Shown: in pieces, positions 1 through 54,313 of the stretch
Position numbering within the stretch: position 1 is the first letter of the stretch
Layout: every line of letters begins with the position of its first letter
DNA from: Saliphagus infecundisoli
Lineage (GTDB): Archaea > Halobacteriota > Halobacteria > Halobacteriales > Natrialbaceae
DNA length: 54,313 nucleotides
Assembly (NCBI RefSeq): GCF_020177375.1
Contig: NZ_JAIWHV010000025.1
Span: 1-54,313 of the forward strand
Reading direction: 5' to 3'
Made by a program: the position numbers and the translations under genes
The notes under the pieces: model-generated
What the model saw: the letters and a program-made list of their open reading frames with translations, nothing else
What the model was told of the DNA's origin: nothing
The model's database searches: none

Positions 1-65
1 GTAATGCCGTTCAGTGTATCGCGCTCTTCCTCGGTCAACTCGATTGGATACGTCGACTGGGTCAT
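1..65 (-). CDS. Start of a possible transposase ORF (cut by window edge)
   Basis: An ATG on the minus strand at 65-63 opens a frame that runs out of the window after 21 codons (begins MTQSTYPIELTEEER). The acidic 'ELTEEERDTL' opening resembles the first helix before the HTH in haloarchaeal IS630-type transposases, but too little is visible to be sure. It lies 31 bp from a channel gene that lacks its 5' half, in opposite orientation, which fits an insertion sequence ending near position 66-96. Alternative: any acidic haloarchaeal protein. Confidence 0.35.
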   Translation of the reverse strand, partial: MTQSTYPIELTEEERDTLNGI

Positions 66-96
66 TATCACCAGCCTACGATCCACGACAACATGA

Positions 97-633
97 GTGT
101 TTCAGCTCACGGCTGACAGTACACTAGTAGCGCTCCTTCCCTTTTTCCTTGGCTTCCTGATCGACTTCCGATTCCTCCGGGCAATTCGACTCCTCCGATT
201 CCTTCGGCTGTTCAAGCTCGCTCGGTATACCAAGTCGATTACGCTATTCGCGACGGTGTTACGCAAAAAGAAAGAAGACCTTGTCATCACCTCCACAATC
301 GGCGGTATTCTACTGTTGCTGGCATCATCGTTGATGTACTTCGCCGAGCGCAAAGCCCAGCCCGAGGCGTTTGCGAGTATTCCCGAGACGTTGTGGTGGG
401 GCGTGGTGACGCTGACGACGGTCGGTTATGGCGACGTCCACCCTGAAACCGTGGTCGGGAAACTTATCGGTGCAGCCGTTGCTGTAATCGGGGTCGGATT
501 ATTTGCCTTACCAGCATCCATTCTGGCCTCGGGATTCATGGAAGTCGCCACCGAGGATCCTGAATACGCCTGCCCTCACTGTGGTGAATGGGTTTCCGAG
601 GATGATCTCCTCAAACGCAACCAAAACGACTAG
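97..633 (+). CDS. 5'-truncated voltage-gated-type potassium channel
   Basis: The product is the back half of a six-helix K+ channel. Residues 10-45 hold the end of S3 and an arginine-rich S4 (RFLRAIRLLRFLR), followed by S5 (about 62-82), the pore loop with selectivity filter TVGYGD (108-113), S6 (about 122-148) and a cytoplasmic CPHC pair (Cys159, Cys162) that suggests half of a zinc ribbon. S1, S2 and most of S3 are absent. The frame opens at a GTG directly after a TGA at 94-96, so the missing part is not simply an upstream start. With the start of a possible transposase ORF just upstream, I read this as a channel gene cut by an insertion. A protein made from this GTG would keep the pore but not a complete voltage sensor. 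Confidence 0.75.
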   Translation: MFQLTADSTLVALLPFFLGFLIDFRFLRAIRLLRFLRLFKLARYTKSITLFATVLRKKKEDLVITSTIGGILLLLASSLMYFAERKAQPEAFASIPETLWWGVVTLTTVGYGDVHPETVVGKLIGAAVAVIGVGLFALPASILASGFMEVATEDPEYACPHCGEWVSEDDLLKRNQND

Positions 634-720
634 TACTCCTATCTTGATTTCACCAAAACGTCACTTCTACGTACGGCAACGCTTCGAACCTGCCAACTAC
701 CATTACACCCCGGTGTGGTG

Positions 721-2361
721 CTACGAGAACTGTGTTTCAAGCCAGCCAGCTGCCGTCTCTACTTTGAAGATCTCTGATCCACTAAAGACCGATAACGGTA
801 ATTCACGGTCGTCGGACGCATACTCTTCTCGCCATAACTCGGCTAAAGCCTTCAAATCCTCAGCTCGCACTAACCGAATATCCGTTCCAACTTGCATTTC
901 CAACTGTAATGCGTTCGTCGCTGCCTGGTCAGTAAAGTCCGGTGCGATAATCAGAAACCACTCAACATTGTGTTGCTCACCCTTCGTATCAATGTAGTTC
1001 TTGATCTTACTGCGAGCATCGCTTCCAAGGCGGAACTCCTGACGGCGGCGTTTATTGTCCCAGAGGAGCCACTGAGCGTCTTGTTGGATCTCGCCATCGG
1101 CGACCACACCACTTGCCTGTTGACCGAGCTGAGTCGTCCCTTCAAGATTGAACACCTCTTGGAATATCTTGCCGGTCGCATCCTCAAAGAGGATATCTAG
1201 CTTCTCCGAAGGATTATCCGCATCGACGAGGTCCTGAAGCTGGGGCGGCACGTCGGTAACAGCACCGTCCGCGATATCTTCGAAGGCATCCACATACAGA
1301 TCGACCTCTTGTTTTCCCTCCTCCACAGACTTCTGGGACTGTTCAAAGTACTCAATAATCGCCGACACCATATCTTCGGTCTTCAGCTTGTGGGCATCAA
1401 GTCCGTATTCGTCAACGATATCTTTGAGGTCGTCCTTGGGAACGACCTGTTTCAACAACTCGCTTGGGTAGACGCCCGCTTGGACGATATTCTCTCGACG
1501 ATTTTCGTTTTTGCCGTAGTTCTTCCCGGTAACACCGAAACGGTCACGGGCTTCGATCAGAACGGCCTGGTGATCGAAAATGTCGAGTGTTTCGAGCATC
1601 TGGCGATAGTTTTCGTCGGACATCTCGTAATATAGCCAATCGCGAATCACATCGACGTAATTTTCGGGGATACCAACGAGTTCGTCGTAATCGGGGTCGT
1701 CAACTTCATAGACAAGTGCCTGCTCTTGGAGAGACCATACCCCTTTCTCGATAGTGTCACGGGCATGTTCGGGACTGTCTGACCGCGAAACCTTCGGGAA
1801 ACGGTCAAGCGCGGAGAGTCGTTGGAAGAAATCAAGCCACGTGTAGTACTCGTGTTTGCTGTCGTGGGCGTTGTTGTGAAGTTGGAAATAGCTGAACACC
1901 ATATGGAGTTCAGAATCATTAATTTGGTTCTTGTAATCAACGGCCGCCTGTGCGAGGTGTAGCAGGTCGTCGGTTTCGGGAAAATTGTCTTCGTCTTGAG
2001 ATTGAATGAGGTCTCGCTGCCAGTCCTGAACAGCATCTATCAAATCCACCTTCTCCATGTTATAGTCGGGTTGCTGGATGAGTTGATGAAGAATTCCGTA
2101 TCGAATAACAAGGGCTTGGTAAGGGGAATTATTAATTTCGCCAATCCTCGGTGGCGTAAAGTTGTTGAGTTCCTTTTCAAGGCGTTCCTCAGTGGCGAGT
2201 GCTGGTGCGTATGTTTCCAGGTATGCTTCGCGATCGCTGAAACCGTCATGCTTGAACGCTTCCGGGTCGAAGTCGTCAGTTTTGATTTTAGTATCACCCT
2301 TGATGAAGCGTTTGCGTTCATAGCTGTTCCAATTTCTATCCATCAATTCATGCAATCTCAT
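721..2361 (-). CDS. Putative PD-(D/E)XK restriction-like endonuclease
   Basis: Acidic 546-residue protein, started here at ATG 2361 (a TTG lies three codons upstream). The first ~400 residues are helical and unrecognised. The last ~130 residues look like a restriction-endonuclease fold: an Asp in 'VADGEIQ' (about residue 422), a strand ending in WDNK (D435-x-K437), then a helix (SDARSKIKNYI), a strand 'EWFLIIAPDF' and 'TDIRLVRAEDLKAL'. This D...DxK spacing fits the PD-(D/E)XK superfamily, as in type II or stand-alone defence nucleases. No methyltransferase is adjacent. Codon use and acidity match neighbours. Function is inferred from the motif only. Confidence 0.6.
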   Translation of the reverse strand: MRLHELMDRNWNSYERKRFIKGDTKIKTDDFDPEAFKHDGFSDREAYLETYAPALATEERLEKELNNFTPPRIGEINNSPYQALVIRYGILHQLIQQPDYNMEKVDLIDAVQDWQRDLIQSQDEDNFPETDDLLHLAQAAVDYKNQINDSELHMVFSYFQLHNNAHDSKHEYYTWLDFFQRLSALDRFPKVSRSDSPEHARDTIEKGVWSLQEQALVYEVDDPDYDELVGIPENYVDVIRDWLYYEMSDENYRQMLETLDIFDHQAVLIEARDRFGVTGKNYGKNENRRENIVQAGVYPSELLKQVVPKDDLKDIVDEYGLDAHKLKTEDMVSAIIEYFEQSQKSVEEGKQEVDLYVDAFEDIADGAVTDVPPQLQDLVDADNPSEKLDILFEDATGKIFQEVFNLEGTTQLGQQASGVVADGEIQQDAQWLLWDNKRRRQEFRLGSDARSKIKNYIDTKGEQHNVEWFLIIAPDFTDQAATNALQLEMQVGTDIRLVRAEDLKALAELWREEYASDDRELPLSVFSGSEIFKVETAAGWLETQFS

Positions 2362-2370
2362 CGTTATCAA

Positions 2371-2760
2371 TCGATTATATTCAATATACTTTAAGATATC
2401 TCTAGAAATGGGTATTTATTTGTCACTATTTGGAATGGCCCACCACTTCAAACTCACACAACGTAATTGGAATAAAATTCTATCTCTCCAGGCTAGTGAA
2501 CGACAACAGACTTACTAACCAGTCGTCCTTCAGACTCTTACTACCGACCGGCATGGGTATGAAAACATGGATCATAACTCGTCAGCCTTGACTTCCTGGT
2601 CCAGCTCCGAGAGATTCCAGCCAAAGACCTCGACATTTGCTGAGATTCTTTTCTCACTCTCCTATAATGATCATCCTTCGACTCATCGGATCAAATATAA
2701 CGGCAGAACTGTGTGGCTTACCGGGAAACTTTCTTCATTGCTACATCCTTCCACACACCT
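2371..2760. other. Intergenic region holding a lipoprotein gene relic
   Basis: About 390 bp between the nuclease gene and the glutamine-synthetase-like gene, both reading away from it. It is AT-rich next to 2371-2470, where the nuclease promoter should lie. Around 2567-2660 the minus strand encodes a short tail that matches the decayed protein at 20.1 kb (separate entry). Nothing else is recognisable. Confidence 0.5.
2572..2660 (-). pseudogene. C-terminal relic of the 20.1-kb lipoprotein family
   Basis: Read on the minus strand, this stretch gives a short frame with 'VEVFGWNLSELDQ', closely matching 'TEVVGWDLSKLDQ' at the C-terminus of the decayed exported protein near 20.1 kb. No start codon or upstream domain is present, so only the last ~25 codons survive. 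It is one of three remnants of this family in the window. Confidence 0.4.
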
Positions 2761-4107
2761 ATGCCAACCAGAAACGAGGTAATCGAAACATGCGATTCTG
2801 ACGATGTAAGCCTTGTTCGGCTCCTATACGTCGGGAACGATGGTGTTCCTCGCGGTCGCGTCGTTGATGCCGATCACATCGAATCCGCGCTGGATGATGG
2901 GATCAACCTCTCATCGGCGATGCAGTCGTTCAACTCACTTGATCATCTCGCACCCGGCGGGATGTTCGGCGCCGCAGGCGAGGTTCGAATACTCCCTGAT
3001 CCGGAGACGTTCCGGGTCCTCCCGTATGCCGACCGCGCAGCCGTGTTGCTCTGTGACCTCTATGACCTCGACCGAACCCCGTGGGATGCCGATCCTAGAA
3101 GTGCGCTCTCATCGTATCTCGATGACCTCCCATATGAGACGAACGCAGCGTTCGAAAGCGAATTCTACTTCACTCGGACAACCGATGACGGCGAGCTGAT
3201 CCCCTTCGACGATAGCGTCTGCTTCGGCGCCGATGGCATGCAAAGCGCCAACGACATCGCCCTCGACATGACGGACGCACTCAAAGCTCAGGGGATGGAT
3301 ATCGTCGCGTACTATCCGGAATATGGCCCCGGCCAACAGGAACTAGTTGTCGAGCACGCCCCAGGGTTACAGGCGGCAGACAATCATATCCTCTTCAAAC
3401 AGACCGTCAAGGGGGTCGCGTCAAACAACGGCGTTGAAGCGACGTTCGTCCCGAAACCGTTCGAAGAGGCTGCCGGGTCAGGCTGTCATATCCATCTCTC
3501 GCTCTGGGACGACGGCAAGAACGTTTTCCACGACCCTGACAGTGAGGGCCGATACGGTCTGAGTGAGACTGCCCGCCACTTCATCGGAGGTATCTTGGAC
3601 CATGCACCAGCGCTCGTGGCGCTGACTGCGGCGACTGTCACGTCCTACAAGCGTCTCCGGCCCCACATGTGGGCCTCGGCGTTTACCTGCTGGGGACAAG
3701 ACAACCGGGAAGCAATCGTACGTGTGCCATCGTCACAATGGGAGGAGCCGAGTGACACCACTCGATTCGAGTTCAAGCCCGCAGATAATACGGCCAATCC
3801 ATACCTCGCGGAACTTGGACTGCTCGCAGCTGGCATGGATGGTGTCGGCCGAGAACTGGACCCAGGCGCCCCCGTAAACGAGGATCCCGCAGAGATGTCA
3901 GCTACTGAGCGCACAGACCAGGACATCTACCGGCTCCCGGAAACCTTGGGGGACGCATTGGACGAACTGGAAGCTGACGAGGTAATTGCCGACGCGATGG
4001 GAGAGACGCTCTTCCAGTCCTATCTCGAAGTCAAGCGCAGTCAGTGGGAGGAGTTTACAGGTACTGTCACCGACTGGGAGATCGACGAGTTCACACGGGC
4101 GTTCTGA
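2761..4107 (+). CDS. Glutamine-synthetase-like gamma-glutamyl ligase
   Basis: A 448-residue GS-fold ligase that should use ATP to join glutamate to ammonia or an amine. The ATG at 2761 (MPTRNEVIE) is preferred over an upstream in-frame ATG at 2713, because the N-terminal beta-grasp domain starts there. Visible family marks are the N-terminal 'DGVPRGRVV' strand, 'FESEFYF' for metal and glutamate, 'GSGCHIHLSLWDD' in the active site, 'SYKRLRPHMWASAFTCW' with 'NREAIVRVP', and 'NPYLAELGLLAAGMDGV' near the end. The sequence looks more like FluG/PuuA-type GS homologues than the housekeeping enzyme, and the catabolic neighbours support an amine or gamma-glutamyl substrate. Its stop overlaps the next start (TGATG), so the two are translationally linked. 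Confidence 0.85.
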   Translation: MPTRNEVIETCDSDDVSLVRLLYVGNDGVPRGRVVDADHIESALDDGINLSSAMQSFNSLDHLAPGGMFGAAGEVRILPDPETFRVLPYADRAAVLLCDLYDLDRTPWDADPRSALSSYLDDLPYETNAAFESEFYFTRTTDDGELIPFDDSVCFGADGMQSANDIALDMTDALKAQGMDIVAYYPEYGPGQQELVVEHAPGLQAADNHILFKQTVKGVASNNGVEATFVPKPFEEAAGSGCHIHLSLWDDGKNVFHDPDSEGRYGLSETARHFIGGILDHAPALVALTAATVTSYKRLRPHMWASAFTCWGQDNREAIVRVPSSQWEEPSDTTRFEFKPADNTANPYLAELGLLAAGMDGVGRELDPGAPVNEDPAEMSATERTDQDIYRLPETLGDALDELEADEVIADAMGETLFQSYLEVKRSQWEEFTGTVTDWEIDEFTRAF

Positions 4108-5042
4108 TGTCCACCACTCCACCACTGTTCGATGCCCTCGATCTCGACGTAGCGGTGTTGCCTGGCTTCCCGGACGTCCATGAGGCGTATCGACTGCTCC
4201 GCGATCAAAAGGATATGGTCTGTGGGGCGTACACGCTCACGTATCTACTTCAGGCGTTCGGCGTCCACGATGATGACGGCAAGCCGGTTACGGTCGACCA
4301 CGTAGCTGATGTAGCCGGCACCGCGCTCGAACCACACAATGCCGACCGTCAGTCGCTCGTCGAGCGTCGTATCGAGGAGGGCGAACTGCCAGCCGAACGT
4401 GCTGGGACGTGGTCCATGCACGACTACTTCGATGGCGACTTCACCGTTGTTGAAGACGAGGGCGGAACGAGCCCCGAAGGACTGGTTACTGCCTGTGAAA
4501 CCGTCTCGAACGGTCGAGTGGAGGCGATTCCGGTGCCGGCCGTTCACAACGGCGCGACCCAACTCGACGAGGCTCGATTCGATGCGCTGCTCGGTGCGAT
4601 CTCGACCGATGACCTACCTGGTCAGCCGATCCTCAACTACAATCTGAAACACACGCTAGCCCCTGCGGGGCTGCTCGGTCACAAATACAATCTCGTCTCC
4701 CTGCTCACCCAGTGGGATGACCCGTCATACTTTCGGACGATGGACTGGGACGTCGGGCACTTCACGACCGTCGCGGCGCGTGTAACGCGTTCCGAAAATG
4801 ACGAACGATATTTCGTGATCCGCGATTCCTACAAGACGTTCGGGTGGGATGGCTATCATCTTCAGCCGGAGTCGTACATCAGGCAAGGCCTCGAACGAGC
4901 CGATGATCATCGGGATGGTGGTCTCCTGCTCGTATCGCCCACCGACAGTGCCGATACCGTCCGAACGTGGCTCTCCGACCACAACCTCGAATCGGGATTG
5001 TGGGACAACGGGAGCGCCTACACCGGTGAAACGGATGACTGA
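4107..5042 (+). CDS. Uncharacterised Cys-His-Asp hydrolase candidate
   Basis: 311 residues; the ATG overlaps the ligase stop. I do not recognise a named family, but the layout suggests a papain-like or C39-like cysteine hydrolase. A Cys starts a long helix (VCGAYTLTYLLQAFG, about residue 35), then 'DVGHFTTVAARV' supplies a His on a strand, and 'RYFVIRDSYKTFGWDGYHLQ' supplies an Asp in the order expected for a Cys-His-Asp triad. No signal peptide or membrane segment is visible. It sits between a gamma-glutamyl ligase and an M20 peptidase, so hydrolysis or transfer of an amide bond in the same pathway is a reasonable inference. It overlaps the next gene by 8 nt. The catalytic role is unproven. 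Confidence 0.7.
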   Translation: MSTTPPLFDALDLDVAVLPGFPDVHEAYRLLRDQKDMVCGAYTLTYLLQAFGVHDDDGKPVTVDHVADVAGTALEPHNADRQSLVERRIEEGELPAERAGTWSMHDYFDGDFTVVEDEGGTSPEGLVTACETVSNGRVEAIPVPAVHNGATQLDEARFDALLGAISTDDLPGQPILNYNLKHTLAPAGLLGHKYNLVSLLTQWDDPSYFRTMDWDVGHFTTVAARVTRSENDERYFVIRDSYKTFGWDGYHLQPESYIRQGLERADDHRDGGLLLVSPTDSADTVRTWLSDHNLESGLWDNGSAYTGETDD

Positions 5043-6558
5043 CCTCACCGAACGCGAACAGGCACTCGTCGAGACGGGGTGTGCCTGGATCGACGAGAAC
5101 GCGGACACACTTGTTAATCTATTAGGCGATCTGGTCGCGAGACCGAGCCTCCGCGGCAACGAGGGCGTTCACGACGACAGGGGGACTACTGTCGGGCGAT
5201 TGTGGGACTTTCTTGAGAACCGTGCTGATCTGCTTGAACTAGACGCGCAACTGCTTCCGTCCGAAGGAGACTATTGCGAAGAACCCCGAGAGAACGTCTA
5301 CACTGTTCTGCCGGGCGCAGCCGACAACGGGTTTGTTGCAACCAGCCATACCGACGTGGTTCCGCCCGGCACCGACGATGACTGGCCCGAGAACGATCCA
5401 TGGCAGATACAGGAAGGAACGGTCCGTCGCATCGACGAGTGTACGGTGGAGGTTTCCGTCGGAGACCGGAGCGAGGAGCGCACCATCCGAAACCGGATGG
5501 ACCGCATCTGGCGACTCCGTGATGAAGACGAGGCGGCGGCGCTGTTCGGCCGTGGGGTCTACGACAACAAGGCGGCAATCATCTGTCTCGCTGGGAGTGC
5601 GCTCGGCCTTGATGCCGCACTCACTGGCGCCGACGTGGCACTCGGCGGTGACGTGATCCACGGTCACCTCGTCGACGAAGAGTACTACCAGATCGGCGCA
5701 AAGAACATGATCGGATGGGACGGCGGCGACGATTGGCTCGGCGATCGATATGACACGTACGACGGCTGGTCCGCAGTCGTACTCGAAGGATCGTACGGTT
5801 TTGTCCCAGTCGTTGGGCATCGAGGACTCGTGTGGGTGACGCTTCGTGCCGACGGCGAGTCAGTACACGCGTCTACGCCCGACCTCGGGAACAACGCCGT
5901 CTTGGGAGTTGCGAAGGCACTCGCGGAAGCCGATACGAACGACTACCGTGACGATGTTGCCGCCCCATTCGTTGACGATGCGTTGCTAGGCGATCTGACC
6001 GTTGCCCCCGGAACGACGATCGTCGGTGGGGATGTCAAACGAGTCGATTCGGATACCGGGGCCATCGAACGAAGCGGTCTCAATACCGTTTCCGATTGGT
6101 GTGAGGCGACGTTCGATATCCGAATTCCTCGCTGGAAGGGATTTCCACAGGGTGTCGATACGCTTCAAGACGACCTCCGTGCGGCGATCGCGGAGCGGGC
6201 ACGCGCTGCCGCACCCAACGTCGAGTTCTCAGCGACGGTCGGCGAACACGAGTTCTTCCCACCAGTCGCCCTCGCAGATAATCGTGAGGCCGCAGCCGAC
6301 CACCCGCTGGTTCGAACGGCGTCATGGGCCGCCACTGACACTGTCGGCTACGATCCGGGAGTTGATGTCGCGCCAGGTGTCACTGACGCTGCCTTCATCT
6401 ACCATGGGACACACATTCCGACTCTCGTTGAGTACGGTCCGTCGGGGGCACTGTCACACGAGCCGCTTGAATACGTCGAGCGCGACCACGTGATCGCTGG
6501 TGCAAAAGCGATGCTCAAGTTTGCGATCGCGGAGGTAGGGCTCGTTCAGAGATCGTAG
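5035..6558 (+). CDS. M20-family metallopeptidase / amidohydrolase
   Basis: 507-residue member of the ArgE/DapE/ACY1 family, started at ATG 5035 (MTDLTEREQ) although the frame is open further upstream. Zinc-site motifs are in order: 'SHTDVVPPGTDDDW' (H-x-D), 'GRGVYDNKAA' (metal-bridging Asp) and 'HGHLVDEEYYQIGAKN' (catalytic Glu pair), with a dimerisation domain after 'VVGHRGLVWVTLRADG' and a late 'YHGTHIPTLVEYGPSG'. There is a long insertion between the first two motifs (about residues 115-170). Such enzymes hydrolyse N-acyl or gamma-glutamyl amino compounds. It overlaps the upstream gene by 8 nt and converges on the amidohydrolase gene, sharing 13 bp. Confidence 0.85.
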   Translation: MTDLTEREQALVETGCAWIDENADTLVNLLGDLVARPSLRGNEGVHDDRGTTVGRLWDFLENRADLLELDAQLLPSEGDYCEEPRENVYTVLPGAADNGFVATSHTDVVPPGTDDDWPENDPWQIQEGTVRRIDECTVEVSVGDRSEERTIRNRMDRIWRLRDEDEAAALFGRGVYDNKAAIICLAGSALGLDAALTGADVALGGDVIHGHLVDEEYYQIGAKNMIGWDGGDDWLGDRYDTYDGWSAVVLEGSYGFVPVVGHRGLVWVTLRADGESVHASTPDLGNNAVLGVAKALAEADTNDYRDDVAAPFVDDALLGDLTVAPGTTIVGGDVKRVDSDTGAIERSGLNTVSDWCEATFDIRIPRWKGFPQGVDTLQDDLRAAIAERARAAAPNVEFSATVGEHEFFPPVALADNREAAADHPLVRTASWAATDTVGYDPGVDVAPGVTDAAFIYHGTHIPTLVEYGPSGALSHEPLEYVERDHVIAGAKAMLKFAIAEVGLVQRS

Positions 6559-7646
6559 AGGGCGATGGCGTTTTCTCGGAGAATTCCCCGAGCGATCGAT
6601 TCGGCGTACGACTCACTGATGAAGCCATCCGCGTGGAGTCGATCGAGCACCGACGTCAGGTCGGCGCGGAACCGACGCGCGGCAAGGACGTATAGTTCAG
6701 GCACGGAGAACGCATCGCTCCCGTAGAGCAGTTTCGTCGTTGGCGCGAGTTCAAGCGCTTGCGAAATGAGTGGTTCGACCCCGTGCTGGACGAACGGCGT
6801 TGCCAGCGAAAGATCGAGATAGACGTTATCGAGCGTCGCCGTCACGTAGCCCGCAGCGCGAGTGTATGGATAGCCGCCGTGAAGCAGGACGATAGGTGTC
6901 TGAGCGTGAGCAGTGAGAAACTCATACAGGTAGGTCGGATTGACGAACTGGGGGTGTGCATCAGCGTCGCCAAATCCCGTGTGAAATTGGAGCGGCGCGT
7001 CGTGGGAGGCAGCCACGTCCGCAGCGAGGTGGACGAGATAGTCGTTGAAAATAGGCTGTTCGACGCGACCGTCCCAGTTTCGACATACCTCGTCGTACGC
7101 TTGCCGGACTGCCTCGCGATCGTGCGCGCGCACCTGGAGACCCGTTCGATACGCGATAACCGTCTTGAGCGCAACGAAATCTCCGCCGAGTGCATCATCG
7201 AGTTCGTCGACAAAGGTCTCTTCGAACGCGTTGAGCGATTCCGACGCCGGGAGTAGCCTCTCGGCGACGTTCTCGATGCGATGAATCGGCCTGAGGTCTG
7301 CGTCGGTGTACGCTCCGAACTCATCAGGCGTGACGTCAGGGAAGCCGTCATCGACGAGGATCGTTTCCGTGCCCGTCTCGTCGATGAGTTCGCGTGAGTA
7401 TGATTCGGGGTCGACATCAGCGCGGTGGGCGAGTAATGTCGCCTCGTCAGCCTCACCAAACTGTTCTGCGAGGAAGTCCAGTGTCACGCGGTAGTTGAGT
7501 GTATGGCGAGCGTGTTTTGGCGCAAGCTCTCCTTCAGTGAAGAAGTCTGCAAACGTTTCGGTGACACGGTCTCTGTCGAGCGGTTCGACGGCGTGGGCGT
7601 GGTTGTCTACGAGCGGCGTCGATGCGACGACGTCGTGGATGCTCAT
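6546..7646 (-). CDS. Amidohydrolase (FluG N-terminal-like, Amidohydro_2)
   Basis: 366-residue TIM-barrel metal hydrolase. The first strand carries 'VDNHAHA' (His16, His18), followed by 'LQFHTGFGDAD' (metal His), 'IVLLHGGYPYTRAAGY' (His) and 'LLYGSDAFSVPELY' (Asp), the standard order for Amidohydrolase_2. In FluG-type proteins this barrel is fused to a glutamine-synthetase domain. Here the two are separate genes in one cluster, which strengthens the view that they act on the same gamma-glutamyl or amine substrate. It is transcribed with the aminotransferase (52 bp apart), opposite to the ligase operon. Confidence 0.82.
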   Translation of the reverse strand: MSIHDVVASTPLVDNHAHAVEPLDRDRVTETFADFFTEGELAPKHARHTLNYRVTLDFLAEQFGEADEATLLAHRADVDPESYSRELIDETGTETILVDDGFPDVTPDEFGAYTDADLRPIHRIENVAERLLPASESLNAFEETFVDELDDALGGDFVALKTVIAYRTGLQVRAHDREAVRQAYDEVCRNWDGRVEQPIFNDYLVHLAADVAASHDAPLQFHTGFGDADAHPQFVNPTYLYEFLTAHAQTPIVLLHGGYPYTRAAGYVTATLDNVYLDLSLATPFVQHGVEPLISQALELAPTTKLLYGSDAFSVPELYVLAARRFRADLTSVLDRLHADGFISESYAESIARGILRENAIALYDL

Positions 7647-7697
7647 AGCGAACGCTCGGCCGACGAAGGCAAGAAACCGTCGTGTGAATCAGTGAGC

Positions 7698-9035
7698 TCA
7701 CCAGCCGGCGTACTGCGCTAACAGATCCGGATCGAGCGTTTCCGTTCGCGCGTCCCCGATCGCAGCTCCCAATCGTTCGATACCCGCATCGAGATTGGAC
7801 TCGGAGATCGTCAACGGTGGCGTCAGCTCGAGGACGTTCGAGTGCATCCCGACGTAGAATACCGCGAGACCGTGGCGCCGTGCGTGGAGGCATACCTGCG
7901 CTGCGAGGTCGTGTGATGGATCATCCGTGCCGGGTTCGACGAGTTCGACGCCCTGCATTAGTCCTCGTCCACGGACGTCTCCGATCACTGGCGAGTCCGC
8001 GGCGAGCTCTTCTACTCCTCTTGAGAGGCGGTCACCCAGGCGAGCGGCGCGTGCTGGAAGGTTCTCCGATTCGATGACATCGAGGGTTGCGAGGCCAGCC
8101 GCGGCCGGCAATGGCCCACCTGCCGTCGTCATCATGTGACTCGCCGGCTCGAAATCGACGAGTTCTGCCCGTCCGACCACCGCGCTGATTGGAACACCGC
8201 TGCCGAGTGGCTTGCCGAGCATGATGGCGTCGGGTGCGACATCAGCGTGTTCGTACGCGAAAAACTTACCAGTGCGTCCGAGTCCGGCTTTCACCTCGTC
8301 GACGACGAAGTAGGCGTTGTTGTCGGTACAGAGGTCGGCGAGTCCCTCGAGGAATCCATCGGGTGGAACGAGAATGCCACCGTCGCTCTGGAGCGGTTCA
8401 GTGATGAGTCCAGCAACGTCGTGAGTCTCGAACGCCTTGCTGACTGCCTCAAGCGCGTCTTCTACGAGCACATCTGGTGAGTGGGGGGAACGATACACGT
8501 CAGGGAACGGTAGAGTAACAACATTCTCTGCACCGACGTCCGCCTGTGCGCTATGCCCTGAAATGGCCGCTGCGCCGGCCGTGATTCCGTGGTACGATCC
8601 CTCGAAAGATATGACCACGTCCCCATCGCCCGTGGCCGGGATTGCCTTCGAGAGCAAATCGCCTGCCTCTGATCCGGAATGCCCAAACCACACTTTCGTC
8701 GGGATATCACCATTGAATCGGTCACGGAGACGCTCGGCGAGCTCGACCAGTGGTGGATGAGGGAACGAGATTGGTGAATTCGCGAGTGCAGTATCGAGTT
8801 GCTCGTGGAGGTCAGAAATGACCGATGGATGTCGATAGCCTGTGTTCGCTACTGCCCATGCAGACGTAAAATCGATTAACCCGTCACCGTCAACGCCTGT
8901 AAGCGTTGCATCGGATTGACTTGCGAGAGCGAAGGGGAAAAACCGAATCTTCATTGCCTCCGAAAGCACGTCGGCATCTCGGTCAAGCACGCTCTGTTCT
9001 CGGTCCATACGATTGATGACGGCTGAAGGGACCAT
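7698..9035 (-). CDS. Class III PLP-dependent aminotransferase
   Basis: 445 residues, fold type I, similar to 4-aminobutyrate/acetylornithine/diamine aminotransferases. Visible: 'WFGHSGSEAGDLLSKA' (cofactor phosphate loop), 'SFEGSYHGIT', 'VVDEVKAGLGRTGKF' with PLP-binding Asp246, and 'DAIMLGKPLGSG' with Schiff-base Lys275. It should move an amino group from an omega-amine to a 2-oxo acid. It lies upstream of the amidohydrolase and diverges from the permease, so import, deamination and hydrolysis are encoded together. A second possible start is Met10 at 9008. The exact substrate cannot be told from the sequence. Confidence 0.85.
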   Translation of the reverse strand: MVPSAVINRMDREQSVLDRDADVLSEAMKIRFFPFALASQSDATLTGVDGDGLIDFTSAWAVANTGYRHPSVISDLHEQLDTALANSPISFPHPPLVELAERLRDRFNGDIPTKVWFGHSGSEAGDLLSKAIPATGDGDVVISFEGSYHGITAGAAAISGHSAQADVGAENVVTLPFPDVYRSPHSPDVLVEDALEAVSKAFETHDVAGLITEPLQSDGGILVPPDGFLEGLADLCTDNNAYFVVDEVKAGLGRTGKFFAYEHADVAPDAIMLGKPLGSGVPISAVVGRAELVDFEPASHMMTTAGGPLPAAAGLATLDVIESENLPARAARLGDRLSRGVEELAADSPVIGDVRGRGLMQGVELVEPGTDDPSHDLAAQVCLHARRHGLAVFYVGMHSNVLELTPPLTISESNLDAGIERLGAAIGDARTETLDPDLLAQYAGW

Positions 9036-9183
9036 AATACTCAGGTGACTAATTGCCTAGGCGACCGAGGCATGACGAACTCAACATAATAGATACGAAG
9101 AGGTGTCATTCAATTCTTAACTACGCAATATGTATTAGTTCTACAAACTAACAAATATGAATTTCATTCTAATTTCGGCCAAC

Positions 9184-9192
9184 GTTTAAGTA
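9184..9192 (+). promoter_or_regulatory. Likely TATA box of the permease gene
   Basis: An AT-rich 'GTTTAAGTA' lies about 40 nt before the preferred permease ATG (9227), in the ~190-bp gap between divergent genes. It fits a haloarchaeal TATA element for a short-leadered transcript. Confidence 0.35.
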
Positions 9193-9226
9193 CATGTTCG
9201 TTCTGGTCTGTGACAAGCTAGCATCA

Positions 9227-10618
9227 ATGTCAACAGATACAGAAATTGCAGAATCAACGGGATTAGCAAAGCGGCTGGGATTCTGGCACTTGTGGGCGAT
9301 CGGCGTTGGATCAGTGGTCGGTGACGGTATTTTCCTGCTACTGGGCGATGGGATTGCAACAGCGGGTCCGGCGGCTATCCTCGCATACGTACTGGCTGGG
9401 ATGTTCATGCTTTTCATCGCCCTCGCGGTGAGTGATCTCGCGGTCGGTCTGCCGAGTGCCGGCGCCATGTGGATTTGGGGACGGGAACTCCTTGGAGACT
9501 ATGCCGGATTCATTAGCGGACTCTCGTATGCCGTTGGATGGATAATCGCGGGCGGGAGTGTTGGCTTAGCATTAGGCCGGATCACTCAGTTTTTCGTTCC
9601 TGATCTAGGGGTACCAGCCGCAGTCTGGGGAATCCTCTTTGTGACGATTTTCGCGCTTATCCAGCTCGGTGGTGTGTTTCTGTCGAGCCGACTTCAGCTC
9701 GGCCTTGTACTCGTACTTGTGGGTATTGTCCTCATATTTGGCGTCAGCGCTATTCTCAATGGTAACTTCTCTCGAGAGCGTTTCTCGCCGTTCTTCGCGA
9801 CCGGCACTGGAAGCGTCTGGACTGCGATGGCATTTGGAATGTATGCTTATATGGGACCACTCACCCTCACTACAGGTGGGGACGAAGCGAAGAACGTTGA
9901 GGATATCCCTCGTGCGCTGGTTGTTTCGTGTCTGACATTCCTCTTTATCTATACGGTTGCGATGATTGGGATGGTCGGTCTCATGGGCTACGAGGAGTTC
10001 TCGGCGCTTGAATCGCCCTTCACGACGACCGCAGAGATGGTCTGGGGATCGAACGCTGCACTCATCATCAATTTCGCAGCGTGGATCGCAGCATTCACCA
10101 GTCTCTTCATGGGTACGATGTACTCTGCACCACGGATGCTCTACAAGATGGGCGAAATGAAGGTCCTACCTGATATCTTCGGACAGGTGTATGAGGAGAC
10201 GCGTGTTCCGCTCTTTTCAACTGTGTTCGTATGGGCCTGCAGCGTCATCCTGCTATTAGTAGCTCAATATGAACTACTGGACTATGCGCAACTCTCACTG
10301 CTACTGACGTTTGCGTGGCTTGTCACGTGGGCCATTGCGATTGTCGCCGCCGTCAAGTACCGTCGTGAACATCCTCGCCACGTTGCCAATCAGAACTGGA
10401 AACAGCCATTATTCCCGCTGTTTCCGGTGCTCGGGATGATAGGTGTCGCTGTTATCCTCTACGGTACGTTCTCGGGTGCCGTGACATCATTTGGCCTCGG
10501 AATCGTGTTCCTGATCGTCATCAGTGTAATCTACTATTTCTACGGCAGCCGGCGGATGGATAACGCTGACATTCCCACGGTGCTTGACTCCGAGCAGGAA
10601 CCGAGACCTGACGACTAA
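9227..10618 (+). CDS. APC-superfamily amino acid/amine permease
   Basis: 463-residue membrane transporter with about 12 hydrophobic helices, starting at ATG 9227 (MSTDTEIAESTGLAKRLGF). Helix 1 has the unwound APC pattern 'GVGSVVGDGIFLLLGDGI', and 'AAILAYVLAGMFMLFIALAVSDL' follows. The 'GGDEAKNVEDIPRAL' segment is the loop typical of the family after helix 6. It should bring an amino acid or polyamine into the cell by sodium or proton symport, or by exchange. The divergent aminotransferase gene suggests it supplies the substrate of this cluster. The last 20 residues are an acidic tail. Confidence 0.85.
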   Translation: MSTDTEIAESTGLAKRLGFWHLWAIGVGSVVGDGIFLLLGDGIATAGPAAILAYVLAGMFMLFIALAVSDLAVGLPSAGAMWIWGRELLGDYAGFISGLSYAVGWIIAGGSVGLALGRITQFFVPDLGVPAAVWGILFVTIFALIQLGGVFLSSRLQLGLVLVLVGIVLIFGVSAILNGNFSRERFSPFFATGTGSVWTAMAFGMYAYMGPLTLTTGGDEAKNVEDIPRALVVSCLTFLFIYTVAMIGMVGLMGYEEFSALESPFTTTAEMVWGSNAALIINFAAWIAAFTSLFMGTMYSAPRMLYKMGEMKVLPDIFGQVYEETRVPLFSTVFVWACSVILLLVAQYELLDYAQLSLLLTFAWLVTWAIAIVAAVKYRREHPRHVANQNWKQPLFPLFPVLGMIGVAVILYGTFSGAVTSFGLGIVFLIVISVIYYFYGSRRMDNADIPTVLDSEQEPRPDD

Positions 10619-10623
10619 CTCTT

Positions 10624-10865
10624 TCAGCCTGTAGATTGGGTTCTACTATCGCCAACAAACTCGGCCCAACGGCACCCTCTAACTGATATCCTGTCCTCTT
10701 CAAAGCTGACTGCCTCATCTCGCGTTTTGTGTGTTTCAGCCGCTAACATTGCTTCAAGTTCGGCTCGCTCGTCGGCAGACAATCGACAACGTACTCCTGA
10801 GTTCGTGATATGAGTGGGTTCAGAGGACGTCTGAATGCTACCGAGAGGCGAACTGAGGAGATGAA
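10624..10865 (-). pseudogene. Unrecognised relic reading frame
   Basis: In the ~330-bp gap before the McrB-like gene, the minus strand is open for about 80 codons and has haloarchaeal composition (for example 'LSADERAELEAMLAAETHK'), but no ATG or GTG at its front. It follows a TAA in frame. It could be the end of a lost gene or chance; no family is recognised. Confidence 0.25.
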
Positions 10866-10951
10866 CTTAGTCGTTCAAGGCTGAAGCGGCACTAGATCAC
10901 CTCTCTCTAGCCGAAAGATATGAATTATTATAGTGAGTGAACTCCGCTATC

Positions 10952-13900
10952 ATGGATATGTCCTTCTCTTCGGAACAAAGCCTGGGGGAAACACTTCATC
11001 AAATTCTCACCCGATATCCTTCACCAGCACAGATCGGGAAGGGCCGCGAGTACTACAAGATCAACGACGATCCGGATCTACACGATCTCATCAAGAATAC
11101 AAGCGAGGAAGCGGTGTCCAGTGTACTCGAAAGTACAGAACAGGAGTACAACGTTTCTTCCTCGCTCGGTCAGGGATCGATGAGTGATATTCCGTATATC
11201 CCGGTCGAACGTCCCGATGAGACCACAACTACGCAAAAAGGAATCTACATCGTCTACCTCTTCGACACCGATGCTGATCGACTCTATCTCACATTAAATC
11301 AGGGGGCGACGGAAGCCCAGCGTTGCTCGAGCCGGATATCCGGAAAACCGTACTCCCATACCATCCTTGAACGACATGCTGCCCAATACCGGGACTACAT
11401 TCGGCCACCAAATGGATTCCACCCGGAGGCAGCGAGGATCACATCGACTGTAACCCACGAAGGTAGCGAAGAAAACGTCCAACGGTCAGATATGTATAAC
11501 AGCGGTGCGATTCTCACAAAGGAATACTCCCTGGATGATCTCCAGAACGAAGACCAAATCAGAGCAGATTTGCTTGCCCTTGTCGATGTGTATGAGGAAC
11601 TCTTAGACCAACTATATAGTAACCCAGTGTATGACCCTGATAACCGAACTGTCTGGCAAATCTCTCCACTTACCGATCAAGAATGGGAAACGTGGAACAC
11701 TGAGAACATTGCAGTCATCCCCAACCAATCTGAAAACCCCACTAGTGAACTCCAGAACGGGGACATCGTAGTCGCTGGAACAGCGATTACAAATATCGAT
11801 GTTCCATTCGGTGTCGGACGTCTCATTTCATTCGACGTCCCGTCGGAGATACTCGATGACCTTCGTGACGGGCCTGACTTCGACCTATCCAATGACCAAC
11901 AGGTAGTCAGTGTCGATTGGTACCCATTTGGCGAAAAGGGAATCGCAGTCAACTGCCTTTCTGATGAGACGAACCTCTTTGCTGAGCTTCCAGATGATGA
12001 TCGCTCCAATCCAACGATCACCAAACTGCCTGCAGAGTTCAATCACTTCCTTGGATCAGCCATTCGTCGGCTTGTCGTAACCGATCTAGCGACAGATTTT
12101 GAGACAGAACTCGCGCAGATCGAATCCCATCTTTCTAACCACCAACAGACACCAACCATCTACCAAGTCCCGATCCCCACTGATCAAGGCCCGATTCATA
12201 CGAATTTCGACCGGACGGTTCTGGAGGGCGTCCCTCGAGAGGCGATCGAAGGCATCGTTAATATCCCGGTCGAGCAAGAGACGGTCCGTGTATGGGGAAA
12301 CCAGGAAGAAGAGCCAGCTGATGTTGGCGACTATCTCCTTTTTGCTGAGAGAGATGGACACCATGGTGGACGGTATACGACTCTAGCACGCATTGCTCAT
12401 TCGACAATCCTCGAGTCGGAACAGGCTGGTGAGTTCACCAATGCAGTCGGTTGGGGAGACGTAATTGATGAGGTCTACCCCCACGTAATGGTTCTCCAGC
12501 CGATCTACGAAGCTGATCTCGATCGCGAGTCCTTTTGGGATTCAATAGGCTACAAAGGATGGCCGAACGATACGTTCAGTGCAGTCAATTTCGATCGCAC
12601 GGAATCGACATTCAATGACGAATACGATTCCGTTGAGCAGTTCCTCGACTCTATCAAAGGACGCCAGATCTATCCTGCCGAAAGTCCCAGCGAATACGAC
12701 TCACTCGAACAGGCGGTAGCGGACATTGATACTCGTCTCCCTGTCGACAACAACTCCTGGCTCAGAAACCGAATTGGTGAAGCCGTTATCGAGGACTGGT
12801 CTGTGGCGCTCCCCGAATTCGAACCAACGGACACGGTCTCGTCTGACACCGAAGCAACGTTAGACCAACTCCGCCTCGTATATCAGTCTATAGAACCAGG
12901 GTTATCGACACAGTCAGACCAACTCGGAACAGGAATACTCGATCCACTCTCACCCGAACAAACGCTCTTCCTGGGCTGGATTCATCTCATCCAGACCGAT
13001 TTGGACATCACTGAAGGGCGTCTCACCCCGCCTCAATTAGACAGCATTCTCAATGAAACCTACACCTCTCCAGAGAATCCCACTGACATCTCCGAGACAG
13101 AGCATCCACTGATAACCCATCTTCGAACTGCCGAGCCAACCGTCTACAAGACTACAGCACCGCCAGAATACTGGGTGGCCTCGGTCGAATATGGCTCAAT
13201 ATCGTTCGAACACGGCCATGAAGATCGTTGGGAGAGATTGGAGTCGGGCGACGTTGCAATAATTCATTCTCGATCGAAGCCATCGAACCCTGGGTTGGGG
13301 GACCAACCAGGTGGGATTATCGGCGTTGGAATTTTCGGCGACAAATTCGAGAAAGATGAGCCGTGGTGGTGGGATGAACACCACGACGGAGAAGAGTTCT
13401 CCATGCTTGCGAAATTTGATCGGCTCTTTCTCACTGGAGATATTGGCGCCATCGACACTGCCACTGGTATCTCTGAGAAGACCCGCTCTGACATCGAGCA
13501 GGAAATCGCCGCACTCACGGTGGACTGTTTGCCGATCGATGAGGCCAACCGGCTATGCAAACGCGTCTCCGGCAAAGGATTCCCTGCTCAATCGATGTAT
13601 GGGACCTTCCGTACCGACGATGATGAAATCGACTATGAGCGCCCACGCGCCCTCATCGCGGCGATGGCCGATGATCTGACCGAAGTCCCAACAATCAATT
13701 CCCACAAGCCCTTCCAGAGCACGCTTCCCAACGATATTCTCGAAGACCTTCATTTCCAAGACGATCTCGGCGAGCAGATTCTCGAACAGATCTCGACCGC
13801 GCTTCAGTCCGATAAACACGTACTTCTCACAGGACCGCCCGGAACTGGAAAGACGGAGATCGCTGAACGGGTCTGCGAGCACCTCGCCGACTCTCACCCT

Positions 13901-14746
13901 TACCTCTATTCCGACTTCGAGATGACGACAGCGACGGCCGATTGGTCGACGTTCGATACCGTCGGTGGCTACATGCCGACCGAATCCGGCGAGAACACTG
14001 ACGACCTCTCCTTCACTCCCGGAATCGTTCTCAACCGACTCAAGGATCGCCAGCGAGGCATCCAGTCAAACGATCTCCTCGTCGTCGACGAACTCAACCG
14101 CGCGGATATCGACAAAGCGTTCGGACAATTGTTCACGCTTCTCTCTGGACAGTCCGTCCAGTTACCGTACACCGTCGACGGAGACGAAGTCGAATTAACG
14201 ACACACGACGACGTCGACGGACTCGCTGCATCCAACCAGTTCGTCGTCCCCAACTCGTGGCGTCTCTTTGCAACGATGAACGCCTACGATAAGACGTCAC
14301 TCTACGAGATGAGCTATGCGTTCATGCGCCGCTTTGCGTTCGTTCGGGTTCCGGCGCCTGACCTCGAGGAGATTGCCTCAGAGAGTGACGATCCAGCCAC
14401 TGATCTCATCTTCGACTATGCCGACGTCTGGGACCTCGATATCAGTCACGAACAAGCCGATGCAGTTGGACATGTCTGGCTGAACACCAACACTGCCGTT
14501 GAGGAGCGTGCCATCGGCCCAGCGATCATCAAGGACGTTCTCCAGTATGTCACCCTCCACCCGGAGGATGACCTCGGATATCACCTCACGCAAGCCGTTA
14601 TCAGCTACATCTTCCCGCAGCTAGAGGGGGTCCCAAAGCGCAAAACCATCGTTCGGAAACTCACAAAGGTCCCGGAGATTGACCAGGACCTCCTCAAAGG
14701 GGCTGCCCAAGAAATGCTCCAGGTATCACTCGCTGAAAATGAATAG
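10952..14746 (+). CDS. McrB-like AAA+ restriction motor with DNA-reader domains
   Basis: 1,264 residues from ATG 10952 (a GTG lies five codons upstream). The N-terminus is an MrcB_N/DUF3578-type domain ('KGIYIVYLFD', 'RLYLTLNQGATEAQ'). A long middle has two PUA/EVE-looking segments: around 'VRVWGNQEEEPADVGDYLLF' and around 'PEYWVASVEYGSI' to 'GGIIGVGIFGDKF'. The C-terminal motor has Walker A 'GPPGTGKTE' (about residue 962), Walker B 'LLVVDELNRAD' (about 1045), the McrB-type 'ATMNAYDKTSLYEM' and an arginine-rich 'AFMRRFAFV'. McrB proteins translocate DNA after recognising modified bases and hand it to McrC. The McrC-like gene overlaps the 3' end by 8 nt. Reader specificity is unknown. Confidence 0.85.
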   Translation: MDMSFSSEQSLGETLHQILTRYPSPAQIGKGREYYKINDDPDLHDLIKNTSEEAVSSVLESTEQEYNVSSSLGQGSMSDIPYIPVERPDETTTTQKGIYIVYLFDTDADRLYLTLNQGATEAQRCSSRISGKPYSHTILERHAAQYRDYIRPPNGFHPEAARITSTVTHEGSEENVQRSDMYNSGAILTKEYSLDDLQNEDQIRADLLALVDVYEELLDQLYSNPVYDPDNRTVWQISPLTDQEWETWNTENIAVIPNQSENPTSELQNGDIVVAGTAITNIDVPFGVGRLISFDVPSEILDDLRDGPDFDLSNDQQVVSVDWYPFGEKGIAVNCLSDETNLFAELPDDDRSNPTITKLPAEFNHFLGSAIRRLVVTDLATDFETELAQIESHLSNHQQTPTIYQVPIPTDQGPIHTNFDRTVLEGVPREAIEGIVNIPVEQETVRVWGNQEEEPADVGDYLLFAERDGHHGGRYTTLARIAHSTILESEQAGEFTNAVGWGDVIDEVYPHVMVLQPIYEADLDRESFWDSIGYKGWPNDTFSAVNFDRTESTFNDEYDSVEQFLDSIKGRQIYPAESPSEYDSLEQAVADIDTRLPVDNNSWLRNRIGEAVIEDWSVALPEFEPTDTVSSDTEATLDQLRLVYQSIEPGLSTQSDQLGTGILDPLSPEQTLFLGWIHLIQTDLDITEGRLTPPQLDSILNETYTSPENPTDISETEHPLITHLRTAEPTVYKTTAPPEYWVASVEYGSISFEHGHEDRWERLESGDVAIIHSRSKPSNPGLGDQPGGIIGVGIFGDKFEKDEPWWWDEHHDGEEFSMLAKFDRLFLTGDIGAIDTATGISEKTRSDIEQEIAALTVDCLPIDEANRLCKRVSGKGFPAQSMYGTFRTDDDEIDYERPRALIAAMADDLTEVPTINSHKPFQSTLPNDILEDLHFQDDLGEQILEQISTALQSDKHVLLTGPPGTGKTEIAERVCEHLADSHPYLYSDFEMTTATADWSTFDTVGGYMPTESGENTDDLSFTPGIVLNRLKDRQRGIQSNDLLVVDELNRADIDKAFGQLFTLLSGQSVQLPYTVDGDEVELTTHDDVDGLAASNQFVVPNSWRLFATMNAYDKTSLYEMSYAFMRRFAFVRVPAPDLEEIASESDDPATDLIFDYADVWDLDISHEQADAVGHVWLNTNTAVEERAIGPAIIKDVLQYVTLHPEDDLGYHLTQAVISYIFPQLEGVPKRKTIVRKLTKVPEIDQDLLKGAAQEMLQVSLAENE

Positions 14747-16091
14747 AGACGAACTCCTCGGCCAACTCACTGAGGATATTCTCGCGTATGCGATGCGTGG
14801 ATCCTTTCCGGAGCAAGAGTTAGCTCGGTCGATCAAACCGGAGCAACTGGATGAGCGATTCGAGGAGTACGAACTCCTCCTCGATCTTCATTTCATCCTG
14901 CAGGACGACGTCGTCGAGTTCGTCAGGGAACTCTCTGCACAACTCCGGAGTATCCGTACTGAGACTCAGACGACTTCCCGAACGCGGAGAGGGACTATCG
15001 ACGGTCGAATCAACTGGGGTGCCACCATCAAAAAGCGCTACTCACAGTACCCACAGGACAACTCGATCTTCGTCTGCGATAATCGATCCGAGAACTACGA
15101 TATCCCGGAGAACATCGTTCTCAAGCGGCTCATCTCGATTATTCATCGGACGATCCGAGAAGCGGAGGAATACCTCCGAGCCGATTACGACTGGGTCAGT
15201 GAGACCTGGAAGGGAAGTAACGATCTGATTGACGAACTCCAACGAATCGTCGAGCGGAACGTCCACGTTCGTCGCATCCGCGATCCTGACACCTACGAAC
15301 CGACAGAGCGGATGTTAACCACGGCTGCGGACTCTCGACACGAGGTGTACCGACAGGCTGCTTCACTCCTCAAATTTCGTCAGCGGCTGCTCAGTGGTGA
15401 GGCAGACGAGATCCGTCGATTACTCGAACAGACCGCCATCGCTCCGGACGATACCGATTCGTTGTTCGAACTCTTCGTCCTCTTCCGATTCATCGCCACT
15501 ATCGAAGAGCTACGAGAGAGTGGTCCTCGGTTCCAAACGATCGCTACTGATCGCCAGGAGGTGGCCCGATTCGAGGGTGAGAAAGAGATCGTCCTCTACC
15601 ACGACAACTCTGCCCGTGATCGAGATCTCTCCTTTGTTGCCGTCCCTGACGAAACCGAGGCAGCTCCATCGCGAACAGAGCAGGTCCAACTCGTCGCAAA
15701 GGAGATCGCTGGCAACTACTTTCAGAAGGAGTTCGAGGATCACACTGGCCGGCCCGATATCATCGTCCTCGAGATCATCTCTGAGGAATCGGGCGACCAT
15801 GAGTATCTCATCACCGAAATCAAAAACAGCGCTAACGAGGGCACGATCCGACGAGGCATCAAAGAAACGCTCGAGTACCTCGCCTTTTTGCGTCTCAACG
15901 AAGAGTACGTGTTCGGACGTGAGGATGGCGAGTACTTCGGATCAGGGGGAAACGGGCTGCTTGTCGTTCAAGATCTTCAGAACGAGACCGCCTCGCTCGA
16001 CGAGCAGCATGAGAACGAGAGCGAGATCAAGATCCTGCAGGCCTCGGAATTGGAAGAGAAGTTGATGCAGGTGCTCGAGCCGAAAATCTAA
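14739..16091 (+). CDS. McrC-like nuclease subunit
   Basis: 450 residues; its ATG (14739) lies inside the end of the McrB-like gene, so the pair is co-translated. The middle has 'GRINWGATIKKR' and 'NYDIPENIVLKRLI', resembling the conserved region before the nuclease in McrC/DUF2357-type proteins. The C-terminal third holds a PD-(D/E)XK site: 'GRPDIIVLEI' (Asp about 339) and 'YLITEIKNSAN' (E-x-K about 360-362), followed by 'RRGIKETLEYLAFLR'. It should cut DNA when driven by the neighbouring AAA+ protein. It is not a close copy of E. coli McrC. Confidence 0.78.
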   Translation: MNRDELLGQLTEDILAYAMRGSFPEQELARSIKPEQLDERFEEYELLLDLHFILQDDVVEFVRELSAQLRSIRTETQTTSRTRRGTIDGRINWGATIKKRYSQYPQDNSIFVCDNRSENYDIPENIVLKRLISIIHRTIREAEEYLRADYDWVSETWKGSNDLIDELQRIVERNVHVRRIRDPDTYEPTERMLTTAADSRHEVYRQAASLLKFRQRLLSGEADEIRRLLEQTAIAPDDTDSLFELFVLFRFIATIEELRESGPRFQTIATDRQEVARFEGEKEIVLYHDNSARDRDLSFVAVPDETEAAPSRTEQVQLVAKEIAGNYFQKEFEDHTGRPDIIVLEIISEESGDHEYLITEIKNSANEGTIRRGIKETLEYLAFLRLNEEYVFGREDGEYFGSGGNGLLVVQDLQNETASLDEQHENESEIKILQASELEEKLMQVLEPKI

Positions 16092-16198
16092 CCACCAAGC
16101 CTCGAACTGACTCCTGGCAGACCATACCTCTCCAGAGAAAGGTCCTTCAGTCCTCTTCGATCGGAATATACACCTCTCATCGGCCTGTGGGCTCTGTT

Positions 16199-16477
16199 AT
16201 GGCGAAAACGACTGATGACCTTCGCAACGAGATCCGTCAAGCAGTGGGACGCCACGAACGAATCGAATCGACGGCGTTCACCAAAGAAGCCCTCGCTGCG
16301 ATCTGTGATGCGGTCGGCTACGAAATCGACGACGTAACTCTTCCACCAAAAGCACAGATGCGTGCAGGTATTCTCTGGACACTCGATCTAGTTGATGACG
16401 ATGATCGTGAAAACGGGACTCGCCCCTTCCGAAAAAGCGAACTCCAATCAATCGCCGCTGCCCTCGATGCGTCGTAA
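16199..16477 (+). CDS. Small acidic protein next to McrBC
   Basis: 92 residues from ATG 16199 (MAKTTDDLRNEI). It appears all-helical with no metal, membrane or signal motifs; 'FTKEALAAICDAVGYEIDDVTLPPK' and 'FRKSELQSIAAALDAS' look like two helical repeats that could fold as a small DNA- or protein-binding domain. It follows the McrC-like gene by about 107 bp on the same strand, so it may be an accessory of that system. I do not recognise the family. Confidence 0.6.
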   Translation: MAKTTDDLRNEIRQAVGRHERIESTAFTKEALAAICDAVGYEIDDVTLPPKAQMRAGILWTLDLVDDDDRENGTRPFRKSELQSIAAALDAS

Positions 16478-16635
16478 ACCGTCGAAGACGAATCAAAGGG
16501 AACACTACTTCGAACAGACGTCTGCGTCCTTGCAACGGTTGACTAAATTACGACAGACGACACGAAATAATATCGGTCTACCGGAGCACTACTCCTAGAC
16601 GTATTTCATCACTTCGACTAAACAGGACCCGCTAT

Positions 16636-17499
16636 TCAGTGCTGGTCCATCGGTGGTTTTCCGACGGCTAACCAATGCGCACCAATCAGATCTGTCTCTG
16701 CTTCCAATCGCTTGTGCTTGGCATCGATTCCGTCGGGTGCTGAATACGAAAATAGGAGTTTGTTTCGTCGGTTTCGTTTGTGGGTTTTGAGCCGAGACCG
16801 AAGGTTCGCACTTTCACCGATATACGTGAGTGGATGTGGTGACGTCGAATCCCATATTCGATACACGCCGTTGGTAGCAGGGACGGTGGTACTTACTTCT
16901 GCGAGTTCGAGAGGTTCGGACCACTTCAGTCCCATCCAATCAACTGCTGTTGGATCCTCATATGACTGCCACTCTAATGGTGCAATTCCTGGTTCAGCAT
17001 ACGGCTCAGCTTTTCCCTCCGGTAATAGGCCCCCTCGGTTCTCGTTTTTGCTATAACTGGACATCGTATAACCTGGAATGATACGGCTAAACGCACCTGT
17101 TGGGCTTTTCCCGACTGCACGTCGGTAACTCGCGATCAAAGCGGCCTCGAGCGATTTTCGAGTTGCTTTATCCGTTGCCTCGTCCGGTGTGATGTACGAT
17201 ACTTCAAATGTAGGACCGTCCTCTTGTCGAACCGCCCACATACAGGGCGCCCCTACGTGAGGGTCTCGATATGGCATCTCACCTGCGTAAGCACCCCGTG
17301 CAAGCGCCATAACTCGTCCGCGTACACTCCGACCTGTTTCTCCTATGTATTCAAGTCCCTCTCGTTCGACATGACGTACTCGATACAACCCTTCGTCTGT
17401 TGGAATTTCGGATAACTCCTCGTCTTCTGGGTTGAGGGATAACCATGGTGACCACTCAAATCCGAGCCAATCACGGTTCTCAAAACCGACCCAGTCCAT
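16636..17499 (-). CDS. Protein with two GIY-YIG-type nuclease domains
   Basis: 287 residues made of an internal duplication. Domain 1 has 'EGLYRVRHVEREGLEYIGET', an Arg-rich helix 'SVRGRVMALARG' and the Glu helix 'KSLEAALIASYRR'. Domain 2 (about 194-287) has 'NGVYRIWDSTSPHPLTYIGE', 'NLRSRLKTHKRN' and 'HKRLEAETDLIGAHW'. Each is preceded by a similar Trp-rich lead ('DWLGFEWSPWLSL' and 'DWMGLKWSEPLEL'). GIY-YIG domains cut DNA with a Tyr-Arg-Glu site; both copies appear to keep these residues. It starts 69 bp from the divergent GIY-YIG-like gene, so the two probably share a control region. Confidence 0.75.
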   Translation of the reverse strand: MDWVGFENRDWLGFEWSPWLSLNPEDEELSEIPTDEGLYRVRHVEREGLEYIGETGRSVRGRVMALARGAYAGEMPYRDPHVGAPCMWAVRQEDGPTFEVSYITPDEATDKATRKSLEAALIASYRRAVGKSPTGAFSRIIPGYTMSSYSKNENRGGLLPEGKAEPYAEPGIAPLEWQSYEDPTAVDWMGLKWSEPLELAEVSTTVPATNGVYRIWDSTSPHPLTYIGESANLRSRLKTHKRNRRNKLLFSYSAPDGIDAKHKRLEAETDLIGAHWLAVGKPPMDQH

Positions 17500-17568
17500 G
17501 GTAAGGGTCTCTCACCCTGGATAATAAAGTCACCAAACGTTTTTCGGATAGGAAAAAGACCTCCTCTC

Positions 17569-18279
17569 ATGGGCCGTCAAGGCGACATAGATCATCTTTA
17601 CAGCCTACTTGAGCAGTTAGAGGATCAAATCAATGGTCCATATCGGTTATCCAATTGCAATGGCCGAATGAATTGGCCAGACCGAGGAATTTATATCTTC
17701 TTTGCCTCGGATGAAAGCCGGACGGCAACCGACTATCGGCGAATCACTCGTATTGGTACTCATGCAGTCTCAATCGATAGCGGCACCTCGCTTTGGAATC
17801 GGCTGATCGCTCACCGTGGGACTTTCAGCGGAATGTACGCTGACGGAGGAAATCACCGCGGATCTGTGTTTCGTCTCCGTGTGGGGGAAGCAATGATCGA
17901 ACGGAATGGATTGCACGATGACTATCCTAACTGGGCACAGGGGTCCTCGGCTGGGAGTGAAATCCGAAACCAAGAACTGGAGCATGAGCGCCGCGTGAGT
18001 CAATATATTCGAGACCTTCCGTTCCTCTGGGTAGAGGTTGATGACGATCCTGGACCAGACAGTGATCGGGCCCATCTCGAGAGAAATATGATCGCTCTCT
18101 TGAGTAACTATGATAAAACCCCGATCGATCCGCGAGATCCTTCTTGGTTAGGGAAGCATAGCCCCAATGAGACAATCCGAAGGTCTGGCCTCTGGAACGT
18201 TGATTGTGTCACGGCAGACCACGACCCGTCGTTTTTCGATCTGTTAGAAACTTATCTCAATAAAACATCGCCCGTTTGA
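17569..18279 (+). CDS. Divergent GIY-YIG-like nuclease
   Basis: 236 residues. 'WPDRGIYIFFASDESR' and 'RITRIGTHAVS' resemble the two GIY and YIG strands, 'SLWNRLIAHRG' the following Arg helix, and 'AHLERNMIALLSNYDK' the catalytic Glu helix with a trailing Asn. The end carries 'SWLGKHSPNETIRRSGLWNV'. This order supports a GIY-YIG fold with a long insert between strand 3 and the Glu helix. It is divergent from the tandem GIY-YIG gene and lies within the McrBC island. A defence role is an inference from context. Confidence 0.65.
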   Translation: MGRQGDIDHLYSLLEQLEDQINGPYRLSNCNGRMNWPDRGIYIFFASDESRTATDYRRITRIGTHAVSIDSGTSLWNRLIAHRGTFSGMYADGGNHRGSVFRLRVGEAMIERNGLHDDYPNWAQGSSAGSEIRNQELEHERRVSQYIRDLPFLWVEVDDDPGPDSDRAHLERNMIALLSNYDKTPIDPRDPSWLGKHSPNETIRRSGLWNVDCVTADHDPSFFDLLETYLNKTSPV

Positions 18280-18571
18280 TTGTATTGGGTCACAAAAACT
18301 CAGTCATTTCGACAATCTCCGAATTCGTATGCTTTATACTTATCTTTTTTATCTGACTTTTGCGATTTGTTGCACTAACACCGGAAGTAGTGGTGTTACA
18401 CGGACTCTGTTGTCGTGTCCAATAGCTCTACAAAGCCGGCTTCAACACCAACTGATTTTTCGACTATGAACTCTTCTGCTGATCCCTATCAGTTGGCACG
18501 ATGGCCGTGCAATTTCAACCGGTTGATGCCCTATTCTGAAGAACATGCTTACAGAGATCGTCGACAGAGCC
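18280..18571. other. Intergenic gap, nothing recognised
   Basis: About 290 bp between two 3' ends (GIY-YIG-like gene and PD-(D/E)XK gene). The first part is T-rich (for example 'CTTATCTTTTTTATCTG' near 18340), which could end transcription of the upstream gene. No gene remnant is recognised. Confidence 0.4.
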
Positions 18572-19981
18572 TCAATTCACCTCAGAACCTTGCTTCGAAA
18601 GGCCATACACATCGTCCAGCGCGTCGAAATAGGCCCCCTCAAGCAGTTCCACTAACTGCTCGTTCTTGACGACATGCTCCACAAACGCCTGCTCTAGGGC
18701 TGCTACATAGGCCTCGAAGAACCCATCGTACGCATCTGTCTCGATATCGTACGTTGCTTCGATCATATTCCGCTTGTTTCCGGTTACTGAACTTGCCGCT
18801 GGAAGCGTCTGTTCAATCCCCGACTGACGACTGTAGAACTTGTCGTTGAACGCATCGATGAACGCCTGGTCGTTGGCGCCCATATTTCGGAAATAGAACG
18901 TCAGCTTCTCATCCCTGACAGCGCGATCCCGATTTCGCCCTAGTCGGTGGTGGAATCCGATTCGGACGTCGTTCCGATCGTCTGGTCGTCCATAGATCTC
19001 GTCGGCAAGCTCGTCGGTATGGCGCCACCAGCCATCTTTGAAGATCATGCCCCAATCAGAACTACTGGTCCGGAATTTCCACGACTGTCCACTTGATGCG
19101 TTGGCTGTCAACTCGACAGCCGTGAGGTGTTCACCGAAATCGGCGTAGGATCCAAACCCGTCTTGCTGAAGCCGCTCACCTAACCGTTCGGCCCACTCGT
19201 CGGTGAACTCCTCCCATCGCTCGTCGAACGTCTCACTGACGTCCGTGATCGCGTCGTAGTGTGTGAGGTACAGATCGATCTTCTCCTGGTCGTGTTCTTG
19301 TTGGTCGGTCATACCGGTAATTCCCTTGATGTCGTCCTGCAGCTCGTGTAGCTGTGTGGCTGTCCGCTGTGGATACCGTGGTGCATTGTCCGCGAGACAC
19401 TCCTGAAGCACGTCTTCCGTGAAGTCCTTCCAGGTCCAGTTCGTGAACTCCGATTCGTTTGCTGTCGACTTGTCTTGTGGATGCAGAAAGACGTAGTAAA
19501 TCCCGGAGTCGTAGTCCGTTTTCGGATCCCCACCGATATGCGTCGCCTCGTTGTAGTAGAACTCGGTTTGTGTATCCGGTGCTCCGAATTTCAACTCGAC
19601 GAGAACGAGCCACTCGTTGGGGCTCTGGATTGCGAGATCGAGGTATCCGGTCGAGGTGTCGTTTGCCGGCCCCTTAGTGATCTGGACCTGTTCAGCCACG
19701 TCAACAGTAGAGAGGTCGTGAACGTCTTCTTCGAATCCGCTGTCGGATGGCAAACTCGTGAGAAAGGCCCGAAGAAACTCGTCGTCCATCCCGTGTGGCT
19801 CCGAGGGATCGAGGAGGTATTTCAGGAGGCGATTGACGTACACCTCCGCCCGTCGCTGCTGGCCCAGCGAATACTCGATGACGTTCATCAGCGATCGTGG
19901 GCGCTCAGGAACGTCTGTGATTCGTTCCCACCGACGCTCGAGTATCTGCAATTCCTCTCCTATGTTCTGTCTTGTATCCAT
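18572..19981 (-). CDS. PD-(D/E)XK nuclease superfamily protein
   Basis: 469 residues. The nuclease core is near residues 105-150: 'STGYLDLAIQSPNEW' gives the Asp and 'LVLVELKFGAPDTQTEFYYNEA' the E-x-K followed by a helix. Upstream, 'AEVYVNRLLKYLLDPSEPHGM' is the N-terminal pattern of the PD-(D/E)XK proteins grouped in Pfam as PDDEXK_4-type. The C-terminal ~200 residues (with 'RIGFHHRLGRNRD' and 'EKLTFYFRNMGA') are typical of the long members. Such proteins are common stand-alone defence or Abi-like genes. It closes the defence island and converges on the GIY-YIG-like gene. Confidence 0.75.
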   Translation of the reverse strand: MDTRQNIGEELQILERRWERITDVPERPRSLMNVIEYSLGQQRRAEVYVNRLLKYLLDPSEPHGMDDEFLRAFLTSLPSDSGFEEDVHDLSTVDVAEQVQITKGPANDTSTGYLDLAIQSPNEWLVLVELKFGAPDTQTEFYYNEATHIGGDPKTDYDSGIYYVFLHPQDKSTANESEFTNWTWKDFTEDVLQECLADNAPRYPQRTATQLHELQDDIKGITGMTDQQEHDQEKIDLYLTHYDAITDVSETFDERWEEFTDEWAERLGERLQQDGFGSYADFGEHLTAVELTANASSGQSWKFRTSSSDWGMIFKDGWWRHTDELADEIYGRPDDRNDVRIGFHHRLGRNRDRAVRDEKLTFYFRNMGANDQAFIDAFNDKFYSRQSGIEQTLPAASSVTGNKRNMIEATYDIETDAYDGFFEAYVAALEQAFVEHVVKNEQLVELLEGAYFDALDDVYGLSKQGSEVN

Positions 19982-20052
19982 GGGCTAGGTGTACGAGACT
20001 CACTTTACGCCAGCTTTAGAAAGGTATCCCCCACAAAGCGCATCGAATCAAT

Positions 20053-20447
20053 TTATTGGTCAAGCTTCGAGAGATCCCAGCCGACGACCTCAGTGTCCTC
20101 CGCAATCTGATAGACCGCGACCGTCTTGCCCCCTCGTGGACAGCTCCATATGACTAAATCCTCTCTGGAATCTCACCGGAGGCGCGATCGAGATCGTGAT
20201 ACCCGTCTTCGGTTTCGATCCGGCTGTTGAACCACATGTCTTCCATATTGAGCTCACTCTCGTCGACGGCAATCTCGACGACCACCCATTCGTACCCATC
20301 TTGTCCGTCGTGGTCGCGGGCGTCCTCCGGTATCATATCAGGCTTTGACCCGGTGGATACGAAATAGTCGAGAACGACGTCCAGGCCATCACTCGCGGTG
20401 CATCCTGGGAGAGCGGCAACACCGCCAATAGCGGCCGACGAATCCAT
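20053..20447 (-). pseudogene. Decayed exported lipoprotein (DUF4352-like, tentative)
   Basis: The minus strand encodes the tail of a lipoprotein signal ('SSAAIGGVAALPGC' with lipobox Cys) directly after ATG 20447, without the twin-arginine front part. A soluble domain follows ('MIPEDARDHDGQDGYEWVVV'), then a stop at 20154. Shifting the frame by one base restores a conserved end, 'DLVIWSCPRGGKTVAVYQ' to 'VVGWDLSKLDQ', stopping at 20053. So the gene lost its export signal and carries a frameshift. Related remnants occur at about 2.6 and 51.7 kb. Family name is tentative. Confidence 0.6.
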
Positions 20448-20546
20448 TAGCGCCTCTGGTTTATATGTTAGTGTTGTAGTTCTAGCAACGAACAAGATGA
20501 AGACAAACCCCTAATTTGGAGAACGCAGTCGAATTCCAGTAGCATT

Positions 20547-21725
20547 TCACTCTCCGTCAGTAGTGATCTCGTCGGGGGTGGCTTTGGTACTGATCTGGTG
20601 GCAGATTGCCTCTCCGGAATTTGCGTCGAACAGGTGGATCTTTTCTCTGTCAAATACGATCGGTAGATGATCATCTTCGCTCACTTCGAAGCTTGGATCA
20701 ACACTCATCAGTAGCTGTGACGCACCCTGGGCCCCCTCCATTCCACTCTGATTCACTTCTTCACCAACGACGTCGAGGTAAACGAATATATTCTCTCCCA
20801 TGGGCTCAAGTACCTCAACCCGTGCATCTACGCTCGGCGTGGGATCTCCTGCCTGCTCTGCGTTACTCGCTGGATAGAGATCCTCGGGTCGGATACCAAT
20901 GATTACACTTTGGTCGATATTGAGACCATCACCATCCGCAATAGACGCTGGCAGGGAGAATTCCTCAGTAACGATTCCCTCGTGAGAAATCGTCCCCTTC
21001 ACCATATTCATCGAGGGAGAGCCGATAAAACTCGCGACGAATTCGTTGGCTGGTTGGTTATAGCATTCTAGTGGCGGGGCAAGTTGCTGTAGTTTGCCCT
21101 CATTCAATACGGCAATTCTATCGGACATTGTCATCGCTTCGGCCTGATCGTGCGTGACGTAGATTATGGTCGTCCCTAGCTCCTTATGGATTCGTTGGAG
21201 TTCAGTACGCATATGGACGCGTAGCTTTGCGTCAAGATTCGCGAGCGGTTCATCCATCAGAAACACATCTGGGTCGCGAACGATCGCTCGTGCGATCGCA
21301 ACGCGTTGGCGTTGACCACCCGACAGTTCATCCGGCATTCGGTCTTCGGTGCCGCTCATTTCAACGGTTTCGAGGGCTTGTTCGACTCTTTGGTCGATTT
21401 CTTCAGTTTCGATCTTTCGAAGACTGAGGCCGAAACTAGCATTTTCATACACACTCATATGAGGAAACAATGCAATGTTTTGAAATACCATTGCGATGTT
21501 TCGGTCCTTCGGTGGTAGGTATGTGACATCGCGGTCACCGATTGTGACCGTTCCGGCAGATGGTTCAGTCAGACCTGCCATCATCTCGAGCGTCGTTGAT
21601 TTTCCACAGCCGGATGGACCCACGAGACAAACGAACTCACCGTCTTTGATCTCGAGATCCATATTTTCGACCGCTTGTACATCACCGTACTTCTTCGTGA
21701 TATCTTTGAGTGTAACTTGTGCCAT
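20547..21725 (-). CDS. ABC sugar-type ATPase (MalK/UgpC family)
   Basis: 392 residues. Walker A 'GPSGCGKST' (about 37-45), signature 'LSGGQRQRV', Walker B 'DVFLMDEPLANLD' and the H-loop 'YVTHDQAEAMTMSD' are intact. The C-terminal ~140 residues ('FIGSPSMNMVKG', 'IGIRPEDLYPA') are the TOBE regulatory domain typical of importers for sugars and oligosaccharides. It powers the two permeases encoded just upstream (6-nt gap) and is last in a four-gene operon with the substrate-binding lipoprotein first. It acts on the cytoplasmic face of the membrane. Confidence 0.93.
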   Translation of the reverse strand: MAQVTLKDITKKYGDVQAVENMDLEIKDGEFVCLVGPSGCGKSTTLEMMAGLTEPSAGTVTIGDRDVTYLPPKDRNIAMVFQNIALFPHMSVYENASFGLSLRKIETEEIDQRVEQALETVEMSGTEDRMPDELSGGQRQRVAIARAIVRDPDVFLMDEPLANLDAKLRVHMRTELQRIHKELGTTIIYVTHDQAEAMTMSDRIAVLNEGKLQQLAPPLECYNQPANEFVASFIGSPSMNMVKGTISHEGIVTEEFSLPASIADGDGLNIDQSVIIGIRPEDLYPASNAEQAGDPTPSVDARVEVLEPMGENIFVYLDVVGEEVNQSGMEGAQGASQLLMSVDPSFEVSEDDHLPIVFDREKIHLFDANSGEAICHQISTKATPDEITTDGE

Positions 21726-21731
21726 GGATGG

Positions 21732-22643
21732 TTACTCCTTTAGTGCGCCAGAGGTTAGACCGCTGATAATCTGCTCCTGTGCGAGGACGACGAGTATTGC
21801 GACGGGTATTACAGCCACCAAGCTCGCCGCTGCCATGTAATTGTAGAGCTGTTCATACTGTGTTTGATAGTTGAGGATACCGTGCACGATTGGTGCCCAA
21901 TTTTCTGGCTGGCCGTTGTTCATCAGATATGAGAAGAAGAACTCGTTGTAAGTATAAATGAACGTGAGAACGCCGGCGGTTACTACGCCGGGTGCTGAAA
22001 GAGGAATAATCACCCGGAAAAGAGCGCCAAGTCTTGTACTCCCTTCAACTCTAGCTGCGTCTTCAAGCCCGTCAGGAATCTGGCTGTAGAACGTCGTAAG
22101 GATGAATATGGACAACGGCATGAACAGTGCGCTAAACGGGAGTATCAGTGATCCAGGTGTGTTGAATAGATCAGGAGAACTCAGGCCAAGTATCGAGACG
22201 TTCCCCGTGAATAGCTCGAACAGTGGAATGAGGAATGATGCCGGCGGGAAATAGGAAATTGCCAACACAAACAGCATAATTGGCACTTTCCCCGGGAAAT
22301 CGAGACGACCGAATACATATCCAGTGATTGATGCGAGAAGTATAACGAATATCGTAGTCGCTAGTGACAAAACGATACTGTTGAAGATAAAGCGATGGAG
22401 CGGTGCCTGCTGGAATATCTCGATGAAGACACCGGGGTTAAAACCATTCGGCAGCAAACCGAGCCCGTATATCTGATCCTGTGGAGTCACTGCCAGAGCT
22501 GTCAACCAGTAGAATGGGAAGAGCGTCGAAACAAGGAATCCGAAGGTTGCGATGTAGAACGCCGTTTTGTACACCGAGCCAGGTCTCCTAATAGCCTTTT
22601 GCACATACACGTTTACTCTGCTGTTGGTGGTGTTTTCTTCCAT
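21732..22643 (-). CDS. ABC sugar-type permease (MalG-like)
   Basis: 303 residues with six hydrophobic segments. The cytoplasmic EAA loop that docks on the ATPase is 'EDAARVEGSTRLGALFRVIIP'-like, about 80 residues before the end. The short first loop and the ending 'IISGLTSGALKE' match MalG-type subunits, whose C-terminus reaches the ATPase ('SGLTxGAxKG'). It pairs with the larger permease upstream (4-nt gap) to form the channel of the importer. Confidence 0.9.
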   Translation of the reverse strand: MEENTTNSRVNVYVQKAIRRPGSVYKTAFYIATFGFLVSTLFPFYWLTALAVTPQDQIYGLGLLPNGFNPGVFIEIFQQAPLHRFIFNSIVLSLATTIFVILLASITGYVFGRLDFPGKVPIMLFVLAISYFPPASFLIPLFELFTGNVSILGLSSPDLFNTPGSLILPFSALFMPLSIFILTTFYSQIPDGLEDAARVEGSTRLGALFRVIIPLSAPGVVTAGVLTFIYTYNEFFFSYLMNNGQPENWAPIVHGILNYQTQYEQLYNYMAAASLVAVIPVAILVVLAQEQIISGLTSGALKE

Positions 22644-22647
22644 GGTT

Positions 22648-23616
22648 TTACACTACTGCCTCCTCACCTAATCTCCAAATGTATCCTGAGACCGCGATTG
22701 CGATGATTGCCGCAATGATGAACGCGACCGTCGCAGATGTCCCATAGAGACCGTTACTAAATGTAGAGACAACCATACAGGAGAGTGATGGAATTGTGTT
22801 ACAGCTGGCGACGGTTTCAATCAATCCGTAGACTCGAAGTGCCTGAATCGTCCTGAACAACATTGCGATAAGGACCATTGGCAACACCAACGGAAGCGTG
22901 ATCCGTTTGAATCGCTGCCATGGCGTAGCGCCGGCTACCTTAGCGACATTGTAGAGATTCCGATCGATGCTCTGTAATCCGGCTAGGATGAGCAACGCCA
23001 TGAATGCGGACGTCTTCCAAATGTCAGCAACAATGATTATTACCGTGGCGTCAAGGCTCTGAGACAGTGGTGCAGCCGAGAACAATCCTAATTCTTGGAG
23101 CGGTGCCGCAAGGAAACCGATATTGGGTTGGAACATCAGGAAAAAGATCATTCCTTGAATGACGATCGGAATCGCCAACGGCATTATTATCGCAACACGT
23201 GCCCACCGTCGTCCCTTAAACTCTTTGTCAAGAACTAATGCCTGTCCAAATCCAATAATCGTTTCGAAGAATACGCTAACGATTGTAAATATGAACGTGA
23301 CCAAGAGTGCACTCTGGAAAGGGTTTGAGGGATCGAAAAATGCAGAGCCCATCTGAGAATCTCGTTGGCCAGTAATGACTTCAATGTAGTTTTGAAGGCC
23401 GACGAATTCCCCTATAATATCTGGTGAGAGGAGCGCGTCGGCATGGAGCGACATCTCGAAGGTTCGGATGAGCGGCCAGATCGCTATCAAACCAAGGACC
23501 AGCGCGGAAGGGATCAGTAGTAGATATGCAAACTGTGTTTCGTTCAACCGTTCAATGTAATTCAACACTGGCCGGTGAACGGCAAGCCAATGACGCTGAT
23601 TCTGTTCCTTAGACAT
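22648..23616 (-). CDS. ABC sugar-type permease (MalF/UgpA-like)
   Basis: 322 residues. An N-terminal cytoplasmic stretch is followed by six membrane segments. The EAA loop reads 'YNVAKVAGATPWQRFKRITL' and 'PLVLPMVLIAMLFRTIQALR' follows. It forms the heterodimeric channel with the MalG-like subunit. It lies 40 nt downstream of the binding-protein gene in the same operon. Confidence 0.9.
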   Translation of the reverse strand: MSKEQNQRHWLAVHRPVLNYIERLNETQFAYLLLIPSALVLGLIAIWPLIRTFEMSLHADALLSPDIIGEFVGLQNYIEVITGQRDSQMGSAFFDPSNPFQSALLVTFIFTIVSVFFETIIGFGQALVLDKEFKGRRWARVAIIMPLAIPIVIQGMIFFLMFQPNIGFLAAPLQELGLFSAAPLSQSLDATVIIIVADIWKTSAFMALLILAGLQSIDRNLYNVAKVAGATPWQRFKRITLPLVLPMVLIAMLFRTIQALRVYGLIETVASCNTIPSLSCMVVSTFSNGLYGTSATVAFIIAAIIAIAVSGYIWRLGEEAVV

Positions 23617-23656
23617 TATAATGAGTTATAATTTGTTGCTACCCAGAGTTGGCGAT

Positions 23657-25204
23657 TCAGACGCTGTCTTCGATCTCTTGAAGTGAGGATTCGAGATCCG
23701 ACATGGCATCCCCGGGACTTTTCCCTTGGCCAAGCGTATCGTTGACCTCTCCCGAAATCTCAGACGACTGCTGTGGCCAGACTGGCGTCACAGGCCTCGG
23801 AACCGCGTTTTCGCCAATAACACGGAACGTCTCCATAAATCGTCCGATTTCCGGAATCTCTGACGCTCCATCGGATTCAAGGACCGATGGCTTCGGGGGA
23901 ATCTGGCCGATGGATTCGAATACCGCGTTCAGATGGAAGCTATCAGCCATTGTCGCCTCGACGAGTTGCGCAGCAGCTTCTTTTCTCTCGGAATAGGGGT
24001 TTATCGTCATGTTCCAGCCACCAAGTGCACCAACAGGACCTCCGCGGCCTTCGTAGGTTGCTTCATCTGCCGTTACCGCATGCGGGATCGGCATAAATCC
24101 GAGTGAGTCTCCTAATTCACTAGATGCGTCCTTAATGTAGGAGGGCCAATTTCGATTCGCAACCGCATTGCCGTTGAGGAACGGATCAGCAGAGCTCTGT
24201 TCGTTCCATTGGAGAACCGCTTCTGGGGAGATTTGACCGGCGTATCCGTCCAGCGATTCGGAATCATCTCCACCATGGATGAATGTCCTGATCATCCGGA
24301 TTGCGTTCAGAACTGGCTCCTCGTTGACAGTTACGTCGCGGTCCCCGACTGGTCCAAACAGGTCACCACCAAAGTACGCTCCTCCCCAAGATGAGATAAA
24401 CTCATTGAAATTACAACAGGATAATCCCTCGTAATCATCGGCTTGGAACGTGTACCCATATTCAATGTCGTCATTGCTTTCCTTAACCTCACTTACGACC
24501 TGTGAGAACTCTTCCCAAGTGACACCCTCGGTTGCCCAATTTTCTCCTTCAGGGTCGTATCCAGCTTCTTCAACGAGGTCCTTCCGGTACCCCATCCCTG
24601 GCAGTCCGACCCACATAGGGATAGCGTGAAGCGCGCCGTCCTGGCTCTGTGAGGTTGATACTGCAGGTTCAAAGTACTCTTCCTGGACGGACTCAATTAG
24701 ATCACTCGATAAGTGATTTTCCAGGTTCTCCGTTTGTTCTCGGACGATGAATGGAATCGTCCATCCGCTGTCCATCATAAAGAGGTCTGGCTCACTCCGC
24801 TCGGAGTTGAGCCACTGAGTGTACTGATCCTGGCGCTGATCTGTAACGTTTGAACCTGCAATGATATTCAGCTCGATGTGTTCTGGAAGGCCTGCATTTC
24901 GGAGTTCTTCCAGAACCACGTCTTTGCTCTGCTCAATACGAGGATCTGCTGCCCATTCAAGCGTCACAGTATCCTGTCCCGCTGACCCCTCCGTGCTACC
25001 ATTACTGTCGTTGCCGCCGTTGCCACCATTGCCACCATTGCCACCACTGCCACCATTGCCACCACTGCCACCGTTACCACCGTTACCACCGTTGCCACCA
25101 TTACCGCTACAACCAGCAAGGGCTATTGATCCTGCAGCACCGGCTGCTTTAACGAAGCGGCGTCGGTTCACTGTTTTTTTGTCAGATGAACGCTTGTCAG
25201 CCAT
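23657..25204 (-). CDS. ABC substrate-binding lipoprotein (Tat-exported)
   Basis: 515 residues from ATG 25204 (MADKRSSDKKTVNRRRF); a start five codons upstream would add only MFGIT. The N-terminus has a twin-arginine motif (RRRFVK, 14-19), a hydrophobic stretch and lipobox 'ALAGC' with Cys32, so it is exported folded and anchored by lipid. Residues 33-66 are a low-complexity Gly-Gly-Asn/Ser linker. The rest is a family-1 solute-binding fold for oligosaccharides ('YTQWLNSERSEPDLFMMD', 'WEEFSQVVSEVKESNDD'). It should capture the substrate outside the cell for the two permeases. The TrmB regulator lies immediately upstream on the same strand. Confidence 0.92.
   Translation of the reverse strand: MADKRSSDKKTVNRRRFVKAAGAAGSIALAGCSGNGGNGGNGGNGGSGGNGGSGGNGGNGGNGGNDSNGSTEGSAGQDTVTLEWAADPRIEQSKDVVLEELRNAGLPEHIELNIIAGSNVTDQRQDQYTQWLNSERSEPDLFMMDSGWTIPFIVREQTENLENHLSSDLIESVQEEYFEPAVSTSQSQDGALHAIPMWVGLPGMGYRKDLVEEAGYDPEGENWATEGVTWEEFSQVVSEVKESNDDIEYGYTFQADDYEGLSCCNFNEFISSWGGAYFGGDLFGPVGDRDVTVNEEPVLNAIRMIRTFIHGGDDSESLDGYAGQISPEAVLQWNEQSSADPFLNGNAVANRNWPSYIKDASSELGDSLGFMPIPHAVTADEATYEGRGGPVGALGGWNMTINPYSERKEAAAQLVEATMADSFHLNAVFESIGQIPPKPSVLESDGASEIPEIGRFMETFRVIGENAVPRPVTPVWPQQSSEISGEVNDTLGQGKSPGDAMSDLESSLQEIEDSV
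25011..25105 (+). repeat. 9-bp tandem repeat coding for the Gly-rich linker
   Basis: About ten near-copies of a 9-bp unit of the form CCACCATTG (variants CCACCACTG, CCACCGTTA) run head to tail. On the minus strand they encode the GGN linker behind the lipobox of the binding protein. Such arrays can gain or lose units by slippage, here always in frame. Confidence 0.85.
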
Positions 25205-25294
25205 TGTAATTCCAAACAAATGGATCTATTCTATCCCTAATAAACCCTGTTACCACTACCGTTCATCTTGGAGCGCGTTTTATACCCTTCTTCA

Positions 25295-26371
25295 TCAAGC
25301 TGAGGGATCTTCGAGTCTCGTAACCCGTATCCGTGTCGCTCTGAGGTCTTCGACGATGGCTCCGAACCCTCCCACGGTATATGTTTTACATTCTGTCTCG
25401 ACTGCCAAATTGATTTGATCGGCGTCTGTTACACTGATTCCATCGTCTACGCTGGGATAGAAGTCGGCAACTACGCCCTCTATATGCCGTTCACGACCAG
25501 TATCAGTTTCATATCCGTCTACGGTCACTTCTAGAGAATCCCTATTGGCGGGATATGACCGGAGGTCACGAACACAATTCCTGATGCTAGCATATTCCCT
25601 CCGAAACTTATCTGTGCGCCGCCCATGCCCATGGATTACCTCCCACCGTCTCCAGAGGGTGTCCTGGAAGTATCGGTAGAGCATCGTTGAAAGCGCCTGA
25701 TCTTGGACGAACATGCCGTAACCGGATTGGGGCCTTGAGACACCGAAATACGACCGGTGGGAATCAACCAATGCAAGGAATGGAGCCGACGTCTCCCTAT
25801 ATCGTACTTCTGAAGCCGCATCTCGCAAGTAGGGCATTAGATCGTCGATTCCAGTTTTAGAGCCCTCGGTAATGTGTATAGAAATGTTGATGATTATATC
25901 GTTCTCAATCGCCTCTTTGAGAGGATTATGGAGCTGCAAGAAGCTCGACGCAGAAAGAGCCAGGTTGATACTGTCAGTTGACTGGCGAACATCCTCTACG
26001 GCGTGTTTGAGTACTTGCTGAAAATCGTCATAAATTTCGAAGGAGTGCTTCTCGAGGGGTGGCTTTTGATAGTAATCATCAATTATATCTGCAGTATCAT
26101 ATAGGTCTTCGCCTAATTGTTCAAGGCTATCGATGAACGTGGTTGGATCCGTGATACGGGCACGAAGTGACCCTTTCTCGTAGGTCTCGATGATCCCTTT
26201 CTCATTGAGAGTCTCCAGGACGTCATAGATGCGCGGCTGAGGGACGTTAGAGGCCTCGTTGATTTCTGAGACCGAGGCGTCACGGAGCTCGAGGACTGTA
26301 AGGAAGGCATTTGCCTGGTATGGAGACAACCCATATGCTTCGAGAACGCTCTCAATCTCATCGAGTTTCAT
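25295..26371 (-). CDS. TrmB-family transcriptional regulator
   Basis: 358 residues. Residues 1-75 form the winged helix of TrmB ('LEAYGLSPYQANAFLTVL' and 'ASNVPQPRIYDVLETLNEKGI'), then a coiled linker, then the C-terminal ligand-binding part ('FALVDSHRSYFGVS'-like and 'TVGGFGAIVEDLRATRI'). In archaea TrmB proteins sense sugars and control ABC importers and sugar metabolism. This gene is ~90 bp upstream of the importer operon on the same strand, so control of that operon and perhaps of the sulfatase is likely. No operator is obvious by eye. Confidence 0.88.
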   Translation of the reverse strand: MKLDEIESVLEAYGLSPYQANAFLTVLELRDASVSEINEASNVPQPRIYDVLETLNEKGIIETYEKGSLRARITDPTTFIDSLEQLGEDLYDTADIIDDYYQKPPLEKHSFEIYDDFQQVLKHAVEDVRQSTDSINLALSASSFLQLHNPLKEAIENDIIINISIHITEGSKTGIDDLMPYLRDAASEVRYRETSAPFLALVDSHRSYFGVSRPQSGYGMFVQDQALSTMLYRYFQDTLWRRWEVIHGHGRRTDKFRREYASIRNCVRDLRSYPANRDSLEVTVDGYETDTGRERHIEGVVADFYPSVDDGISVTDADQINLAVETECKTYTVGGFGAIVEDLRATRIRVTRLEDPSA

Positions 26372-26592
26372 TTGATATTGCCATCTTCTCTGAGCGCGAG
26401 AGCTTAAACAATTTGGTCCCTCTCCTCAGATATCAGCCTATTCTATCACTCCCGTCTCTCCGTTGTTACCTTGTAGACTCCGACTCTCAGCTCCCATAAA
26501 ATGGCCCTCCCTGCGTCTTGGGACGCTAACGACAGAACTGAGCAGTTGAAAGGAGTTTATTTCCACATAATTTCGCATGATTTATAAACAGA

Positions 26593-27990
26593 TTATCGCG
26601 CGTCTGGAGCCTCGAACTCTCCCATATCGGGATGGAGCGCTCCTTGTTTGTCGGCGACGGCCCCATCAGGTTTCGAAACGGGACCGCCTATCAATGGGTC
26701 ATTCGTCTGCTCCATCCAGTTTAGCAGTCGGTCGCGGAGGTCTCGACCAACCGATTCGTACTGCGGCTCTTCGAGAATATTATTACGCTGATTTGGATCG
26801 AGATATAGATCATATAATGCTTTTTTTGGAGGCGCTTGCTCGAAATACCCCAATTTTTTAAAGAATTCTTTTGACTGCCCTGCGTCCGTGTTTGGAGCGA
26901 CATATTGGTCGTACTGCTCGTCAAATCGTTGCACGTATCGGTATCGTTTAGTCCGGACTGATCGCTTCGGTTCGTAGGCAGCATGATATGTGACTTCACT
27001 AAACACTTCATCACGTACGGATTCCTCATCGCCATGAAGCATAGGGAGCAACGATATTCCCTCTACCCATTGTGGGATGTCGAATCCAAGGTAGTCGCAA
27101 AACGTGGGGAAGAGGTCAATTTGAGAGACGAGTTCGTCTACTACGGATGACCCCTGTGAGTCAATTTGGTCCGGGAATTTCGCAATCAACGAGACACCCG
27201 TTCCGCTGTCTGAAAGGGTACACTTCATCAATGGGAACGGAATCCCATGGTCCGTTGTAAAGAGAAACAGCGTTTCATCGATCAAACCCGTCGATTCAAG
27301 AGTTTTGTAGACCTCTCCAACACACTTATCGACGTTTTGGACTGCGGCATGATAAGCGGCCATCTCCTCTCGTATAGATGGGACGTCTGGCAGGGGGTCC
27401 GGTGGCGCCACAGTATCGGGAGCGACGAGATTCTGATCAATGGGTAACGGTTTGTGTGTGTTGTATAGCCCCAGTGAAAGGAAAAACGGGTCTGAGTCGT
27501 CGTCTCGATCCGTTTCACGAAGAAACTTGGTGGCTTCTTCTGTGATGGCAAAGTCTCGACGGGTATGTCCGTGGTCTAACCGTCCGTTACTAGGATCTGT
27601 GTCATCTCCACGCAGCACACGGTCGTAGCCCAGTACCGATTTTTCCAGGTCGGCTTCCGTATTTCGGGGAATTTCGTGCTGTTGGCCAGCCAACACAGTA
27701 TGGAATCCACGTTCCGAGAGGAAATTAGACAGATGATGATTATATTCGTGCATTTCAAAGCCACGATGCGCCAATCCAATCAGACCGTTTGAATGTGGAC
27801 TTGACCCCGTGTAGAGCGCACCCCGGCTTGGTGAACAGGTTGGACCTGCACAGTGCGCATTGCGGAAGAGGACTCCATCTTGGGCCAGATGCTGGAGATT
27901 CGGGGTGTCGATCCCATATCCATAGGGACTGATATACCGGCCAGTGTCATCAGTATGGATAATCACGACGTTATTGGTGGGAGACATCAA
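26593..27990 (-). CDS. Cys-type sulfatase (N-sulfoglucosamine sulfohydrolase-like)
   Basis: 465 residues of the alkaline-phosphatase/sulfatase fold. 'VIIHTDDTGRY' carries the metal Asp pair; the active site is Cys52-Ser-Pro-Ser-Arg56 in 'GPTCSPSRGALYTG', the C-x-P-x-R site whose Cys must be turned into formylglycine. 'TTDHGIPFPLMKCTLSD' has the later metal residues and Lys. The order resembles heparan N-sulfatase (SGSH) and related glycan sulfatases. No signal peptide is visible, so it acts inside the cell on imported sulfated sugars. The only activating-enzyme sequence in this window is the broken gene at 36.0 kb. A second Met at 27987 is an equal start. Confidence 0.88.
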   Translation of the reverse strand: MMSPTNNVVIIHTDDTGRYISPYGYGIDTPNLQHLAQDGVLFRNAHCAGPTCSPSRGALYTGSSPHSNGLIGLAHRGFEMHEYNHHLSNFLSERGFHTVLAGQQHEIPRNTEADLEKSVLGYDRVLRGDDTDPSNGRLDHGHTRRDFAITEEATKFLRETDRDDDSDPFFLSLGLYNTHKPLPIDQNLVAPDTVAPPDPLPDVPSIREEMAAYHAAVQNVDKCVGEVYKTLESTGLIDETLFLFTTDHGIPFPLMKCTLSDSGTGVSLIAKFPDQIDSQGSSVVDELVSQIDLFPTFCDYLGFDIPQWVEGISLLPMLHGDEESVRDEVFSEVTYHAAYEPKRSVRTKRYRYVQRFDEQYDQYVAPNTDAGQSKEFFKKLGYFEQAPPKKALYDLYLDPNQRNNILEEPQYESVGRDLRDRLLNWMEQTNDPLIGGPVSKPDGAVADKQGALHPDMGEFEAPDAR

Positions 27991-28171
27991 CTACTACAAC
28001 TTCCCGTATCAGGGCAGTATATTCTTCCTATAACGGCAATAGTAAACAGAGGCCCTTTTAAATTCAGAGCTATATTAATATTGGGTAATTTATTCCCGTA
28101 ACCAGCAGACTATAGGGTGATAAATCAATGTACTAGTCTGATAATTCTGGAAATTGTCACGCTAGCACAGA

Positions 28172-28177
28172 TTTATA
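28172..28177 (+). promoter_or_regulatory. TATA box of the first Gfo/Idh/MocA gene
   Basis: 'TTTATA' centred about 28 nt before the start codon (28200/28203) is exactly where an archaeal TATA box sits for a leaderless transcript. Confidence 0.45.
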
Positions 28178-28202
28178 CTGATGTGGTTATCCATTACATG
28201 TG

Positions 28203-29318
28203 ATGAAAGATGCCAATGCCTCTGTCGGTGTCATCGGTCTTGGATTGATGGGAACACGCCATGCAACTAACTTAGAGGAACTTGGCGCAGATATCGTCGC
28301 TGGTACCGACATTGATTCAGACGCGAGGCAGAAGTTTGAGGTGAAGTTCAGCGCGGAATCATACGCCTCCTTCGAGCGTATGTACGACGGGACCAACCTT
28401 GATGCTGTGGTCATCACAACTCCAAATAAGTTTCACGAACCAGCAGCTCTGGCTGCACTTGACGACAACGTGGCCGTGCTTTGTGAGAAACCACTTGCTC
28501 ATTCCCTCCCCGCGGCGGAACGAATCGCGGCCGCAGATGAACAGTCGGATGCCTTCTGTATGGCTGGATTTAAACACCGTTTCGGCTCCGCTACGTCGCT
28601 GTACAAGGCCTATCAACAAGATGGAGAACTCGGCGATCTTAACGCCATTGAGGGGGGATACGTCCGTCGGCGCGGAATCCCTGGACTCGGATCCTGGTTC
28701 ACTAGTGAGGAGGTGGCCGGCGGTGGTGCCCTCATCGATATAGGCGTCCATGCCATCGACTATGCCCTCTACCTAGCCGGTTATCCAGAGGTGATCGAGG
28801 TGATGGGCGTCACACGCAACTCGTTTATAGCCCGAGACAATTATGATGATCCCGACGATTGGGCCGGGAAGTGGGACCTTACGGATGAGTCACGGGATGT
28901 CGATGACTCGGCAACTGTTCTTATGAGGTGTGCTGGAGACCTAACAATTTCACTCGAAATCGCATGGGCTGCAAATAGGGAGCCAGACGAAACGTTTGTT
29001 GTCCGCGGCACAGATGCCGGCGTCCGCATGGATCTACGTGGAGACTCCCTCGATATATTCAAAACTGGGAGCAAGGATCACGACCATTACAGCGACACCA
29101 CTTTGACGTCAAAACGCGAGAATGACAAGCTTTGCGACGAAGATTTAGCGTTTTTGCAGGGCGTCTATTCAGACAAACGCCCGTCAATGAATACCATTGA
29201 CGAAGCGCTGCAGGTCCAGCGTATTATCGCTGCGATCTATCGCTCTAGCGATCAGGATTCGTCGATAGTGCTTGAAAATGATGAATTGAGGCCAACTACG
29301 GCGGCTGAGCAGAGGTAA
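28203..29318 (+). CDS. Gfo/Idh/MocA-family oxidoreductase
   Basis: 371 residues, ATG 28203 (a GTG precedes it directly). N-terminal Rossmann fold with 'VGVIGLGLMGTRHATNL', then 'VVITTPNKFHEPAALAAL' and the family Lys in 'VLCEKPLAHSLP'. The C-terminal alpha/beta domain has 'GGALIDIGVHAIDYALYL' with the catalytic Asp-His. These enzymes oxidise or reduce sugars and inositols with NAD(P). It diverges from the sulfatase and is the first of three in the locus, which suggests stepwise processing of the imported sugar. The IS630 element begins ~20 bp after its stop, leaving it intact. Confidence 0.88.
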   Translation: MKDANASVGVIGLGLMGTRHATNLEELGADIVAGTDIDSDARQKFEVKFSAESYASFERMYDGTNLDAVVITTPNKFHEPAALAALDDNVAVLCEKPLAHSLPAAERIAAADEQSDAFCMAGFKHRFGSATSLYKAYQQDGELGDLNAIEGGYVRRRGIPGLGSWFTSEEVAGGGALIDIGVHAIDYALYLAGYPEVIEVMGVTRNSFIARDNYDDPDDWAGKWDLTDESRDVDDSATVLMRCAGDLTISLEIAWAANREPDETFVVRGTDAGVRMDLRGDSLDIFKTGSKDHDHYSDTTLTSKRENDKLCDEDLAFLQGVYSDKRPSMNTIDEALQVQRIIAAIYRSSDQDSSIVLENDELRPTTAAEQR

Positions 29319-29338
29319 GACCATTCGTCACAACCTAG

Positions 29339-29365
29339 TGGACCTGCCAGTTAATTCGTACCCAC
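29339..29365 (+). repeat. Left terminal inverted repeat of the IS630 element
   Basis: 27 bp, identical to the reverse complement of 30963-30989; a TA lies just outside. Confidence 0.9.
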
Positions 29366-29418
29366 CCCGGTGAGTTCTTACTCATTCCACTCCTTTCACT
29401 GGTGATGAGCGTGAACTC

Positions 29419-30546
29419 ATGTCTTCTCACACTACCCCTACACCAGCCCAGATCACGTTGTCCTATCTCGAACGGACTCACCTCGAAGCGGTTGTCCGAA
29501 GGGCAACCGCTTCACAACGTGATGTGTTCCGATCTCGGATCGTCCTGTTAGCTGCTCGCAGCTATAATAACACCCAAATCGCTCGCCAACTCTCCTGTAC
29601 TCGCAAGACTGTACGCAAATGGCGCAATCGCTACGCTGACTCTGGCCGGGCCGGGCTTGTCGACAAGCCCCGGCCCGGCCGACCACGTATCTATCCCGAC
29701 TCCACACGCGCTCTCATCACAGCGCTCGCGTGTGAACTTCCGGCGAACCGTCAACTCCCGTTGTCGCGACTCAGCTCCGCCGATATCCATGCTCAGGCTA
29801 CTCACGAAGTCAATCCTTGTCCAGCACGGTCTACAATCGCCGCCTGGCTCAAGCAGGCGGCGATTAAACCCTGGACGGTGGCATCGTGGGTTACTCCACG
29901 TGATCCTCAGTTCAAGCAGAAGGCTGGTCGTGTCTGTGATCTCTACACCGGAAAGTGGGAAGACGAACCGCTCACTGATCGTGACGTCATTATCTGTGCT
30001 GACGAAAAAACCGGGATACAAGCCCGGTCCCGGCGGAAGACGCCGCCGGGACCGGGCAAATCAGTTCGAATCGGTCACCAGTATGATCGCCACGGGACCA
30101 CTATCTACCAGGCTGCGTTCATCGCAGGGACTGGCGGTGTGATCGGCCACTGCGTCGACCGGAACACACGTGCGAACTTTGAAACGCTGGTTGAGAAAGT
30201 GATGGCCGACCCGATCTGCCGAAGCGCAGATCGGGTCTTTTGGATCGTCGACAATGGCAGTGCTCACCATCCCGCGACGTTCAGATGGTGGCTCAAAAAG
30301 CAGTATCCTACCGCAATAGGGTTACATCTGCCGACTGGCGCATCCTGGTTGAATCAGATCGAACTGTATTTCTCAGTCCTGACGCGGAAATCACTGACTG
30401 GCGAAAGCTTTCACTCGGTCGATGCGGTTGAAAACCGCATCACCGAGTTCGGGGAGTTGTGGAACAGTGATCCAGAACCGTTTGAGTGGACCTACACGAG
30501 GAACGACTTGACGAGACTCCTTGAAAGGCTCCCAACGATAGAGTGA
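29419..30546 (+). CDS. IS630-family transposase
   Basis: 375 residues. N-terminal HTH ('SYNNTQIARQLSCTRKTVRKWRNRY'), a basic linker 'LVDKPRPGRPRIY', then the DDE catalytic core: 'VIICADEKTGIQA' (first Asp), 'VFWIVDNGSAHHP' (second Asp) and 'SWLNQIELYFSVL' (Glu). Full length for the family and uninterrupted. It should cut and rejoin the element at its inverted repeats with TA targets. Confidence 0.93.
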   Translation: MSSHTTPTPAQITLSYLERTHLEAVVRRATASQRDVFRSRIVLLAARSYNNTQIARQLSCTRKTVRKWRNRYADSGRAGLVDKPRPGRPRIYPDSTRALITALACELPANRQLPLSRLSSADIHAQATHEVNPCPARSTIAAWLKQAAIKPWTVASWVTPRDPQFKQKAGRVCDLYTGKWEDEPLTDRDVIICADEKTGIQARSRRKTPPGPGKSVRIGHQYDRHGTTIYQAAFIAGTGGVIGHCVDRNTRANFETLVEKVMADPICRSADRVFWIVDNGSAHHPATFRWWLKKQYPTAIGLHLPTGASWLNQIELYFSVLTRKSLTGESFHSVDAVENRITEFGELWNSDPEPFEWTYTRNDLTRLLERLPTIE

Positions 30547-30571
30547 ATCTCGTTGAACGCGTTTCTCTAAG

Positions 30572-30937
30572 ATGGATCCAATTCCGGAGTACGCACGGCA
30601 GGCTCTCGAAGACCGCTTAGAGACGCACGCGCGCACCGCTTGGTCCAAGCGATGCGCGCGGGTCAACGTTCGATTCCGCGGTAAATACGCCTATGTGGAG
30701 GTCTTCGACAGTGATCCGTGGATTATGCCAGGATCGACGAAGGAAGAACAAGAGCAGGTTCGCCAAACCCCAGTGAAGATGTGCCGGTTAGGGTGGACTG
30801 GTGACATGGAATCGTGGGAGCTCGCGTTCCACAAATACAGCGACGGCCAGTACGAGCCGTCGATTCACTTCGACGGCTCGGGAGTCAGTTCACCCGAAGC
30901 GTGTTTTGACTGTGCCGCTCAGGTTTACCTTCGGTAG
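30572..30937 (+). CDS. Passenger ORF inside the IS630 element
   Basis: 121 residues, beginning 25 bp after the transposase stop and wholly inside the inverted repeats. It is mixed alpha/beta with two Cys near the end ('EACFDCAAQVYL') and 'RFRGKYAYVEVFDSDPW'. It shows no nuclease or DDE motif. I do not recognise a function; its fixed place suggests it travels with the element and may help transposition or maintenance. Confidence 0.75.
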   Translation: MDPIPEYARQALEDRLETHARTAWSKRCARVNVRFRGKYAYVEVFDSDPWIMPGSTKEEQEQVRQTPVKMCRLGWTGDMESWELAFHKYSDGQYEPSIHFDGSGVSSPEACFDCAAQVYLR

Positions 30938-30962
30938 CGACGCTCCACACGAGGACAGCTAC

Positions 30963-30989
30963 TGGGTACGAATTAACTGGCAGGTCCAC
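30963..30989 (-). repeat. Right terminal inverted repeat of the IS630 element
   Basis: Perfect 27-bp reverse complement of the left end; TA at 30990-30991 outside. Confidence 0.9.
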
Positions 30990-31049
30990 TAGTGATCGTC
31001 GATTGAGGTTAACTCGAGATAGCGCGTTGGATGGTCCCCTTCATTGTGA

Positions 31050-32627
31050 TTAGTTGTCGATCCAGATCGGAGATCCCCAGGCGTATTGGCCATTACGTTG
31101 TGCGACACGCACGTAATAGTAATCCTCATCGTCACTCGCGGGCAATTCGTCGAACTCAACGCTGGCCTGGCAACTGGATTCGTGATATGCCCGACTCACT
31201 CGGACTTTCCGGGAATTATGATAGACGATATCCGGATTGTTGATGTCTTCGTCGTGGAGTTCGAACTCCTCGATGAGCCGGTTTCGACATTCATTCTCGA
31301 AAGCGAACAAGTGATTTGTAGCCCTCGCGCTTTCGAGTGGAATTTCTAATCGTTCATCCTCCACATCGACGACGATAGTGGTGTCATCGGATCCAGTGAC
31401 TTCGACAATGAATCCCTGTGTCGTGCGATCAGCGTCTCCCTCAGGAAGGAGATAGCTTTGGTTATCACGGGATGTGACGAGATCAAACTCGCACTCTCCA
31501 TCTGTGAAGTCGTACGTCTGCCCGAACCCTCTGAAGCGAGGTTGAATCTCAGTGACAGTTCCATTTCTTGCACGGATCGTTCCCGACCAGTCGAACTCGG
31601 TTTCATCAAAATCGCCGTACTCAGGCGTCGGTCCCCAACCGAACTCCATTAATAACCGGTAGCAGTCTGATTCCTCATCCTTTGAGGTATCCTGATGTGT
31701 GTACACCCGTTCCACGTCACCGTTGTAAATCAGTTCAACGCGATCCAGCGGGAGCGGACAATCTACATCCACTACAGCCTGTCGTTTCACAGTATCGGTA
31801 ACATGCGATCCGAGTGGATGGCCATCTATCGACCACCAGAGTGTAATTCTGTCGCCAGTAACGCCGTAGGTACGCCGCTCTTTCAGCGCTTCCCAGACCG
31901 CATCCCGCGTCAACTCGGTAGCCCATATACCGGCGACTCCCTTTCCCCATGTCCCTGGCAGACCTGGACCATCGTTCGAAGCGATCACTCCGACATGATG
32001 ACCCTGATTTAATCCATCTACGTAGGTGCCTCCTGCCGTACGGGGTCCCGTATCCGGGTTTTGTTCCATTGAGACAGGAGAGTCGATCGATTCGCTTGAC
32101 CCGTGACTAGAGTAAATCTCTGCGACAGGAGATAGTTGGTCCTCGTAGATGTCCCAGTCTTTGCCCCGATTTCCTACATCATATGCTGTGTGATGGGGGA
32201 ATACAAGTGCCTCGCGGTCGGACGCGTTCTCTAGCAGGGACGTAAGGTCCCAGGCTTGATCAAGAGGGTTCCCTTCGTCTTTGTAGTACACGTTGTGATC
32301 CCCCCATCGGGTTCGGTTCCCGTTCCACTCGTAGGCGGGAAAGGTGACGAATTCCTGTGGATTGTTATTCCGTACTGATACGGCCTGGATATCGTCCCAC
32401 CAGGATTCAAACTCCGCGTCAGGCCCAACTGACTCCTCTCGAATACCTCCCTCACGCCCTTTCCGATACCACTTGAACGGGTAACATTGTACCACAGAGA
32501 CATCGAGATGTTGCTGGGCATACTCCAACACAGTATCCAGTTCGCTTCGATCGGCACCCGGCCCTGTCATGTGTTTGTGGAGATCTCCCCAGAACAACTG
32601 GTAGTTAGCCACTGACTCAAAGCTCAT
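31050..32627 (-). CDS. DUF3604-family protein (PHP-like metal hydrolase fold)
   Basis: 525 residues. The N-terminus has 'LFWGDLHKHMTGPGADRSE' (H-x-H), then 'FVTFPAYEWNGNRT', 'LVFPHHTAYDVG', 'AEIYSSHGSSES' and 'HHVGVIASNDGPG', which are metal-ligand blocks of DUF3604 and the related PHP fold. The C-terminal half is beta-rich. DUF3604 genes are often found near sulfatases and sugar degradation genes; the reaction is not established. No signal peptide is seen. It diverges from the second Gfo/Idh/MocA gene. Confidence 0.82.
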   Translation of the reverse strand: MSFESVANYQLFWGDLHKHMTGPGADRSELDTVLEYAQQHLDVSVVQCYPFKWYRKGREGGIREESVGPDAEFESWWDDIQAVSVRNNNPQEFVTFPAYEWNGNRTRWGDHNVYYKDEGNPLDQAWDLTSLLENASDREALVFPHHTAYDVGNRGKDWDIYEDQLSPVAEIYSSHGSSESIDSPVSMEQNPDTGPRTAGGTYVDGLNQGHHVGVIASNDGPGLPGTWGKGVAGIWATELTRDAVWEALKERRTYGVTGDRITLWWSIDGHPLGSHVTDTVKRQAVVDVDCPLPLDRVELIYNGDVERVYTHQDTSKDEESDCYRLLMEFGWGPTPEYGDFDETEFDWSGTIRARNGTVTEIQPRFRGFGQTYDFTDGECEFDLVTSRDNQSYLLPEGDADRTTQGFIVEVTGSDDTTIVVDVEDERLEIPLESARATNHLFAFENECRNRLIEEFELHDEDINNPDIVYHNSRKVRVSRAYHESSCQASVEFDELPASDDEDYYYVRVAQRNGQYAWGSPIWIDN

Positions 32628-32652
32628 CGCAACAATGAACGAAGAACAGGTA

Positions 32653-32660
32653 TTAAAATC
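32653..32660 (-). promoter_or_regulatory. TATA box of the DUF3604 gene
   Basis: Read on the minus strand 'TTTTAATA' sits about 28-30 nt before the ATG at 32627, fitting a leaderless haloarchaeal promoter. Confidence 0.45.
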
Positions 32661-32813
32661 CTTGTCTCCGCAAATCTCTCAGCGTGGTGATGAGGGGGAA
32701 TCAAAGTCAGTGTGAGATCTTGTTCGCTTTCTCATGGCAACTAGTTGGATTACCGACTGTCTCTCTCGTCGATAATCCGCATGGTTTTTGTAATCGCTAC
32801 CGATGTTACAGGC

Positions 32814-34028
32814 ATGTCATCGGATGACTTTGGTATCGGTCTCGTCGGAGCTGGCTTTATCAGCCGTGAAGCGCATGCACCGAGCGTCGAATATATCCCT
32901 GATGCCCGTATCGCAGGAATCCAGAACAGAACGCGGGAAAACGCCTCGTCACTCGCTGCCGACTGTAATCAAAATGGAAATTCTGAGCCTTCTATCTACG
33001 GTGACGGAGAGATCAAGGCGCTGGCTACTGATCCGGACGTCGATGCCATCTGGGTCACCACTCCGAACTTCACCCGCCTCAACGCCGTGAAGGCAGTTAT
33101 AGAGGCCGTTGAAGACGGTGCCGACTTGCAAGGCATCGCTGTAGAAAAGCCGATTGGCAGGACGGTCAAGGAAGGGAACCGACTGCTTGAACTCGTGGAT
33201 CGCGTCGATCTCCCGCATGCCTACCTCGAAAACTGGCCCCACGAACCTGACGTCGGTGATATGCGGTCCCTTCTCTGGGAGCAGGGCCGTGACGCCGGCC
33301 GCCCGTACATTGCCCGCTCCCAGGCCGAACACGGAGGTCCGCACTCAGGTTGGTTCTGGGATGGGCGTAAACAAGGTGGCGGCGCGCTGACGGATATGCT
33401 CTGTCACGCCCTTGCCAATAACGAAATCTTGTTATCCGATCCCAATGGATCTCCCCCCAAAGCCGTCTCAGTTACGGCGAATACGGGGACACTCAAATGG
33501 GATCGAAATGCCTATGCGGAGGAACTGGAGGCCGCATACGATATTAACTTCGCAACGGATCCTGTCGACGACTACGCAAGCGCGACGATTCAGTACGAGG
33601 ATGCGAATGGGCGGCCCGTTATCTCCGAGGCGAGCGGATCGTGGTGTTACGTCGGATCCGGCGTCAGGCGGACGATAGAATTGCTTGGGCCCGAGTACTC
33701 TGGACAGGTACTCTCTGATGAGACGTCTTCCAGCGTCTTTTTCTCGGACGATTTGTCGAACGATGAAGGCTGGGCAGAGAAACAAAACGCCACCAGCGGC
33801 CGAATGCCGGTCTCTGCCGCTGAAGTAGTAAAGGGTGGCTACGTTGCAGAGAACCGTAACGCGATTGAATCCTTCCGAGATGAACAGAATGCGAGACTTG
33901 ATCTCGATGATGGTTGCCGTATCCTTCGTCTGTGCATGGCCGCCTACAAGGCCGCCGAGACGGGGCAGGAAGTCGACCCTCGGGCCACAGACCTGACGGA
34001 GTACGTCCCATTTCCTGCCCGAAAATAA
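32814..34028 (+). CDS. Gfo/Idh/MocA-family oxidoreductase
   Basis: 404 residues from ATG 32814 (MSSDDFGIGLVGAGF); the frame is open to 32745, but those residues precede the Rossmann fold. 'GLVGAGFISREAHAPSVEY' binds the cofactor, 'AVEKPIGRTVKEGNRL' holds the family Lys, and 'GGGALTDMLCHALANNEIL' the catalytic Asp-His region. Longer than its two relatives in the locus. It probably oxidises a sugar derived from the imported glycan; substrate unknown. Confidence 0.85.
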   Translation: MSSDDFGIGLVGAGFISREAHAPSVEYIPDARIAGIQNRTRENASSLAADCNQNGNSEPSIYGDGEIKALATDPDVDAIWVTTPNFTRLNAVKAVIEAVEDGADLQGIAVEKPIGRTVKEGNRLLELVDRVDLPHAYLENWPHEPDVGDMRSLLWEQGRDAGRPYIARSQAEHGGPHSGWFWDGRKQGGGALTDMLCHALANNEILLSDPNGSPPKAVSVTANTGTLKWDRNAYAEELEAAYDINFATDPVDDYASATIQYEDANGRPVISEASGSWCYVGSGVRRTIELLGPEYSGQVLSDETSSSVFFSDDLSNDEGWAEKQNATSGRMPVSAAEVVKGGYVAENRNAIESFRDEQNARLDLDDGCRILRLCMAAYKAAETGQEVDPRATDLTEYVPFPARK

Positions 34029-34179
34029 CTATACCAAGGACCGGAGACTCGGCCTCGCTACTGTACCGCAGGTAACATTTTTTACTAGATTGGCTCACCT
34101 AATCTGGCAACTGTATTAGTCTAGTCTCGTACTTTCTCAGTCCAAAAATCAGCCTTCAGAACCCGCCATTTGACGGCTT

Positions 34180-35214
34180 TTAGTCGACTAGGTCTAAACG
34201 TTTGCCCGCGTCGGCGCTACGCCGCGCGGTTTCGACTATTCTGTGAGCTTCCCGGCAGAATTGGGGGTCGAGCGGCCCCTCAGGTTCCACATCGTTTTCA
34301 AGACAGTAGATCACATAGTGGGCAAGGTCCTGATACTGCGGTTCCAGGGGATCGGCTGCTACTGTGTAGCCTTCGGGTTCTTCGGCAGTCGATACACGAA
34401 TAACGTCTCCCTCTGTCCGATTCGTGATGGCACCCTCTGTTCCAATGATTTCATATCCTTTCTTATTTGTGGGCTGTATCTCCCAGGGATTCGTGAGCAT
34501 TCGCCAGGTGGTTTGAAGTGTCGACAATCCATCTTCATAGCGACAGATAGTTGCGCTTTGGACGTCGACTGGTCCATTGTCAGGCGTGTATGACTCGGCA
34601 GTTACTGTCTCTGGAAGTTCTCCACCGCGGAACCATGTCGAGAAAGTCGATCCGTAGCCGAGATAATCGAGCATCGACCCACCACCGTCTGCCGGCTCAT
34701 AGAACCAACTGTCATTCGGTGGGGCACCGGCATTTCCGCCATAATATTGGAGCTCAACGATATCACCGATGACACTCTCGGAGACAAGCCGTCGAATCGT
34801 ATGTCGTTCAGCGTCCCAGGCAGCTGGCCAGTTGATGAAGAGAGTACCGTCTGTACCAGCCATCGCTTCCAGCATTCGATCGGCATCCGATAGCGACACG
34901 GAGAGCGGTTTTTCTATTACGATGTGGAAACCGTAGGGTGCGACCTGCTCAACGAAATCAGCGTGCAGCGAGTTGCGTGGACAGCCGATAACAATGTCTG
35001 TATCGACCGTCTCAAGACACTTATCAAGGTCTTCGAACACTATGTCGTCGGATAGGCCAAGATCGTCGACGGCGTCTGAAAGTGATCCAGTGGACGTCTC
35101 CGGAGTCTCATCACAGACGCCGACGATCTTAGCGTTTGGATGATTGTCTACCCACTGAAGGTTCGTATTCATATGCATCTGGTCAAAGTTCGCACCGACG
35201 AAGCGCCACGTCAT
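34180..35214 (-). CDS. Gfo/Idh/MocA-family oxidoreductase, atypical cofactor loop
   Basis: 344 residues. The C-terminal part is standard ('VIEKPLSVSLSDADRM', 'GGGSMLDYLGYGSTFSTWF'), but the first loop reads 'FVGANFDQMHMNTNL' in place of the usual G-x-G-x-x-G. This could mark a subfamily with a different cofactor contact. It converges on the previous gene and is the third such enzyme in the locus. A TATA-like 'TTTTTATATTAAT' on the minus strand lies ~28 nt before the ATG. Confidence 0.85.
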   Translation of the reverse strand: MTWRFVGANFDQMHMNTNLQWVDNHPNAKIVGVCDETPETSTGSLSDAVDDLGLSDDIVFEDLDKCLETVDTDIVIGCPRNSLHADFVEQVAPYGFHIVIEKPLSVSLSDADRMLEAMAGTDGTLFINWPAAWDAERHTIRRLVSESVIGDIVELQYYGGNAGAPPNDSWFYEPADGGGSMLDYLGYGSTFSTWFRGGELPETVTAESYTPDNGPVDVQSATICRYEDGLSTLQTTWRMLTNPWEIQPTNKKGYEIIGTEGAITNRTEGDVIRVSTAEEPEGYTVAADPLEPQYQDLAHYVIYCLENDVEPEGPLDPQFCREAHRIVETARRSADAGKRLDLVD

Positions 35215-36000
35215 GACTAAAACGGCTATCTGATTAATATAAAAAGGTATGGGTTGTACCCATCTCTGGGGACATCTGCAGGACGACTTAAGGCGATTTC
35301 ATATCATATATAAACGACGAAAGCCTTTCTGGATGGTCAAACGCCGACTGGATAGACATAGAAATTCAGGTTTTGTTGTAATGATTGCATTGACGCTGTG
35401 GTCCAGTCCCTCATATTGGTGAACCTTTGACAGCGAGTCTCTATACAATTACGGTGGTATGATTGTAACGAAAGTCATGAGGGCGATCTACGATTTCCAT
35501 AGTATTTATTTTTACTTCGCCAGTTTTCATTAACCAGGAACCTCTGAGAATCCCCTGCTACTTGATAGTAATTCCATAATTTTATTATATCTATATTTCT
35601 AGTACATGGATTACTATAACAGAGAATAATAATAATACGAGGATAGTGTAATATATTAATTTAACAACCATCCATATAGAGCACAAGTTATAGAAATTAA
35701 CTGGTAACATCCACAGTATATCAAACCTATAGATGTCTATTACCCTTATGAATTCACAAATATAGATCTTATATCACTTTAATTTATTAGAGAATACAGG
35801 CTATAGGCGACAATACCTACAAATAATAGATTTTAATCCAATATACTAAGTTTTAAAACCCTCGATTTGAGAACTTGCCAGTGATATTGATTGACAGATT
35901 AATTAGTGGATGAGGGTAGTGTCAATAATTTTTGGACCTATGGAACTAACCCAGTTATGTAGCCAACCTAAATTAGTGATCTGTTGCCACTATTGCGTGC
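35215..36000. other. AT-rich gene-free stretch
   Basis: About 785 bp with far higher A+T than the rest, especially 35500-35900, full of short TATA-like and poly-A/T runs. No open frame of note, no tRNA and no recognisable repeat array. The first ~40 bp hold the promoter of the Gfo/Idh/MocA gene. It may be a decayed insertion or an AT-rich boundary of the sulfatase locus. Confidence 0.55.
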
Positions 36001-36368
36001 TCAGGGATCGGCTACGACTCGAAAGTCCATGTGGCTAGTAGTGTAATCGGGAGTACTCTAGGTGCGTGCGGCGACACGATATCGGTTGCAGTAGGACTTG
36101 TGACAGAGGTGCGATCCGCCCCAGATCACCTTTGCTGTCCCGTCCTTAGCCCAGTGCGATTTTTGAAGGCCCCTTCATCGTGATTGGTTCTCCACCAGTC
36201 GGCAATCCACACCCAAATGTTACCCGCCGTATTGTAGAGACCGTAGCCGTTGGGTTCGAACGCGTCGACGGGTGCGGTGTGATCGTAGCCGTCAGCGGCG
36301 GTATTGTGGTCAGGAAACTCCCTCTGCCAGATGGTTCTCCGACCAATCCGAGTCTCCACCTCGTCCCA
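36001..36368 (-). pseudogene. Broken formylglycine-generating enzyme (FGE-sulfatase) fragment
   Basis: The minus strand encodes the C-terminal third of an FGE. 'TIWQREFPDHNTAADGY', 'APVDAFEPNGYGLYNTAGN' and 'VWIADWW' are followed, after a frame change near 36140, by 'WGGSHLCHKSYCNRYRVAA' with the two active-site Cys. Then comes an in-frame TAG and 'HMDFRVVADP' before TGA at 36003-36001. The 5' part is missing: homology stops at the edge of the IS630 element (36369). FGE converts the active-site Cys of sulfatases to formylglycine. This copy has a truncation, a frameshift and a stop, so it cannot activate the sulfatase encoded 8 kb away. Confidence 0.82.
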
Positions 36369-36447
36369 CCTTGTGCAACAGACGTCTTTAGTGGAGGCTC
36401 ATTGAGCCTTTCATCGAGCAAAGTGCTATCTTCACTCGGCGCCTAGT

Positions 36448-37185
36448 TTGAACATTGTGACACGTCCAGTCGGAACGCAAGAAGAATTGGAAGCACGGCG
36501 ACGGCGTGCCGTCGCCATGCTGGAACTTGGCCACAGTCCGTACGAGATTGCTGAAATCGAAGGAGTTGCACCGTGGTCAGTATATCGATGGAAGAAGATG
36601 TATGAGGATGAGGGAAAGGACGGTCTCAGTTCGAAACCGCATCCTGGATCCACGACAGCACTTCCGAAAGAAGATTTCGACGAGCTTGCGGACCTGCTCC
36701 AGCAGGGTCCGCAAGCACACGACTTCGAAACTGATCGGTGGACATTAGATCGAATCCGTGTGATGATCGAGCAGGAATTTGGTGTGTCTGTGAGTACACC
36801 GACCGTCTGGCGCTATATGCAGCGGATCGACTGGAGCTGCCAGAAACCGCAACGTCGCGCTCACGAGCGCGACGAAGCGGCCGTTGAGGAGTGGCTGAAC
36901 GAAACGGTCCCGGCAATTGAAAAAAGCGCGACTGAACGACGAATGGCTCGTTTTCGTCGACGAGAGTTCGTTTGGCATGCAGTCAACGGTTGTACGAACG
37001 TGGGGTCCACGTGGACAGACACCGGTCCACGTTGGCTCAGGACAGTGGGACCGCTGGAAGGTTCTTGGAGTGCTGGCAGTCGCGCCTGCCAGCGGCGCGA
37101 CTGCCTTCAGTCATTGGATGACTCCAGATGGGCTCCCCGGGCTGATAATTGCCGAGTTTGTGCGGGATTTCCTGAATTACTATAA
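36448..37185 (+). CDS. IS630 transposase, N-terminal frame
   Basis: The first ~155 codons are genuine: an HTH region ('AVAMLELGHSPYEIAEIEGV', 'VYRWKKMYEDEGKDGL'), a second helical domain ('WTLDRIRVMIEQEFGVSVS') and 'TVWRYMQRIDWSCQKPQRR'. After an A6 run at 36918-36925 this frame turns into nonsense until its stop at 37185, while the catalytic part continues one frame over. Either a single-base frameshift broke the gene or the frame change is programmed. Confidence 0.75.
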   Translation: MNIVTRPVGTQEELEARRRRAVAMLELGHSPYEIAEIEGVAPWSVYRWKKMYEDEGKDGLSSKPHPGSTTALPKEDFDELADLLQQGPQAHDFETDRWTLDRIRVMIEQEFGVSVSTPTVWRYMQRIDWSCQKPQRRAHERDEAAVEEWLNETVPAIEKSATERRMARFRRREFVWHAVNGCTNVGSTWTDTGPRWLRTVGPLEGSWSAGSRACQRRDCLQSLDDSRWAPRADNCRVCAGFPELL

Positions 37186-37507
37186 CAAACCCGCCGTTGT
37201 CTGCTGGGATAATGCTCCAACACACAAGTATGCAAAACGACTCTTGACAACACCAGGGTTAAACACAGCGACCCGGGTCGCTGTGTCTTTTCCCAAGATG
37301 CCAACGTACGCTCCTGAACTCATGCCAGTCGAACAAGTGTGGAAGGTCGGCAAAATCGACTTGCTCGGAAATTTCGTTCCGTTCAATTTCACTGATCTTG
37401 AATGGGAGGTTGACGGATCGATCGCCTCGATCGGCGATCGACCCGAGTTACTTCGAGCGTTCGTCAGATGGGCGGGGTTCGAATTGGATGAATCACATTG
37501 GCAGTGA
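36917..37507 (+). CDS. IS630 transposase, catalytic C-terminal frame
   Basis: Carries the DDE core: 'EWLVFVDESSFGMQ' (first Asp), 'PAVVCWDNAPTHKYAKR' (second Asp) and 'APELMPVEQVWKVGK' (Glu). It starts at a TTG at the A-run junction, so it is more likely the tail of the upstream frame than a separate gene. Removing one A from the run joins the two frames without gap. Confidence 0.75.
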   Translation: MKKARLNDEWLVFVDESSFGMQSTVVRTWGPRGQTPVHVGSGQWDRWKVLGVLAVAPASGATAFSHWMTPDGLPGLIIAEFVRDFLNYYNKPAVVCWDNAPTHKYAKRLLTTPGLNTATRVAVSFPKMPTYAPELMPVEQVWKVGKIDLLGNFVPFNFTDLEWEVDGSIASIGDRPELLRAFVRWAGFELDESHWQ

Positions 37508-37673
37508 AAAGCTCAACAGATGTTGCACAAGGCCTCCCAAATCGAATTCCGTTGGTGGGTAGTCCTCTCTCAATACAGCGGAAACGGGTGTCTCATAGAT
37601 TGATCCGGGATACTCTCCTCGATAGGGTAGGCCACGCAAGAAGAACTTTCACATCCCAATAGGATTCCCCCGT

Positions 37674-39020
37674 ATGGCCGACGACGGTCGGATAACGACG
37701 GATCGCTTCTTCGGGGGCGTTGCAAAGCGACTCGAGAACCTCCAGTCCATGCTCGCATTCGTCGCCGAGACCCCTCCTGACGAACCTTCCCTCCGGAACT
37801 GGCTCGTATCCAATACAGCTGCAGAGAGCGATTCAACCATCACAACGTACGTCAGCTTCCAGCGCTCGATTGGTCTCCTCACCCTCCAAGACGCCCAGTA
37901 CCACCCAACAGCTCGTGGCACAGCGTTTGCAGAGACCGGAGATCCGGAACTCGTCTTTGAGGCATTTCTCGACAACGTCGCCGGCTTCGAAACGATTCTC
38001 TAGATACTCGACGCCCAACCGGCTACTGCGCCGGAAATCCAAACAGCCCTCCGAGAGGCATACCCCGAGTATCAACTCCCGGAAGCAGTCGTTGGCAGAC
38101 ATCTCGAATGGCTCCGTGCACTCGGTACGATCGAACAGACCCACCAGAGTGACCACTACGAACTGACGGCGTTCGGAGCCCGACTCCTCCGCGAAAGGAT
38201 CGACCAGACACCGACCATCGACGATCTCGAGATCGGCGGCACATACGACCGCGTCGACCTTCACGACACGTACGGTGGGACACGATATCGTGGGATTGCC
38301 CCCTCCGCCGAGCATCCCTACCTCTTCTTATTCACAGGCGACTCCGGAACGGAGCACGGGTACAAGGACGAATTTCGCGGTGATACGTTCATCTACACCG
38401 GTGAGGGCAGGACAGGCGATATGGAGATGACGGGCGGGAACAAGGCCATCCGTGACCACCAGGAGGACGGCCGTGAGCTCCACCTCTTCGAGAACAACGA
38501 CGAAGCCTGGAGCGTAACTTACCTCGGACAGTTCGAGTGTGTCGATTGGTTCGAAGAACAGCTTCCAGATACCGATGGGAACCGCCGCAGAGCGATCCGA
38601 TTCAAACTCGAGCCGGTTGAGAACACGATCGAAGTCACAGACACCGATCTCGACGAACTCGATACGGCTGAGCTCTACCAGAGGGCTACGGGAGCAGCGA
38701 CATCCACTGGAGAAGACACTCCACAGGCTACTCCCGAAACGACACGAACCAGCTACACCAGATCGGAGGCGGTCAGAGCATACGCCCTTCGCGTTGCTGA
38801 TGGCGTGTGCCAAGGCTGTGGGAATGAAGCGCCATTTCTCGGTACTGACGGCGAGCCGTTCTTAGAGGTACATCATCTCTCCCGTCGCAGTGATGGTGGT
38901 CCTGATCATCCTGACAACGTCGTCGCTCTGTGCCCGAACTGCCACCGTCGAGTCCACCACGGCAAAGATGGCGATGAATTCAATCAGGAGCTCATCTCAC
39001 GGACAGACAGCGGAGTGTGA
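37674..39020 (+). pseudogene. SRA-HNH endonuclease gene with one in-frame TAG
   Basis: One frame runs from ATG 37674 to 39020, broken only by TAG at 38001-38003 (codon 110). Before the stop and just after it are helical winged-helix-like segments. Residues ~193-320 look like the SRA domain of ScoMcrA-type enzymes ('GYKDEFRGDTFIYTGEG', 'MTGGNKAIRDHQEDG', 'FECVDWFEEQLPD'). The end is an HNH nuclease with 'CQGCGNEAP', 'LEVHHLSRRSDGG', 'DNVVALCPNCHRRVHH'. Such proteins cut DNA with modified cytosines. ATG 38421 could restart translation but would begin in the middle of the SRA domain. The rest is well conserved, so the stop is recent, or an intact product is made by readthrough. Confidence 0.8.
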
Positions 39021-39088
39021 CTGACCGCAGGACGGGTTGATCCACGCCAGATCATCCATGTACCGACCATGACTCACTCATCTTTCCT

Positions 39089-39613
39089 TTAGGTCGTCCG
39101 GAGACGATCCATGGACGGTTCGTAGATCTCTCCTTTCTGTTTGAGCCTCTCGATCTCGTGTTCAGCGTTTGACCGTGACAGCCCTGAATACTCAAGAAGC
39201 GTTATCACCTCGTTTTCTGGGGCGCCATCGTCATAGGAGTCCTCAAGACCGGAGATCACGTCCTTCGTTGCCCGAGCTCGTTCTCGATCACCCCGGTGCT
39301 CATCCAGGTCGACAACATCGAGGTCGACTGCTCGTCGGATATCTTCGACCACTACCGTCGTTCCGTCAACCCGGACAAAGAATGGGGGATCAAGACGTTG
39401 ATTGATCCGAGCTGCGATTTCCTCAACTGGGAGACGAGCCTGAAAAGATCCTGAATCGATGTCGTATTCGACGGTGACGTCCGTGGTATCGACGATATCG
39501 TTGACCTCTGCCTGGATTTCACGTGACAGCGAGTCCAGCGTCCGGTCTACATAGTCCAGATGCTGATGTACCGTTGCAAATTTCTCAGCAACCGTCTCTT
39601 CGCTGTCTGTCAT
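39089..39613 (-). CDS. Haloarchaeal protein with C-terminal winged helix
   Basis: 174 residues. The N-terminal half has a coiled segment ('VHQHLDYVDRTLDSLSREI') and 'ARLPVEEIAARINQRLDPPFFV'. The last ~60 residues ('ENEVITLLEYSGLSRSNAEHEIERLKQKGEIYEP') resemble the winged helix at the end of archaeal MCM-like proteins and related regulators. No catalytic motif. Probably a DNA-binding protein of unknown role. Confidence 0.6.
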   Translation of the reverse strand: MTDSEETVAEKFATVHQHLDYVDRTLDSLSREIQAEVNDIVDTTDVTVEYDIDSGSFQARLPVEEIAARINQRLDPPFFVRVDGTTVVVEDIRRAVDLDVVDLDEHRGDRERARATKDVISGLEDSYDDGAPENEVITLLEYSGLSRSNAEHEIERLKQKGEIYEPSMDRLRTT

Positions 39614-39689
39614 ATCTGTTGCTGTCCATCCGATCCGTGATTAATCTTCGTCGAAAAACTCCTGGTTCGACTAGTAGTGAGCATACGGC

Positions 39690-40046
39690 CTACTCATGAT
39701 ACTTGATATAAAGATCTGCAAATCCCCTCCAGTTGGCCTCTACATATCGTTTCATGCGGGTATATGAATATCCATCCTCGAGCCAGACCTTCCGGTCCTC
39801 ATCCGCGTCAGTTGGAAGATATACCTTGTCGAGATGCGGTTGCCCATGACTCGTATCCATACGAACGATCTGTTCATTTTCCCCGAGCGGGTCTGCCCCC
39901 TTCTTGACCAATACGACGCCGTATCCGTCTGCATCCCGGCCAGGATCGTAGTGCTCTCCTGGAGATGGTTCCGGCTCTACGAATCCCTTCAAAAAGTACA
40001 CGTCTCCTCGATAGGTCCCTAGATCGATTGTTTCAAAGCTATGCAT
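39690..40046 (-). CDS. Small protein, candidate toxin of a TA pair
   Basis: 118 residues, alpha/beta, with 'DTSHGQPHLDKVYLP' near the middle and 'YSYTRMKRYVEANWRGFADLYIKYHE' at the end. The conserved His-rich turn and size recall TumE/DUF6516-type toxins that accompany HVO_A0114-like HTH proteins. It is divergent from such an HTH gene, 242 bp away. I cannot confirm the family. Confidence 0.5.
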   Translation of the reverse strand: MHSFETIDLGTYRGDVYFLKGFVEPEPSPGEHYDPGRDADGYGVVLVKKGADPLGENEQIVRMDTSHGQPHLDKVYLPTDADEDRKVWLEDGYSYTRMKRYVEANWRGFADLYIKYHE

Positions 40047-40288
40047 TTACCGTCACCGTCCCGTATGAGAGTTTAGAATTTCCATAATTCATATACACTA
40101 TTTTCTAAGCTATTCAAAACCGGATATGGGATATACCATCTTTGACAGGCGTACTATAGTTATAGAGTATTTCACTAAAAACTTTCGATATAATCACCAG
40201 TGGGTTCGGGAAGGTCGTCTAGCTCTACAAGTGGTCTGCGACAGCTTTATCAGCGTTGCAGTTCTAGCAACAGTCGGGAAGAAGATAG

Positions 40289-40675
40289 ATGCCTGAATTC
40301 GAAGATCGCGGTTCCTCGATTCCGGATCCGAACGAGTTCGATCCAACTGACGCAGCCGACGATATTCCTCTTGACTTCCGGAGTGCCTTCTCAGAGACCC
40401 TTAGCCAGCATGGGTTTCCGGACACGCTTGTCCTGGCTCGTGAGCGTGCTGACGATGTCTTTCACGAACGCCGATTAGCCCTCTTGGACTATCTAAAAGA
40501 TAACGACCCACGATCCGTTCGTGCGCTGGCTGATGACACTGGATACGATAAGGGGGTTGTGAGTCGAGACCTTCAACGCCTCGCTCGTCTCGATATCATC
40601 GAATTCGATGACGATGGCCGGGCGAAAGCTCCCCGCTTGAAACATCGCCATGTCGTCGTCGAGCCAGTCATTTGA
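40289..40675 (+). CDS. HVO_A0114-like winged-helix DNA-binding protein
   Basis: 128 residues. 'RRLALLDYLKDNDPRSVRALADDTGYDKGVVSRDLQRLARLDIIEF' is a clear winged helix with a MarR-like recognition helix, ending in 'HRHVVVEPVI'. The N-terminal acidic tail could bind a partner. Such proteins are known as antitoxin-like partners of small haloarchaeal proteins. The ATG 40289 follows 'GGGAAGAAGATAG', a plausible ribosome site. Confidence 0.65.
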   Translation: MPEFEDRGSSIPDPNEFDPTDAADDIPLDFRSAFSETLSQHGFPDTLVLARERADDVFHERRLALLDYLKDNDPRSVRALADDTGYDKGVVSRDLQRLARLDIIEFDDDGRAKAPRLKHRHVVVEPVI

Positions 40676-40790
40676 GATAGTCACGTAGTTTCGAGGAACT
40701 CGAAGGAAATCTGGAGTTCGTCGGTGTCACTCTTCGCACAACTCAATCGAAATCGTTTCCGACTGTGATCGTGTTCGCTCGACCATCACC

Positions 40791-41372
40791 ATGGACGACC
40801 GATGGAACAATTTCGAAGACGCACTCGAGTCAGGGGAGTCGGATCGAGTCAACGAAGTGATCGACGGGATCAAAGAAATGGATCTCGACGAACGGAGCCG
40901 ACTGTTCGAGGTCTGCTTCGACGATCTGACTGACCTCTACGCCGAGAGCGATGACGGGTACATCCGACAGTCGACCGTCCGCGTGGCAGAACGGCTTGTG
41001 CCCGGAATAGCGCTGGTTTTCGCGGTGGCAGACGACGACCGCTCTCTGACTCTGGATGTCGAGGGTGTTCGTCAACAGACCGACGACGCGACTGGCTTCT
41101 TCTTGGAGGCGATGACGGACGAAGATGGTCGAGTCAGAAACTCCGCTAAACGTGGGCTGAAAGACGCGTTCAGGACGTACGATTCGCTCGAGGACGAGGA
41201 GACGATCGAAGCACTCGCAGTCGAATTCAAGGAGATGGCAACCGAGTACTCCGACAAGCGACGGGAACACCTCCTCGACGCGAAAGCGGACGCCGAGTTC
41301 TTCCTTCAGTCGGGATTCGGCCGGCTCCTCGAAGGGTTTCAGAAGGAGTTCGGAGACTCGATGAACAACTAA
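40791..41372 (+). CDS. HEAT-repeat-like acidic protein
   Basis: 193 residues, almost all helical. Pairs of helices such as 'GYIRQSTVRVAERLVPGIA' and 'DGRVRNSAKRGLKDAFRTY' look like HEAT or armadillo repeats, which bind proteins. No enzyme motif or signal. Function unknown; it stands alone between an HTH gene and a gene-free stretch. Confidence 0.55.
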   Translation: MDDRWNNFEDALESGESDRVNEVIDGIKEMDLDERSRLFEVCFDDLTDLYAESDDGYIRQSTVRVAERLVPGIALVFAVADDDRSLTLDVEGVRQQTDDATGFFLEAMTDEDGRVRNSAKRGLKDAFRTYDSLEDEETIEALAVEFKEMATEYSDKRREHLLDAKADAEFFLQSGFGRLLEGFQKEFGDSMNN

Positions 41373-41895
41373 TTCCGGCGAAACTTCCTGTGGGACAGCC
41401 CATCGCTAGTGAGATGCTAATCCCAAGACAATATATAGATACATAATTAATTTTTATATAAAAGTAATCTGTCTATATGGCACAGACTTTAGGGAGATCG
41501 TCCGTGATTGAACTCAAAAATCCTGATTTCGGCTACCTAGCGATGCAAGCACCCGTCGTAAGTTTACTAACGAACTAGTGATTAAATTCTCATGTCTGTC
41601 GGTTAGACCCTATATTTTGTAATAATCACGCCGTCTCTATGATTCATACCCAACTTCTTCCCAATCTGTTTTCTGCAGCCATCTTTAACAAAATATTCAC
41701 TGCTGATCATCTATTCTCTATCAACGCATTGTAGAAATATCTGTTGCCGAATAATACAGCCGAAATAAAAGATACATAACACCTTTGATCCGGTACAAAA
41801 ACACCTTTTCTATACGTTTTCCGCTCAATCGGGTTGACTAAGAGAATGAATGGTTTGAGGCGACCTTTTAATATTGCTCGACCCAACCGCACCAT
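41373..41895. other. Gene-free AT-rich stretch with promoter at its end
   Basis: About 520 bp. The first 100 bp are very AT-rich. A 33-codon frame at 41477 (MAQTLGRSSVIELKNPDFG) is possible but unsupported. A TATA-like TTTTAATA at about 41867-41874 lies ~27 nt before the next ATG. Nothing else is seen. Confidence 0.45.
41867..41874 (+). promoter_or_regulatory. TATA box of the alpha/beta hydrolase gene
   Basis: 'TTTTAATA' about 27 nt before ATG 41896, fitting a leaderless transcript. Confidence 0.45.
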
Positions 41896-42711
41896 ATGCG
41901 CAGAGCCAGTATTACTGAGGACACATCTCTTGCGTATCGAGATCTTGGCCAAGGCGACCCAGTTATTCTTCTCCACGGAGGCTGCATGAACCATCGAGTA
42001 TGGGAATCTCAGATATGTGCGCTTTTGGACTCGGGGTATCGTGTGATCGCACCGGATCTGAGAGGCCATGGAAGATCAGATGCTCCTGATAGTTCGTATA
42101 CTGTGGAAATGTATGCAGAAGATCTTGCGACCTTGAGCGACGCCCTTAGAATCGATGACTTTGCATTAGTTGGATGGTCGCTTGGGGCGACGATTGCAGC
42201 AACGTTCGCAAAAGACTACAGAGACCGTCTCACAAAGTTAGTCCTCGTTTCAAGTAGTATATTTTCCGATATTTCCCAGGTTGAATCGGGCAAACAACGT
42301 GAAAGCGAACTCCCACTCGGAAAGATGATAGATAACCAACGCCGAAACCGACCTCGGGGAATGGAACGGTTCGTTGCTGGAATGTTCGGATCTAAAGGTC
42401 ATGAGCAAGCTATAGAGTGGCTCTGGTCAATCGGGATGCAGACGCCAATGTGGGTCGCCGTTCGAACCCTGGAGATCTATAGGGACCCTGCTGCTAATAG
42501 GTTACATGAGGGACTCAATGCGCTTGATATCCCTGTCGCCATTTTTCATGGCGCACTTGATGGGTCTGCAACTCTTGATGAGGCACGAATTATTGTAGAC
42601 GAAATTCTCACTGATGGTCATTTTGTCCCGTTTCATGAAAGCGGCCACGTCCCGTTTCTTGAAGAGTCGGAGCGGTTTGACGAAGCACTCGTTTCGTTTC
42701 TTGAAGACTGA
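41896..42711 (+). CDS. Alpha/beta hydrolase
   Basis: 271 residues. Oxyanion 'LLHGGCMNHRVWESQ', then 'VIAPDLRGHGRSDAP', the nucleophile elbow 'ALVGWSLGATIAATFA' (Ser), an acid in 'AIFHGALDGSATLDE' and the His in 'FHESGHVPFLEESERF'. This triad is that of esterases and lactonases. Cytoplasmic (no signal). It is next to the IclR regulator, and its substrate is likely an ester, lactone or thioester of the acid pathway downstream. Confidence 0.82.
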   Translation: MRRASITEDTSLAYRDLGQGDPVILLHGGCMNHRVWESQICALLDSGYRVIAPDLRGHGRSDAPDSSYTVEMYAEDLATLSDALRIDDFALVGWSLGATIAATFAKDYRDRLTKLVLVSSSIFSDISQVESGKQRESELPLGKMIDNQRRNRPRGMERFVAGMFGSKGHEQAIEWLWSIGMQTPMWVAVRTLEIYRDPAANRLHEGLNALDIPVAIFHGALDGSATLDEARIIVDEILTDGHFVPFHESGHVPFLEESERFDEALVSFLED

Positions 42712-42828
42712 CTTAGCACGTCTGGATGTACAACTTTCCTATTTGCAGTAGATTTTCGTCTCGCATTAGTAGAGTCGCGTTACGGACATAGGCTTGTAAT
42801 ACAATATTCAAGAATATCGAATACCCGA

Positions 42829-43599
42829 CTATGAGTGGACTATATTGAGCTCAACCTCGTTCGCGGTTCCGAGGAGCAAATTAGGAAGCTCTTCTTCGAA
42901 CAGCTTCCCCTTCATACGGTGGCTAGGGCCCGATATACTGATTGCGCCGAGCACGTCTCCGTGCTCGTCGTGCACTGTAGTTCCGAGAGCGTGAAGCCCT
43001 TCTACATTTTCTTGCTCATTTATACTGTACCCGCGGTCTCGAATACGTTCGAACTCCTCGAATAGAGCGTCTTCATCGGTTTCAGTGAAGTCGGTAAGTG
43101 CCGCTAATCCGTAGTGGTCGAAAATCTGCTCAACATAATCTTCCTCCAAATGAGCGAGAATCGCTTTCCCAGCCGAGGTTGTATGAATAGGGATCCGTTT
43201 TCCGATTCCCGGATCGGTCTGTACTGCGTGGCTCCCCGTTTCTCGGTAGACGTACACCGCTTGTCCGTGCTCCTCGACGATAAATTGAACCCGTTCACCA
43301 GTTTCCTCCGCAAGTTCTTTGACTTTCTCTTCAACCATGGGATACCCCTTCTTTCGGGTCTGAGCTTGTCGTCCAAACTCGAGAAATCGAAGGCTCAAGT
43401 AATACTGATCGCCGTCACGCACAATGTATTGCCGGTGCAGAAGTGTTTGAAGGTGGCGATGAATCGTACTCTTCGCCAGATCCAGGTCGTCTGCAAGCGA
43501 CAGGAGGGTCGCTCCCTCGTTAGCATGGATTAATTCGAGTATTTCGAATGCTGTGTCGACCGTAGAAACCGGATTCGCTGGGGAGTCAACCGATTGCAT
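42829..43599 (-). CDS. IclR-family transcriptional regulator
   Basis: 256 residues. N-terminal winged helix ('VDTAFEILELIHANEGATLL', 'LAKSTIHRHLQTLLHRQYI') and the C-terminal effector domain ('TTSAGKAILAHLEEDYV', 'GYSINEQENVEGLHALGTTV', 'GAISISGPSHRM'). IclR proteins sense small acids. It diverges from the SdhA-like gene with ~130 bp between, so it probably controls that gene and itself. The 'TATTTTCTCCC' to 'TACTCGAATACATACTAT' region (43609-43653) could hold the operator but no clear palindrome is visible. Confidence 0.88.
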   Translation of the reverse strand: MQSVDSPANPVSTVDTAFEILELIHANEGATLLSLADDLDLAKSTIHRHLQTLLHRQYIVRDGDQYYLSLRFLEFGRQAQTRKKGYPMVEEKVKELAEETGERVQFIVEEHGQAVYVYRETGSHAVQTDPGIGKRIPIHTTSAGKAILAHLEEDYVEQIFDHYGLAALTDFTETDEDALFEEFERIRDRGYSINEQENVEGLHALGTTVHDEHGDVLGAISISGPSHRMKGKLFEEELPNLLLGTANEVELNIVHS

Positions 43600-43729
43600 G
43601 TATGTTGTTCACTATTTTCTCCCTCTTCAAGGTTCCGCATACTCGAATACATACTATTGACCTACTGATATATTTGTGGATACGGATGGACCCCTACGTT
43701 AAAGCATGAGGATTGACTACGTAGAGGGG

Positions 43730-45559
43730 ATGAGGGAACATGACGTCATCATCGTCGGTGGCGGAGGCGCTGGTCTTCGGGCTGCTATTGCTGCGCATGA
43801 GGCCGGTGCGGATGTAGCAATTGTCTCGAAGTTGCACCCGGTTCGATCTCATACTGGGGCAGCGGAAGGCGGAATCAACGCTGCTCTACATGGCGACGAC
43901 TCGCCAGAGCTGCATGCATACGACACGATGAAGGGGGCCGATTATCTTGCGGATGCTCCAGCAGTTGAGGCCCTCTGTCGAGAATTCCCGCAAGAGCTCA
44001 TCCAGTTAGAGCACTGGGGAATGGCGTTTTCACGCGATGAAGACGGGCGAATCGATCAACGATATCTCGCTGGCCACTCTGCACCCCGGACGACGTATGC
44101 TGGCGCTGAGACAGGACACCATCTTCTTCATACACTATACGAACAGGTCATCAAACGTGGGATCAAGGTTTACGACGAGTATTATGTTCTATCGCTTGCT
44201 GTTACTGATGAGCCACATCCCGATGATCGGACCTGCCATGGCGTCGCTGCCTACGATATTTCATCGGGCAGCCTCGAGGGGTTTCACGCCACTAATGGTG
44301 TTGTCCTCGCCACTGGCGGGCTGGGCCAAGTCTATAGTCATACCACTAACGCAGTATCAAACACTGGTGATGGTGCTGCGATGGCCTATCGATCTGGAGT
44401 TCCGCTTCAGGATATGGAGTTTATTCAATTTCATCCCACGACGTTGCCTTCGACAGGGGTCCTTATCTCTGAAGGCGTGCGTGGTGAAGGAGGGATACTC
44501 TATAACCGAGATGGTGAGCGATTCATGTTCGAACGAGGGTACGCATCTAACACCGGAGAACTTGCGTCACGAGACGTCGTTTCTCGCGCAGAGCTGATCG
44601 AAATTCAGGAAGGACGGGGTATTGAAGATGACCACGTTCGCCTCGATATGCGTCATTTGGGGGCCGATCGAATTTGGGACCGGCTCGAGAATATCGTTCA
44701 CTTGGCCGAAGACTTCGAAGGAGTTGATCCGATTATTGACCCCATGCCGGTTAAGCCTGGACAGCATTTTGCTATGGGCGGTATTGAAACGGATGAATAC
44801 GGTCAAACCTGTATCGAGGGCCTATATGCTGCTGGTGAGTGTGCATGCGCGTCCGTTCACGGGTCGAACCGGCTCGGTGGCAATGCACTGCCTGAGCTCA
44901 TCATCATGGGAAAACGAGCGGGGGTCCAAGCTGCAACGAAACCAACCCCGGCAACTCAAATTCCTACTGGAAGCGATGCTGTTTCGGAAGAAGCCGAAAC
45001 ACAGCTACCGACGGATATTGGAGTAATCGATCGGGATTCGGCGGTGGTAACAGATGGGAGCCACCACGACATCGAACCGCGGACGATCGTTTCCCAGACC
45101 GTCGATAGGGCCGAGAGCCGAGTTGATCAGCTGCTCGATACTGATGGCGTGAACCATGCCCAAATCAGATCAACGCTCCAAACAGCATTAGAAGACCACG
45201 CGAATGTCTTTCGAACCGAGACCGGACTCGAATCAGCTCTAAAGACGATACGTGACTGCCGGCGTCGATATCGTGACGTCGGTGTTGCTGACCCGTCGCG
45301 GACATTCAACACCGACCTCATTCAGACCATTGAAACCCGGAATCTCATCGATATTGCAGAGGCGATTACGACGAGTGCATATATCCGAGAAGAGTTTCGA
45401 GGCGCACACTGGCGCGAGGAGTATCAGGACCGAAACGATGAGGAATGGCTCAAACACACAGTCCTGGCATGGAATAACGGCCAGCCGGAGTCCTACTTCA
45501 GCGATGTCCACTTAGACGGGGAATTCGATACGTATGAACCGAAACTCAGGAGCTACTAA
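43730..45559 (+). CDS. SdhA/FrdA-like flavoprotein without partner subunits
   Basis: 609 residues from ATG 43730 (MREHDVIIVGGG), preceded by GAGGGG; the frame extends to 43706. It closely resembles the flavoprotein of haloarchaeal succinate dehydrogenase: FAD dinucleotide loop 'VGGGGAGLRAAIAAHEAG', 'RSHTGAAEGGINAAL' with the His that can bind FAD covalently, 'DMEFIQFHPTTLPSTG', and 'GECACASVHGSNRLGGNAL'. 'HSAPRTTYAGAETGHHLLHTL' supplies substrate-site Arg and His. No iron-sulfur or membrane subunit is encoded nearby, so it may be a paralogue acting on another dicarboxylate or acyl compound. Divergent IclR likely regulates it. Confidence 0.85.
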   Translation: MREHDVIIVGGGGAGLRAAIAAHEAGADVAIVSKLHPVRSHTGAAEGGINAALHGDDSPELHAYDTMKGADYLADAPAVEALCREFPQELIQLEHWGMAFSRDEDGRIDQRYLAGHSAPRTTYAGAETGHHLLHTLYEQVIKRGIKVYDEYYVLSLAVTDEPHPDDRTCHGVAAYDISSGSLEGFHATNGVVLATGGLGQVYSHTTNAVSNTGDGAAMAYRSGVPLQDMEFIQFHPTTLPSTGVLISEGVRGEGGILYNRDGERFMFERGYASNTGELASRDVVSRAELIEIQEGRGIEDDHVRLDMRHLGADRIWDRLENIVHLAEDFEGVDPIIDPMPVKPGQHFAMGGIETDEYGQTCIEGLYAAGECACASVHGSNRLGGNALPELIIMGKRAGVQAATKPTPATQIPTGSDAVSEEAETQLPTDIGVIDRDSAVVTDGSHHDIEPRTIVSQTVDRAESRVDQLLDTDGVNHAQIRSTLQTALEDHANVFRTETGLESALKTIRDCRRRYRDVGVADPSRTFNTDLIQTIETRNLIDIAEAITTSAYIREEFRGAHWREEYQDRNDEEWLKHTVLAWNNGQPESYFSDVHLDGEFDTYEPKLRSY

Positions 45560-45562
45560 ACA

Positions 45563-47038
45563 CTAGTCGAACAACTCGCGTGCGAGTTCAGGATCCTGAG
45601 GAATATGGCCATCCTGTTCTTCAACTCTATCGAGATACTCTCTCAGGTCCTGACGGTATTTTGGGTGCGTACAGTTGTCGACGATCATTCGGGCTCGCTC
45701 TAATGGCGAACATCCGCGGACATCAGCGATACCCTGTTCGGTAACGAAGACATCGATATCATGTTCTGTGTGATCTACGTGGGGAGTGAGCGGTACAATT
45801 CGAGAAATGTCTCCCCCCTTGAGCGTAGACGGAAGCGCACAGATAGAAACGAGTGAGTTCCCGTTAAAGTCATTTGAGCCACCAATCCCGTTGAGAACGT
45901 GTGTCCCACGAATATGTGTCGAATTCACGTTTCCGTACAAATCAATCTCCAAAGCACTATTGACGCCAATAACGCCGAACCGATCTATAAGAGCGGGGTT
46001 GTTCGAAATATTGGTTGGGCGAAGGACGATGTCCTCTCCATAGCGATCAATATTCTCAAAGAGTTTTGCTTGACCTTCCTCAGACAATGCTAGGGCAGTT
46101 GCACTTGCGGATTCGATGTGACCTGCATCCAACATTTCTAACAACCCGTCCTGAATCACCTCACCAAAATAAATAACGTCGCGTCCATCTGGATCGAATT
46201 CCGCTAACTCTCCCATCAACGCATTACCCAGGCTCCCAACCCCGAACTGAAGATGCAGGGCATCATCAAAGACGGGTGTCCGATTCATTTCCTCAGTCAA
46301 AAATTTCCGTAGGTTGACTGCAATCGCCTGATCATCCTCCGTCGAGTCTCGGAAGCTGTAGGTCGTATCAGATCGATCTGTTTCTATGACCCCAACTAGC
46401 TTTGATGGGTCGAATTCCACCCGGGATGACCCAATACGACCATCCGGCTCTGTCAGCGGAATCGGATCACGGTTTGGTGGTTTCCCCGGAAGGTAATTGT
46501 CATGAAGCGACTGCAGTGCCAATGGCTGTGCACTATTCACCTCAACGAGTAGTTTTGGAGCCGCATTAACGAACGCCGGGGTCTGGCCGATTGAAGTCGA
46601 TGGAATCAACCAGTCTTTACCGACAGCTACAGCTTCGATAATCGCTACATCTGGATCAACGAGGCCGCCGTACTGGACCTCATCTCCTAACGAGGCAACT
46701 TTTCTATCGCTGAACGCAATCCGTCGATCGTTGATTGCTTCCCGCGCTGTCTTCAGTGCCTGATAGGGATACCGTCGCGTGATTGCGTTTGCTTCCACCA
46801 GTTGTTCGTCAATTTCGCCACCTACACTTCCACCACTGACAATTGTCAACTCGAGGTCTCGATTTGAGTTCGCCAGGGACAGTGGTACTTCCTTTGGGTA
46901 TCCGACACTACCGAATCCGCTTACGAGAACCGTTGCATCGTCAGAAACGAGATCGGCAGCCGATTCCGCAGAGACTACCGGGAAATCGCCTTGCAAGCGC
47001 GTATCAATAGAGCCGTCGTTCCCTCTTTGTGGGGTCAT
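45563..47038 (-). CDS. Acetyl-CoA hydrolase/transferase-family CoA transferase
   Basis: 491 residues of the Cat1-like family. 'GSGG' loops are represented by 'VSGGSVGGEID', 'LHLQFGVGSLGNALMGEL' follows, and 'VIYFGEVIQDGLLEML' carries the Glu that forms the thioester. 'HVLNGIGGSNDFNGNSL' and 'TEQGIADVRGCSPLERARM' are typical of the C-terminal half. It should move CoA from acetyl- or succinyl-CoA to a carboxylic acid. Its start overlaps the MaoC gene stop (ATGA), so the pair acts in one step series. Converges on the SdhA-like gene. Confidence 0.87.
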   Translation of the reverse strand: MTPQRGNDGSIDTRLQGDFPVVSAESAADLVSDDATVLVSGFGSVGYPKEVPLSLANSNRDLELTIVSGGSVGGEIDEQLVEANAITRRYPYQALKTAREAINDRRIAFSDRKVASLGDEVQYGGLVDPDVAIIEAVAVGKDWLIPSTSIGQTPAFVNAAPKLLVEVNSAQPLALQSLHDNYLPGKPPNRDPIPLTEPDGRIGSSRVEFDPSKLVGVIETDRSDTTYSFRDSTEDDQAIAVNLRKFLTEEMNRTPVFDDALHLQFGVGSLGNALMGELAEFDPDGRDVIYFGEVIQDGLLEMLDAGHIESASATALALSEEGQAKLFENIDRYGEDIVLRPTNISNNPALIDRFGVIGVNSALEIDLYGNVNSTHIRGTHVLNGIGGSNDFNGNSLVSICALPSTLKGGDISRIVPLTPHVDHTEHDIDVFVTEQGIADVRGCSPLERARMIVDNCTHPKYRQDLREYLDRVEEQDGHIPQDPELARELFD

Positions 47039-47586
47039 TCTACGTCCTCCGGCTGTGTCCCTACCCCCTCAGGCCACCCTACAGGCTGTTCGGCAGTGGG
47101 TTCGGCAAATTCACGCTTTAGAACCATCGGTGTCCGTTGTAGTGAGAGCACTTTCTCGTCGTCTTGATTGAACGCGCGGAGTTCGGTGGTAACGATCCCA
47201 ACATGGTCACGGGAAGAACTCTCGCGAAGTTCTACTACTTCTGACTCAGCAAAGATCGTATCGCCGTGAAAGACCGGCGCATGGTGACGAATTTCGTCGT
47301 AACCGAGATTCGCTGTTGCGTTCGCAGAGACGTCAATCACGCTCATTCCGACGGCGAGAGCGAAAACAAATGTTCCATTCACCAGACGCTCTCCGAATTC
47401 AGTCTCAGCTGCATATACCTCATTGAAATGCATCGGATTGGTGTTCATCGTCACGTTTGTGAACCACACGTCATCTGTTTCGGTGATGGTTCGGCCAAAC
47501 GGATGCTTGTACACGTCGCCGACCTCGAAGTCTTCATAGTACCGTCCTTGCCATCCTTCGACGAGTTGTCGTGAATTGGTTGTCAT
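47035..47586 (-). CDS. MaoC-like (R)-specific hydratase
   Basis: 183 residues from ATG 47586 (MTTNSRQLVEGW); an in-frame extension to 47721 lacks family similarity. Hotdog fold with 'YYEDFEVGDVYKHPFGRTI', the hydratase motif 'NTNPMHFNEVYAAETEFG' (Asn/His region) and 'RLVNGTFVFALAVGMSV'. It adds water to an enoyl-CoA-type thioester. A CoA transferase overlapping a MaoC gene is the arrangement known for itaconate degradation (RipA-RipB type), though no lyase gene follows here. Confidence 0.85.
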   Translation of the reverse strand: MTTNSRQLVEGWQGRYYEDFEVGDVYKHPFGRTITETDDVWFTNVTMNTNPMHFNEVYAAETEFGERLVNGTFVFALAVGMSVIDVSANATANLGYDEIRHHAPVFHGDTIFAESEVVELRESSSRDHVGIVTTELRAFNQDDEKVLSLQRTPMVLKREFAEPTAEQPVGWPEGVGTQPEDVE

Positions 47587-47786
47587 AGGTAGTGGAGGTA
47601 CCATCATAGCCCCGATAGCTGGCTGAGGACCAGTCTTGGGGCTCATGACAGTACGAGAGTGCAACCGGATGATTTGATTGGGACTCATATAAGTGTGAGG
47701 GGCGGGGGCTACATCATCCATCCCTTCACATACGATAGAAAATCGTCGGAATCGATATCAAATGGACTTCGGAAGAACGCGGAGTG

Positions 47787-49280
47787 CTACCCGAGTTTGA
47801 ATGGGTCGTCAACCTCCCCAGAGAGGTCAACCCAGATTGTCTTTGTCTGCTGGTATTCCTCTAACCCTTCTATGCCGTTCTCACGCCCTAGCCCGCTATC
47901 TTTGTATCCACCAAATGGCGCATTGTACGACAGCGTTCGATATTCGTTTATCCAGATCGTTCCGGCTTCAAGCTGATTAGCAATCCGAGTTGCCTGCCGA
48001 TGATCCTCTGTCCAGATTCCAGCAGCCAATCCGAATTGGCTCTGATTCGCGAGCTCAATTAACTCCGATTCGCCGTCAAACGTCAATACACTGGCGACTG
48101 GTCCGAAAATTTCTTCCTGAGCAACAGTCATGTCGTTCTCTACATCGGTAAGGATCGTCGGCTGAAGGAAACATTCTCCTGGTAGATCCTCAGGTTGCTC
48201 TCCTCCGTATTCAAGGGTTGCACCCTCTTCAAGCCCTGTTTCAATGTATGAGGTATCGGTTTCCCACTGATCGCGGAACGCAACAGGACCCATTTCTGTG
48301 TCTGGGTCCATCGGATCGCCAAGGTTGATTTCCTCAGCACGATCGGTAAACCGATCGACGAACTCCTCAGCGACATCCTCTTCGACGAAGACTCGTGATC
48401 CAGCTAAGCAGGTCTGTCCTGTTGCTGCAAAAATCCCCTTGATAACCCCGTTAATCGCATTATCGAGATTTGCACTCGAGAGTACTATGTTTGGGCTTTT
48501 CCCTCCGAGTTCGAGGGACGCAGGAATCAATGACGATCCTGCATCCGAGCCAATCTGCCGACCGACGCTGGTGCTCCCTGTGAAGGCGACTTTGTCGATA
48601 TCGTCGTGATTGACCAGAGTATCGCCAGCAATACTCCCACTACCAGTTACGACGTTATAAACGCCTGCAGGGACGCCAGCCTCTTCATGGAGGAGTTCCG
48701 CAAACCGAAGTGCACTGATCGGTGTATAGGAACTGGGCTTATGGACGAAAGTACATCCTGCCGCGAGGGCCGGCGCCAGTTTAAATGTCGTTAACAGGAG
48801 CGGTGAATTCCACGGAGTGATTGCACCGACAACTCCACGAGGTTCCTCAGTCACATACGTGTGAAATTGGCCGCCTTTGTTTTCCACAGGAATCGTTCGG
48901 CCTTCCTGAGTTCGACATTGGCTTGCATAGTATCGGAACCATTCACCGAGCCCTCCCATTTGGGAGCTCATTTCGCGAATTAGCTTTCCATTCTGGCGTG
49001 TCTCGAGCTCAGCGAGTTCTTCAGTATGATCATCTATCGTATCTGCGATGCTCTGTAGAACACTGGCTCGCTCGCTAGCTGGGAGACCGTTCCATTCAGC
49101 AGACTGAAAGGCAGAACGTGCGGACTCCACGGCCCGATTAACGTCGTTTTCTGTGCCTGCTGGGACGGTTGCCCAGATTGACCCATCATACGGGTACTCA
49201 ACCTCGATCCGATCTTCGGCTTCCGACTGAACGAATTCCCCGTCGATATACAGGTTGTAGTCTTCCCTCTCTTGTGGCAT
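47787..49280 (-). CDS. NAD(P)-dependent aldehyde dehydrogenase
   Basis: 497 residues from ATG 49280 (MPQEREDYNLYIDGEF). 'VGAITPWNSPLLLTTFKLAPALAAG', 'HKPSSYTPISALRFAEL', 'VAFTGSTSVGRQIG', catalytic Glu in 'LELGGKSPNIVLS' and catalytic Cys in 'ATGQTCLAGSRVF' are all present. 'EEIFGPVASVLTFD' is near the end. It oxidises an aldehyde to its acid (non-acylating type). It lies ~200 bp upstream of the MaoC/CoA-transferase pair on the same strand, so it may supply the acid that the transferase activates. Confidence 0.92.
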   Translation of the reverse strand: MPQEREDYNLYIDGEFVQSEAEDRIEVEYPYDGSIWATVPAGTENDVNRAVESARSAFQSAEWNGLPASERASVLQSIADTIDDHTEELAELETRQNGKLIREMSSQMGGLGEWFRYYASQCRTQEGRTIPVENKGGQFHTYVTEEPRGVVGAITPWNSPLLLTTFKLAPALAAGCTFVHKPSSYTPISALRFAELLHEEAGVPAGVYNVVTGSGSIAGDTLVNHDDIDKVAFTGSTSVGRQIGSDAGSSLIPASLELGGKSPNIVLSSANLDNAINGVIKGIFAATGQTCLAGSRVFVEEDVAEEFVDRFTDRAEEINLGDPMDPDTEMGPVAFRDQWETDTSYIETGLEEGATLEYGGEQPEDLPGECFLQPTILTDVENDMTVAQEEIFGPVASVLTFDGESELIELANQSQFGLAAGIWTEDHRQATRIANQLEAGTIWINEYRTLSYNAPFGGYKDSGLGRENGIEGLEEYQQTKTIWVDLSGEVDDPFKLG

Positions 49281-49456
49281 AGCGAGATACGTGTTAAACC
49301 TCAGCATTAATAGCTATTGTGACCGCGACCTCATGGTTGGAAATCTTTCTATGCTCAACGCGGTCCCGCATAAATAACCATACAATTAAGTAAGTGGCCA
49401 ATGTTGACTCAGATGTATTGGTAGAGTCGATCTACCATACGGAGGTAGAATAGCGA

Positions 49457-49876
49457 ATGCCCAACTCAGAGTTAGCGAGCGAGCAGTGGTGGAACGACTA
49501 CCAGGAACTGGTAAACGACGACGAAGAAATGAAAGTGCGAGGGCACGATCAATTCGATGATAATTTCTTCATCCAAATCGATGACGAGAAGTTCGTTGTC
49601 GAAATGTATGGGGGAGAAGTCCAAGACGTACACGCAAATCCAGGCGTAAACGGTGAACATTCCTTCGGCGTCGAAGGGAGTCAAGATGCGTGGGAAGAAT
49701 TCCTCGAAGAAGTTCCCCCAGCCCACAATAACGAAATTATCGCCTCAGATTATCGAACAGCAGTTCGCGGTGAAGAAGGATACTTAGAATTGCATGGAAA
49801 CAATAAGAAAGTCTTCCAAAATCTTCGGCCGTTCCAGCGCGCACTCGAATTGATGCGTGAAACACAGAATCAGTAA
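49457..49876 (+). CDS. SCP2-like sterol-carrier-type small protein
   Basis: 139 acidic residues with the five-stranded, one-helix look of SCP2-type lipid carriers ('FFIQIDDEKFVVEMYGGEV', 'NNKKVFQNLRPFQRALELM'). No signal or metal motif. It ends 5 bp before the alpha/beta hydrolase start, so the two form an operon; it could deliver a hydrophobic substrate. Assignment by shape only. Confidence 0.6.
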   Translation: MPNSELASEQWWNDYQELVNDDEEMKVRGHDQFDDNFFIQIDDEKFVVEMYGGEVQDVHANPGVNGEHSFGVEGSQDAWEEFLEEVPPAHNNEIIASDYRTAVRGEEGYLELHGNNKKVFQNLRPFQRALELMRETQNQ

Positions 49877-49881
49877 GGCAA

Positions 49882-50790
49882 ATGAGCATTGAAGCCCCTT
49901 CCCACGGCGAACAAGAAGAGATCACTGGACACTACGTTGGCGTTGAGATTGATGGTGTCGAAAACCGGGTCTACTACGAAGAAAATGGCCCAGAGGATGG
50001 CATCCCGCTACTTTGCCAGCATACGGCTGGCAATCATGGACACGAGTGGCGGCACCTCCTTGCGGATGAGGATATCACCGAACACTTCCGAGTAATCGCA
50101 TACGACCTCCCGCACCACGGAAAATCACTCCCTCCAACAAGCGAGGAGTGGTGGAAGGAAGACTATATTCTGGATGAAGACAACTTTGCAGAGAGTATCG
50201 TCAGTATCGCAGATGCACTCGATCTTGATGATCCAGTCTATATGGGCTCGAGCATCGGGGGAAACGTAATTCTCCAACTTGGGGATTGGCATCCGGATCG
50301 ATTCCGAGCACTAATCGGACTTGAATCGGGGACCTACAGCCCGGGATACTTCCTCGATTGGTTCCATGATCCCCAGGTGAATATTGCAGAGGCCAGTGCC
50401 TATGCCTGCTGGGGGCTAATGGCCCCACAGGGCCCCGAAGCTACCCGCAGAGAAACTATGCATCTGTACGAACAGGGATCGACCGGCTTGTTCCGAGGCG
50501 ACCTCTACTACTATTCCGTTGATCACGACTATCGAGACAAACTCGATCAAGTAAATCCGGAATGTCCAGTGTACGTAATGAATGGAGAGTACGACTTCGC
50601 AACTGACCCTGATGACGCTCGTGAAGTCGCAGAAGGCATTGGAGATAATGCGCAAGCAATCGAGATGGGCTCAATAGGTCACTTCCCGATGAGTGAAAAC
50701 CCCGAGCTCTTCAAGCAATATCTCATGCCTGTCTTAGATGACATCAGAGGTGAGGACGTGTCCATTCCAGAAAAAATGTCTCCAGAATAA
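49882..50790 (+). CDS. Alpha/beta hydrolase
   Basis: 302 residues. 'LLCQHTAGNHGHEWRHLL' forms the oxyanion region, 'VIAYDLPHHGKSLPP' the next strand, 'VYMGSSIGGNVILQLGD' the Ser elbow, 'VYVMNGEYDFATDPDD' the acid and 'MGSIGHFPMSENPELF' the His. Longer than the copy at 41.9 kb and with an insert rich in Trp and Tyr (about 150-210). It probably hydrolyses an ester in the acid pathway of the cluster. Pairs with the SCP2-like gene upstream. Confidence 0.82.
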   Translation: MSIEAPSHGEQEEITGHYVGVEIDGVENRVYYEENGPEDGIPLLCQHTAGNHGHEWRHLLADEDITEHFRVIAYDLPHHGKSLPPTSEEWWKEDYILDEDNFAESIVSIADALDLDDPVYMGSSIGGNVILQLGDWHPDRFRALIGLESGTYSPGYFLDWFHDPQVNIAEASAYACWGLMAPQGPEATRRETMHLYEQGSTGLFRGDLYYYSVDHDYRDKLDQVNPECPVYVMNGEYDFATDPDDAREVAEGIGDNAQAIEMGSIGHFPMSENPELFKQYLMPVLDDIRGEDVSIPEKMSPE

Positions 50791-50898
50791 ATATCCAAAC
50801 TGATTCCCACAGGCTCATATCCCACTGGTCTACATTCCCATCAATCAATACTATCTGATATGATAAAAATAGTGATATTGGCTAATACAATCTAGAGT

Positions 50899-51219
50899 AT
50901 GGCAATTCACGACTCTACTGAAGTAGTATTGAACTATAATTACCAGTGTACTGAAGGTCCGAGTGAAGCAGTTATCCGCGGCATAGCTGTTGTGTGGAAT
51001 GTTCCACCTTCGAAATTAGTTCCACTTTACAATGCGATCGATCCCGAAGCTCTAAACGCGCTTTTCAATCATAAAAATGATGATGGCAAGTCTAATATAA
51101 CAGCTGAATTTTCATATATGGATATTCATGTGGTGGTTTCTAACACTCAAATAACACTCAATTTCCAATATGACATAAATCAAGAGATTGTAACTGCGGC
51201 TTCTTCCACGAAAGATTGA
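50899..51219 (+). CDS. HalOD1 output-domain protein
   Basis: 106 residues. 'PSEAVIRGIAVVWNVPPSKLVPLYNAIDPEALNALF' is the hallmark of the haloarchaeal HalOD1 output domain, followed by the beta half ('AEFSYMDIHVVVSNTQITLNF'). It is a stand-alone copy with no receiver or sensor. Such domains are thought to act in signalling; the role is unknown. Confidence 0.8.
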   Translation: MAIHDSTEVVLNYNYQCTEGPSEAVIRGIAVVWNVPPSKLVPLYNAIDPEALNALFNHKNDDGKSNITAEFSYMDIHVVVSNTQITLNFQYDINQEIVTAASSTKD

Positions 51220-51225
51220 TTTTCT

Positions 51226-51327
51226 CTACGCGAGAGCGTTGGGGAGGTCGCGATCCTCTTCGATCGGGTCTCGAATGACCTTGCGGTACTCTTCGAGATC
51301 ATCGTCGTCTCGGAGGTCCTGACTCAT
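51226..51327 (-). CDS. Small acidic ORF, 33 residues
   Basis: A compact frame from ATG 51327 to TAG 51226, with strong haloarchaeal composition (MSQDLRDDDDLEEYRKVI). It could be a real microprotein or the rest of a longer gene. It lies directly after the HalOD1 gene in the opposite orientation. No family recognised. Confidence 0.35.
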   Translation of the reverse strand: MSQDLRDDDDLEEYRKVIRDPIEEDRDLPNALA

Positions 51328-51465
51328 GATTACTTACTCTCTGTTTGTGCTCGGCGTGTATTCAATGTCCGCCACCTCAAGGCACGATTTACCTAGAAAC
51401 CGCGTGTACGCCAACCGAGGGCACTGACCGACGGGGAGGATATATCTCGAAGAGACGGTTCGGAG

Positions 51466-51573
51466 ATGGCGCTGAGACTGGTACTCGGCGTGGCGATCGG
51501 CGTCACGATGAATCAGTTGGCTATCGGCGTCGCCCTCGGCATCATTCTCGGCGCCGCGCTCGAAGCTGGTTAG
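51466..51573 (+). CDS. Small glycine-zipper membrane protein, 35 residues
   Basis: From ATG 51466 the frame reads two short hydrophobic helices rich in spaced Gly ('LVLGVAIGVTMNQLAIGVALG'-type), separated by Asn-Gln, ending in TAG at 51573. Small haloarchaeal proteins with this pattern are common. It may lack an original N-terminal segment, since the frame is open upstream to 51397 without ATG. Confidence 0.4.
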   Translation: MALRLVLGVAIGVTMNQLAIGVALGIILGAALEAG

Positions 51574-51601
51574 ACCTGACTGCGGCAGTAGGAAGATCGA
51601 C

Positions 51602-51840
51602 GAGTCTCTCTTAGACAACCCCATGCGATTGAATCCTATCTGGGGTCTCACCAGCAGCATGATCAAGGTCACGAGACTGATCCCCGGTCTCGATCTGACT
51701 GGTGGACCAGACGTCTTCACTGTCGAGCTCACCCTCGTCGACGGCAATCTTGGCGACCACCTACTCGTATCCATCTTGTCCGTAGTGGTCGCGGGCGTCC
51801 TCCGGTATCACCTCGGGATCAGATCGGCGGAATACCGAAC
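51602..51840 (-). pseudogene. Decayed homologue of the 20.1-kb lipoprotein
   Basis: The minus strand reads 'EVIPEDARDHYGQDGYE', a TAG, then 'VVAKIAVDEGELDSEDVW' and 'DLDHAAGETPDRIQ'. This aligns residue by residue with the protein at 20.2 kb, where the stop position is Trp. Front and end are lost. The plus strand frame here is a shadow. Confidence 0.6.
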
Positions 51841-52145
51841 ACCTGGGATTCCAATTATGCGCGTCCTTGTAGGCGACACTTCTTACGAGGACCATCTCCA
51901 TCTCGAATCGGAAGCTCGCTAGTCAGATGCTCGGCAGACGCACGTCAGACATTCCCTTTCGAGTGGGACAAGTGGAGATACTGTTTCCCCTGGAACAAGT
52001 GGAGAATCATGCAGGATGACAAACTAATGGTCTGACGTCTGTGCGACGTGTTTCGAGTGGAGAATGACAGACGATAACGGGGGTGGGGGGAACATCGAGT
52101 GTGTCGAGACCGTTCCACTGTTCGTCTACGAGTTCGGAGCGGCAG

Positions 52146-52565
52146 TCACTCCCGAGGAAGCGCGGTGAACCCGAGTGTCCGAAAGCCGTCATCGTAGGTG
52201 AGGATATGCTCGATCCCGTAGTCCCGTGCCTGCAGACCGATCACGTGGTCGGTGAGGGAGATCGCTTGGTCGTCGTACTTGTGAAACTGTTCGACCGCTC
52301 GCTCGGCGAGCGACGGCTCGACGTCGAGCATGCGGAACGTGTCGGTTTCGAGTAGTCGATCGACGACATCATGAGCGACTCGAGTCCCGGCGTGTGAGAG
52401 GAGGAGGGACACGACCTCGTCGAGTACGTACTGATTCGTGACGAGCGGATAGTACGGGAGATCGTTCGCGCCAATCGCTTGGATTACCGGCCGAATCTCA
52501 TCATGCCGCGAGGCCTTCGTGTACTGATGGGCGACGATCGCATCGGTATCAACAAAGAGCGGCAC
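52146..52565 (-). CDS. PIN-domain ribonuclease (VapC-like)
   Basis: 139 residues. Acidic site residues are placed as in PIN domains: 'LFVDTDAIVAHQY' (Asp near 6), 'VLDEVVSLLLSHAG' (Glu/Asp), 'ISLTDHVIGLQARDYG' (Asp) and 'HILTYDDGFRTLGF' (Asp). VapC toxins cut RNA and need an antitoxin, usually just upstream. No obvious AbrB or RHH partner is seen upstream here, so it may be a solitary PIN protein. Confidence 0.8.
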   Translation of the reverse strand: MPLFVDTDAIVAHQYTKASRHDEIRPVIQAIGANDLPYYPLVTNQYVLDEVVSLLLSHAGTRVAHDVVDRLLETDTFRMLDVEPSLAERAVEQFHKYDDQAISLTDHVIGLQARDYGIEHILTYDDGFRTLGFTALPRE

Positions 52566-52589
52566 ACGTCCGTCGACATCGCCTTGGCG

Positions 52590-52865
52590 CCTGCAAACAC
52601 CGCGTGGCCGTCGCGATCCGCGAGCCAGTTTTCAAGGCGGCGATCGCGAACGACTCCCAGGATCGTGTCGCCACCGACGGCGGGGAGCTCGTCGCCAGAA
52701 GATGAAGGTGAGGTCCTCGAGATCGACGACGTCGACGGGACGACTGCCGAAACCGAGAACTGTGCGTGCTCGACGCTCCCTGGCGACTATCCCTGTGCCG
52801 CGTGCTATATCGACGGAGACGCCGAGTGGCCTGACGAGGAGGACGACACCCACAGGAGCCACTAA
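52590..52865 (+). pseudogene. Frameshifted Cys-containing small protein
   Basis: Two adjacent frames on the plus strand look like halves of one haloarchaeal protein: 'VAVAIREPVFKAAIANDSQD' to 'GGELVARR' then TGA, and, one base over, 'EDEGEVLEIDDVDGTTAE' with 'CACSTLPGDYPCAACYIDG'. The Cys pairs suggest a small zinc-binding end. A single-base change near 52697 would separate them. Could also be chance. Confidence 0.3.
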
Positions 52866-53192
52866 TCGGCGTTCGGCGAGCGAATCTTCTCTTCGGACGT
52901 CTCCCTGTCGAGTGAGAACGGAAGCAAACCGGACCGAACGTGCCTCGTATCTTCACCTTGTCGCCAGAGATACTTAAAGACGGAATGGGTGAGGGTTCGG
53001 CGGCGTCATCACCTTGTGCAACAGTCGGCCGCCCACTCTGAAAGATGTTGCACAAGGTGACGCGACTCCAGTGTCTGCGCTAGCGTACTCGACCGCCTCA
53101 TACAGCGGAAACACGGTGTCTCATGCGCGCCACTAGCCACCTCGATATGAGCTCCCTCACAGTGATCACCGAATACGCCTTTGCTCGAGCCG
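52866..53192. other. Gap with an IS relic
   Basis: About 330 bp without a gene; holds the 50-bp inverted-repeat relic at 53010-53059 and, ~40 bp after it, a motif shared with the right flank of the second IS630 element (TACAGCGGAAAC...GTGTCTCAT). Confidence 0.5.
53010..53059. repeat. 50-bp relic with both ends of the second IS630 type
   Basis: CACCTTGTGCAACA (53010-53023) and its exact complement TGTTGCACAAGGTG (53046-53059) enclose only 22 bp. The same end sequences bound the IS630 element at 36369-37532 (left CACCTTGTGCAACA, right GATGTTGCACAAGG). It looks like an internally deleted, MITE-like remnant. Confidence 0.7.
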
Positions 53193-53594
53193 TTAGTGAG
53201 AAGACTGTACGCAGAACCCGTTCCCTTCGGGATCGCGCATCACAATCCAGGTCTCCGTCACTGGACCGGTCGTCCCTGTTTTCGTCTCGACGACGGTCGC
53301 TCCGAGTTCGGTGAGTCGCTCGACTTCCGCTTCCCGATCGTCAGCGTCGAGGTCGAGATGAACCGGGATATGCTCGGGTGAGGATCGCGGCATCTTCTTG
53401 AAGAACAACCGTGGACCGTCCTCTGTTGGATCGACCGCTGCAGCGGCTGCGTTGAGATCACCACCTTCGGCTTCAATCGCCTCGATGATCTCCGGTGGCG
53501 GCTCTTCGAGGTCGTAGTCGAGTGCGCCTGCCCAAAACTCGGCGAGTGCCCGCGGATCCTCGCAAGCGAACGTGATGTTGCCCAGTGAGGCCAT
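53193..53594 (-). CDS. VOC-family (glyoxalase-like) protein
   Basis: 133 residues from ATG 53594 (MASLGNITFACEDP); the frame is open to 53675, but residues before 'MASLGN' do not fit the fold. 'NITFACEDPRALAEFWAGAL' opens the first beta-alpha-beta-beta-beta unit, 'PEHIPVHLDLDADDREAEVERL' the second, ending 'IVMRDPEGNGFCVQ' with the metal-site Glu. Such proteins bind a metal and act on small substrates or antibiotics; reaction unknown. Confidence 0.85.
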   Translation of the reverse strand: MASLGNITFACEDPRALAEFWAGALDYDLEEPPPEIIEAIEAEGGDLNAAAAAVDPTEDGPRLFFKKMPRSSPEHIPVHLDLDADDREAEVERLTELGATVVETKTGTTGPVTETWIVMRDPEGNGFCVQSSH

Positions 53595-53730
53595 GCGGGC
53601 GCGACCACGTTCCCATGGAAAACTGTTTGCCTCGTCTGTGGGTCGACCTCGGGACGAACTCTGCTCAGGATTCACCGAACACCCGAGCCCTCGTTGTGGA
53701 CTGGTCGCTCATCGTCAAATGGTCTGAACT

Positions 53731-54180
53731 TCACGCCCGCCGCATTGCACGCTCGATCTGACTCTTCGGGAGCCACTCCTCCGAAAGCCCCACGGCGTCC
53801 TCCCGCTGCTCGAACGACTCGCGGTTGTCCGCTAGACGGTCTTCGAGCCACTCCCGACGAGAGTCATCATCGCCAGCGTTCTCGATTCCTTCCTCGAGTT
53901 GGTGGATCCGATGGGCGAGCTTCAGCAGTGGCGGGACGGCTGCTGCATCACTGAATAGAAGGGCGTCGTCCGTATCACGAGCGATTCGCCCGACGAACGC
54001 TGTCGGGGTTGCGCCATCGACGAACCCGACCTTCTGCTCGACAAGCCACTCGGGGAGATGGATCAGGATCTCGTCCTCTTCGAGTTGGTCCAAGAGCTGC
54101 CAGACCTGCCGTGTTGTGACGTTGTCATCTGTCCAGTCCTGGGCGAATCGCTCGTACTCACGGTACTCTTGGATCTCCAC
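53731..54180 (-). CDS. Hypothetical acidic helical protein
   Basis: 149 residues, starting at a GTG (54180). Mostly helical with an amphipathic 'AHRIHQLEEGIENAG' stretch and 'REWLEDRLADNRESFEQRED', likely coiled coil; 'LEEDEILIHLPEWLVEQKVGFV' is a beta hairpin-like part. No enzyme motif. Context (VOC gene downstream) gives no clue. Confidence 0.55.
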   Translation of the reverse strand: MEIQEYREYERFAQDWTDDNVTTRQVWQLLDQLEEDEILIHLPEWLVEQKVGFVDGATPTAFVGRIARDTDDALLFSDAAAVPPLLKLAHRIHQLEEGIENAGDDDSRREWLEDRLADNRESFEQREDAVGLSEEWLPKSQIERAMRRA

Positions 54181-54190
54181 CCCGGCGGCC

Positions 54191-54313
54191 CTACCAAACA
54201 GAGTGTTGTTTCGGACGAGCGTAGATCTGTGCGATCAGTGAGATATGGGCGTGAATCACCGTAGCGTCGCTGCCAGCAGCGACGCAACTACTCATGTTTT
54301 GGAACGTTGGTGC
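54191..54313 (-). CDS. End of a possible ORF at window edge
   Basis: The minus strand is open from the window edge to TAG at 54193-54191, with an ATG at 54295 (MSSCVAAGSDATVIH). It ends 11 bp before the next start. Either a 34-residue protein or the tail of a longer gene beyond the window. Weak support. Confidence 0.25.
   Translation of the reverse strand, partial: APTFQNMSSCVAAGSDATVIHAHISLIAQIYARPKQHSVW

Follow-up and report, generated by a model that had tools for sequence, protein, structure and literature searches.

Among haloarchaea, GlnA-2 of Haloferax mediterranei (HFX_1688) is described as a glutamate-putrescine ligase in the accessible part of its publication (PMC8394153). In Streptomyces coelicolor, the genes SCO6961 and SCO6962 (glnA3) are likely co-transcribed and polyamine-induced, according to the available sections of the report (PMC5403932). 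The two halves of FluG have been linked to separate bacterial enzymes, and the reaction of the amidohydrolase half is called unresolved in the excerpted source (PMC6478659). Alpha-amino-epsilon-caprolactam (ACL) racemase accepts ACL as well as amino acid amides and is paired with amidases in biocatalysis, as stated in the consulted portion of PMC7431475. No natural gene context of this racemase was found in the literature searched. The locus described here joins three loose ends, namely the FluG amidohydrolase half, the family DUF6885 and the gene context of ACL racemase. It lies within a stretch of 54,313 nucleotides from Saliphagus infecundisoli (contig NZ_JAIWHV010000025.1), hereafter called the window.

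Gene content and protein families

The locus consists of the following six genes:

2761..4107, plus strand: GS-like ligase, predicted gamma-glutamyl:amine ligase (PF00120, 343 bits; PF00120 + PF16952; NF045547)
4107..5042, plus strand: DUF6885 protein, probable papain/C39-like cysteine amide hydrolase (PF21819, 151 bits)
5035..6558, plus strand: M20 metallo-hydrolase, ArgE/DapE-like deacylase or amide hydrolase (PF01546 + PF07687)
6546..7646, minus strand: FluG-N-type binuclear metal amidohydrolase (PF04909)
7698..9035, minus strand: fold-type I PLP enzyme, most likely of the ACL racemase (ACLR) group (PF00202)
9194/9227..10618, plus strand: APC-family amino acid/amine permease, divergent (PF00324/PF13520)

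All six open reading frames of the initial annotation were found at these positions when re-read, and the permease gene is indeed divergent from the PLP enzyme gene. The ligase and DUF6885 genes overlap by 1 base, the DUF6885 and M20 genes by 8 bases. Such short overlaps make it probable that the three genes form one operon, as had been proposed, with translational coupling. The amidohydrolase and PLP enzyme genes share the minus strand and are separated by a gap of 51 bases. Judging from the record annotation and from alignments of relatives, the more probable start is 9008 instead of 9035 for the PLP enzyme and 9227 instead of 9194 for the permease.

The ligase scored 705.6 bits against the NCBIfam model NF045547 (gamma-glutamylputrescine synthetase, cut-off 650), whereas its score of 317.8 bits against the NCBI GlnA model is below the cut-off of 429. 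In an alignment with GS-family genes, the flap Glu is replaced by W304 and the ammonium-site Tyr by C154. These features speak for a gamma-glutamyl ligase and against a glutamine synthetase, in line with the earlier claim. Another GS-family gene of the same genome (L003) keeps both residues and passes GlnA with 575 bits. Plain glutamine synthetase is ruled out for the window ligase by the missed GlnA cut-off, the loss of the ammonium-site residues and the GlnA-type score of L003. However, NF045547 leaves the substrate unsettled, since it is also passed by the ligase of locus L028, which stands beside siderophore-type genes (728 bits). Other cluster ligases above 650 bits are those of L012 (725), L017 (708) and L005 (685), while the L014 ligase, read without its first residues, reached 604 bits and the additional ligase found in L036 reached 634 bits, both under the cut-off. 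Related ligases at L018-L025, loci annotated in part, stand without the gene set.

In a PDB sequence search, ACL racemase (3dxw/2zuk) was the best match of the PLP enzyme with 342 bits, ahead of all others, such as amino acid amide racemase (283 bits), PuuE (6wj8, 227 bits) and putrescine aminotransferase (4uox, 161 bits). Among racemases, broad-specificity racemase and isoleucine 2-epimerase followed with 264 and 252 bits, respectively. K275, D218, W60 and a C-terminal AGW are common to the PLP enzyme and ACL racemase in the alignment. In the Achromobacter obae racemase, we take K267 to be the PLP lysine, D210 the second-base Asp and W49 the substrate Trp. D218 and W60 were present in each of the 21 proteins of the ACLR group and in none of eight other class III enzymes. 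In a tree that left out isoleucine 2-epimerase and broad-specificity racemase, the enzyme clusters with 16 bacterial ACLR-type proteins with a support of 90/91, which is below the starred level. Based on these comparisons the PLP enzyme is most likely of the ACL racemase type, but could have another activity, as its identity to the two bacterial racemases aligned is just 41-42%. A racemase of this type would point to an alpha-amino amide- or lactam-like substrate instead of amine transamination. The class III aminotransferase proposed initially is thus retained in strand and fold (PF00202), but not in its aminotransferase identity, the closest match being ACL racemase. Descent from putrescine or GABA aminotransferases is ruled out by the PDB ranking, the residues and the tree. 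Annotation elsewhere places the enzyme in an aspartate aminotransferase family; 'aminotransferase' is a label of the fold only.

In the DUF6885 protein, Q34, C39, H218 and D240 were invariant in all seven sequences aligned. This order of Gln, Cys, His and Asp is presumably the motif of papain/C39-like cysteine hydrolases, and the protein is a probable cysteine amide hydrolase of that type. The earlier Cys-hydrolase candidate keeps its invariant residues, from which the label derives, and belongs to a family (PF21819) with no function assigned. The best PDB match had an E value of only 0.88, and a fold prediction built from three sequences only (pLDDT 46.9) was too weak to use. No paper on DUF6885 was found in the literature searched.

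The M20 residues H105, D107, D177, E215, E216, D451 and H475 were invariant in eight of eight sequences; position E251, which may supply an additional zinc ligand, holds Glu in seven and Asp in one. We assume the catalytic and metal-binding roles of these positions after the M20 family. The protein resembles ArgE/DapE deacylases with scores below their NCBI cut-offs, and no PDB sequence match was obtained at E 0.001. For the amidohydrolase, 2QPX was the sole PDB match at E values up to 0.01 (136 bits). Its residues H16, H18, K161, Y166, H222, H256 and D311 were invariant in nine of nine sequences, and the metal ligands are intact. Both FluG halves are present as separate, unfused genes on opposite strands, as was noted initially.

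Distribution in haloarchaea and on bacterial plasmids

Ligase, DUF6885 protein, M20 hydrolase, amidohydrolase and racemase-type enzyme were found together in five haloarchaeal clusters, including the one in the window, with differing gene orders; the gene-set co-occurrence search proposed earlier thus gave a positive answer. An APC permease is part of three of the five, an ABC importer of two. The importer is PotA/PotC-like, with the Pot-like genes scoring under the NCBI cut-offs. Relatives with the APC permease inside the cluster are L004/L035, L012 and L036. Three further loci contain part of the set. The clustered families occur in at least four haloarchaeal families (f1, f4, f6 and f10) in varied orders and orientations.

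Among 391 genomes of the class, DUF6885 scored above its cut-off in five, in all of them 54 to 5209 bases from a ligase gene. The amidohydrolase (E 1e-30) was likewise found in five genomes and clustered in each, while M20 (E 1e-60) was detected in seven and clustered in six. The six genes are a real, rare and conserved unit. Chance juxtaposition is ruled out by the recurring clustering of DUF6885, amidohydrolase and M20 among these genomes. DUF6885 was absent from 14 control genomes. A scan of genome contigs with the window DUF6885 protein, which finds close relatives only, returned two haloarchaeal loci.

Two Haladaptatus species carry the cluster on a plasmid and were the only plasmid records with DUF6885. 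The amidohydrolase matched 46 plasmid records, four of which were read besides the two Haladaptatus records; the ligase adjoins it in three of these four. The racemase-type gene is not essential to every version of the set, because it is missing from the related cluster L036, which has a second ligase, and from the partial clusters L014 and L017. At L043, an amidohydrolase and an M20-family gene were found, with no ligase within the stretch read.

A search for ACLR-type proteins (E 1e-60) yielded 86 plasmid records, 85 of them from outside Haladaptatus and 44 from Klebsiella. Sixteen loci were read, two of which (H44 and H48) were chosen since an N-formylglutamate-amidohydrolase-type enzyme (FGase, PF05013) or an isochorismatase was already named under the match, and 14 for organism spread. 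They comprise five Shinella, five Sinorhizobium and one each of Rhizobium, NT-25, Ensifer, Ciceribacter, Maritalea and Klebsiella, 15 being alphaproteobacterial; most are close kin. All 16 loci encode a GS-family ligase, an FGase and an isochorismatase-type cysteine hydrolase. The Shinella racemase scored 813 bits against ACL racemase 2zuk. Of 11 annotated sets, ten include a branched-chain-type ABC importer and ten a MurR/RpiR regulator. In L053 and L057, aldehyde dehydrogenases are encoded at a distance of 4 to 5 kb from the racemase-type gene, so that an oxidative route is conceivable in these two loci. At the locus from Klebsiella (L058), a short-chain oxidoreductase gene adjoins the racemase-type gene. 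The APC permease query matched nothing in L058 at E 1e-10, and since L058 encodes its own APC permease, haloarchaeal and bacterial permeases are analogues at best. As bacterial hydrolases and importers belong to other families, the parallel with haloarchaea is one of pattern.

Proposed pathway and alternative explanations

What is observed are the protein families, the residues of the active sites, the clustering and a bacterial gene set that is parallel in part. Our preferred, though still tentative, reading is that the six-gene module breaks down, by way of gamma-glutamylation, an amine that resembles an alpha-amino amide or a lactam and is not plain putrescine. The APC permease (in two relatives the PotA/PotC-like ABC importer) would import the amine, and the GS-like enzyme would couple, with ATP, the gamma-carboxyl group of glutamate to its primary amine. 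At an alpha-amino carbonyl centre, as in an amide, lactam or similar compound, the racemase-type enzyme would convert each enantiomer into the other, possibly enabling stereospecific enzymes to use both. The DUF6885 cysteine hydrolase, the M20 hydrolase and the FluG-type amidohydrolase may then hydrolyse both the amide of the substrate itself and the gamma-glutamyl amide, which would free ammonia or an amino acid and recycle glutamate. The catabolic direction, the substrate class, the order of steps and the assignment of hydrolases to steps are what we infer. Several observations speak against this reading, among them that three hydrolases exceed the needs of a simple scheme, that the NCBI model labels the ligase gamma-glutamylputrescine synthetase, and that L036, L014 and L017 are devoid of a racemase-type gene. 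If true, the pathway would be a nutrient route hidden by the annotations 'gamma-glutamylputrescine synthetase' and 'aspartate aminotransferase'. The earlier suggestion of a substrate other than putrescine gains some support from the ACL-racemase-type enzyme, which suggests an alpha-amino amide- or lactam-like amine.

A broader proposal appears doubtful to us: archaea and bacteria may share an undescribed alpha-amino amide/lactam pathway, combining gamma-glutamylation with an ACL-type racemase, in which DUF6885 would be a new family of amide-cleaving cysteine hydrolases replacing the bacterial isochorismatase-type enzyme. Such a pathway would provide a natural role for ACL racemase, described in the accessible literature as a biocatalysis tool.

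In ordinary putrescine or polyamine catabolism, an unlikely role for the module, the ligase would form gamma-glutamylputrescine, the PLP enzyme would transaminate the free amine end in place of PuuB, the resulting aldehyde would be oxidised by an aldehyde dehydrogenase encoded elsewhere and a hydrolase would release GABA. The NF045547 equivalog score is consistent with this, as are the Pot-like ABC genes (below NCBI cut-offs) in two clusters and the aldehyde dehydrogenase genes near two bacterial racemase-type genes. So are, in the available parts of the sources, the activity of haloarchaeal GlnA-2 (PMC8394153) and the polyamine induction of glnA3 and the amidohydrolase gene SCO6961 in Streptomyces (PMC5403932). 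Given the published haloarchaeal activity, putrescine stays a live alternative substrate. However, the PLP enzyme is only distantly related to PatA and PuuE and carries racemase residues, no aldehyde dehydrogenase or oxidase is among the six genes (the neighbours of related haloarchaeal clusters being annotated in part), and NF045547 is also passed by the siderophore-locus ligase.

Use of D-amino acids or D-peptide amides is less probable still. Here the PLP enzyme would racemise free amino acids in the manner of broad-specificity racemase or isoleucine 2-epimerase, M20 and DUF6885 would be peptidases or deacylases, and the ligase would detoxify or trap an amine by-product. The matches to broad-specificity racemase and isoleucine 2-epimerase, the sub-threshold resemblance of M20 to ArgE/DapE deacylases and the branched-chain amino acid-type importers of most annotated bacterial sets would fit, but both ACL racemase and amino acid amide racemase are better matches, and free amino acids need no gamma-glutamyl ligase. 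A function in signalling or biosynthesis, in which the ligase and the amidohydrolase would produce or modify a gamma-glutamylated metabolite with no nutrient breakdown, is very improbable: the role of FluG in fungal development is concluded to involve a gamma-glutamylated intermediate (PMC6478659, excerpted text), but the permease or importer in the five full clusters, the patchy distribution (DUF6885 in 5/391 genomes) and the plasmid location in two Haladaptatus species better fit an accessory nutrient pathway.

Comparison with known systems

No operon matching the whole six-gene set was found in the literature searched, and the initial view that the pathway may be uncharacterised is upheld to that extent. 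Like E. coli Puu and Pseudomonas Pau, the module has an ATP-dependent gamma-glutamylation as its putative first step and an amine permease. Unlike them, it has no PuuB oxidase, PuuC dehydrogenase or PuuD-type hydrolase among its six genes by Pfam, which agrees with the earlier remark that a gamma-glutamyl-amine oxidase and a PuuD-type hydrolase are lacking, and its PLP enzyme differs from the PatA/PuuE type. In the rest of the genome, PF07722 (PuuD) gave five matches of 23.8-36.3 bits, above the low cut-off of 20.5, but this family also matches 14 of 14 control genomes and is too generic to speak for or against a distant PuuD.

Like H. mediterranei GlnA-2, the window enzyme is a haloarchaeal GS-like ligase without the residues essential for glutamine synthesis, and it passes the NCBI model named for the GlnA-2 activity. 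The neighbours differ, being a MATE transporter, an ABC transporter and glnA-3 in H. mediterranei; the accessible text of PMC8394153 makes no mention of an amidohydrolase, peptidase, racemase, M20, DUF6885 or FluG.

As in SCO6961-SCO6962, the ligase and a 2QPX-like amidohydrolase are encoded by separate genes, while fungal FluG pairs both halves. For Streptomyces the split FluG pair has been reported before and is not new. In contrast to the window, neither system is described as including an M20, DUF6885 or racemase-type gene.

Like the plasmid sets of Rhizobiaceae, Maritalea and Klebsiella, the set combines an enzyme of the type of A. obae ACL racemase with a ligase of the GS family, a cysteine hydrolase and a metal hydrolase. 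The bacterial sets employ FGase and an isochorismatase-type hydrolase, whereas the haloarchaea have M20, DUF6885 and the FluG-type amidohydrolase. For ethanolamine gamma-glutamylation (S. coelicolor GlnA4, Chromohalobacter salexigens), alcohol- and aldehyde-type dehydrogenases but no racemase-type enzyme are described; like the bacterial ACLR sets, this route combines a GS-family ligase with an FGase-type hydrolase proposed to act on the gamma-glutamyl product.

Gene cluster and its enzymes

The six genes reported at positions 2761-10618 in the initial annotation were recovered with exactly the same coordinates on re-reading the window, which is one (C17) of the 76 contigs of the 4.53 Mb source genome and has haloarchaeal sequences as nearest relatives. 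The ligase, DUF6885 and M20 genes share 1 and 8 bases at their junctions and are read, as proposed earlier, as a single operon. On the opposite strand, the PLP-enzyme gene is followed after a gap of 51 bases by the amidohydrolase gene. The permease gene is divergent.

Pfam domains of the six products of the cluster
Ligase: PF00120/PF16952
DUF6885 protein: PF21819
M20 protein: PF01546/PF07687
Amidohydrolase: PF04909
PLP enzyme: PF00202
Permease: PF00324/PF13520

In a ranking of PDB sequences, the best solved relatives of the PLP enzyme were alpha-amino-epsilon-caprolactam (ACL) racemase (3dxw/2zuk, 342 bits) and entries of the 5m46 group (333-337 bits), followed by amino acid amide racemase 6gio (283 bits), broad-specificity racemase 9wrf (264 bits) and isoleucine 2-epimerase (252 bits). 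Segments EP(L/I)QSDGG and YVGM..NVLE.TPPLTI and a C-terminal AGW are common to the enzyme and ACL racemase in the alignment. A residue check and a tree were based on 29 proteins from the retrieved loci (21 ACL-racemase-type, 8 other class III), the tree being free of other known racemases. An Asp and a Trp, to which we ascribe a catalytic or substrate role in ACL racemase, both occur in 21/21 ACL-racemase-type proteins and in 0/8 other class III enzymes, and the PLP Lys is present in all 29. The five haloarchaeal enzymes form one group (99/99), which joins the 16 bacterial ACL-racemase-type proteins at 90/91. The genome has five more class III matches with E up to 1e-10, and their identity to the PLP enzyme does not exceed 36%.

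With the GlnA model, the ligase scored 317.8 bits, which is below the cut-off of 429, whereas the other glutamine synthetase (GS)-family protein of the genome (L003) exceeded it with 575 bits. Nine ligases and L003 were aligned. At the position of the glutamine synthetase flap Glu, all nine ligases carry Trp and L003 carries Glu; at that of the ammonium-site Tyr, eight ligases carry Cys, the Allomeiothermus ligase Phe and L003 Tyr. The roles of both residues are taken from PMC8394153 and PMC6478659, while their placement in the alignment is our own.

Residues Gln34, Cys39, His218 and Asp240 of DUF6885 are unchanged in 7/7 sequences and are ordered as in papain/C39-type enzymes. In the M20 protein, H105, D107, D177, E215, E216, D451 and H475 are unchanged in 8/8 sequences and position E251 is Glu in seven and Asp in one; we assume the roles known for the M20 family. 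The sole PDB relative of the amidohydrolase at E up to 0.01 is 2QPX. Counterparts of all seven residues named in Table 2 of PMC6478659 are present and unchanged in 9/9 sequences.

Three further regions of the window were recorded.
10937-16091 (+): apparent restriction pair of McrBC type, in which a 1269-aa protein bearing MrcB_N and AAA_5 precedes one of 450 aa that no Pfam family matched (PADLOC: weak matches only for the former, none for the latter)
20547-27987 (-): row of ABC-type importer genes (from ORF starts alone), TrmB-type regulator (25295-26371) and sulfatase (26593-27987; both by Pfam), which may import a sulfated sugar and remove its sulfate
29419-30546 (+): presumably IS630-like transposase (Pfam: HTH_32 and DDE_3)

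Distribution among haloarchaea

The co-occurrence search suggested in the initial annotation found the ligase, DUF6885, M20, amidohydrolase and racemase-type genes together in five haloarchaeal clusters. L004, L035 and L044/G430 were counted as one cluster, as were L005 and L016/G162.

Haloarchaeal loci with the full or partial gene set
Full: window, Saliphagus infecundisoli
Full: L012, G312
Full: L004, Haladaptatus halobius plasmid
Full: L005, Halorussus litoreus
Full: L013, G323
Partial: L036, Haladaptatus caseinilyticus plasmid; all except the racemase-type gene, extra ligase
Partial: L014, G129; ligase, DUF6885, M20
Partial: L017, G160; ligase, M20, amidohydrolase

Gene order and strand vary among the full clusters. 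Three of the five contain the permease; in L005 and L013 its place is taken by genes for a binding protein, for PotC-like and PotA-like proteins and for an AstE-type hydrolase.

Among 391 genomes of the class, DUF6885 exceeded its cut-off in 5, and the amidohydrolase was found in 5 (E 1e-30), M20 in 7 (E 1e-60) and the ligase in 37 (E 1e-100). The five DUF6885 genes lie 54, 54, 60, 3766 and 5209 bases from a ligase gene. A sixth match (G158) scored 19.8 bits, with a PotA-like ATPase gene as the only other cluster gene within its 20 kb. All five amidohydrolase genes and 6/7 M20 genes are inside the clusters; the seventh (G029) begins 189 bases from a contig end. The racemase-type enzyme occurs in 3/392 genomes of the order sample (E 1e-130), each time within such a cluster. 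The ligase mostly occurs without the set: DUF6885 is absent from all 18 further ligase regions retrieved, and M20 and amidohydrolase are present in just one of them (L017).

Related ligases without DUF6885 were seen near an AstE-type hydrolase in L022 (531-3591), L023 (9359-12459) and L024 (5380-8924); L022 and L024 also have a metallo-beta-lactamase-fold hydrolase (Pfam), and one L023 ORF starts similarly. The second H. caseinilyticus ligase (L036, 16003-18536; 56% identity to the window ligase) lies upstream of the amidohydrolase gene. Adjoining the H. halobius cluster (L035, 19200-24489) is another gene of class III aminotransferase fold, together with genes for an APC permease, an Lrp/AsnC regulator and an amidohydrolase; they may belong to a neighbouring amine pathway.

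Bacterial plasmid loci

Among the matches listed, plasmid-encoded ACL-racemase-type enzymes are 38-42% identical to that of the window in alphaproteobacteria and 37% in Klebsiella; that of Shinella zoogloeoides scored 813 bits with ACL racemase 2zuk. Sixteen such loci, mostly from close kin, were compared. An N-formylglutamate-amidohydrolase-type hydrolase is present in 16/16 and an isochorismatase-type cysteine hydrolase in 15/16 by tblastn (for L056, the annotation places one at the stretch edge). All 16 have a GS-family gene, located within the first stretch (L040, L046, L053, L056, L058), partly visible at its edge (L041, L042, L047, L050, L052, L055) or in the extended stretch (L048, L049, L051, L054, L057). 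In Sinorhizobium meliloti Ak57 (L062, the extended stretch of L054, 3088-4399), the ligase gene is apparently in two pieces, which may be the reason for its absence from the gene table. The bacterial ligases are distant relatives of the window ligase (S. fredii, 28% identity; L040, 258 bits with NF045547). In Klebsiella, the ligase, APC permease and ACL-racemase-type genes are consecutive. Compared to the haloarchaeal sets, ligase and racemase are kept, whereas the hydrolases differ by lineage.

On three Deinococcota plasmids, the ligase adjoins a FluG-type amidohydrolase (40-42% and 33-35% identity, respectively). A Mesorhizobium plasmid (L043, 3900-7939) carries an asparaginase, an M20/M25/M40 hydrolase and then a FluG-type amidohydrolase homologue. 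An amino acid ABC importer is also present there, and the stretch read contains no ligase.

Candidate substrate and known systems

The pathway would break down an alpha-amino amide- or lactam-like amine. This reading draws on the presence of a gamma-glutamyl ligase and of a member of the ACL/amide-racemase group, on hydrolases that vary by lineage around a constant ligase and racemase, and on amino-acid- or amine-type importers. The main rival is plain putrescine use. The ligase scored 705.6 bits with the gamma-glutamylputrescine synthetase model NF045547 (cut-off 650). Among the other cluster ligases scanned, those of L012, L005 and L017 also passed, while the L014 ligase (604 bits, sequence without its first residues) and the second L036 ligase (634 bits) fell below. 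However, a pass with this model does not fix the substrate, since the L028 ligase, encoded beside IucA/IucC and decarboxylase genes, scored 728 bits. In the PDB ranking of the PLP enzyme, putrescine aminotransferase 4uox (161 bits) and GABA aminotransferases (up to 229 bits) stand below the racemases.

Haloarchaeal ligases above the NF045547 cut-off were seen beside siderophore-type genes in L028 (4277-10842; class III aminotransferase, PLP decarboxylase and IucA/IucC by Pfam) and in L032 (756-11749), which resembles it judged from ORF starts. A diamine link, or a loosely named model, may lie behind this.

In the literature searched, which covers few subscription papers, we found no paper on DUF6885, none on caprolactam racemase together with glutamine synthetase, and none on the haloarchaeal steps following GlnA-2; for the bacterial set, at most three of its five or six defining terms occurred together in any one paper found. 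Gamma-glutamyl ligase activity in a haloarchaeon and a split FluG pair in Streptomyces are already known, as are the Puu, Pau and ethanolamine pathways (PMC9397018, PMC6529630). According to PMC7431475, the ACL-racemase group racemises ACL and amino acid amides, and ACL racemase is paired with amidases in biocatalysis, the same logic as proposed here for the cluster.
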